Below the pieces are notes generated by a model. It ran no database searches and was not told where the DNA came from. It worked only from the letters and a program-made list of their open reading frames with translations. Position numbers and translations under genes: made by a program. From contig CACXEY010000275.1 of NCBI GenBank assembly GCA_902766695.1, positions 1 through 36,230 on the forward strand: DNA of 36,230 nt. The letters are read 5' to 3'. The stretch is from an uncultured bacterium. Lineage in GTDB: Bacteria; Verrucomicrobiota; Kiritimatiellia; CAIQIC01; Lenti-01. Below are positions 1-36,230 of this stretch, in pieces (position 1 is the first letter of the stretch; the number at the start of each line of letters is the position of its first letter).

Positions 1-1236
1 ACCGAGGGGGCCGGCCCCTCCAGCACGCACAGCATCGGGCCGCAGCGCGCGGCGCGCCACTTCCTGCGGTCGCTGGAAACGGCGCCGGCGCGCGTGCGCG
101 TGACGCTGTACGGCTCGCTCTCCGCGACCGGCCGCGGCCACTGGACCGACCGCACGGTCGTCCGCACGCTCGACCCCGTTCCGACGGAGGTCGTCTTCGA
201 CCGCTCCGACGCGCCGCTGCCGCACCCGAACACGATGAAGTTCGAGGCCATCGACGCCGCGGGCACCCCCTACCGCGAATGGACCGTCTGCTCCATCGGC
301 GGCGGCAACCTCCGCAACGCCGACGGCACGCCCGTGGAAACCGACGCGCTGCCCGTCGACTACCCCGTGACCGGCATCCAGGAAGCCATGACCTACTGCC
401 GCGCCAACGACATGCCCTTCTGGGGTCTCGTCGAGCAGACCGAGTCCGACCTCTGGCCGCGCCTCGAAGCCGTGTGGGACACCATGGAAGAAACCGTCCG
501 CCGCGGCCTCACCAGCCAGCAGATTATCCTCCCCGGCACCCTCGAACTCGCGCGCCGCGCGGGCGTCATCCACCACCGCGCCGAAGCCATGCAGGGGACC
601 GCGGGCGAACTCGGGCTCATCGCTTCGTATGCCCTCGCCGTCGCCGAAGAAAACGCCGCCGGCGGCCAGATCGTCACCGCCCCCTCCTGCGGCGCCGCCG
701 GGGTCGTCCCCGCCGTCCTCTACTTCTACAAGAACGTCCGCAAGCGCCCGCTCCGCGCCATCCTCGAAGCCCTGGCCACCGCCGGCCTCTTCGGCTCCTC
801 CATCCGCGCCAACGCCACCGTCTCCGGGGCCGAAGCCGGATGCCAGGCCGAGATCGGCTCCGCCTGCTCCATGGCCGCCGCCGCCGCCGCGCAGCTGATG
901 GGCGGCAGCCTGAGCCAGATCGAGTACGCCGCCGAGATGGCCATGGAACACAACCTCGGCCTCACCTGCGACCCCATCGAAGGCTACGTCCAGATCCCCT
1001 GCATCGAGCGCAACATGAACGCCGCCCTGCGCGCCGTCGAGACCGCGATCTTCGCGCTGATGACCGACGGCCGGCACCTGGTCGGCTTCGACGACGTCAT
1101 CGACGTCATGGCCTCGACCGGCCGCGACCTGCAGGCGGCCTACCGCGAAACCTCGACCGGCGGCCTGGCCAGCCTCTGGCGCCGCGACATCGAACAGCGC
1201 CTCGGCCTTGGCGCGAGAGGAAGGAGCCCCCGATGA
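1..1236 (+). CDS. sdaA: L-serine dehydratase (L-serine ammonia-lyase), iron-sulfur type, 5' end cut by window
   Basis: Converts L-serine to pyruvate and ammonia in the cytoplasm using a [4Fe-4S] cluster. The reading frame is open from base 1. A GTG at 94 could be taken as a start, but the upstream frame encodes the conserved beta-domain motif GPSSTHSIGPQRAA, so the gene enters from outside the window and a few dozen N-terminal residues are missing. Next come the beta-domain motif TGRGHWTD and the alpha domain with PSCGAAGVVPAVLYF, GAEAGCQAEIGSACS and LTCDPIEGYVQIPC, which hold the cysteines expected to bind the cluster. Both domains are on one chain, as in E. coli SdaA. The stop overlaps the next ATG (ATGA at 1233-1236), indicating translational coupling. 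The assignment is firm; only the N-terminus is unseen. Confidence 0.95.
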   Translation, partial: TEGAGPSSTHSIGPQRAARHFLRSLETAPARVRVTLYGSLSATGRGHWTDRTVVRTLDPVPTEVVFDRSDAPLPHPNTMKFEAIDAAGTPYREWTVCSIGGGNLRNADGTPVETDALPVDYPVTGIQEAMTYCRANDMPFWGLVEQTESDLWPRLEAVWDTMEETVRRGLTSQQIILPGTLELARRAGVIHHRAEAMQGTAGELGLIASYALAVAEENAAGGQIVTAPSCGAAGVVPAVLYFYKNVRKRPLRAILEALATAGLFGSSIRANATVSGAEAGCQAEIGSACSMAAAAAAQLMGGSLSQIEYAAEMAMEHNLGLTCDPIEGYVQIPCIERNMNAALRAVETAIFALMTDGRHLVGFDDVIDVMASTGRDLQAAYRETSTGGLASLWRRDIEQRLGLGARGRSPR

Positions 1237-2213
1237 ACACCCCCGCCGACACCCCCGCACCCGCCCCGTCCCCCGCCCCGTCCCCCGCGCGCCCCGCCGC
1301 GCCGCCCTTCGTCTGGTCCTTCGCGCGCCACGAAACCTTCCAGACGTGCCTCCGCCGCTACTGGTACTCCTACTACGGCGCGTGGGGCGGCTGGCGCGCC
1401 GACGCCCCGGCCACCGTCCGCGAGCTCTACCGCCTGAAACGCCTCTTCACCCGCCAGCAATGGACCGGCCGCCACATCCACCAGGCCCTCGACCGCCTCG
1501 TCACCCACCACATCGCCGAGCCGGCTTCGCCGGCCGAACTCGCCGCGCGCGCCGCTTCCCGCGAACTCGACTTCATGCGCGACGAATTCCGCGATTCGAG
1601 AGCCGAGGCCGTGCAGCCCCCGCAGGCCGCCATGTCCGGGCTTTTCGAACACGAATACCGCATCGACGTCCCCCTCCTCGAATGGAAAGCCGCCGCCGAC
1701 CGCGTCGCCGCCGCCGTCACCGCCTTCTGCTCCTCCCCTCTCTGGCAGCACCTGCGGGCATTGCCCGAAGGCGCCATCCTGCCGATCGACCGCAAGACCA
1801 CGTTCGAGATCGACGGCCTGGCCGTCCGCGCCCTTCCCGACCTGGCCTTCCGCGACGGCGGGATCCTGCACCTCTACGACTGGAAGTCCGACCGGCTTCC
1901 CCTCGCCGAACACCGCCTCGAACTCGGAACCTACCTCCTGCTCGCCCTCGGCCGCTGGACCGACGACCCCTCCCAGGTCCGCGCCACCGCCTGCAATCCG
2001 GCAACCGGCGAGACCGCCGATTTCACCTACACCGCGGATGAAATCGAAGACATCCGCAGTTTCGTCCGCGACAGCGCCGAAGAGATGCTCTTCCCGCTGG
2101 ATGACCCCGCGCACAACCTGGCGCCGACGCCCGATTCCTTCGACTGCACCGCCGCCCCGGCTTCCTGCACCGACTGCCCCTTCCTCCGCGCCTGTCCCCG
2201 CTGGCACCGCTGA
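1233..2213 (+). CDS. PD-(D/E)XK nuclease superfamily protein (RecB/Cas4-like) with C-terminal cysteine cluster
   Basis: 326 residues, starting at the ATG that overlaps the serine dehydratase stop. After a Pro/Ala-rich N-terminus comes WSFARHETFQTCLRRYWY, the kind of entry motif found in RecB-like nucleases. The core shows a PDLAF aspartate (about D203) and then DWK (D216-K218), which fits the D...(D/E)xK metal site, followed by a helix with an HRLELGTYL segment. Four cysteines close the chain (C305, C312, C315, C321), a spacing like the Fe-S clusters of AddB and Cas4. It probably cuts or processes DNA ends. No cas genes, helicase or recombination partner lies nearby, so the pathway is unknown. 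Coupling to serine dehydratase is probably only genomic. Confidence 0.8.
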   Translation: MNTPADTPAPAPSPAPSPARPAAPPFVWSFARHETFQTCLRRYWYSYYGAWGGWRADAPATVRELYRLKRLFTRQQWTGRHIHQALDRLVTHHIAEPASPAELAARAASRELDFMRDEFRDSRAEAVQPPQAAMSGLFEHEYRIDVPLLEWKAAADRVAAAVTAFCSSPLWQHLRALPEGAILPIDRKTTFEIDGLAVRALPDLAFRDGGILHLYDWKSDRLPLAEHRLELGTYLLLALGRWTDDPSQVRATACNPATGETADFTYTADEIEDIRSFVRDSAEEMLFPLDDPAHNLAPTPDSFDCTAAPASCTDCPFLRACPRWHR

Positions 2214-2269
2214 GCGAATCGGCGGCAGCTCCCTCTCCCGGCCCTTCCGGCCCGTCTGTCCGAACCGTT

Positions 2270-2309
2270 TTGAGATTACGGAAAACCCGCCGGTTTTCCT
2301 TTGTTTTCC
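2270..2309 (+). repeat. 40-nt intergenic repeat, copy A (terminator-like hairpin)
   Basis: One of three 40-nt copies in the window (also 6383-6422 and 20624-20663). All share the 16-nt core TGAGATTACGGAAAAC and a GTTTTCC or GTTTCC end. In this copy GGAAAACC-CGCC-GGTTTTCC makes a perfect 8-bp stem followed by a T-rich run, so it could terminate the upstream nuclease operon, whose stop is 57 nt away. Confidence 0.7.
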
Positions 2310-2362
2310 ATCATCCTTCCGCCCATGAACGTTTTTCGCGGCGGCCCGGGACCGGTGTACGA

Positions 2363-2389
2363 AAAACCCCGGCGCGAGGCCGGGGTTTT
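2363..2389 (-). terminator. Rho-independent terminator of the tRNA-rplM-rpsI unit
   Basis: A perfect 11-bp inverted repeat (2363-2373 with 2379-2389, loop 5 nt) has a GC-rich stem. On the minus strand it ends in TTTTT, 25 nt after the rpsI stop. The stem also carries A/T at the other side, so it may act in both directions. Confidence 0.85.
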
Positions 2390-2413
2390 GGTGCGTTGCC
2401 GCTGGATGGCGGA

Positions 2414-2818
2414 TCAGCGTTTCGAGAACTGGAAGCGACGGCGGGCGCCGGGCTGGCCGGGCTTCTTGCGTTCCTTCATGCGAGGGTCGCGGGTGAGGAA
2501 TCCGGCCTTCTTGAGGACGGCGCGGAAGTTCTCGTCCACCTGGATCAGCGCGCGCGCGATGCCGTGCCGCAGGGCGCCGGCCTGGCCGACCGCGCCGCCG
2601 CCGACGCACTTGGCGATGACGTCGTACTGGCCCATGGCTTCAAGCGCCTTGAACGGGGCTTCGACGAGCAGCTGCACGTCGGTGGTGGGGAAGTAGTCGG
2701 CGAAGGCGCGTCCGTTGACGGTGATGGTCCCGTCGCCCTTGAACAGGCGGACCTGGGCGATGGCGGTCTTGCGGCGACCGGTGGCGAGGTATTCGATTTC
2801 GGGTTTCTTCGTGGCCAT
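2414..2818 (-). CDS. rpsI: 30S ribosomal protein S9
   Basis: 134 residues, normal length for bacterial S9. The N-terminal GRRKTAIAQVRLF motif, the GGGAVGQAGALRHGIARAL segment and the basic tail ending QFSKR (the C-terminal Lys-Arg that reaches the P-site tRNA) are all present. An AAGGAG ribosome-binding site lies just before the ATG at 2818. It starts 12 nt after rplM, the usual rplM-rpsI pairing, and a hairpin terminator follows. Confidence 0.98.
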   Translation of the reverse strand: MATKKPEIEYLATGRRKTAIAQVRLFKGDGTITVNGRAFADYFPTTDVQLLVEAPFKALEAMGQYDVIAKCVGGGAVGQAGALRHGIARALIQVDENFRAVLKKAGFLTRDPRMKERKKPGQPGARRRFQFSKR

Positions 2819-2830
2819 GGTCGTTCTCCT

Positions 2831-3256
2831 TTAGCCAATGACTTCGGGGTTCTGGGCGGCGTGGGGATGCTCGGCGCCGGCGTAGGTCTTCAGGCGCTTG
2901 ATGAGCTGGCGGCTGAGACGGTTCTTCGGCAACATGCCGCGGACGGCGTGGACGAGGATGTAGCCGGGATCCTTCGCGCGGATCTTCTCGGCGGGCGTCT
3001 CGGTCAGGCCGCTCTGGTAGCGGGTGTACTTGGCGTAGGTCTTGCCGGTTTCCTTGCGGCCAGTGAGCTTGATCTTCGAGCAGTTGGTCACGACGACGAA
3101 ATCGCCCATGTCGATGTGGGGCGTGTAGTCGGGCTTGCCGCGGCCGCGGAGCAGGCGGCAGACGTCGACGGCCAGGCGGCCGGCGGGCTTGTCGGTGGCA
3201 TCGATCAGATACCACTTGTGGATGACTTCGGATTCTTTCGGTTGGGTTGTTTTCAT
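2831..3256 (-). CDS. rplM: 50S ribosomal protein L13
   Basis: 141 residues from the ATG at 3256. Longer in-frame starts exist upstream, but only from this Met does the length match the family. Recognised by WYLIDATDKPAGRLA, GDFVVVTNCSKIKLTG and VRGMLPKNRLSRQLIKRL. L13 is an early-assembly protein of the large subunit. Upstream, 207 nt separate it from tRNA-Asn on the same strand, and no other clear promoter was seen, so co-transcription with the tRNA is likely. Confidence 0.97.
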   Translation of the reverse strand: MKTTQPKESEVIHKWYLIDATDKPAGRLAVDVCRLLRGRGKPDYTPHIDMGDFVVVTNCSKIKLTGRKETGKTYAKYTRYQSGLTETPAEKIRAKDPGYILVHAVRGMLPKNRLSRQLIKRLKTYAGAEHPHAAQNPEVIG

Positions 3257-3463
3257 GGTTCTGGCTTTCTGCGCGGCGTGCCGGGGCGCCCTGAAAAGCG
3301 GCGGCGCGGTGCGCGCGGTTTGCTGCGAAACAACCTCGTGCCGGAGGGATCGGTTTTTTCCGGCGGGCGGAGGCCTTTCCGCCGTCCGTTGCATCGGGAA
3401 CGCTCCTTTTTGCGGTTCGGCTGCCGATTACCGTCGGCGGCCTTGCCCGGAAGACAGAAAGAA

Positions 3464-3538
3464 TGGCTCCAGCGGCAGGGCTCGAACCTGCAACCTATTG
3501 GTTAACAGCCAACCGCTCTACCATTGAGCTACGCTGGA
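3464..3538 (-). tRNA. tRNA-Asn (anticodon GTT), CCA encoded
   Basis: Read on the minus strand, a 7-bp acceptor stem (TCCAGCG with CGCTGGA), a D arm, an anticodon loop CTGTTAA (anticodon complement at 3504-3506), a TTCGAGC T-loop, discriminator G and an encoded CCA all fit tRNA-Asn. It is the first gene of a unit leading into rplM and rpsI. Confidence 0.97.
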
Positions 3539-3555
3539 ACCGGGAATTGGCGGCC

Positions 3556-3583
3556 ACTATACCCGTCCGCCCGGAAAGGTCAA
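3556..3583 (-). promoter_or_regulatory. Sigma-70-type promoter of tRNA-Asn
   Basis: On the minus strand TTGACC (3578-3583), a 16-nt spacer and TATAGT (3556-3561). The tRNA 5' end follows 17 nt after the -10 box. Confidence 0.75.
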
Positions 3584-3667
3584 GCCGCTTTTTCATCCTT
3601 TTTCGTCCCGCCCGCCGCGGCTTGGCCGGCGGGAGAATCCGCCCGGCCGGGGATGGCGATTTTTCCG

Positions 3668-3696
3668 TTGCGCGGTGCGCGGCAATGTTTTACCGT
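3668..3696 (+). promoter_or_regulatory. Possible promoter giving a near-leaderless transcript
   Basis: TTGCGC (3668-3673), 17-nt spacer, TACCGT (3691-3696). The ATG at 3704 sits 8 nt after the -10 box, so transcription would begin at or next to the start codon. No Shine-Dalgarno is visible. Weak -35/-10 matches, judged by eye. Confidence 0.4.
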
Positions 3697-3703
3697 AGAA
3701 ATC

Positions 3704-6337
3704 ATGGAACGGCGAAGTTTCAACGTAGAAACATCCCGCGGCGGCACCCCGGCCCGTGGCGTCCTGCGCGCGCTGGCGATGGCGGCGGCGGTGACGGCGC
3801 TTGCGGTGGCGTTCACGTGGCCGCTGGCGCGCTGCGGCGCGGGGCGGGGCATCGTCTACACGGCGTTCCAGCGCGGCGCGGGCGGACCGCGCACGATGGT
3901 GCCCGGCGACCACCTCCAGTTCCTCTACCACCTCTGGCTGGCGCAGGACACCTTCGCGGGGCGGACGCCGCTTTTCACCAATCCCTACGAATTCAACGAG
4001 GGCGACGACGCCTCCCGCCGGATGGTCTCGACCTACTACCTCCCCTTTTCCGCGTTCTCCGGGGTCGCGGCGTCTCTGACGAGCAGCCGCGCGGCGGGAT
4101 GGAACTTCGCCGTCTGGATGTCGCTCTGGCTGACGGGGCTCGCCTCGTGGGCGCTGGCGCGCCGGTTCGTGGCCTCGGAGTGGGCGGCGGGGGCGCTGGC
4201 GCTGGTGCCGGTGGCGTTCCCGTACGCGTGGGCGAACCTGCTGAGCGGGAGTCCGACGGGCTTCGCGCTGATGTGGGTCCCGCTGCTCCTCTGGGGCCTG
4301 GACCGCTGGGCGGCGGACGCTTCTCCCGCGGGCGCGGCCTGGGCGGGGGCGGCGGTGTTCTTCTCGTCGTGGTGCGACACGCACGTGTTCTTCTTTTCGG
4401 TGCTGGCGGCGCCCGCGTGGACGCTCTTCGCGTGGTTCCGCGGGGCGGGCTTCCGATGGCCGTCGCGCCGCGAGTGGGCGGGGCGGCTGAAGGCGGCTTG
4501 GCCGCTGGGCGTCTTCGCCCTGCTGGTGGCGTTGCAGGCGTGGACGCTCGGCCACGGCCTGAAGGACAGTGCGGTGGCCGCGGGGCGCAGCACGGACGAA
4601 GTCGCCCTCTTCTCGGTCCCCCTCTCCGGCCTTTGGCGCGAGGGCGGTCTCGCGAAAACCTACCTCGGCCTTCCCGCGCTCGCTTGCGCCGCCCTGTTCG
4701 CCGTGCTGGGCCTGGCGGGGCTCCGGCGCCGCGGCGGGCGGCGCGACGCGGTCCTGCTGCTGGCCTTGCTGGCGGGCATGACGGCGCTCGCGTGGCTCGC
4801 CTCGGGCCCCGCCGCGCCGGGCGGCTGTCTCCTCCGCCGTACGCTCGTCGCCGCCATCCCCCCGTACGCGATGATCCGCCAGGCCGACAAGATCTTCTGC
4901 CTGATGCCCGTCCTCGCCATGGTCGCCTGCGCGCTCGGATTGCGCCTCCTGCCCGCGGCGCGCGGGTTGCGGACGGCGATCGTCCTCCTTCTGGCGACCG
5001 CCGTCGGCATCACCTGGGCGCGCCGCCACGTGCCGGGCATCTGCCTTCTCGACGCCGGGCAGGGCGCGTACGCCGCAGTCGCCGCCGATGCCGCCGCGCG
5101 GGGCGCGGAACCCCACGCCGTCGCGCTGCCGCTCTGGCCGGGCGACTCACATCTCTCGTCGGTCTACCAGCACGACGCCTCCCTCTACCGCATCCGGATG
5201 CTCAACGGCTACCGCCCCACCGTCCGCCGGCCCTACTTCGAACGCATCTTCCTGTCCCTCGAATCCGTCAACCTCGGATGGCCCTCCGCCGGCCAGCTCC
5301 GCCTGCTGCGCGAGTGCCGCGTCGGATACATCCTCTTCCACGAAGACGTCTTTCCCGAGAAGGCCGGCTCCTTCCCCTCCGGCACCACGCTCGCCAACCT
5401 GCTGCGGCATCCGCGGTTGCAGTTCCTCGCGCGGGACCGCGGGGTGTGGGCGTTCCGGATCCTGGAGCCCCCGGAGGAACCGGAATCCCTGGACAAACCG
5501 GATTTCCCGTTCCTCCCCGTCCTGTTCCCCGTCCGCGCCTGGAACTGGAAAAACGGCATTCCCCCCGACACTCCCGGCACCGAAATCCTTCCCGGCCCCG
5601 CCGCTTCCGCCGACGCGTGGCTCCGCGTCCGCGAGACCGCACCCGCCGTCACCGGCCGCTGCTTCCGCGTCGCGGGCCCCTGGGCGTGGGAGTGGCGTTT
5701 CCGGGCGCGCGGCCATGCCACCCTCGAATGGACCACTTGCGACGACACCGCCCCCGCCTCCGCGTGCACCTTCGACATCGACGTTCCCGACTGGACGTGG
5801 TACGCCGTCCCCGCGACCCTCCCCGCGGATTCCGGCGCCGACCCCGGCGCCGCGCACGAACTCTCCCCGGCGTTCCGCATCCTCTCCGGCGAAGCCGACA
5901 TGGACGCCGTCCTCCTGAGCTCGCGTTTCTCCTTCCCGCCCGCTGACTCCGGCAGCGCCGTCGACCTGCCCGCCGTCGCGTTCTTCCGCGGGGGCTGCAC
6001 CGACCCGGCCGACGGCTCCGTCACCTTCACTCCCGGCGACACCCCGGCCGGCGAGGCGCTCCACGCCGAGCATCTGCCTCTCGCGCCCGGCCCCCTGCGC
6101 ATCCGCCTCGACGCCGACACCCCGGCCCCCGGCGGCACGCCCCTCGGAACCCTCTCCATCCGCATCGGAAGCGGTCCGACCGCCGTCTCCGCTTCCTGCC
6201 CCGTCCTGGCGGGCGCCCCCGCCGAACTGGCGCTCGACGTCCCCGACAACCGTTTCTTCCGTCTCTCCTTCCAGTACTCCTGCACTGCCCCCTGCACCAT
6301 CCGCTGCATCCGATTCGAACACCCCGCCGGCGAGTGA
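3704..6337 (+). CDS. Large polytopic membrane protein, GT-C/YfhO-like, function unknown
   Basis: 877 residues from the ATG at 3704; the frame is open further upstream but would run into the tRNA gene. The N-terminal half (about residues 20-470) is a series of hydrophobic segments. The first loop is long and polar and contains GDHLQFLYHLWLAQDT and NPYEFNEGD, the pattern of an extracytoplasmic acidic loop seen in GT-C type glycosyltransferases and YfhO-like proteins. The C-terminal half (about 500-877) lacks membrane segments and looks like beta-rich periplasmic modules. It may transfer or flip sugars in envelope synthesis, which would suit the glf operon downstream, but no catalytic motif is certain. 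Copy B of the 40-nt repeat follows the stop. Confidence 0.7.
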   Translation: MERRSFNVETSRGGTPARGVLRALAMAAAVTALAVAFTWPLARCGAGRGIVYTAFQRGAGGPRTMVPGDHLQFLYHLWLAQDTFAGRTPLFTNPYEFNEGDDASRRMVSTYYLPFSAFSGVAASLTSSRAAGWNFAVWMSLWLTGLASWALARRFVASEWAAGALALVPVAFPYAWANLLSGSPTGFALMWVPLLLWGLDRWAADASPAGAAWAGAAVFFSSWCDTHVFFFSVLAAPAWTLFAWFRGAGFRWPSRREWAGRLKAAWPLGVFALLVALQAWTLGHGLKDSAVAAGRSTDEVALFSVPLSGLWREGGLAKTYLGLPALACAALFAVLGLAGLRRRGGRRDAVLLLALLAGMTALAWLASGPAAPGGCLLRRTLVAAIPPYAMIRQADKIFCLMPVLAMVACALGLRLLPAARGLRTAIVLLLATAVGITWARRHVPGICLLDAGQGAYAAVAADAAARGAEPHAVALPLWPGDSHLSSVYQHDASLYRIRMLNGYRPTVRRPYFERIFLSLESVNLGWPSAGQLRLLRECRVGYILFHEDVFPEKAGSFPSGTTLANLLRHPRLQFLARDRGVWAFRILEPPEEPESLDKPDFPFLPVLFPVRAWNWKNGIPPDTPGTEILPGPAASADAWLRVRETAPAVTGRCFRVAGPWAWEWRFRARGHATLEWTTCDDTAPASACTFDIDVPDWTWYAVPATLPADSGADPGAAHELSPAFRILSGEADMDAVLLSSRFSFPPADSGSAVDLPAVAFFRGGCTDPADGSVTFTPGDTPAGEALHAEHLPLAPGPLRIRLDADTPAPGGTPLGTLSIRIGSGPTAVSASCPVLAGAPAELALDVPDNRFFRLSFQYSCTAPCTIRCIRFEHPAGE

Positions 6338-6382
6338 CCGCCCTCCCTTGTCCGCCCTCGCCGCCCCTGTCCGGAAACACAT

Positions 6383-6422
6383 TTGAGATTACGGAAAACC
6401 ACCCGTGTTTCCGCATGTTTCC
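6383..6422 (+). repeat. 40-nt intergenic repeat, copy B
   Basis: Same 16-nt core as copies A and C, 46 nt after the membrane-protein stop. The stem is less perfect than in copy A (GGAAAAC against GTGTTTCC). Confidence 0.65.
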
Positions 6423-6505
6423 ATGCATGGTTCTCGCCCATGAAGATACCGGCCGCGGCCCTCCCGCCGCCCTCCCTCCTTTCTCCGTGATCCCGCGATT
6501 GCGGT

Positions 6506-6534
6506 TTGACGCCCGCGCCGCGGCCCGCTACGCT
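6506..6534 (+). promoter_or_regulatory. Promoter of the glf operon (near-leaderless)
   Basis: TTGACG (6506-6511), 17-nt spacer, TACGCT (6529-6534). Expected transcription start about 6541, two bases before the ATG at 6543. No Shine-Dalgarno is present, so glf is probably translated from a leaderless mRNA. Confidence 0.55.
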
Positions 6535-6542
6535 GTGGCCCC

Positions 6543-7703
6543 ATGAACACGAATGCGATGGAACAACCCGTGGTGATCGTCGGCGCCGGCTTCTACGGCG
6601 CGGTGATGGCGGAGCGGTTCGCGAGCGCGGGCCGCCGCGTCCTGGTGCTGGACAAGCGGCCCCACGTCGGCGGCAACAGCTGGTCGCGGCCCGACCCGGA
6701 CACCGGCGTCGAGGAGCACGTGTACGGCCCGCACATCTTCCACACCTCCGACGAGACGGTCTGGGAGTACGCAAACCGCTTCACGACCTTCAACGGCTAC
6801 CGCCACACCGTCTGGGCGCGCCGCCGCGGCAAAATCTATCCGCTCCCCTTCGGCCTGGCCGCGATCAACCTCCTCCTCGGCCGCTCGATGGGCCCCGCCG
6901 AGGCCCGCGCGTGGGTGGCGGATGAAGTCGCCCGCGAAGGCATCTCCGAGCCGCGCAACCTCGAAGAAAAGGCTCTGTCGCTCGTCGGCCGCACCCTCTA
7001 CGACGCCTTCGTCAAGGAATACACCGAAAAGCACTGGGGCCGCCCCGCCACCGAGCTGCCCGCCTACATCATCACGCGCCTGCCCCTCCGCTGGACCTTC
7101 GACACCAACTACTACTCCTCCCGCCGCCAGGGCATCCCGACCGACGGCTACGGCGCCTGGTTCCGCCGCATGCTCGCGCACCCGAACATCGAACTGCGCC
7201 TCTCCACCGACTACTTCGACGTCCGCGGCACCCTCCCCGCCGGCGCCCCGCTGATCTACACCGGCCCCATCGACCGCTTCTTCGGCTACAAGCACGGCCG
7301 CCTCGGCTGGCGCAGCGTCCGGTGGGAAAAGGAAGTCAAGGACACGCCGAACTGGCAGGGCACCGCCTCCATCAACGAGTGCGACGGCTCGACGCCCTGG
7401 ACGCGCATCCACGAATACCGCCACTTCACTCCCGAACGCGACTTCGAAAAAACCGTCATCCACCACGAGTACTCCTTCGCGCCCGGTCCCGACGACGACT
7501 GCGACTACCCCATCGGCACGCCCGACGACAACAAGATTCTGGCCGCCTACCGCGAAGAAGCCCGCCAGACCTGTCCCGACGTGGTGTTCGGCGGCCGCCT
7601 CGGACAGTACTCCTATCTGGACATGGACAAGGCCATCGCGGCGGCACTGGAAGAATTCGACCGCCTGCAATCGTCCGCGCCCCGGGAGCCGGCGAAGGCA
7701 TGA
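6543..7703 (+). CDS. glf: UDP-galactopyranose mutase
   Basis: 386 residues. A flavoenzyme that interconverts UDP-galactopyranose and UDP-galactofuranose in the cytoplasm, supplying Galf for surface polysaccharide. The N-terminal FAD-binding motif VGAGFYGA, the GGNSW segment, YGPHIFHT and the substrate-domain motif KEYTEKHWGRPATELPAYI followed by GIPTDGYGAWF are all typical, as is the length. The start at 6543 fits the near-leaderless promoter; a second Met at 6558 is possible. The stop overlaps the start of the next gene (ATGA at 7700-7703), so the two are translationally coupled. Confidence 0.96.
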   Translation: MNTNAMEQPVVIVGAGFYGAVMAERFASAGRRVLVLDKRPHVGGNSWSRPDPDTGVEEHVYGPHIFHTSDETVWEYANRFTTFNGYRHTVWARRRGKIYPLPFGLAAINLLLGRSMGPAEARAWVADEVAREGISEPRNLEEKALSLVGRTLYDAFVKEYTEKHWGRPATELPAYIITRLPLRWTFDTNYYSSRRQGIPTDGYGAWFRRMLAHPNIELRLSTDYFDVRGTLPAGAPLIYTGPIDRFFGYKHGRLGWRSVRWEKEVKDTPNWQGTASINECDGSTPWTRIHEYRHFTPERDFEKTVIHHEYSFAPGPDDDCDYPIGTPDDNKILAAYREEARQTCPDVVFGGRLGQYSYLDMDKAIAAALEEFDRLQSSAPREPAKA

Positions 7704-8869
7704 CGGCCGGCCGCCGCCCCAGCATAACCTTCGTGGTCCACGACCTCGGGGCCAACTACATCGGCCCGGTCGTGCGGATGGCCCGCTACCTCCAGCCCGA
7801 GTTCGACGTCCAGATCGCCGGTCCGTGCCTGTGGGGCGAACCCAACGCCATGTACCGGCGCGAATTCCCCTTCACCGTCGTCGACGCCCCGCGCATCTAC
7901 CGCTTCCCCGACTTCTTCGCCGGCGTCCGCAAACTGGCCGACGCCGCGACCGGCGACCTCCTCGTCGTCATGAAAGCCTTCGCGCCGGCCCTCCCCGCCG
8001 CGCTTTATGACAAGCGCCGCCGCGGCGCGCGCGTCGCCGTCTACCTCGACGAATGGGACGGCGCCACCCCCGCCGCCTGGACGCCCCGCGAACGCCTCCG
8101 TCGGTTGGCGCACGACTGGATGCATCCCTGCGACGACCTCTGGACCCCCTGGTGGGAGCGGCGCCTCAAGCAAGCCGACCTCGTCCTCGGCACCACCACC
8201 TTCCTCGAAAAGAAGTTCGGCGCCGTCCGCTACGACCTCGGCGCCGACACCACCTTCTTCCGCCCCCAGCCCCCCGACGCCACCGCCGCCCTCAAGCGCG
8301 AACTCGGACTCGACGGCGCCCGCCTGCTCGTCTTCGGCGGCGTCGCCCGCGCCCACAAGGGCCTCGAAACCTTCGCCGCCGCCGTCGCTTCCATGCCCGA
8401 TTCCGACAACTGGCGCCTACTGCTCGCCGGCCCGAACAATGACTGCACCGACGCCCTCGTCCGCGACCCCGCCTACCGCGGCCGCATCCATTGCACCGGC
8501 GCCATCCCCCATCCCGACATGCCCAAATACCTTGCCCTCGCCGACGTCCTCGCCGTCCCCCTCGGCACCGGCCTCATGGCCTCCTCCCAGATGCCCTGCA
8601 AAGTCTACGAAGCGATGGCGATGGAGAAACCAGTCCTGGCGAGCGCCGTCAGCGACGTCCCCGCCGTCCTTGACGGCTGCGGCTGGACCGTCCCCCCCGG
8701 CGACCCCGCAGCCGTCGCCGCCGCCCTCCGCGAGATTTCCGCGGAACCCGCCGCGGCCGCCCGCCGCGCCGCCGCCGCGCGCGCCCGGGCCGTTGCCGAA
8801 TACGACTCCACCGTCGCCGCCGCGCGGTTGCGCGGGCTCTTGCGGCCCCTCCTTGCCGGGGGAGAATGA
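7700..8869 (+). CDS. Glycosyltransferase, GT4-like (GT-B fold)
   Basis: 389 residues, coupled to glf by a 4-nt overlap. The N-terminal half begins ITFVVHDLGANYIGPVVRMARYL. The C-terminal nucleotide-sugar domain shows GGVARAHKGLETFAAAV, LLAGPNNDC, a GAIPHPDMPKYLALADVLAVP segment and KVYEAMAMEKPVLAS with the donor-binding Glu, as in the GT4 family. Linked to the UDP-Galf supplier, it may build a galactofuranose-containing glycan, but donor and acceptor cannot be read from sequence. A heptamer hairpin starts at the stop codon. Confidence 0.85.
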   Translation: MTAGRRPSITFVVHDLGANYIGPVVRMARYLQPEFDVQIAGPCLWGEPNAMYRREFPFTVVDAPRIYRFPDFFAGVRKLADAATGDLLVVMKAFAPALPAALYDKRRRGARVAVYLDEWDGATPAAWTPRERLRRLAHDWMHPCDDLWTPWWERRLKQADLVLGTTTFLEKKFGAVRYDLGADTTFFRPQPPDATAALKRELGLDGARLLVFGGVARAHKGLETFAAAVASMPDSDNWRLLLAGPNNDCTDALVRDPAYRGRIHCTGAIPHPDMPKYLALADVLAVPLGTGLMASSQMPCKVYEAMAMEKPVLASAVSDVPAVLDGCGWTVPPGDPAAVAAALREISAEPAAAARRAAAARARAVAEYDSTVAAARLRGLLRPLLAGGE

Positions 8870-8938
8870 CTTGCGACTTGCGACTTGCGACTTGAGGGGA
8901 CCCGGCAATCAAGTCGCAAGTCGCAAGTCGCCAAGTCG
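8869..8938. repeat. Heptamer (CGACTTG) inverted-repeat hairpin between convergent genes
   Basis: Tandem copies of CGACTTG at 8869-8895 face their reverse complement at 8909-8930. Arms 8874-8895 and 8909-8930 form a perfect 22-bp stem with a 13-nt loop, and a further CAAGTCG lies at 8932-8938. It fills the gap between the glycosyltransferase stop and the convergent GTPase gene and probably works as a two-way terminator, although there is no clear T run. Confidence 0.8.
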
Positions 8939-8948
8939 TTTCCCCCCT

Positions 8949-10955
8949 TCAGCCGCCCACCGCCACCCCGAGGCGCCCGAGCGCCTTGATGGCGTCGGCG
9001 TTGCCTTGGGCGGCGGCCTTGCGGTACCACTCGATGGCGGGGGCGTTGTCGCCGGTCTTGCGGGCGCGGAGCTCGGCCTTGCGGCCGACGACGAACTGCG
9101 CGGCGGCGTTCCCGGCCTCCGCCTGCGCGTCGAGCCACTCGGGCGCGCCTTCGGCGCCGTGGTTGCCGGCGATCAGGACCCAGCGGACGGACTCGGTATC
9201 GTACCCGGCGGGCCCCTTTCCGGCGAGGAAGAGGCGGCCGAGTGCGGCCTGGGCTTCCGCGTCGCCGGCGCCCGCCTTCGCGGCGAGCCAGAGCGAGGCC
9301 TGGGGCTGCTGGCGGGCGGCGGCATCGGCCATGAGGCGGAGGGCCTCTTTGGGGTCGCGGTCGCCGCCCTTGCCTTCGTCGAGCATGCGGGCGACGATGT
9401 AGCGGGCGGCCGGATCGCCGCTGTCGGAGAGCCGCCGCACGTGGCGGACGACGCCGTGGAACTGGGCGATGTCGGCGGGCTGCGCGTACGTCCAGCGGCA
9501 GGCGTCGAAATCGGCCGCGGCGTCTCCGGGATTGCTCTGGCCGTCGGCTCCGGCGAGCCGGACGTGGACGAGGGCGAGGTCGGCCCCGGCGGCCCGGTAC
9601 TTGCGGGCGGAGAGCAGCGCCTTGCGCGCGTCGTCGGGGCGGATGGCGGAGATGCGCAGCCCGCGGTCGAGGCAGTGGCGGCCGTAGGCGCGGCGCGCGG
9701 CGGGCAACCCGTAATGGAAGGCCAGCGCGAGCACGACGGCGGCCAGCAACCACGGCAGATGCCGCATCAGGCGCCGGAAGAACCGCTTGTTGGGGGTGTG
9801 GCGCCCGCCGTGGCGGTGGTGGTGGTGGTGATGGTGGGATGCGGACGGGGCGCTGCCTCCCCCGGAACCCGCCGCGGCGGCCGCCGTACGCTTCCCCGCC
9901 TCCGGCGCGGAGTGCGAATGCGGGCGCGAACCGCCGTGCGAATGCGTCCGCGGCGGGATTTCGCGCTTGGGTGCGGGCGCGGCCAGCAGGGGGAAGGCGG
10001 CTTTCAGCGCGTCCGCGACGGTTCCGTCCGCCGGCGGTTCGTCCGCGAAGCGGCGCAGGGCGTCCGCCACCTCCGGCGCGAAAAACAGCGCGTGGTTGCC
10101 CTGTGCGTACCACGGCGCCTGCCCGCGCAGGGCATCCAGACGCCCGGCGGCCGCGCGCAGGGCGTCCGCATCGGGGGCGGGGTCGGCGGCGAGCGGCGCC
10201 CAGACGCGGCGCGCTTCGTCGAGCAGCCCGTCGAGCGGCGCGGTTTTCTCGAACATCGAAAACAGCAGCGGCTGGATCCCCACCTCCGGGTCCTCGGGCT
10301 TCACCGACGACACCGCGAACCCCGGCAGCGCCGGATAGTTGTCCGCCAGCAGCGGCAGCCGCCTGCGCAGGATGCCGGCGAAATCGTTCCCCGACGCCGG
10401 ATCCCGGTCCGCGTGCGTCAGCACCAGCGCGACCGCCGGAGGGTAGGGGAGGGCGAGCAGATGGCGGATGCAGGCGTTGGTGGCCCATACCGTGTCGAGG
10501 TGGGCCGCCTGGTCCTCCCCGTCCCCGCGGATCGTCGACACGTCGAACAGCACCAGCACGCGCGTGGCCCCGGCGAGGCGCGCCTTCAGGGCCTCCAAAT
10601 CCGGGCGCAACGCCTCCGCGCGGGCGGCGAAGGCGGCGGGATCGTCCTGGCCGTCGGCTTTCTGGAACGCGGCGCGGAACAGCTCCGGCGGGCACTCGGG
10701 CACGTCGAGCGCGAACAGCTCCTCCTGCCCGCGGCAGACGGTGAAGCGCAGGTCGGCGTAGCGGCCGGGCTGTTCGGGCGGGCGCGGCACGGCGTAGAGG
10801 GACGCGGGCATCTGTTCGAGGAAGCGGAACGCGGCCTGGTTTTCCGGCTTGAGCCGCAACCCGGCATCGGCATGGCCCGCGAAGACCTTGGCCAACGCCA
10901 TGGCCAGCACGGTCTTGCCCGAACCTTCCACGCCCAATATCAGGATGTCATCCAT
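8949..10955 (-). CDS. P-loop GTPase-like protein with His tract, one TM segment and Sel1 repeats
   Basis: 668 residues. The ATG at 10955 is preceded by GGAAAGGAA, a good ribosome-binding site; longer in-frame starts are less likely. Residues 8-15 (GVEGSGKT) are a Walker A motif. VLVLFDVS and LVLTHADRD later in the domain resemble Walker B and the base-recognition loop of TRAFAC-type GTPases, with T-H-A-D where N/T-K-x-D is normal. A Gly/Ala/Ser/His-rich linker holds seven consecutive His near residue 375. One hydrophobic segment (about 397-415) follows, then C-terminal Sel1-like repeats (GDPAARYIVARMLDEG, GDAEAQAALGRLFLAGKG, GNAAAQFVVG, GNADAIKALGRLG). Likely an inner-membrane protein with a cytoplasmic NTPase and a periplasmic helical platform. 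Role unknown. Confidence 0.8.
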   Translation of the reverse strand: MDDILILGVEGSGKTVLAMALAKVFAGHADAGLRLKPENQAAFRFLEQMPASLYAVPRPPEQPGRYADLRFTVCRGQEELFALDVPECPPELFRAAFQKADGQDDPAAFAARAEALRPDLEALKARLAGATRVLVLFDVSTIRGDGEDQAAHLDTVWATNACIRHLLALPYPPAVALVLTHADRDPASGNDFAGILRRRLPLLADNYPALPGFAVSSVKPEDPEVGIQPLLFSMFEKTAPLDGLLDEARRVWAPLAADPAPDADALRAAAGRLDALRGQAPWYAQGNHALFFAPEVADALRRFADEPPADGTVADALKAAFPLLAAPAPKREIPPRTHSHGGSRPHSHSAPEAGKRTAAAAAGSGGGSAPSASHHHHHHHRHGGRHTPNKRFFRRLMRHLPWLLAAVVLALAFHYGLPAARRAYGRHCLDRGLRISAIRPDDARKALLSARKYRAAGADLALVHVRLAGADGQSNPGDAAADFDACRWTYAQPADIAQFHGVVRHVRRLSDSGDPAARYIVARMLDEGKGGDRDPKEALRLMADAAARQQPQASLWLAAKAGAGDAEAQAALGRLFLAGKGPAGYDTESVRWVLIAGNHGAEGAPEWLDAQAEAGNAAAQFVVGRKAELRARKTGDNAPAIEWYRKAAAQGNADAIKALGRLGVAVGG

Positions 10956-11107
10956 CTGCGATTCCTTTCCGATTTCACGATATCCCATCCATCCTAAGCG
11001 CATCCGCCCTTTTCCGCAACGGATTTTCCGCCCCCGGCCGGTTTGTTCCGGTTTTCCCGGGTCCCTGTGCCGGAGAAGGGCCTGCTTTGCGCCTCCGTGA
11101 AGAGCCG

Positions 11108-11129
11108 GGCGGCGGGTTCCCTCGCCGCC
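11108..11129. repeat. REP-like palindrome (GGCGGCG...CGCCGCC)
   Basis: Stem of 9 bp with one wobble around TTCC. The palindrome and about 45 nt after it resemble 18634-18700, so this is a longer dispersed repeat rather than a chance hairpin. Confidence 0.65.
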
Positions 11130-11426
11130 GGAAGCCGGAACGTGCAATCGGATGTTCACGGATGGGCGGATGGAAACCGGGGGATCGCATGCTCCCGCGC
11201 ATTCCGGCGCCCCCCTCTTCCCCGCTGCCGCCGCCCGTTCCGTCCCGCATGGTTTTGAAAACAGGAAAAACATTGGCATTCCACCCCTTCCGACCCCATT
11301 CCCTCCCGCATGAAAAACACCCGCCGTCCGCCCCCCCCCCATGGCTTTCCCCCCGTCCGCCCCGCCGGCCCTCAAACCCCTATGGCGGCCCGTGCCGGTC
11401 CGCCCGCTCTTCCCGCCAAAAAACAA

Positions 11427-11455
11427 TCGACGCCCCGCGCCCGATGGTGTACCTT
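11427..11455 (+). promoter_or_regulatory. Possible promoter of the pseudopilin operon
   Basis: TCGACG (11427-11432), 17-nt spacer, TACCTT (11450-11455), about 60 nt before the first pseudopilin ATG. Spacing and boxes resemble the glf promoter. Confidence 0.4.
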
Positions 11456-11515
11456 TCAGTCGGTCGAGGCGTGTGCCTCCCCGGACAGGCATCCATCGAA
11501 CGCAAGGAGACGGGC

Positions 11516-12076
11516 ATGGACAGGACAGAACGGGCTTCGCGGCGGCAGGGTTTCACCCTGATCGAGCTGCTGGTGGTCATCGGCATCATCGCGCTTCTGG
11601 CGGCAATCATCGTACCGGCCCTCAACGGCGCCCTCCGCACCGCCACCAAGGCCCGCGCCATGCAGATGTGCAAGGACCTCCAGGGCGCCTGCCAGCGCTA
11701 TTTCTCCGAATACAACCGCATGCCCGTTTCCAAGGGAACCAAGCACGGCCAGAAGGACATGAAGTACGCCGAAGACAACTTCGAGGTCGTCGACATCCTG
11801 ATCCTCTCCGACGACCTCAAGGAGACCGACCTCCCCGTCGTGAACCCCCGGTCCATCCGCTTCCTCGACATGGACGCCAAGACCCTCGAAACCTACAACG
11901 ACGACAAGACCAAGGGCCTCCTCGACCCCTGGAAGAACCCCTACGAACTGTTCTTCGACATGACCTTCGACGACGTCGTCGACCTCGACGGCATCGAGTT
12001 CCGCGCCAAGGTCGGCGTCCGCAGCGCCGGTCCCGACGGCGAATGGGACACGAAGGACGACATCCGCACCTGGTAA
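11516..12076 (+). CDS. Type II secretion-like major pseudopilin, GspG-like (1)
   Basis: 186 residues. ATG chosen because AAGGAG lies 8 nt upstream. A 12-residue basic leader ending in Gly is followed by FTLIELLVVIGIIALLAAI, the prepilin peptidase site with Glu at +5 and the N-terminal hydrophobic helix. The C-terminal domain has LLDPWKNPYEL and ends SAGPDGEWDTKDDIRTW, the calcium-loop signature of GspG. It should be cleaved and methylated by a prepilin peptidase and assemble into a periplasmic pseudopilus. First gene of a seven-gene operon. Confidence 0.88.
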   Translation: MDRTERASRRQGFTLIELLVVIGIIALLAAIIVPALNGALRTATKARAMQMCKDLQGACQRYFSEYNRMPVSKGTKHGQKDMKYAEDNFEVVDILILSDDLKETDLPVVNPRSIRFLDMDAKTLETYNDDKTKGLLDPWKNPYELFFDMTFDDVVDLDGIEFRAKVGVRSAGPDGEWDTKDDIRTW

Positions 12077-12094
12077 CCCCGAAAGGCCCCTCCC

Positions 12095-12736
12095 ATGAAA
12101 AATCCCCTGCCCCCCTCCCCCTCCGGGCTTCCTAGTCCGCGAAGCGGTTTTCACGTTTTTCAATGTTCCCTTTCCGCCTCTTCCGCGTCCGGCTTCACCC
12201 TCGTCGAGATGCTCGTCGTCGTGGCCGTCATCGCCATCCTCGCCTCCATCCTGATCCCCTCCGTCGGCGCCGCCCAGAAATCCGCGAAGAAGCGCAAGGC
12301 CGAGGTCGAGTGCAACGCCATCAAGACCGCCGTCGAGCAGTTCTTCTCCGACTTCAAGTACATGCCGTGGGGCGACCCCGACGACGCCAAGGCCCGCGTC
12401 GGCGACGACAAGTGGACCCAGACCCCGGACGAGCACAAGAACGCCATGTCCCTCCTCCGCGGCGAAAACAAGCTCCTCAAGGCCTACCTCGAGATTTCCA
12501 CCCGCGACGCCAAGGGTTCCTCCGCCTCCGAGGAAGAGGACGAAGGCATCTTCTACGACCCTTGGAAGAACCCCTACCACATCGGCATGGACCGCAACCT
12601 CGACCAGCAGGTCGACTACACCTACGGCGGCAGCACCAAAACCTACAAGACCCGCGTCCTCGTCCTCTCCAACGGCCCCGACGGCGAACCCGACACCGAA
12701 GACGACATCCGCACCTTCGACCTCATCCTCGACTGA
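12095..12736 (+). CDS. Pseudopilin, GspG-like (2), with repeat-derived leader
   Basis: 213 residues. The spacer before the ATG contains GAAAGG. The helix FTLVEMLVVVAVIAILASI starts at residue 34, so the leader is 33 residues long, far more than the usual 6-15. Codons 12-27 of this leader overlap a 48-nt repeat also found between genes at 18806-18853. The C-terminal part has FYDPWKNPYHIGMDRN and GPDGEPDTEDDIRTF as in GspG. Either the long leader is tolerated or a non-ATG start further in is used. Confidence 0.83.
   Translation: MKNPLPPSPSGLPSPRSGFHVFQCSLSASSASGFTLVEMLVVVAVIAILASILIPSVGAAQKSAKKRKAEVECNAIKTAVEQFFSDFKYMPWGDPDDAKARVGDDKWTQTPDEHKNAMSLLRGENKLLKAYLEISTRDAKGSSASEEEDEGIFYDPWKNPYHIGMDRNLDQQVDYTYGGSTKTYKTRVLVLSNGPDGEPDTEDDIRTFDLILD
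12128..12175 (+). repeat. 48-nt dispersed repeat inside a pseudopilin leader
   Basis: Matches 18806-18853 at 42 of 48 positions, same strand. Here it is read as protein (LPSPRSGFHVFQC). At 18806 it is non-coding. Confidence 0.8.
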
Positions 12737-12756
12737 CCCCGAAAGGAACCCCTCCC

Positions 12757-13434
12757 ATGAAACACCCCCTCCCTTCTTCCCTTCCCCTCGCCTCCTCCGC
12801 GTCTCCGCGTCTCCGCGCGAGTCATTCCTCTCCGCGTCTCCGTCTCTCTGCGTCTCTGCGTGAGTTCCGTGCTTCCTCCACCGCCGCCTTCACCCTCGTC
12901 GAGCTCCTCGTCGTCATCGTCATCCTCGGCATCCTCCTCGCCATGATGGTTCCCGCCGCCGGCATGATTCTCAAGCGCGTCAAGGTCGCCCAGGCCCGTT
13001 CCGACGCCCAGGTCGTCGTCGCCACCATGTCCAAGTACCGCCTCGAATACAACCGCTGGCCCGACGTCAAGGAAGTCGCCGAAGGCTACGCCGGCACCTC
13101 CAAGGAGTGGGTGGACATCATGAATCCCGACATCACCACCGGCACCTCCGCCAAGCGCGACCCTAACAACTTCCGCCAGCTCCGCTTCCTCGAAATGGGC
13201 AAGGGCATGAGGATCGAGTCCGGCACCCACGAAGGCGGCTTCGGCGACCCCTTCCCCCACAAGGACGGCCGCGTCCCCTTCCTCTACGCCATCGACGACG
13301 ACGGCGACGGCCACGTCAAGAACCCCGACCCCGACAAGGGCGGCGAACTCATCCGCGCCGACGTCGTCGCCTGGTCCGCCGGCCCCGACGGCGATTACAG
13401 GAGCTGGGAAGACAACGTCACCTCCTGGGAATGA
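12757..13434 (+). CDS. Pseudopilin, GspG-like (3), with repeat-derived leader
   Basis: 225 residues from the ATG at 12757, which has AAAGGA upstream in a spacer almost identical to the one before the previous gene. The helix FTLVELLVVIVILGILLAM begins at residue 45, so the leader is 44 residues, and -1 is Ala instead of Gly. The leader is built from repeated CTCCGCGT/CTCTGCGT units. The mature part includes a DPFPHKDGRVPFLYAIDDDG segment and ends SAGPDGDYRSWEDNVTSWE, a variant GspG tail. Confidence 0.8.
   Translation: MKHPLPSSLPLASSASPRLRASHSSPRLRLSASLREFRASSTAAFTLVELLVVIVILGILLAMMVPAAGMILKRVKVAQARSDAQVVVATMSKYRLEYNRWPDVKEVAEGYAGTSKEWVDIMNPDITTGTSAKRDPNNFRQLRFLEMGKGMRIESGTHEGGFGDPFPHKDGRVPFLYAIDDDGDGHVKNPDPDKGGELIRADVVAWSAGPDGDYRSWEDNVTSWE
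12790..12868 (+). repeat. Degenerate tandem repeat CTCCGCGT/CTCTGCGT within a coding leader
   Basis: Short runs of TCTCCGCG and TCTCTGCG alternate through this stretch. Sequences of this type are common intergenic repeats in several bacterial phyla (recalled, not searched). Here they encode residues of the form SPRLRLSASLR. Confidence 0.6.
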
Positions 13435-13447
13435 CCCCTGGAATTCA

Positions 13448-13621
13448 GAAAACAACTCAGGACAACTCGAAAACAATGAACCCGACAACTTCCCCTACCG
13501 GCCTCCCCCCTCCTTCCCGTTCGCCGTTCCCGGCAAATGGATTACGGGCTTGGAAGTCTGAAAGGCTCCGTTGTTTGCCCTCCTTGTCCATTTTCAGAAG
13601 AAGTTGTCCCGAGTTGTTTTC
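13448..13621. repeat. 174-nt segment with 20-bp terminal inverted repeats (MITE-like)
   Basis: Left arm 13448-13467 and right arm 13602-13621 are inverted copies with 19 of 20 matches; 134 nt lie between. It covers the end of the intergenic gap and the leader codons of the next pseudopilin gene. No transposase is encoded, and a target duplication longer than CA was not seen. Confidence 0.6.
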
Positions 13622-14414
13622 CAAAAAGTCCGCCTTCACCCTCATCGAGCTCCTCGTCGTCGTCGCCATCATCGGCGTCCTCTTCGCCATCGCCATCCCC
13701 GTCTTCGGCAACGCCGGGCGCAAGGACACCTACCGCGCCGCCCAGCAGGTCGCCACCACCCTCCGCCTCGCCCGCCAGCACGCCATCTCCAAGCGCCAGT
13801 GGACCTTCGTCATCTTCCCCAACCGCGACGGCACCTTCTCCGCCGACCCCAAGGCCCTCAACAACATCAAGAAGTGCCTCCGCAGCTACGCCGTCGTCGC
13901 CGTCACCAACAACATGGACAAGTGGCGCTCCAACGCCGACGAAGGCCCCGTCGTCAACGGCAACGAATCCACCGGCAAGATGTATTTCGAGTTCGTCTCC
14001 GACTGGAAGTACCTGCCCGAGGGCGTGTATTTCGACGACACAACCCCCGGCTCGGGCGACGGCGAGCAGAAAGGCAATTACGTCTTCGCGGGCAAGGGCG
14101 GCACCGGCTACGACGCCTCCAGCGCCTCCCAGTTCAAGTTCCCCTACGACCCCGCGAACCCCAACCAGTCCAGCAAGCAGATGATCATGAGCGCCGTCCT
14201 CTTCAAGCCCAACGGCCGCTACTTCATGATGCAGCAGAGCGGCAAGAAGCACTGGCTCGACCAGAAGTCCGTCCGCCTCTACCTCACCTCCGCCCGCTAC
14301 TACGAATTCGACGGCCAGTCCTCCCTGGCCGAGCCCGTCGCCATCCCCGGCACCAACACCATGCTCCAGTTCCAGGCCAAGACCGGCATGGTCAAGATTC
14401 TGGACGCCAACTGA
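13476..14414 (+). CDS. Pseudopilin, GspH/FimT-like
   Basis: 312 residues from ATG 13476; an ATG at 13431 overlapping the previous stop is also in frame. From 13476 the leader is 53 residues. A TTG at 13614 would give a normal short leader (MFSKKSA before FTLIELLVVVAIIGVLF) and lies inside the right arm of the inverted repeat, so the start is uncertain. After the helix, YRAAQQVATTLRLARQHAISKRQWTFVIF, shown here as a landmark in two parts (YRAAQQVATTLRLARQHA and ISKRQWTFVIF), is the segment typical of GspH/FimT minor pseudopilins. It probably caps the pseudopilus with the GspI-, J- and K-like products. Confidence 0.8.
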   Translation: MNPTTSPTGLPPPSRSPFPANGLRAWKSERLRCLPSLSIFRRSCPELFSKKSAFTLIELLVVVAIIGVLFAIAIPVFGNAGRKDTYRAAQQVATTLRLARQHAISKRQWTFVIFPNRDGTFSADPKALNNIKKCLRSYAVVAVTNNMDKWRSNADEGPVVNGNESTGKMYFEFVSDWKYLPEGVYFDDTTPGSGDGEQKGNYVFAGKGGTGYDASSASQFKFPYDPANPNQSSKQMIMSAVLFKPNGRYFMMQQSGKKHWLDQKSVRLYLTSARYYEFDGQSSLAEPVAIPGTNTMLQFQAKTGMVKILDAN

Positions 14415-14432
14415 CCGGAAAGGACCCCCGGC

Positions 14433-14996
14433 ATGAACACTCCGAATCCATCCCCCGCCCGCTCCAATGCCGGCTACTCGCTGGTGGAAGTCACCCTCGC
14501 CCTCCTCGTGGTCGCCATCGGGCTGACTTCGACCTTCTCGCTCTTCCCCGAGGCGATGAAGAACACCCGCACCGCCGTCAGCGACACCGAAGTCGCCCTC
14601 TTCGCCGACTACGTCTTCAGCACCCTTGCCGTCGGAGCCGCCGTGGACGGCGCCAACTTCAAGATCAACGACACCGACAACTACGCCTCCCTCGTCCTCG
14701 CGCAGAAACACCTCGACAAGATCGAGCTCAAGACCGGCTCCCTCGCCAACTTCTACTGGATCCCGGAAGACGACGACATGGGCACCGGCGACTGGGACCT
14801 CGCGGAAGACGCCGGCTACTGGTCCACCGCCTTCTCCTACCGCCTTTCCTACGGCCGGCGCAACAAGGGCAACAACCGCGACACCATCTACGCCACCCTC
14901 GAAGTCTGGCCCGGCGAATGGAAGTCCATCGCCGACGAGAAGACCTTCAAGCCCTACGTCTTCTACCGGGAAATCCTCCCGTACCCCAACCTGTGA
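14433..14996 (+). CDS. Minor pseudopilin, GspI-like
   Basis: 187 residues. A 14-residue leader ends in Gly before YSLVEVTLALLVVAIGLTST, with Glu at +5 and Tyr instead of Phe at +1. GGAAAGGACC precedes the ATG. The first 40 residues and the place in the operon, between GspH-like and GspJ-like genes, point to GspI; the rest shows no clear motif. GspI nucleates the tip complex with GspJ and GspK in known systems. Confidence 0.75.
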   Translation: MNTPNPSPARSNAGYSLVEVTLALLVVAIGLTSTFSLFPEAMKNTRTAVSDTEVALFADYVFSTLAVGAAVDGANFKINDTDNYASLVLAQKHLDKIELKTGSLANFYWIPEDDDMGTGDWDLAEDAGYWSTAFSYRLSYGRRNKGNNRDTIYATLEVWPGEWKSIADEKTFKPYVFYREILPYPNL

Positions 14997-15013
14997 CGAA
15001 CGGAGCCGATTCC

Positions 15014-15922
15014 ATGAAACGCAGCGCCTTCACCCTCATCGAGGTCCTGGCCTCCATGGCCGTCCTCATGGTCCTCACCCTCGCCCTCACCCGGATGTTC
15101 ATCTCCGCCTCCGACATCACGTCCCGCGGCATGACCTCCATCGCCCGCAACAGCGTCGGCGAGACCGCCATGGAATCCATCCTTCAGGACCTCGACTGCA
15201 TGGTCGTCAACGAACGCGTCGCCTGCTGCAAGATCGCCGACACCGTCGAAGGCCGCTTCGACACCATCTACTTCATCGGCACCTACGGCGACAACGACGA
15301 CGACATGCCCTACGAATACTTCAACTACTTCGTCTCCACGAACATCGTCACCAACTCCCTCGGCGCCGTCTACAAGCGCTTCGACCTCGTCAAGTCCCGC
15401 GTCGTCATGGCCGTCGGCGCCAAGAACAAGTTCTACGCGTTGCTTCCCGACGACAAGGAATGGTGGAATCTCTTCGACAAGGAACTCTCCATGAACGAGC
15501 AGGACCACGAAGTGCTCGCCGAAAACGTCGTCGGCTTCGAAGTCTACTGCCAGGACTGGGCCACCGGCCAGGACCTCAACAGCCCCGGCACCATCCGCTG
15601 GAACGGCGGCAACCGCACCTTCTTCTCCAGCGCCAAGAGCATGTCCATCAAGGACAAGACCGGCCACTCCATCGTGGTGAGCAACCTCCCGCCCGTTGCC
15701 TTCGACGTCAAACTCAAGATCACCAGCCCCGAGGCCGCCACGGAAGGCGGCATGCTCCTCGCTGCCGGCGGTACCGACAACGAAAAGCGCGGTTGGGAAC
15801 TGCTCAACCGCGAGGCCTCCACCCTCTTCGGGCGCGCGATGCCCATGATGGGCGCCACCCAGTTCCGACTCCAGCGGCGCTCCTACAACCCCGTCAGCCA
15901 CTACTACAGCGAAGAAAACTGA
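15014..15922 (+). CDS. Minor pseudopilin, GspJ-like
   Basis: 302 residues. The leader is only MKRSA before FTLIEVLASMAVLMVLTLAL, with Glu at +5. Length, order after the GspI-like gene, and an N-terminal region SVGETAMESILQDLDCMV typical of GspJ support the call. It follows the previous stop after 17 nt. Likely part of the pseudopilus tip. Confidence 0.78.
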   Translation: MKRSAFTLIEVLASMAVLMVLTLALTRMFISASDITSRGMTSIARNSVGETAMESILQDLDCMVVNERVACCKIADTVEGRFDTIYFIGTYGDNDDDMPYEYFNYFVSTNIVTNSLGAVYKRFDLVKSRVVMAVGAKNKFYALLPDDKEWWNLFDKELSMNEQDHEVLAENVVGFEVYCQDWATGQDLNSPGTIRWNGGNRTFFSSAKSMSIKDKTGHSIVVSNLPPVAFDVKLKITSPEAATEGGMLLAAGGTDNEKRGWELLNREASTLFGRAMPMMGATQFRLQRRSYNPVSHYYSEEN

Positions 15923-15930
15923 GGCCTGCC

Positions 15931-18336
15931 ATGAACCCCTCTCCCGCCCGCTCCACCGCCTTCCGCTCCCGCCGCGACGAACGCGGCGTCGCCCTTATCA
16001 TCGTCCTCGGCTTCCTCGGCCTCATGGTCATGATGGCCGTCGCCTTCATGGTCCAGGCCCGCGTCGAGCGCATGGTCGCCGACTCCACCCTCGACGGCAT
16101 GCGCGCCCGGCAGGTCGCCCAGACTGGCATCGCAGCCGCCATCCAGGACTACATGAACGCCATCAAGTCCCTCGACAGCCAGTCCGACACCAAGTACGAC
16201 ATGTTCCTCTCCGGCGACCTCAACGTCTCCGCCAGCTACCACTACTCCGACATCCTCTACGACAGCACCAACCTCTGGAACGGCGAAGCCGCCGACTGGC
16301 TCCCCGCCGCCCTCACCTCCAAGGACAGCTCCGTCGACATCGACGACATCGCGGACATGGAATGGATCTGGGTCCGCCAGAAGCCCAACTCCCGCTCCCG
16401 CATCCTCGGACGCTACGCCTACGTCTGCTTCAACCTCTCCGGCGGCGTCGACGCCAACCTCCTCGGCCGCGCCTTCGGCGACAACCTCCCCTCCGGCGGC
16501 TACGGTGCCCAGACCAACCGCAACAACGTCCGCAAGATGCTCCTCAACGGCGTCCGCGCCTCCCCCTCCACCGCCACCGATCCCCAGCTCAAGCTCTCCC
16601 GCTACCAGGCCATGTGGCAGGGATTCGACACCCCCGCCGCCCTCAACAAGCTCACCGACGGCAAGAACAACGACGGCAACGACGAACAAGGCGGCAACCG
16701 CTGGGCAAACTACGACATGGACGAAAAATCCGTCGGCCCCCTCGCCACGGACCACCTCTCCTGCTACAGCTACGCCGCCTCCCACCGCGGTTCCGGCTAC
16801 GGCGAAAAGAAGCAGTGCACGGTGGAGAACATCGTCGGCAACCACTACTTCTCCCGCCTGATCAACGACATGGGCGGCGACACGGCCGACGTGCGCAAGG
16901 CGCTGGACGACTACTTCTCCTCCTCGCCCGAGCCGCAGGGCACCGACTACCCCTCCGTCAAGGCCGTCCCGATGTTCAACGAAATCAAGGCCGAAGTCCA
17001 GCTGATGCAGGCCGAAGGCTCCGGCAAGTGGCAGCTCAAGTTTACCCTCAAACCCGAATTCTGGTGCCCCTTCCCCTCGGAAGACACGCCCAAGCGGTCG
17101 TACACCCTCAAGGCCCCGACGGTCGGCGGCGGCGGCGCGCTCGGCAGCGAGGACGTGTGGATCCGCGTCCTCGGCCAGACTTCCTCCGGCGGTCTCTTCC
17201 AGCCCGAACTCAAGCAGAACGAGACCCCGGCCGACCTCACCGTCGAACCCTCCTCCGAACCCAAATCCCCCGGCGAATTCGTCTACACCCTTGACATCGA
17301 TAAAATCCCTGAACAAGATGGAGTTCCTCTTGATATCAAGGCCCTGAACATCGCCGCCGTCATCATCCAGAAGCCGTGGGAACTCCTCTCCGGCTCCAAG
17401 GCCGTCGACGCCACGCCCAAGGACAAGCTCTCCATCCCTATCTCCCCAAAAATCCTCAGCCACGGCGGCGGCAACACCACCGGCGCCGGATACATGGAAG
17501 TCGACGACCCCCGCCTCAACCACCTCGCCGGACGCTGGTCCGCCTCCTCCGACGGCTCCATGGGCGAGAAGAACTCCTGCCTCGACGCCGCGCTCAACCA
17601 GGCCAAGGCCAAGATCGGCTACGAACCCGGCCAGTACATGTATTGCCGCAACGGCGCCATGGAGTCCCCCGCCGAACTCGGCTACATCCCCGTCTACAAC
17701 GGCTCCACCCCCTGGATGACCCTCGACATCTTCTCCGAAGACGGCATCGGCCTCATGAACACCCTCGTCTGCGACGACGACGCCTGGAAGATCATGGAGA
17801 AGTACGACGTCTTCTACACCAACGGCACCATCAACCCCTACACCCGCGACAAAGCCGTCCTCAACGGCGCCTTCTACGGCCTCGACGCCCGCGAAGTCCC
17901 CAACATGTCCGGCAACCCCAACGCCACCACCGAAGTCATCGGCGCTGAGCGTGCCAAGAAAATCTCCGAAGAACTCGTCAAGGACGAGGACCCTGACAAG
18001 CGCGCCTTCATCAAGGACGGTCCCGGCGGCTGGACCCGCGTCCTCCGCTACAAAGGATTCGACCTCAACAAGAACCAGCGCGTCATGCTCGCCCACAACA
18101 CCTGGGGCCTCTTCAACGAGTCCGACAGTCTCTTCCTCGTCTTCGTCGTCGCCCAGTCCATCACCGAGGCCCCCGAGAAGGTGGACCCCGTCGGCGACTG
18201 GGACGAAAAGGAAGACATGGTCACCGGCGAACGCTGGGCCGTCGCCCTCTGCTGGATGGACACCTCCGCCGAAGGCGCCAAGGACGACCTCACCCAGGAA
18301 ATGGACATCATCATGTTCAAGTACCTCAACGAGTGA
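15931..18336 (+). CDS. GspK-like minor pseudopilin, unusually large
   Basis: 801 residues, more than twice the usual GspK length of roughly 300-350. A basic leader ends RRDERG before VALIIVLGFLGLMVMMAVAF, and there is no Glu at +5, which is the hallmark of GspK. The next part, ARQVAQTGIAAAIQDYMNAI, matches the start of the GspK/PilX alpha domain. The long rest has no motif I can name and is acidic and soluble-looking, so an extra extracytoplasmic domain is likely. It starts 8 nt after the GspJ-like stop. The REP cluster begins right after its own stop. Confidence 0.78.
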   Translation: MNPSPARSTAFRSRRDERGVALIIVLGFLGLMVMMAVAFMVQARVERMVADSTLDGMRARQVAQTGIAAAIQDYMNAIKSLDSQSDTKYDMFLSGDLNVSASYHYSDILYDSTNLWNGEAADWLPAALTSKDSSVDIDDIADMEWIWVRQKPNSRSRILGRYAYVCFNLSGGVDANLLGRAFGDNLPSGGYGAQTNRNNVRKMLLNGVRASPSTATDPQLKLSRYQAMWQGFDTPAALNKLTDGKNNDGNDEQGGNRWANYDMDEKSVGPLATDHLSCYSYAASHRGSGYGEKKQCTVENIVGNHYFSRLINDMGGDTADVRKALDDYFSSSPEPQGTDYPSVKAVPMFNEIKAEVQLMQAEGSGKWQLKFTLKPEFWCPFPSEDTPKRSYTLKAPTVGGGGALGSEDVWIRVLGQTSSGGLFQPELKQNETPADLTVEPSSEPKSPGEFVYTLDIDKIPEQDGVPLDIKALNIAAVIIQKPWELLSGSKAVDATPKDKLSIPISPKILSHGGGNTTGAGYMEVDDPRLNHLAGRWSASSDGSMGEKNSCLDAALNQAKAKIGYEPGQYMYCRNGAMESPAELGYIPVYNGSTPWMTLDIFSEDGIGLMNTLVCDDDAWKIMEKYDVFYTNGTINPYTRDKAVLNGAFYGLDAREVPNMSGNPNATTEVIGAERAKKISEELVKDEDPDKRAFIKDGPGGWTRVLRYKGFDLNKNQRVMLAHNTWGLFNESDSLFLVFVVAQSITEAPEKVDPVGDWDEKEDMVTGERWAVALCWMDTSAEGAKDDLTQEMDIIMFKYLNE

Positions 18337-18805
18337 GGCCACCGTGCCCGGCGTGTTTTCCTCCGTGCGCAGCAGGGTAGGGCGGCGAGTCCCCTCGCCG
18401 CCAGCGGCCCCGTCTCATCCCGGCGGGCAGGGACGGCACGCCCTGCCCGCACTGGAGCGTTTCTGTCCCTTCCCGGAAGTTTCCCACCCGCATGGTCGCG
18501 CGGAAGCGCGACCCTCCCGTGCGCTCTCCACGGGGAGGGACGCGCTTCTGCGCGTCCGCGAAAGAAACGGTTGCGCCACAATGGAGTTGTCAGGCGAAGA
18601 ACCTGTGGTTTCGTTCGTGCAAAGCCGTGGTAGGGCGGCGAGTCCCCTCGCCGCCGGAAACCGGGACGCGCAAGTGGATGTCATGGGCGGTGCGGATGCA
18701 AGTCGGCCGGAATCCGGGGAAAGATGCGTCTGCACATTTCCGGCCACTCCCTTTGGCATGACGGGCTCCGGCGGGCAGGGACTGCCCGCCCTACCCACTG
18801 GAAGC
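18337..18805. repeat. Cluster of REP-like palindromes in a 564-nt gene-free stretch (18337-18900)
   Basis: No gene is supported here. At least six perfect hairpins are present. GGCGGCGAG-TCCC-CTCGCCGCC occurs twice (18381-18402, 18634-18655). The others are a 10-bp stem at 18423-18432/18441-18450, an 8-bp stem at 18494-18513, an 8-bp stem at 18538-18557 and a 9-bp stem at 18770-18790. The segment after the second copy resembles 11130-11172. The layout is that of REP/BIME mosaics, which can end transcription or protect mRNA ends. Confidence 0.8.
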
Positions 18806-18853
18806 CTTCCGAGTCCGCGCAGCGGTTTTCACGCCTTTCAATGTTTGCTTTCC
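18806..18853 (+). repeat. 48-nt dispersed repeat, intergenic copy
   Basis: Same repeat as 12128-12175 (42 of 48 identical), here upstream of a secreted-protein gene and not translated in any real gene. Confidence 0.8.
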
Positions 18854-18900
18854 CCGTTCCCCGTCCCTCCCATGAACCTCCAACCCACCAGGAGCCACCC

Positions 18901-20442
18901 ATGAACGCACCCCGCCTCCTCTCCTTCGCCGCCGCCGCCGCCCTCGCGCTGGCCGCCGCCGTCCGTGCCGAAACCCTGGCGACCTGGTCGCTCAGCAACA
19001 CGGCCGAGGGCACGACCACGCTCGCGGATGCCCTTTCCGTGGGCGATATCACGGCGGGGTCGGCGGTCAAGCTCAACTCGCCTCCGGTTTCCGGGAAGGG
19101 AATGGGGGCTTCGGGCTGGCCGACGACGGCTTCCCTCAATGCCAACGCCTACTACCAGTTCACCATCACGGCGACGGCCGACTACTACCTGAACCCCGGC
19201 GAACTGGCGATGAACTTCCGCAGCACCAAGGAAGGCCCGGCCAAGGCCGAAGTCCGCTGGTCGACCAACGGCACCTCCTGGGCCAGCGCCGGCAGCTTCG
19301 ACGTGCCGCAGGACGGCAACGACAAAGGCCATCCCTTCACCGCCGACCTCACCGGCGTCACCGTCGGATCCGGCAAGACCCTCACCGTCCGCATCTACGC
19401 CTGGAGCGCCAAGACGGCCGGCGGCACCTTCCGCATCGGCAATTCCTATGCCATGACCCTCGCGGGCAACGCCATCGGCACCAAACTGCCGCCGACCATC
19501 GTCTTCCCCGGCGACGCGGTCTCCGTCGCCCTCAGCAACACCCTGACCGTGGCCATCGGCGTGCTGCCCGACGGCGGAATCAAGTCGTGGACTTTCGAGC
19601 CGACGCCCGCCGGGATGCGCTCCCTGGCGAACAAGACCTTCACCTTCAAGCCCGCCGCGGCCGACGTGGGCAAGACGTTCACCCTCTCCGTCACCGCCAC
19701 CAACTCGCACGGCGAATCCTCGGCGAGCCTCCCCGTGGCCGTCACCGAATACGTCCCGGAGGGCGCCTGGATGACCGGCTTCGAGACCGGCCCGTCCCCG
19801 TCCAACGCCAGCACCAACTGGACCATCGACGGCCGTGCCTGGACCATCCAGCAGCTGGATTTCTCCGACAAGGCCGGCCTGCCGAAAGTCGGCTCCCGCG
19901 CCTGCGTTTTCGGTAGCTACAACGAAGCCTACATGGTTTCCGCCGACAAGATGCTCGACGCCAACCACGGCTGCGGCAGCGTCTCCTTCCTCTACGGCGA
20001 ATACCCCGACGAATCCGAGCCCTGCCAGCCCGTCGTCGTCGAAATCGCCACCGACCTCGCCTCCGGCGACTGGATGGAAGTCGGCCGCGTCAACCCCGCC
20101 GGCGCCACGACCCTCCAAAAAGCCACCTTCGACATCCTCTCCAGGGAGCCCGTCTACCTCCGCATCCGCACCGAATACGTCAACAAGAGCGGCCGCGTCT
20201 GCATCGACCAGCTGACGGTGCTGCCCTACACCTTGCCCGTCCGGACCGCCTTCGAGCAATATCTGCTCGACCACAACGTCACCCCCGGCGACCCCGGCTG
20301 CGCCTCCGAAACCGTTTGGGCCGAAGGCGAAACCTCCACCTCCTACAAGACCGACGACTTCGACGAAGACGGCTACCCCAACTGGACCGAATTCAACGCG
20401 AATCCCAGGACCAACCCCTACGACAAGACCTCCCACCCGTAG
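18901..20442 (+). CDS. Secreted protein of unknown function with calcium-loop-like C-terminus
   Basis: 513 residues. The ATG is preceded by CAGGAG. A Sec signal peptide (about residues 1-22, MNAPRLLSF then an Ala/Leu run ending VRA) leads into beta-rich modules. The middle part (about 190-285) with TNSHGESSASLPVAV looks like an Ig/cadherin-like fold. The last 40 residues hold DDFDEDGYPNWTEFNANPRT, the Asp-rich calcium loop typical of TSP3 or dockerin-like tails in PVC surface proteins. It follows the pseudopilin operon and could be a substrate of that machine, but this is only positional inference. Confidence 0.7.
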   Translation: MNAPRLLSFAAAAALALAAAVRAETLATWSLSNTAEGTTTLADALSVGDITAGSAVKLNSPPVSGKGMGASGWPTTASLNANAYYQFTITATADYYLNPGELAMNFRSTKEGPAKAEVRWSTNGTSWASAGSFDVPQDGNDKGHPFTADLTGVTVGSGKTLTVRIYAWSAKTAGGTFRIGNSYAMTLAGNAIGTKLPPTIVFPGDAVSVALSNTLTVAIGVLPDGGIKSWTFEPTPAGMRSLANKTFTFKPAAADVGKTFTLSVTATNSHGESSASLPVAVTEYVPEGAWMTGFETGPSPSNASTNWTIDGRAWTIQQLDFSDKAGLPKVGSRACVFGSYNEAYMVSADKMLDANHGCGSVSFLYGEYPDESEPCQPVVVEIATDLASGDWMEVGRVNPAGATTLQKATFDILSREPVYLRIRTEYVNKSGRVCIDQLTVLPYTLPVRTAFEQYLLDHNVTPGDPGCASETVWAEGETSTSYKTDDFDEDGYPNWTEFNANPRTNPYDKTSHP

Positions 20443-20460
20443 CGCGCCCTGCGGGCGCGC
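20442..20460. terminator. GC-rich hairpin at the end of the secreted-protein gene
   Basis: GCGCGCCC-TGC-GGGCGCGC, 8-bp perfect stem, beginning in the stop codon. There is no T run, so termination is only likely. Confidence 0.5.
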
Positions 20461-20466
20461 AGTGGC

Positions 20467-20490
20467 AAGTGACGAGTGACGAGTGACAAG
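20467..20490 (+). repeat. Tandem heptamer GAGTGAC repeat
   Basis: AAGTGAC, GAGTGAC, GAGTGAC, then AAG in a row. Same style as the CGACTTG hairpin at 8869 but with a different unit and no opposing arm. Confidence 0.6.
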
Positions 20491-20623
20491 ATGCGGTGAG
20501 GCCTTTTGACCGCCCATTCTCCCCCGGCGCGGCAGGATGCCGCCCCCCCGGAAGTGGCGCAGGACCTCCTGAACAAGCATCGCGTGACTTCCGGAGGTGC
20601 GGCGTCCAGCCGCTCCGCTGGAT

Positions 20624-20663
20624 GTGAGATTACGGAAAACATTGGTCTTTTCGCTTGTTTTCC
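20624..20663 (+). repeat. 40-nt intergenic repeat, copy C
   Basis: Core TGAGATTACGGAAAAC at 20625-20640 and CTTGTTTTCC at the end; a 7-bp stem GGAAAAC/GTTTTCC with a longer loop than in copy A. Confidence 0.7.
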
Positions 20664-20714
20664 GCTTTCCAGACGCCCCGCGGACGTCCCGCCCGCCCCC
20701 CGACTGCATATCCG

Positions 20715-20801
20715 CGAAGGGTTGAAGGGTTGAGGGAGTGGGCCGTCCTTCATCTTTTCAACCTTTCACCCTTTCACCCTTTCAACTTTTCAACCTTTCA
20801 C
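20715..20801. repeat. Inverted cluster of TTCAACC/TTTCACC units upstream of the RND gene
   Basis: GGGTTGA units at about 20718-20734 face repeated TTTCAACC and TTTCACCC units at 20754-20801 and can pair to a long imperfect stem. Third short-unit repeat family in the window. The gap 20443-20907 holds no gene. Confidence 0.6.
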
Positions 20802-20824
20802 CGGGCTTCCTTGCACATTCGCCC

Positions 20825-20854
20825 TTGCGGGGGGAGGGGGGAAATGGGTAGGAT
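20825..20854 (+). promoter_or_regulatory. Possible promoter of the RND-channel gene
   Basis: TTGCGG (20825-20830), 18-nt spacer, TAGGAT (20849-20854), 53 nt before the ATG. A short stem (CTCCGC/GCGGGG) lies in the leader. Confidence 0.35.
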
Positions 20855-20907
20855 GGGGGGTCTCCGCGCAATGCGGGGAGTTGTGTCTGCAAGGAAAGGT
20901 GTCATCC

Positions 20908-23900
20908 ATGTTCAGCAAAATCTTCATCGACCGGCCGAGGCTCGCGTTCGTGTGTTCGATCGTGCTCATGCTCGCGGGGGCCATCTGCGTGACGAAACTG
21001 CCCGTGGAGGAGTATCCCGACATCGCGCCGCCCCAGATCTACGTGATGTGCAATTACCCCGGCGCCACTTCCCAGACGGTCCTCGACACGGTCGGCACCG
21101 CCATCGAGTCGGAAATCAACGGGGTGGACGGGCTGCTCTACTACTCCGCCAACGCGGAGGACAACGGGAATTTCTTCGCGCAGGTCTATTTCCAGCCCGG
21201 CACCGACACCGACATCGCCATGGTCAACGTCCAGAACGCCGTCAAGCGCGCCGAGCCCTCCCTCCCCGAGGAGGTCACCCGCCAGGGCGTGCGCGTGAAC
21301 AAGCAGTCGAGCGACATCCTCGGCGTGTACGCGTTCATGACCGACGGCTCGCACATGAGCTCGATGGAGCTGAACAACTACGTCTCGAAGAACATCGCCG
21401 ACGCGCTCTCCCGCGTCGACGGCGTCGGCTCCATCACCGGCATGGGCGACACCTACGCGATGCGCATCTGGCTCGACCCCGTACGCATGGACGGCCTCGG
21501 GGTCACGGTCGCCGAGGTCAACGCCGCGGTCGCCTCGCAGAACCTGCAGGCGACGGCCGGCAGCGTCGGCGGCGAGCGCGCGAACCCGTACGTGCAGTAC
21601 CGCATCAGCACGATGGGCCGCCTGCAGACGCCGGAGCAGTTCGAGAACATCGTGGTCCGCACGGACGCGGCGGGCAACGTGCTGCGCATCCGGGACATCG
21701 GCCGCGCGGAGCTGGGGGCGGAGATGACGTCGTTCATCGGCGAGTTCAACGGCCGCGGCGCCGTCGCCATGCTCGTCTACCGCGACACCGGCGCCAACGC
21801 CGTCGGCACCAGCGCCCGCGTCAAGGCGGAGCTGGAGCGCTGGCGCGAAAGGCTGCCCGAGGGGGTGGACTTCCAGCTGACGTACGACCCGTCGCAGTCG
21901 GTCATCGTCTCGCTCAAGGAGACGGCGTTCACGCTGGTGCTGACGCTGTGCCTGGTGATTCTCATCACGTACCTCTTCTTGCAGGACTGGCGGGCGACGA
22001 TCGTGCCGGCGGTGGCGATCCCGGTCTCGCTGCTGGGGGCGTTCCCGTTCGTGTACGCGCTGGGGTTCTCGCTGAACACGCTGACGCTCTTCGGCCTGGT
22101 GCTGGTGATCGGGTCGCTGGTGGACGACGCGATCGTCGTCGTCGAGAACTGCCAGTCCCTCATGCAGCGCGAAAAGCTCTCCGCCCGCGCCGCCGCCATC
22201 AAGTGCATGGAGCAGATCACCGGCGCCATCATCGCGACGACGCTCGTCACCGTCGCCTGCTACGTCCCGCTCGCGTTCTACGGCGGCATGGTCGGCACCA
22301 TCTACGTGCAGTTCGCCGTGACGATGTGCGTGTCCCTCTGCATCTCGACCTTCGTGGCCATGACCCTCTCGCCGGCCCTCTGCTCCCTCGTGCTGCGGCC
22401 GCCGCGCGAGAAGCCCGCGAAGATCTTCGCCCCCTTCAACCTCCTCGTGGACGGCTCGCGCAAGTTCAGCAACGTGTTCGTGGGTTTCCTGGTGCGGCGG
22501 AGCGTGTTCGCGGTCGCGATCCTGGCGCTCTTCGTCGCGGGCATCTGGGGCGTCTCCAAGCTCGTCCCCGGCTCCTTCCTGCCCGAAGAGGACAAGGGCA
22601 TCGTCTTCTGCGACATCGGCCTGCCCGAAGGCGCCTCCCTCGAGCGCACCATGGACTCCGTCCGCGCCTTCCGCGACAAGACCGCCATGGTCCCCGAAGT
22701 CGACCGCACCATGGCCATCGCCGGCTTCGGCATGATCAACGGCGCCGGCGAATCCTCCGGCATGCTCATGGCCGGCCTCAAGCACTGGGACGACCGCGCC
22801 GGCAAGGGCCAGGACGCCGCCTCCCTCAAGAACAAACTCATGGGCCTCGGCATGACCCCCGTCGGCAGCGACCCCGACTCCCTCGCCGCGCAGACCGACT
22901 CGCGCGTCATCTGCTTCACCCCGCCCGCCATCCAGGGCCTGGGCATGACCGGCGGCCTCTCCCTCTACCTCGCGAGCGACGGCTCCCTCAGCTCCTCCGA
23001 ACTCGCCGCGGCCGCCGACAAACTCGCCGTCGACATCCAGCAGCTCACCGATTCCAAGGGCCGCAAGCTCGCCGCCTCCGCCAACAACTCCTTCGTCGCC
23101 AACACCCCCAAACTCTACCTCGACGTCGACCGCGAAAAAGCCATCTCCCTCGGCATCAACATCTCCCAGCTCTTCTTCACCCTCCAGTCCCAGCTCGCCA
23201 GCTACTACATCAACGACTTCAACATGATGGGCGAAGCATTTTATGTCAAGATGCAGTCCGAGCAAACCTCCCGCACCAGCGAAGAATCCGTCCTCGCCCT
23301 CCAGATCCCCACCGCCTCCGGCGGCAGCGTCCCCCTCTCCACCATCGCCACCCTGCGGCACGAAAAGAGCTCCCGCGTCCTCCAGCGCTACAACAAGATG
23401 AACGCCGCCAAACTCACCGCCCAGTGCGCCCCCGGCGTCCCCACCAAGACCCTCATGGACGCCATCGAAACCATCCCCCTCCCCAAAGGCTGCTCCATCG
23501 AATGGACCGACATGTCCTTCCAGGAAAAACAGAACCAGGGCCAGATCGTCTCCCTCATGGCCCTCGCCCTTCTGTTCGCCTTCCTCTTCCTCGTCGCCCA
23601 GTACGAGAGCTGGTCCATCCCCGTCCCCGTCATGCTCACCGTCGCCACCGCCACCTTCGGCGCCATGCTCGGCATCTGGGCGTGCAGCGGCAGCTGGGGC
23701 CTCGCCCACGGATTCGGCAGCGCCGGGTCCCTCTCCATCTACGCCCAGCTCGGCCTCGTCATGCTCATCGGCCTCTCCGCCAAGAACGCCATCCTCATGG
23801 TCGAATTCTCCAAACAGGAACGCGAAGCCGGCCAACCCATCCCCGAAGCCGCCCGCAACGGCTTCAACATGCGCTACCGCGCCGTGCTCATGACCGCCTG

Positions 23901-25497
23901 GAGCTTCATCTTCGGCGTCATCCCCCTCGTCTTCGCCTCCGGCGCCGGCTGCAACAGCCGAATCGCCATCGGCGTCACCACCTGCGCCGGGATGCTCATG
24001 GCCACCTTCGTCGGCATCCTCCTGACCCCCGGCCTCTACGCCTTCTTCCAGACCCTCCGCGAAGGCGTCAAACACCTCATCCACATGAAAACCTCCGTCG
24101 AAATCGCCGCCGAACACCGCGCCGAAGAAGCCGCCCGCGCCAAAGCCCGCGCCGCCGCCGCCGCCAAGACCCTCGCCCTCCTGCTGATTGCCGGCATCAC
24201 CGCCATCCTCGCCACCGGCTGCGGAACCATCCGCATGGCCCGCGACGCCCAGGCCACCGACACCGAACGCACCCTCCTCTGGACCGAGACCCCCTTCGCC
24301 GAACAAACCCCCATCCCCGTCGAAGCCCTCGCCCAGTGGGCCCGCACCAACGTCCCCGCCGTCGTCCAGGCCCGCGAAGACGTCGTACAGGCCCAGATCG
24401 CCCTCCGCTCCATCAAAGCCTCCTACATCCCCGTCATCGACGGATCCATCGCATATACGTATGCCTCCGCCAACATCGACCCCCACGACACCTCCTGGGA
24501 CGGCGACGGCGCCTGGGACGGCAAACTCACCCTCAACTGGCTCCTCTTCGACTTCGGCCGCACCCCGGCCGCCACCCGGCAAGCCGTCGCCCGCCTCGCC
24601 GCCGCCGACCAAGCCGCGCGCGCCGCCGAACAGACCGCCGCCTACAACGTCCGCGCCGCCTGCTTCGAACTCCTGCGCAAGACCGAACTCCACGCCGTCG
24701 CCCAGGCCAACGCCGCCGCCTACAAAGACCACCTCGAACAGACCCAGCACCGCTACGACGTCGGCGCCGTCACCAGCTACGAAGTCTCCAAGGCCCGCGT
24801 CGATTCCGAGAACGCCCGCCTCGCCGAAATCGTCGCCGCGCACGGCGTCCAGACCGCCCGCGCCGGCCTCGCCCTCGCCCTGGGCCTCGCCGAAAACCCC
24901 GACATCGACCTCCAGCCCCTCGAAACCGCCCCCGACACCCGAACCCTCGACGACCTCTGGGCCATCGCCCAAACCAACGCTCCCGCGCTCGCCGCCCTGC
25001 GCGCCGCCGCCGACGCCGCCAAAAACTACGTCGACTGGACCATCTGCGACCTCTACCCCAAACTCTCCCTGACCCTCACCTTCGACGCCCAAGGCGACTC
25101 CACCCCGCTTTTGTGGAACTACGCCGCCGTCCCCGCCGCCGCCCAGACCCTCTTCGCCGGCCGCGCCAAGACCCGCCAGATCGAGACCGCCGTCTCCCAA
25201 CTCCGCGCCGCCCGCTCAAAGCTGGCCGCCGCCGAACAGACCCTCTACAACACCCTCCTGAACGCCACCCTTTCCGCCCAAAGCGCCCAGGACGCCCTCG
25301 ACGTCGCCCAAAGCGCCGCCGCCGCCGCCCAGGAAAACTTCGACATCGTCTCCAGCCGCTACGACGTCGGCAAAGCCAGCGTCCTCGAACGCACCGACGC
25401 CCAAGTCGCCCTTTCCCGCGCCCAAGCCGAAGTCGTCACCGCCCGCTACAACCTCCTCGACACCCGCATCCTCATCACCCGCCTCATCGGCGAGTGA
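20908..25497 (+). CDS. RND efflux pump fused to TolC-type outer-membrane channel
   Basis: 1529 residues in one open frame; ATG 20908 has AAGGAAAGG upstream. Residues 1 to about 1050 are a complete HAE1-type (AcrB-like) pump: MFSKIFIDRPRLAF start, LPVEEYPDIAPPQIYV, the porter domains, TM4 with VDDAIVVVEN (D406, D407) and TM10 with SAKNAILMVEF (K959), so the proton relay is intact. Residues 1060-1529 are a TolC-family channel: charged stretch, hydrophobic LALLLIAGITAILATGC with lipobox Cys 1105, then two OEP halves, each with RYDVG (QHRYDVGAVTSYE, SSRYDVGKASVLE). No stop or frameshift separates the two parts. No adaptor (HlyD/AcrA) gene is adjacent. If signal peptidase II cuts before Cys 1105, the channel would be released as a lipoprotein from a polyprotein. 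Start at Met 1060 by internal initiation is the alternative. Confidence 0.92.
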   Translation: MFSKIFIDRPRLAFVCSIVLMLAGAICVTKLPVEEYPDIAPPQIYVMCNYPGATSQTVLDTVGTAIESEINGVDGLLYYSANAEDNGNFFAQVYFQPGTDTDIAMVNVQNAVKRAEPSLPEEVTRQGVRVNKQSSDILGVYAFMTDGSHMSSMELNNYVSKNIADALSRVDGVGSITGMGDTYAMRIWLDPVRMDGLGVTVAEVNAAVASQNLQATAGSVGGERANPYVQYRISTMGRLQTPEQFENIVVRTDAAGNVLRIRDIGRAELGAEMTSFIGEFNGRGAVAMLVYRDTGANAVGTSARVKAELERWRERLPEGVDFQLTYDPSQSVIVSLKETAFTLVLTLCLVILITYLFLQDWRATIVPAVAIPVSLLGAFPFVYALGFSLNTLTLFGLVLVIGSLVDDAIVVVENCQSLMQREKLSARAAAIKCMEQITGAIIATTLVTVACYVPLAFYGGMVGTIYVQFAVTMCVSLCISTFVAMTLSPALCSLVLRPPREKPAKIFAPFNLLVDGSRKFSNVFVGFLVRRSVFAVAILALFVAGIWGVSKLVPGSFLPEEDKGIVFCDIGLPEGASLERTMDSVRAFRDKTAMVPEVDRTMAIAGFGMINGAGESSGMLMAGLKHWDDRAGKGQDAASLKNKLMGLGMTPVGSDPDSLAAQTDSRVICFTPPAIQGLGMTGGLSLYLASDGSLSSSELAAAADKLAVDIQQLTDSKGRKLAASANNSFVANTPKLYLDVDREKAISLGINISQLFFTLQSQLASYYINDFNMMGEAFYVKMQSEQTSRTSEESVLALQIPTASGGSVPLSTIATLRHEKSSRVLQRYNKMNAAKLTAQCAPGVPTKTLMDAIETIPLPKGCSIEWTDMSFQEKQNQGQIVSLMALALLFAFLFLVAQYESWSIPVPVMLTVATATFGAMLGIWACSGSWGLAHGFGSAGSLSIYAQLGLVMLIGLSAKNAILMVEFSKQEREAGQPIPEAARNGFNMRYRAVLMTAWSFIFGVIPLVFASGAGCNSRIAIGVTTCAGMLMATFVGILLTPGLYAFFQTLREGVKHLIHMKTSVEIAAEHRAEEAARAKARAAAAAKTLALLLIAGITAILATGCGTIRMARDAQATDTERTLLWTETPFAEQTPIPVEALAQWARTNVPAVVQAREDVVQAQIALRSIKASYIPVIDGSIAYTYASANIDPHDTSWDGDGAWDGKLTLNWLLFDFGRTPAATRQAVARLAAADQAARAAEQTAAYNVRAACFELLRKTELHAVAQANAAAYKDHLEQTQHRYDVGAVTSYEVSKARVDSENARLAEIVAAHGVQTARAGLALALGLAENPDIDLQPLETAPDTRTLDDLWAIAQTNAPALAALRAAADAAKNYVDWTICDLYPKLSLTLTFDAQGDSTPLLWNYAAVPAAAQTLFAGRAKTRQIETAVSQLRAARSKLAAAEQTLYNTLLNATLSAQSAQDALDVAQSAAAAAQENFDIVSSRYDVGKASVLERTDAQVALSRAQAEVVTARYNLLDTRILITRLIGE

Positions 25498-25540
25498 CCT
25501 GGCGTCCTTTTTCCCATCCCCTCAGCATCCCGGTCCTGCC

Positions 25541-25562
25541 GGGGGCCGCGCCGTCGGCCCCC
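25541..25562 (+). terminator. Hairpin after the RND-channel gene
   Basis: GGGGGCCG-CGCCGT-CGGCCCCC, perfect 8-bp stem 44 nt after the stop, followed by a pyrimidine-rich strand without a pure T run. The gap 25498-25944 has no gene; it holds this hairpin, C-rich sequence and the repeats listed next. Confidence 0.55.
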
Positions 25563-25700
25563 TCTCCCGTCCTCCCTCCCCCCCTCCTCCCCCGAAAAAC
25601 CTTGCCCCCACCCACACTCCCGCCCATGCCCCCGCCCGCGCCCACCCTCCTCGACACTTCCGCCGAAGCCCTCCTCCCCGGCCTTTTCCTTCGCTATTCC

Positions 25701-25725
25701 GTAACATTCGGCCTGGCCCTTTTTT
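25701..25725 (+). repeat. Short repeat flanking HEAT gene 3, left part
   Basis: GTAACATTCGG followed by CTGGCCC and a T run, matching 27191-27216. The partner half AACCGACCACTTG is at 25911-25923. In the copy at 27191-27238 both halves are continuous, so the 153-nt repeat (25726-25878) seems to interrupt this one. Confidence 0.6.
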
Positions 25726-25878
25726 CCAAGCCCGCCCCCGGCTTGTCAACCGCAAACTGCCGCAACTTGAAGCAATCCGCCCTCTCCCGCGCCCAAGCCG
25801 AAGTCCTCCCCGCCCGCCACAACCTCCTCGGCACCCGCATCCTCATCACCTGCCCCATCGGCGAGTGACCCGCCGCGA
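25726..25878 (+). repeat. 153-nt composite direct repeat, left end of the accessory island
   Basis: About 95% identical to 34419-34572 (six mismatches and one indel by hand alignment). The first about 50 nt equal the sequence upstream of the two island surface-protein genes (also 31452-31502). Positions 25778-25868 repeat the last 91 nt of the RND-channel gene (25407-25497) with seven mismatches, down to the IGE-stop codons. The minus strand carries the -35-like TTGACA (25744-25749) but no -10. Confidence 0.85.
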
Positions 25879-25944
25879 TCATGGTTGTTGTACGTGCAAC
25901 TTTTCTCCCGAACCGACCACTTGTTCTGTAACGCCGCGTTCTGA

Positions 25945-27093
25945 TCATGGGACCGGGGCTTCTTCTGCATCTTTTTCGGCCATTCTGTTTTCGATGGCGG
26001 CAATGGCCTCTTCCATGCCTTTCCTTGCCAATGGGGCGGGAGCGTTGTCCTTGGCGGTTTCCAGCGCTCTCAAGGTCTTCTGCCCTCCACGCTCCCCCAG
26101 CAACATGATTCCTACGCCACGAACTTGGCTTGAAGAATGGGAGAGCATTGGAATCAAAGACTCCAAATCATCCTCTTGCCCCATGTCGGCCAAAGCCGAA
26201 GCCGTGTCAACAATCACGATTTCATCCGCTCTTGTTTCCCTCTGCAATCGCGAAACGAAATATTCCTTCAGCCGGACAACAACCCCTGACTTGTCCCCTT
26301 GCGACGATCTCAAAATGGCAAGTGCCGAACTGACAACATAGGGATCGTCGCACTCCCTGACGACTGCCAGCAAGCCTTCGTAGGCCGATTTGCCTTGTTC
26401 CACCAACCGACGGTGCGCCATGACCTGGTTCTCGTCCTCGCTGTCTATTCCTTTGGGCAACAGCGCCCAAACCTCGGCCGCGGTCATCTCGCTGTCCGTC
26501 TGTGCACATGGCGACACGGCAAGTGCGGGCGTTCCTTCGGCATGAGTCACATCTGGGAATGTCGCCGCTGGTTCTTCAGAAAACGGCATTGGCAGATTGG
26601 CAGCTTTCTTTTCCAGCCTGTCCGTGAAATGGCGGGCCACCGCTCGGACATCTTCGCTTGGATGGGACAACAAGGGCTGAAGAAGCTGCTTGTCGTTTTC
26701 ATTGCCTATGTCCGATATCGTCTTGGCCAACAACATGAGCATTCGTTCGTTTGGTGGATTGGTAAGCAGCTGTTTTTCCTGAAGTACTTTTCCCAATTCG
26801 GCAACCACCACCCGCTTGTCTCCCTTTGTTTCGCGCAACACCCCCAAAGCCCGGCTGGCAATGAGTGAATTGGTATTCGAACGCACGATATTCAGAAGCG
26901 CTCCGTAAATGGATTCGCCCTGCTCAACCAATTTCAAGTGATCCGCAATGTCGTTGTTGTCAAAGTCGGGGCCTTTCGGCAACAATGCAAGCACTTCGGC
27001 CGCAGTCATTCCGCCTTCAGCCATGGCGCATGGCACCAGCACCGCCACCATGGCCATAAAAGCCAACAGCAAATAATTACTTTTTATCGACAT
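25945..27093 (-). CDS. Exported HEAT-like protein 3 with two modules (immunity candidate)
   Basis: 382 residues. GAGGAG precedes the ATG at 27093. A Sec signal peptide (MSIKSNYLLLAFMAMVAVLV, ending about AMA) is followed by two copies of one module, about residues 30-170 and 205-382. Each has LLPKG..D.., a VEQG segment, a VR..... SLIAS/VVSSALAILR helix, GDK..VV..L, a LADMGQEDDLESLIPML helix and VRGVGIMLLGERGGQ. The helical-pair layout suits HEAT repeats. The tail is acidic and ends EEAPVP. The module matches the two genes upstream. Likely a periplasmic binding protein, possibly an inhibitor of the protease two genes further up. Visibly lower GC than the core genes. Confidence 0.75.
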   Translation of the reverse strand: MSIKSNYLLLAFMAMVAVLVPCAMAEGGMTAAEVLALLPKGPDFDNNDIADHLKLVEQGESIYGALLNIVRSNTNSLIASRALGVLRETKGDKRVVVAELGKVLQEKQLLTNPPNERMLMLLAKTISDIGNENDKQLLQPLLSHPSEDVRAVARHFTDRLEKKAANLPMPFSEEPAATFPDVTHAEGTPALAVSPCAQTDSEMTAAEVWALLPKGIDSEDENQVMAHRRLVEQGKSAYEGLLAVVRECDDPYVVSSALAILRSSQGDKSGVVVRLKEYFVSRLQRETRADEIVIVDTASALADMGQEDDLESLIPMLSHSSSQVRGVGIMLLGERGGQKTLRALETAKDNAPAPLARKGMEEAIAAIENRMAEKDAEEAPVP

Positions 27094-27190
27094 GTGAATC
27101 TCCTCTGATCTTTGTTTCTTCCGAATCCGACAATCTTCTCGATCCAGCGGCCCCGTTCGTTTCCGTGAACGTGAACATCAACCGCCATTT

Positions 27191-27238
27191 GTAACATTCG
27201 GGTCTGGCCCCTTTTTCGTTTTCCAAACCGACCACTTG
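27191..27238 (+). repeat. Short repeat between HEAT genes 2 and 3
   Basis: GTAACATTCGG...CTGGCCCCTTTTT then AACCGACCACTTG. Both halves recur on the other side of HEAT gene 3 (25701-25725 and 25911-25923), so the gene is bracketed by copies. Confidence 0.6.
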
Positions 27239-27259
27239 CCCCGTTGCGTCATGGCCCGG

Positions 27260-27907
27260 TCATGGGGCCTCCGGCATCTCCTCATCCTGCCCGGCAAGCC
27301 TGCTTGTGATACTTGTTACCGCCTTGTTCATTTCATCCAATACCAGATTGTTGGATTCACGGCTTTTCGCTTCTTCAAGTGCCTCAATGGCTTGTTGGTC
27401 TCCACGCTGCCCAAGATATTGCGCACCCAGATAGCGCACCCGCATGTTTGGGTGCTCAAGCATGGGCAACAGGACATCAATATCATCCTCCGTGCCAAAA
27501 TCTGCCAGGAATTGTGCAATGCTTGTCAGCAACCAATCATCTTGACCTTCGGAACGGCACAAACGCTCGCTGAAAAAAGGTTTCAGTTCGGCGACAATCC
27601 CGCTCTTGTCTCCAGTCGTTTCCCTCAAAATCGCCAAGGCACTCGTGGCCACCATCCAGTCGTCGCATTGCTTTACAATTGCCAACATGGCTTCATGGCA
27701 AGCCTCTCCTTCATCGACCAGTTTCTGGATTCTGTCATTGATTTGCTCGTCTTCGTAATCCAGCACCTTTGGGAGCATTTCCCATTCCGGGTAATTCCGG
27801 TAGGTCATTCCGGGCGGAGTTTCCGCAGATACGGACAACGTGTCCGCCACCATCAAGACGGCCGCCAAGAGTACAAACCACAGGGCAGTCTTGGATTCAT
27901 TGAACAT
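27260..27907 (-). CDS. Exported HEAT-like protein 2 (immunity candidate)
   Basis: 215 residues. ATG 27907 is preceded by AAAGGAG; an ATG at 27949 overlapping the previous stop is less likely. Signal peptide about residues 1-28 (ALWFVLLAAVLMVADT, ending SAE). The mature part is one module: YPEWEMLPK, LVDEGEACHEAMLAIVKQC, SALAILRETTGDKSGIVAEL, FGTEDDIDVLLPMLEHP and VRYLGAQYLGQRGDQQ, ending DEEMPEAP. Clear paralogue of its neighbours on both sides, so a product of tandem duplication. Acts outside the cytoplasmic membrane if exported. No enzyme motif is seen. Confidence 0.78.
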   Translation of the reverse strand: MFNESKTALWFVLLAAVLMVADTLSVSAETPPGMTYRNYPEWEMLPKVLDYEDEQINDRIQKLVDEGEACHEAMLAIVKQCDDWMVATSALAILRETTGDKSGIVAELKPFFSERLCRSEGQDDWLLTSIAQFLADFGTEDDIDVLLPMLEHPNMRVRYLGAQYLGQRGDQQAIEALEEAKSRESNNLVLDEMNKAVTSITSRLAGQDEEMPEAP

Positions 27908-27945
27908 GTTATTCTCCTTTCTCCCCGCTGGTGTGGCGTGTAGTG

Positions 27946-28599
27946 TCAAGGTCCAGTCATGGGGAGAGGGGAAGATTCGTCGGCATTCTGCACGGCAAGT
28001 CTGGATTCGATGGAAGCAATGGCTTTGCCGATTTCTTCGTTCACCCGCTTGTTGGCATCACGTCCTTGTACCTGTTCCAAGGCCTCCAATGCGCGCTGGC
28101 CGCCACGTCGGCCAAGATAACGTGCCCCCATGACACGCAAGCGTATATCGGGGTTTGTCAGCATCGGCACCAACACATCCATGTCGCTTTCCGTTCCAAT
28201 GTCCGCAATTGCCGCGGCGATACCGTCAACAATCCACGATTCGTCTCCAGTGGCTGGCGGAAAACGCTGTTCGAAAATCCGTTTCAACTCCGCAACAACG
28301 GGCCGTTTGTCGCCTGCCGATTCTCTCAAAGTCGCCAATGCGCGACTTGCAATCATGGAGTCATCGCACTCCCTGACGACTGCCAGCATGGCTTCATTGG
28401 CCGCCGGTCCTTCATCGACCAATTGACGAATGGCAGCAATATCGTCTTCGTCATCGAAATCGATTCCCTTGGGCAAAAGATTCCATTCTGGATAGTCCAT
28501 ATATGTTTTTTGCCCATTGGATTCAGCCGTTGCCAGCAACACCAAGAAAAACAACATTCCGACTGAACAAACAAATCTGATTGGCAAGTTATTGTACAT
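27946..28599 (-). CDS. Exported HEAT-like protein 1 (immunity candidate)
   Basis: 217 residues. Its ATG (28597-28599) lies inside the last codons of the protease-tipped gene, an 11-nt overlap that ties its translation to that gene. Signal peptide about residues 1-26 (FVCSVGMLFFLVLLATAES). Mature part: DYPEWNLLPKGIDF, LVDEGPAANEAMLAVVREC, ASRALATLRESAGDKRPVV, IGTESDMDVLVPMLTNP, VMGARYLGRRGGQRALEAL. The DNA near 28365-28395 is almost identical to 26340-26375 in HEAT gene 3, so duplication is recent. Position directly after a secreted protease domain, export and copy number all suit an immunity protein; not proven. Confidence 0.78.
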   Translation of the reverse strand: MYNNLPIRFVCSVGMLFFLVLLATAESNGQKTYMDYPEWNLLPKGIDFDDEDDIAAIRQLVDEGPAANEAMLAVVRECDDSMIASRALATLRESAGDKRPVVAELKRIFEQRFPPATGDESWIVDGIAAAIADIGTESDMDVLVPMLTNPDIRLRVMGARYLGRRGGQRALEALEQVQGRDANKRVNEEIGKAIASIESRLAVQNADESSPLPMTGP

Positions 28600-31402
28600 G
28601 CTGTGTATTATCCTTGATTGTAGTTTCTTCCTCTTCCACAAAACGCCTTGTCCCCGTAACTCCATACCGTGTGCTTCGATACATAACCCGCCAGCCATCC
28701 GAGACATGCCCGGCATTCGTCAACAAATGACCAAGCTCGTGGGCAATGGAACCTCCTGCACTTTCATCATAATTATTCGCGTTCAGAAAGATGTTATACA
28801 GGTAATTTGTGTCAGCCGGACTCTTGAAACCAAAAGCGGCAACAGCCATGCCGCCAAGTTCCCGTTCGCCTGCCCAAAGATGGTTCGCAATAATCAGATG
28901 TATGTCATCCAAAGTATTTGTAGTCCCGACCCCTTCGATGACGGCTTTTGCCTCTGGGGCTAGTGTTGTTGCAGTATACGTTGGACGCAGCGTAAGCCCG
29001 TCAAACAAATCGACGCCAACTGGAGGCTCACAAATGACGGGGGTATCCCATTCAAGACAGATTCCCATCTGTGCATATCTCTTTCGTGCAATTCGCAAGA
29101 AATCAGCAATTCTATCTGCAGTGAGTACAACATAATTGCTGCTGGTCAACGATGGATCATGCAAAAAAACTGGGATAATATGGACCGTTTTTTCCGATGG
29201 AACAGTAATCTCAGCATCCATCCATGTTCCCTCCTCCGGTTCGTATTGCACAAGAACACGCCCGTCCAGTGCAATTTTGTGAGTCTGATCATTGAAATAA
29301 TCATCCGGCGGAATTGGGCCGTTGTATCCATCGTCAATTTCATCAGCGACAAGAAGTTGGTTTGTGGAAAGGAATATCCCTGAATTGATTGGTTGTTCAA
29401 TCAACTCTATCAACGTCATGTCATCACATAGGTCGGTATCTTCGGAACTAGTACCCAAATCTAAGTAGACAGGTCCAGCTCCCATCTTGCTTGCATCAAT
29501 TACCCGCACCATGAAACGATCGGAATCAAGATCAATGAAGTTGTCTTTCAGAAACCAATTCGTAGTGATGGTAATTTCGACATCGATAGGGTTCGTTGTC
29601 ACCACGATGTTCGTTTCGATAACGGTATTGAACGCATTTTCCCACTTCCCGATTTTCAGCTCTGACGCCGGCAAGCTGCTGCCTCCGGCAAGGAAATCGA
29701 TCTGCACCACCGTCACGGCTTGTGTCGCGGTGCATCCGGCGCAGTCCGTGGCCGTCACGACCGTCACGCCGGGTGCCAGCCCCGTCAGCACTCCGTTCCC
29801 GTCGATGCCCGCGACTCCATCGTCGGGCACCGTCCATTCGTAAGGGCCGCCACCTTCCTGCGAGGCCATCATCTGGATGGTTTTTCCGACCTGCACATAC
29901 GACGGCCCCGTCACCGCCGAGACGTGCGGGCCGAGGTTGGTCGCGTACATGATTTCCGCGAAGGCATCCGAGTGCCATTTGTGCCCACCCGTGTCGTACG
30001 TGAGCTCCACCGTGCTGCCCTCGAGAATCAGGCAGTTCAGCACGGCCGAGGTCGCCACCATCAGGCAGTACTCTTCCGTCGGGCCGTCCGGAATGCCGTC
30101 ATGGCTGGAAAAGCAGTCGTAGTTCGTGTCGGCCGTGAACGTCACGACATCGAATCCGGCATCCACGTCTTCGACGTTGCCGTCGATTTGCAGTGCGATG
30201 TGGTATCCGCTGTCGAACATGTTGTCCACCTCCAGCTGGGCGGTCTCGACTTGATGGGTGTCATTGGAGCCTCCGCAATCCAGCGAGTCCTCCACTTGCG
30301 CACGGAGACCGTGCCAGTTGGTCGTCACCGAGCGGGAGTTCGTCGTGACGGTGCAGCTGACATGCGTCAAGCGGTACGCCAATTCCGCGCCGGTCCACAA
30401 CGGGTCGTCCATGGGGGCGTCCATGGACAGCTCCAAGCCGTCATCGAAGCCGTCCCCGTCCGTGTCTTCGTCCCCCGGATTCGTGTGGTACACGAACGAC
30501 TCCCAGCCGTCGTTCAGCCCGTCCCCGTCCGTGTCCTGGGCCACGACCGCCGCGTAGAAACGGAGCCGGGACAGCTCCTCGGAGAACCCAGAATCCTCGA
30601 ACTCCGCCACCCCGTTGCTGATGGGCACCGTGCCGCGCTGTTCCCAGTCGCTCTCCATCCCGTTGAACGGTAAGCCGACCGAAGTCCAGACGGTGTTCGT
30701 GTCGGTGACAACCTGGTTCTCGTCGTTCGTCCACGTCGCCACCACAAGGGACGAAGTACAGGCCACCGCGTAGGCGAAAATGTCCACGTTCGTGTCAATC
30801 TCGTACGCCAGCTCCAGCCGGAAGGTGCCGTTCGTCGTCCACTCGTGCGCCGTGAAGCGCAATCCATTCGTCGGTGTCGTCCGCATCGGGGGCGCGGGCG
30901 TCCTGACAACGGTGTCCGTCATGGCCGCCACCGCATCCCGCACGCCCTCGTAGGCCGCCCAGCCCTCCTCAGCCACCAGGCCACCCGTCAGCACCACGTC
31001 CGCCGATTCCGGGCGGGCGAAGTCCGTCCAGCCGCGCCACAGCACCGCCCCGTCGCCGTCCTTCACGACCGTCAACCCGGCATCCTGCGACACCTCGATT
31101 GGGACCACCCACGCCCCGTATTCCCGGTCGGCAGCCGCGGCCTCCCAGCTCGCGCCGAACTCCTCCCATGCCGCCGGCCATGTCCCGACGTCCTGCACCA
31201 GCGCCACGTCCGGCGGCGTGATGCGCCGGTACATGTTCCGCAGGATTTCCGCCCGGTCCGCCAAGTCCTCCTCACCCAGCACCACGGCGTCGTCCGGCTC
31301 CTCCGCAGGGGACCCGGCCTCCCCCGTGCCCGTTGCCAGCGCGGCCGCGCCGGCCAGGAGCGCGGCAACTCCAAGGCAAACCGCCCAAACGTGTTTCTTC
31401 AT
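28589..31402 (-). CDS. Exported TSP3 protein with C-terminal zincin protease domain (polymorphic toxin-like, P1)
   Basis: 937 residues. ATG 31402 has GGAAAGG 6 nt upstream. Signal peptide about 1-25 (KKHVWAVCLGVAALLAGAA). Residues to about 320 are nearly the same as in the gene at 34369 and end in TSP3 calcium repeats (DTDGDGLNDGWESF, DTDGDGFDDGLE). After that the two differ completely. P1 continues with beta-rich regions, a Big2/Ig-like domain (about 490-568, VQVGKTIQM...LAPGVTVVTA) and a C-terminal domain with IAHELGHLLTNAGH (H888, E889, H892, third His 899) and a following VMY that could be the Met-turn. This is a zincin metalloprotease site, with one residue more between the second and third His than in metzincins. 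GC falls clearly below about 29650. Followed by three HEAT-like genes. Confidence 0.85.
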   Translation of the reverse strand: MKKHVWAVCLGVAALLAGAAALATGTGEAGSPAEEPDDAVVLGEEDLADRAEILRNMYRRITPPDVALVQDVGTWPAAWEEFGASWEAAAADREYGAWVVPIEVSQDAGLTVVKDGDGAVLWRGWTDFARPESADVVLTGGLVAEEGWAAYEGVRDAVAAMTDTVVRTPAPPMRTTPTNGLRFTAHEWTTNGTFRLELAYEIDTNVDIFAYAVACTSSLVVATWTNDENQVVTDTNTVWTSVGLPFNGMESDWEQRGTVPISNGVAEFEDSGFSEELSRLRFYAAVVAQDTDGDGLNDGWESFVYHTNPGDEDTDGDGFDDGLELSMDAPMDDPLWTGAELAYRLTHVSCTVTTNSRSVTTNWHGLRAQVEDSLDCGGSNDTHQVETAQLEVDNMFDSGYHIALQIDGNVEDVDAGFDVVTFTADTNYDCFSSHDGIPDGPTEEYCLMVATSAVLNCLILEGSTVELTYDTGGHKWHSDAFAEIMYATNLGPHVSAVTGPSYVQVGKTIQMMASQEGGGPYEWTVPDDGVAGIDGNGVLTGLAPGVTVVTATDCAGCTATQAVTVVQIDFLAGGSSLPASELKIGKWENAFNTVIETNIVVTTNPIDVEITITTNWFLKDNFIDLDSDRFMVRVIDASKMGAGPVYLDLGTSSEDTDLCDDMTLIELIEQPINSGIFLSTNQLLVADEIDDGYNGPIPPDDYFNDQTHKIALDGRVLVQYEPEEGTWMDAEITVPSEKTVHIIPVFLHDPSLTSSNYVVLTADRIADFLRIARKRYAQMGICLEWDTPVICEPPVGVDLFDGLTLRPTYTATTLAPEAKAVIEGVGTTNTLDDIHLIIANHLWAGERELGGMAVAAFGFKSPADTNYLYNIFLNANNYDESAGGSIAHELGHLLTNAGHVSDGWRVMYRSTRYGVTGTRRFVEEEETTIKDNTQHVQ

Positions 31403-31451
31403 CTGCGCCTTTCCGGGCGGAACGCCAAGCTCCGCCTTTGCTCCCACCATC

Positions 31452-31502
31452 CCAAGCCCGCCCCCGGCCTGTCAACCGCAAACTGCCAGAACTTGAAGCA
31501 AA
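31452..31502 (-). promoter_or_regulatory. Upstream repeat of P1 with promoter-like boxes
   Basis: A 51-nt copy of the sequence upstream of P2 (34419-34469), two mismatches. On the minus strand TTGACA (31470-31475), 18-nt spacer, GATGGT (31446-31451), about 45 nt before the ATG. The similarity fades near 31503, 13 nt before the neighbouring gene's stop. Confidence 0.55.
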
Positions 31503-31515
31503 TCGCCATCTGGCT

Positions 31516-31977
31516 TCATTGGAAATAGCCATCTTCTTCCAGCGCCTGGATTGCATAATCACATGGCAACGCCTTGTTCGTAATTGTCCCCACCTTGAGC
31601 AAATCGGCCGCGTATTCGCTTGCCGGGTAGTTGGGCATCAGCTCCAATGCACTCTGGGCGTCATCCATGACCACGGGGCGGACTGCGGAAAAAGACACGG
31701 ACTCGATCTGCGGAGCGACACGCAGGATTTCCGCCGCCGTGTTGGTCGCTGCCGAAAGCTGGAGATACTCGCTTTCATACTCGAACTTGAGTAGCAGTCC
31801 CGGTAAATCATTCGTGTCCGCAGCCAGCCTCTCCTGGGCGATAGCCAGCACGCCGGCATAGTTCCCGGCCCGCCACATGCCCTCCACCTGCGAAGCGAAG
31901 CCTTGTCCTCTGGCAGTTCCCAAGACACGAAAGCACAGCAGGCAGCCAATCATTCCAATCTTGATTGTCGTGTTCAT
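31516..31977 (-). CDS. Small exported helical protein after P2 (immunity candidate)
   Basis: 153 residues. GAGGAG lies just before the ATG at 31977, and the restored P2 frame stops at 31987, 9 nt upstream, so the two are tightly linked. Signal peptide about 1-24 (IKIGMIGCLLCFRVLGT ending ARG). The mature part is helical, with TPR-like spacing (MWRAGNYAGVLAIAQERL, EYESEYLQLSAATNTAAEIL). It is unrelated to the HEAT-like proteins. By position it is to P2 what the HEAT proteins are to P1. No known family recognised. Confidence 0.65.
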   Translation of the reverse strand: MNTTIKIGMIGCLLCFRVLGTARGQGFASQVEGMWRAGNYAGVLAIAQERLAADTNDLPGLLLKFEYESEYLQLSAATNTAAEILRVAPQIESVSFSAVRPVVMDDAQSALELMPNYPASEYAADLLKVGTITNKALPCDYAIQALEEDGYFQ

Positions 31978-31986
31978 TGTTCTCCT

Positions 31987-32349
31987 CTATGGATTCTCCA
32001 TGTACAAAAAACCCGGTGATGTAAATTCCGTGTCGGGATTGCGCCAAAGCGACGGTGCGATGAAATTGTCGACGGGAGCGGAATTCGGCCACAGGCGGCG
32101 ATTTTTGGCGTCTGATTCATTCCAGATGTCCTTGAGCATGTTACGGACGGTCGCAGTATAATCAGCCCCACTGGCAACCGCCTGCCCCGCTTGCCAGCTT
32201 TTTGTGGCTGCTCCGTCGTTCCACGTGCCTATGGTTTGCGCTATCCAAGATGCAATGCCGGAAACCCCGATTTTCCGCACCGCATATCCGACAATGAAAT
32301 TGCTGGCCTTGGCAATCCGGATGGGATATCCTTTCCAAGTGCAGACGGC
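31987..32349 (-). pseudogene. Frameshifted 3' part of P2 (true C-terminal domain)
   Basis: About 120 codons in the +1 frame relative to P2. Removing one base from the C5 tract at 32349-32353 joins ...DQFWHG to AVCTWKGYPIRIAKASNFIV and gives a 793-residue protein ending MENP at 31987, just before the next gene. The fragment has no start of its own with a ribosome-binding site. Motifs NFIVGYAVRKIG and DYTATVRNMLKDIW are of no family I can name. Confidence 0.7.
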
Positions 32350-34369
32350 CCCCATGCCAAAATTGATCCGCCGTGTTGACTTGGTTGTAGCACCAGACGG
32401 TCGGGGCATTGGCATTGTTCGGACGGCTTAGATAATCACCGGCCCCGTTGTTCACGAACCATCTCCGTCCATTGTTCGGGCGCTGTTTTTCCCACCACAT
32501 GTATTTTGCATTCACTTTTGCGGCAAACGCATCCGCCAATGCCAAATCTGCGACCACGACGCTGCCGATTTCCGCCCCGGCAAGCGGCAGCACCACATTG
32601 GCTTGGCTGGGCACTTCTCCGGGGTAGCCGAGGCCAAACGAGAAGGAATAGACTCCGCCCTGCTGCGGATTGCGCAAGGTTGCGGAGAGGGTGTTGGTGG
32701 CAAGCAAGGTCCCTGATGCAGGACCGGACATCCGGGTCCACTGGGGTGTCCACTCCTCGACAGGAAAAGCATCAGGCGTGATGGTAGCCGCAAGCGACAC
32801 ATCGAAATTGGCAACCACGAAATTGCCGGCAGCATTCATGTCGGCAACATCCTCGAAAAACACCACCAGATGCTTGTCCGGTTCCGGACTGTGGGTGACA
32901 TCGAACGGCCATGGCCGGTGCCCGGCAAACGGCGGGGGATTGGGGGATGCTCCGGCAACGGGGGATGCCACGTCCAACACCACCCCCAGCGGCACAAGCC
33001 ATGTCCAGTCCACCTCGAATGAACCCGATCGCGAATTTCCGAGACTGACTTCGTTTGGGCCGGCATAATCCGGCGAAGGATGATCCCAGAGTCTCAGCTG
33101 GAATGCGTGGGACTCAGGATGGTCGATGAGGTTCAGTATTCCCTGATGATAGTAATTCGTGGGGCCGGGGTTGGAATCGACGTCGGTACCGTCCACCGAA
33201 ATGATGTCGTCCACATGGCCGCTGACCCAGACATTGCTGACCACGCTGTCGGAAGTCGGTGCCGCTCCGACAATGTTCCAGGTCCAGTCATCGTTGCCGA
33301 CCCTCGGGGCGTTGCTTGGGCAGTCTCCAAGAAACTGCCAGTAATTCACCGTGTTCTGTGTCACCACCTCAAACCACACATTCGACGTGGCCGGCATCGT
33401 GTCCATCCCGTCCGGCACCCCGTCCCCGTCCGAATCCTGGTTGCCGGGATCCGTGTGCGATACGAAGTCCTCCCAGCCGTCGTTCAGCCCGTCCCCGTCC
33501 GTGTCCTCCGCCACGGCGGCCGCGTAGAAGCGCTCCCGACCAAGAGTCGCCGAAAAACCCGAATCCTCGAACTCCGCCACCCCGTTGCTGATGGCGACCG
33601 TACCACGCAGCTCCCAATCGCTCTCCATCCCGTTGAACGGCAACCCGGCCGAAGTCCAGACGGTGTTCGTGTCCGTCACGACCTGGTTTTCGTCGTTCGT
33701 CCACGTTGCCACCACAAGTGACGAAGTGCAGTCCAGCGCATAGGCGAACACGTCCACGTCCGTGTCGATCTCGTACGCCAGCCCCAGGCGGAACGTGCCG
33801 TTTGTCGTCCATTCGTGGGACGTGAACCGCAGGCCGTTCGCATGGTTGCTCCGCACTGGGGGCGTGGGTGTCCCGCCCGCGATTCCCAAACGCACCACGG
33901 CATCCCGGATGCTTTCGTAGACCGCCCACTCCTCCTCCGCCACCAGGCCGCCGGTCAGGACCACGTCGGCCGATTCCGGGCGGGCGAAGTCCGTCCAGCC
34001 GCGCCACAGCACTGCCTCGTTTCCGTCGCGCACCACCGTCGCCCCGGCGTCCTGCGTCACCTCGATTGGGACCACCCACGCCCCGTATTCCCGGTCGGCA
34101 GCCGCAGCCTCCCAGCTCGCGCCGAACACCTCCCAGGCCGCCGGCCACGTCCCCACGTCCTGCCTTAACGCCACGTCCGGCGGCGTGATGCGCCGGTACA
34201 TGTTCCGCAGGATTTCCGCACGGTCCGCCAAGTCCTCCTCCCCCAGCACCACGGCGTCGTCCGGCTCCTTCGCTGGGGACCCGGCCTCCCCCGTTCCCGT
34301 TGCCAGCGCGGCCGCGCCGGCCAGGGCCGCGGCAACTCCAAGGCAAACCGCCCAAACGTGTTTCTCCAT
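32162..34369 (-). CDS. Exported TSP3 protein with unassigned C-terminal domain, frameshifted (polymorphic toxin-like, P2)
   Basis: 735 residues as read; 793 if the one-base shift at 32349-32353 is corrected. ATG 34369 has GGAAAGG upstream. Signal peptide (EKHVWAVCLGVAAALAGAA) and about 320 residues shared with P1, including ADREYGAWVVPIEV, NGLRF and EWTTNGTFRL, ending in TSP3 loops (DTDGDGLNDGWEDF, DSDGDGVPDGMD). The next 300 residues are beta-rich and unique. The C-terminal domain starts near ADAFAAKVNAKYMWWEKQ. The last about 60 residues of the frame as read are His/Arg-rich and look like out-of-frame sequence. GC drops below about 33370, where similarity to P1 stops. Either inactivated, phase-variable, or a sequencing error. 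Confidence 0.8.
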   Translation of the reverse strand: MEKHVWAVCLGVAAALAGAAALATGTGEAGSPAKEPDDAVVLGEEDLADRAEILRNMYRRITPPDVALRQDVGTWPAAWEVFGASWEAAAADREYGAWVVPIEVTQDAGATVVRDGNEAVLWRGWTDFARPESADVVLTGGLVAEEEWAVYESIRDAVVRLGIAGGTPTPPVRSNHANGLRFTSHEWTTNGTFRLGLAYEIDTDVDVFAYALDCTSSLVVATWTNDENQVVTDTNTVWTSAGLPFNGMESDWELRGTVAISNGVAEFEDSGFSATLGRERFYAAAVAEDTDGDGLNDGWEDFVSHTDPGNQDSDGDGVPDGMDTMPATSNVWFEVVTQNTVNYWQFLGDCPSNAPRVGNDDWTWNIVGAAPTSDSVVSNVWVSGHVDDIISVDGTDVDSNPGPTNYYHQGILNLIDHPESHAFQLRLWDHPSPDYAGPNEVSLGNSRSGSFEVDWTWLVPLGVVLDVASPVAGASPNPPPFAGHRPWPFDVTHSPEPDKHLVVFFEDVADMNAAGNFVVANFDVSLAATITPDAFPVEEWTPQWTRMSGPASGTLLATNTLSATLRNPQQGGVYSFSFGLGYPGEVPSQANVVLPLAGAEIGSVVVADLALADAFAAKVNAKYMWWEKQRPNNGRRWFVNNGAGDYLSRPNNANAPTVWCYNQVNTADQFWHGGRLHLERISHPDCQGQQFHCRICGAENRGFRHCILDSANHRHVERRSSHKKLASGAGGCQWG

Positions 34370-34412
34370 CCGTGCCTTTCCGGGCGGAACGCCATGCCCC
34401 GCCGTTGCCCCC

Positions 34413-34442
34413 ACCATCCCAAGCCCGCCCCCGGCTTGTCAA
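34413..34442 (-). promoter_or_regulatory. Promoter-like sequence of P2
   Basis: On the minus strand TTGACA (34437-34442), 18-nt spacer, GATGGT (34413-34418), about 44 nt before the ATG. The same boxes and spacing stand before P1. The -10 match is weak. Confidence 0.45.
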
Positions 34443-34572
34443 CCGCAAACTGCCGCAACTTGAAGCAATCCGCCCTCTCCCGTCCCCATCCCGAAGTCCT
34501 CCCCGCCCGCCACAACCTCCTCGACACCCGCATCCCCATCACCTGCCCCCATCGGCGAGTGACCCGCCGCGA
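34419..34572 (+). repeat. 154-nt composite direct repeat, right end of the accessory island
   Basis: Partner of 25726-25878. Contains the P-type upstream sequence followed by a decayed copy of the last 91 nt of the RND-channel gene, with one extra C near 34546-34550 that breaks its frame. Together the two copies bracket the whole minus-strand island. Confidence 0.85.
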
Positions 34573-34617
34573 ACGGGAGATGGATGCCCGTTTATAAAAT
34601 CATTGGCCCCCTTGCCC

Positions 34618-34660
34618 GGGACAGCCGGGCTCAAACAGTCCTGTCCGTCCCGGCTGTCCC
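34618..34660. repeat. 12-bp inverted repeat before the EIIA gene
   Basis: GGGACAGCCGGG (34618-34629) and its exact reverse complement (34649-34660), loop 19 nt. A TATAAA box at 34593-34598 lies just upstream on the plus strand; no good -35 was found. Confidence 0.6.
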
Positions 34661-34776
34661 TTCCGTCCCGGTTCTCCTCCACTCCCTCCGGCCGCCTTTG
34701 GCCGCCCCGGAAATGGGACTTGAAAAACCAGGAAGGAAAGGGCATCCTTCCCCGATGCGTTCCGAAAGGATTCACT

Positions 34777-35223
34777 ATGATTGGTAAAAAGCCGTTGACA
34801 GTCGAAACGATTTCCCTGGACCTCAAGGGAAACGACAAGGAAGAGATCCTGGCCGAAATGGTCGATCTCCTTTCCGCCTCGGGCCATATCCGCGACAAGG
34901 AGGCGGTACTCAAGGCCGTCACCGACCGCGAAAAGCGCATGAGTACCGGCATGCAGAACGGCATCGCCATCCCCCACGGCAAGACCGACAGCGTGGACTG
35001 CCTGGTCGCCGCCCTCGGCATCAAGCGCGAAGGCATCGATTTCGGGGCGCTCGACGGACAGCCCTCGACCATTTTCGTCATGACCGTCTCCCCCGACAGC
35101 CGTACCGGCCCGCACATCCAGTTCCTGGCCGAAGTCAGCCGTCCGCTCAACGACGCCTCCGTCCGCGCGAAAATCCTTTCCGCCTCCTCCCGCGAGGAAG
35201 TCCTCAAGCTCCTTCTGGGCTGA
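34777..35223 (+). CDS. PTS EIIA-type (PtsN/fructose family) phosphotransfer protein
   Basis: 148 residues, the usual size of a free EIIA-Ntr or EIIA-Fru domain. AAAGGA precedes the ATG. The active-site motif IAIPHGKTD puts the phosphorylated histidine at residue 67. KEEILAEMVDLLSASGHI, STGMQNGIAIPH, and the end FLAEVSRPLNDASVR are all typical. It would accept phosphate from HPr-type proteins. No permease (EIIB/C), HPr or rpoN gene is in the window, so a regulatory role like PtsN is more likely than sugar transport. Confidence 0.88.
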   Translation: MIGKKPLTVETISLDLKGNDKEEILAEMVDLLSASGHIRDKEAVLKAVTDREKRMSTGMQNGIAIPHGKTDSVDCLVAALGIKREGIDFGALDGQPSTIFVMTVSPDSRTGPHIQFLAEVSRPLNDASVRAKILSASSREEVLKLLLG

Positions 35224-35522
35224 TCCGGCAGCCCGCCCTCATCCCTTTCCGTCCAACCGGTGTCGTCCCGCCGGCGGGGGTGGCATGTCGTTCCCCTCCG
35301 CCGCCCCCCACGTCCCCCCCCGCTTCATTCAATCCTTCTCGCCTGCTGTTTTTCCTCCGCAATCCGCCGTTTTCGATTGCGCCATCCCGGAAATCGCACG
35401 CGTCCGCCCGCCCGCCGCAAAACAACGGCTTGACATGAACCGCCTTTTACGGCAAAAGACCGATGGTTGCGGATGCCGTGGCAAGCGGCTTGTCCCGACA
35501 TCCGCGCCGCGAGGAGAGCGCA

Positions 35523-36218
35523 ATGAGACACTTGGCATGGGCGCTGGTAATGGCCACCGGCAAGGCAGAAAAACTCCCCGAGGGAGCCGACATCCCCTTC
35601 CTCTACCTCAACGACCGCCCCCTCTTCGCCCACTCCGTCGCGGCCCTCATGCAATGTCCCGAAATAGACGGCATCGTCCTGTGCGTCCCCCGCGGGCGCG
35701 CCGAGAGCGTTCTGGCCGCCGTCCAGCTCTACGGCTTCTCCAAGGTCCGCAAAATCGTCGCCGCCAAGCCCGGACACGCCCCCTGCATGGCCGCCGCCCT
35801 CGCGCACGTCCCCGGCGACGTCGAATGGATCTGCCTCCACGACCCTTCCCGGCCCGTCCTGGACCCGGCCACCGTCGCCGCGGCTCTCCGTACCGCCCGG
35901 CGGCACGGTTCCGGGGTCGCCGCCATTCCCCTTTCCGACCGCGTTGTCGCCGCCAGGAAAGGCTCCTATGCCGCCGATTGCTCCGGCGGCGATTCCCTCT
36001 GGTCCGTCGTCTCCCCGCGCGTCTGGCCCGCCGCCGCTCTCCGCCAGGCCTATCCCGCCGCCGCCAAGGACCGCCCCCGCTTCGACGACGACTGGGATGC
36101 CATGCTCGCCCAGGGCCTCGTCCCCCGCCTCGTCCCCTCCCCGCCGTCCTTCCGCATCCGCACCGCCGCCGACCTCGACCCCGCCCTCTGGGAACTCAAA
36201 CGCGCCGGCCTCGCCTGA
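35523..36218 (+). CDS. Divergent IspD-like nucleotidyltransferase
   Basis: 231 residues; ATG 35523 has GAGGAGAG upstream, while an in-frame ATG at 35463 has none. The fold signals of IspD (MEP cytidylyltransferase) are present: LYLNDRPLFAHSVAALMQC, GIVLCVPRG, ICLHDPSRPVLDP (IspD has HDxxRP) and DDDWDAML near the end. The N-terminal Gly-rich AAGxGxR loop that binds CTP is replaced by MATGKAEKLPEG, with no clear counterpart of the catalytic Arg. It may be a paralogue with another substrate or a weak enzyme. In the 299-nt gap before it a TTGACA (35430-35435) is seen without a good -10. Confidence 0.7.
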   Translation: MRHLAWALVMATGKAEKLPEGADIPFLYLNDRPLFAHSVAALMQCPEIDGIVLCVPRGRAESVLAAVQLYGFSKVRKIVAAKPGHAPCMAAALAHVPGDVEWICLHDPSRPVLDPATVAAALRTARRHGSGVAAIPLSDRVVAARKGSYAADCSGGDSLWSVVSPRVWPAAALRQAYPAAAKDRPRFDDDWDAMLAQGLVPRLVPSPPSFRIRTAADLDPALWELKRAGLA

Positions 36219-36230
36219 TCCCCCCCCCCC

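What the first reader, a model, noticed from the sequence alone, without database searches (positions are those of the whole stretch)
20908..25497. AcrB-type pump and TolC-type lipoprotein channel encoded as one polyprotein
A complete HAE1 pump with its proton relay (D406, D407, K959) runs without a stop into a complete outer-membrane channel. A lipobox (LATGC, Cys 1105) sits at the joint behind a hydrophobic stretch that would serve as a thirteenth membrane segment. Fusions of heavy-metal RND pumps with TolC domains are known to me in Bacteroidetes; this drug-type version with an internal lipoprotein signal suggests maturation by signal peptidase II. The adaptor gene is missing locally.
Basis: partly seen in the sequence, partly recalled or inferred. 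Interest (0 to 1): 0.75.

Follow-up and report, generated by a model that had tools for sequence, protein, structure and literature searches.

The report
Drug pump–outer channel polyprotein with built-in cleavage
One gene encodes both the inner-membrane drug pump and its outer-membrane exit channel, and the joint keeps the channel's own signal peptide, so the cell most likely makes one chain and cuts it in two; the same kind of joint recurs in every such fusion examined from three bacterial groups.

Summary
Confirmed: 20908-25497 is one 1529-codon frame, a complete HAE1 RND pump (aa 1-1047) joined to a complete TolC-type channel (aa 1105-1529). It is fused, with only in-frame indels, in a same-genus genome (98%) and a second genus (84%); both halves are under purifying selection. 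The "thirteenth membrane segment" is the channel's lipoprotein signal peptide: in close relatives the channel is a separate downstream gene with its own N-terminal lipoprotein signal, and the pump ends in a charged tail containing the equivalent of Met 1060. So Met 1060 is pump tail, not a channel start. I read 74 pump-channel fusions (Kiritimatiellae 29, Verrucomicrobiae 12, Bacteroidota HAE1 2, Bacteroidota CusA type 31). All 74 carry a cleavable-looking signal peptide at the joint: 39 with a lipobox cysteine, 35 with a signal-peptidase-I site. All 31 CusA fusions obey the Bacteroidetes "Q-rule" there, which makes sense only if cleavage occurs. HAE1 fusions fall into ten clades. Best reading: a polyprotein cut after translation into equimolar pump and channel. 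The adaptor is absent from the window, but its orthologue lies on contig C155 and adjoins the pump in relatives. Cleavage itself is not shown.

The parts
20908..25497 (+). fused pump-channel gene, 1529 codons plus stop
20908..24048 (+). HAE1-type RND pump domain, aa 1-1047
   Evidence: PF00873 905 bits; TIGR00915 over cut-off; CmeB/MexB/AcrB by sequence
22123..22128 (+). Asp406-Asp407 of the proton relay
   Evidence: invariant in A1; aligned to VDDAI of CmeB
23782..23784 (+). Lys959 of the proton relay
   Evidence: invariant in A1
24049..24165 (+). charged cytoplasmic tail of the pump, aa 1048-1086, containing Met1060 (24085-24087)
   Evidence: homologous to the C-terminal tail of unfused pumps, e.g. 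G301 'GMKTALEIAERRRAED...KSGK*'
24166..24219 (+). hydrophobic segment, aa 1087-1104: signal peptide of the channel acting as a thirteenth membrane segment
   Evidence: mean hydropathy 2.8, positive n-region, aligned to the N-terminal signal of the separate channel genes
24220..24222 (+). Cys1105, lipobox cysteine (LATGC), predicted new N-terminus
   Evidence: G1104 and C1105 are the only invariant columns between R1051 and L1141 in A1; 27 of 29 fusions of the class keep it
24220..25494 (+). TolC/OprM-type outer-membrane channel, mature part, aa 1105-1529
   Evidence: PF02321 twice; AlphaFold model pLDDT 81 matches TolC/OprM/CusC

Best explanation
The gene makes one polypeptide that serves as a polyprotein. 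The pump inserts with 12 membrane segments and a cytoplasmic tail. The former signal peptide of the channel then crosses the membrane as a thirteenth segment and carries the channel domain into the periplasm. Lgt lipidates Cys1105 and LspA cuts between Gly1104 and Cys1105. The channel lipoprotein goes to the outer membrane and trimerises; the pump stays behind. Pump and channel are thereby made 1:1, as the 3:6:3 tripartite complex needs, and meet the separately encoded adaptor (C155). Shown here: the single frame, its conservation, its derivation from two adjacent genes, and retention of the signal in every fusion examined. Inferred: lipidation, cleavage, sorting, stoichiometric benefit and drug efflux.
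For: One conserved frame in three genomes, dN/dS 0.16-0.23 in both halves, in-frame indels only. The signal segment changes fast in sequence between genera (dN 0.63) but keeps hydrophobicity and lipobox, as signal peptides do. 27 of 29 fusions of the class have [GAS]C directly after the segment, against 6 of 316 other membrane segments of the same proteins; the other two have AVA-Q and LSA-Q. Twelve Verrucomicrobiae fusions: ten lipobox; two that lost the Cys have A-X-A sites instead, ARA-G and ANA-G. In 31 of 31 CusA-channel fusions of Bacteroidota the segment is followed by [AGS]Q, control 6 of 343, matching the phylum's rule for cleaved type I signals (PMC5837995). HAE1 fusions form 10 clades separated by unfused pumps. 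Six fusions have no start codon before the segment, so read-through translation is needed. Geometry: intermembrane distance 23 nm (PMC4754349), but about 33 residues (at most 12 nm) separate Cys1105 from the first helix of the channel body. LspA is encoded. Adaptor orthologue present in the genome and adjacent to the pump in relatives.
Against: No protein-level evidence of cleavage was available. Fusions inside one clade share ancestry, so the counts are not independent; 10 changes is a parsimony figure from a FastTree tree and mixes gains and losses. No case of LspA cutting after an internal segment was found in the held literature. The G249 joint has two lipobox-like sites. G288 and G029 have an ATG just before the segment, so internal initiation is possible there.
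Confidence: 0.8

Rival explanations
1. The chain stays uncut: a permanently tethered pump-channel in which segment 13 anchors the channel to the inner membrane and a linker spans the periplasm.
For: The frame is continuous and a lipobox can exist without being used.
Against: About 33 residues cannot bridge from the inner membrane to the channel's N-terminus near the outer membrane in a 23-nm gap. A tether would not need an invariant Gly-Cys, A-X-A where Cys is lost, or +1 Gln in Bacteroidota.
Confidence: 0.1
2. Two products by separate translation: an internal start (Met1060 or a non-AUG codon) makes the channel, and the in-frame joint is incidental.
For: Met1060 lies upstream of the signal; G288 and G029 have an ATG close to the segment.
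Against: Met1060 is a pump-tail residue in unfused relatives and has no Shine-Dalgarno; L054, L096, L101, L104, L105 and L106 have no ATG, GTG or TTG before the segment. This path would still leave the fused product.
Confidence: 0.07
3. Assembly or sequencing artefact, or a decaying gene that lost a stop by chance.
For: The genome is a draft of 318 contigs, and nearby unfused pumps exist.
Against: Same joint in G001 and G002, purifying selection on both halves, in-frame indels; recurrent fusions elsewhere.
Confidence: 0.02

Closest known systems
CusA/CzcA-TolC fusions of Bacteroidota (TIGR00914 pump plus channel in one chain, about 1450 aa)
   Same: Same order of domains, and (found here) an internal signal peptide at the joint; common in the phylum.
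   Different: Heavy-metal pump family; type I signal with +1 Gln instead of a lipobox. The window's pump is HAE1 and fails TIGR00914.
HAE1 tripartite systems CmeABC, MexAB-OprM, AcrAB-TolC
   Same: Same pump family and channel fold; the channel is a lipoprotein as in OprM; the adaptor is an RND MFP protein.
   Different: Three separate genes there; pump and channel are one gene here.
FbcH cytochrome b/c1 precursor of Bradyrhizobium (from memory; no paper on it in the held library)
   Same: A polytopic membrane protein and an exported protein made as one chain and separated at an internal signal sequence.
   Different: Respiratory complex, type I cleavage, no outer-membrane product.
Separate pump and channel genes of close relatives (G301, G290, G284, G191)
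   Same: Orthologous adaptor, pump and channel in one operon; the channel is a lipoprotein.
   Different: Stop codon and own start at the joint; no thirteenth segment in the pump.

Membership tests
HAE1 RND pump (TIGR00915) | score over the curated cut-off, full length | tested here: met
   984 bits against 940, aa 2-1051
HAE1 RND pump (TIGR00915) | proton relay Asp-Asp and Lys | tested here: met
   D406, D407, K959 invariant, aligned with CmeB
HAE1 RND pump (TIGR00915) | drug transport | not testable with these tools
   needs an assay
TolC/OprM outer-membrane factor (PF02321) | two OEP repeats and the TolC fold | tested here: met
   two stretches, 160 bits; fold match to 1ek9, TMq 0.77
Lipoprotein (signal peptidase II substrate) | positive n-region, h-region, lipobox Cys, no Asp at +2 | tested here: met
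   +2 residue is Gly here; no Asp at +2 in any lipobox fusion listed
Lipoprotein (signal peptidase II substrate) | signal at the N-terminus | tested here: not met
   the signal is internal, behind 1086 residues; filed as 'works like', not as an ordinary member
Lipoprotein (signal peptidase II substrate) | lipidation and cleavage in the cell | not testable with these tools
   needs proteomics
CusA/CzcA-TolC fusion (HME type) | TIGR00914 pump | tested here: not met
   272 bits against 701
Tripartite RND system | RND adaptor in the genome | tested here: met
   G000:C155:4726-5856, 236.8 bits TIGR01730; orthologue next to the pump in G301 and G288

The most novel reading that the evidence does not exclude
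Pump-channel fusions form a widespread class of bacterial envelope polyproteins: about ten independent or re-split lineages of HAE1 pumps plus the CusA type keep a cleavable internal signal peptide, of either type, so that one translation product yields equimolar parts destined for two membranes.
Probability: 0.7. Interest if true: 0.75.

Novelty: new variant of a known kind. Interest (0 to 1): 0.64.

Why it matters
Polyprotein processing is common in viruses but little described for bacterial envelope machines. If the reading holds, signal peptidases I and II act inside polytopic proteins, and bacteria repeatedly use them to fix the ratio of two partners that live in different membranes. It also means that annotation tools, which look for signal peptides only at N-termini, miss lipoproteins and periplasmic N-termini inside longer chains. 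The Bacteroidota cases can be checked in existing proteomic data.

Tried and rejected
Artefact: rejected by G001 and G002. Start at Met1060: rejected from the unfused pump tails. Adaptor lost: rejected; orthologue found on C155. Some loci with long open frames or full-length matches in the genome searches proved unfused when read (e.g. L100, L103, L111, L113, L117, L317-L320, L341, L343, L344, L349, L350) and were not counted. A loose Q-site pattern gave 24 of 31; the misses were residues outside my -3 set or one wrong pump end, and the [AGS]Q count is 31 of 31. Literature searches for RND-channel fusions with internal signals found nothing in the held library; this does not prove absence elsewhere.

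Full report
OBSERVATION. The frame 20908-25497 encodes 1529 residues without a stop. ACR_tran covers aa 2-1047 and OEP matches twice in the C-terminal part. The pump passes TIGR00915 (984 bits, cut-off 940) and fails the CusA model (272 against 701), so it is HAE1 or drug-type; CmeB, MexB and AcrB are its closest solved relatives by sequence. The channel half was modelled from 11 relatives (mean pLDDT 81) and matches TolC, OprM and CusC (TMq about 0.8). The window is the whole of contig C275 in a 318-contig genome. The class is Kiritimatiellae: contig C34 of same-class genome G075 is that of a Kiritimatiellota record, NIOZ-UU71.

THE FUSION IS REAL AND MAINTAINED. G001 (same genus, 98%) and G002 (another genus of the family, 84%) have the same uninterrupted frame; G002 lacks the first 98 residues at a contig end. 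Indels at the joint are in frame (2 and 6 codons). dN/dS is 0.21 and 0.16 for the pump and 0.18 and 0.23 for the channel.

WHAT THE JOINT IS. In the nearest relatives with separate genes (G301, pump about 83% identical) the pump ends in GMKTALEIAERRRAEDAASRAAAEKAAAEAAARHASEAAAKSGK and a stop. A channel gene follows in another frame and starts MKINPSFATVLAALCAAGCATVENARRAQ. The fused protein has the same kind of pump tail (HMKTSVEIAAEHRAEEAARAKARAAAAAK), then TLALLLIAGITAILATGC, then GTIRMARDAQ. So the tail and Met1060 come from the pump; the hydrophobic segment and Cys1105 come from the channel's lipoprotein signal; the channel's start codon is gone. Separate lipoprotein channels also stand behind the pump in G284, G290, G289, G191, G192, G193 and G194.

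HOW GENERAL. In the class I read 29 fused frames: 27 have a lipobox cysteine right behind a hydrophobic segment, two (G051, G029) an A-X-A type site. Other membrane segments of the same proteins have [GAS]C in that position in 6 of 316 cases. In an alignment of eight fusions from five clades, G1104 and C1105 are the only invariant columns between R1051 and L1141. Twelve fusions in Verrucomicrobiae show the same: ten with a lipobox; the two that lost the cysteine (G728, G878) have ARA-G and ANA-G instead, so a cleavage site stays when the lipid site goes. Two HAE1 fusions in Bacteroidota have lipoboxes. Gln at +1 is the known rule for cleaved type I signals in that phylum, where the new N-terminal Gln is cyclised (PMC5837995). 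Such a rule acts on a free N-terminus, so its presence at an internal joint is good indirect evidence of cleavage. In sum 74 of 74 fusions read keep a signal peptide at the joint.

INDEPENDENCE. On a tree of 76 pumps of the class, fused and separate states change at least 7 times; the window's clade of three lies among separate-gene pumps. With Verrucomicrobiae, Bacteroidota and 70-odd named pumps added, at least 10 changes are needed and the 42 fused rows fall into 10 clades. Gains and losses are not told apart, and FastTree is a rough method.

TRANSLATION. The window has one in-frame ATG between the pump and the segment (Met1060), with no Shine-Dalgarno; six other fusions have none of ATG, GTG or TTG before the segment. 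The channel must then come from read-through of the pump.

MECHANISM. From knowledge of the pathway: RND pumps have both ends in the cytoplasm, so one further segment with a positive n-region puts the channel into the periplasm, the side on which Lgt and LspA act. LspA is encoded on C233. The residue after Cys is Gly, not Asp, so outer-membrane sorting is expected. An uncut tether would have to span a 23-nm gap (PMC4754349) with about 33 residues between Cys1105 and the helix at 34-44 of the channel model, at most about 12 nm; the position of the channel's N-terminus near the outer membrane is taken from known TolC structures. The complex contains pump and channel 3:3 (same paper), so a polyprotein supplies equal numbers.

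ADAPTOR. None is encoded in the window. The genome has five RND adaptors. The one on C155 (4726-5856) is the partner by three signs: its orthologue in G001 lies 6.5 kb upstream of the fusion on the same contig and strand; in G301 and G288 it directly precedes the pump; and it occurs in nine of the other ten searched genomes that hold this pump subclade, with identities like those of the pump (80% in G301), and at most as a 32% relative in four family members without it. In G296 the two genes are also apart, by about 3 kb. In the window's genome the locus has been rearranged further: only 20526-20740 and 20749-25499 of the window align to the 20 kb of G001 around the gene, apart from the short 3'-end repeats.

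LIMITS. Everything is inference from sequence; nearly all genomes are metagenome bins; no proteomic data could be searched. The held library has no paper on such fusions with internal signals, but it is not the whole literature.

VERDICT.

Noticed in passing
25404-25497, 25778-25870, 34471-34564 (+): The last ~93 bp of the fused gene occur again twice on this contig, 92% and 87% identical and not in a pump gene; no other copy in the genome. Looks like scars of local duplication or rearrangement.
   Followed up: partly
20526-20740: An intergenic stretch before the gene is similar (85%) to the one before the gene in G001, and that G001 stretch is similar (82%) to the end of contig C79 of the window's genome: a dispersed repeat near a synteny break.
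   Followed up: partly
L346 (G728) and L348 (G878), Verrucomicrobiae: Two fusions lost the lipobox Cys of a VGPDY-type channel but have ARA-G and ANA-G type I sites at the same joint.
   Followed up: yes
L274-L303, L218 (Bacteroidota): All CusA/CzcA-channel fusions read have an internal signal peptide with Gln after the predicted cut; testable in existing proteomes.
   Followed up: yes
L060:2754-4350 and L052:5544-7656: The region after the adaptor holds short repeats whose translation reads FFQWLENFPMVGK-like, a dispersed repeat in both genomes.
   Followed up: no
12163-14996 (+): Three consecutive proteins with a prokaryotic N-terminal methylation (pseudopilin-like) motif.
   Followed up: no
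28589-34417 (-): Two large proteins with weak bacterial TSP3 repeat matches, in tandem on the minus strand; HEAT-repeat proteins at 25945-28716.
   Followed up: no
window:20908-25497 against G003-G016: The pump's nearest relatives outside its clade are in another family of the class (f37, about 82%), while the best pumps of most other family f1 members are at about 41% or less: horizontal transfer is likely.
   Followed up: partly
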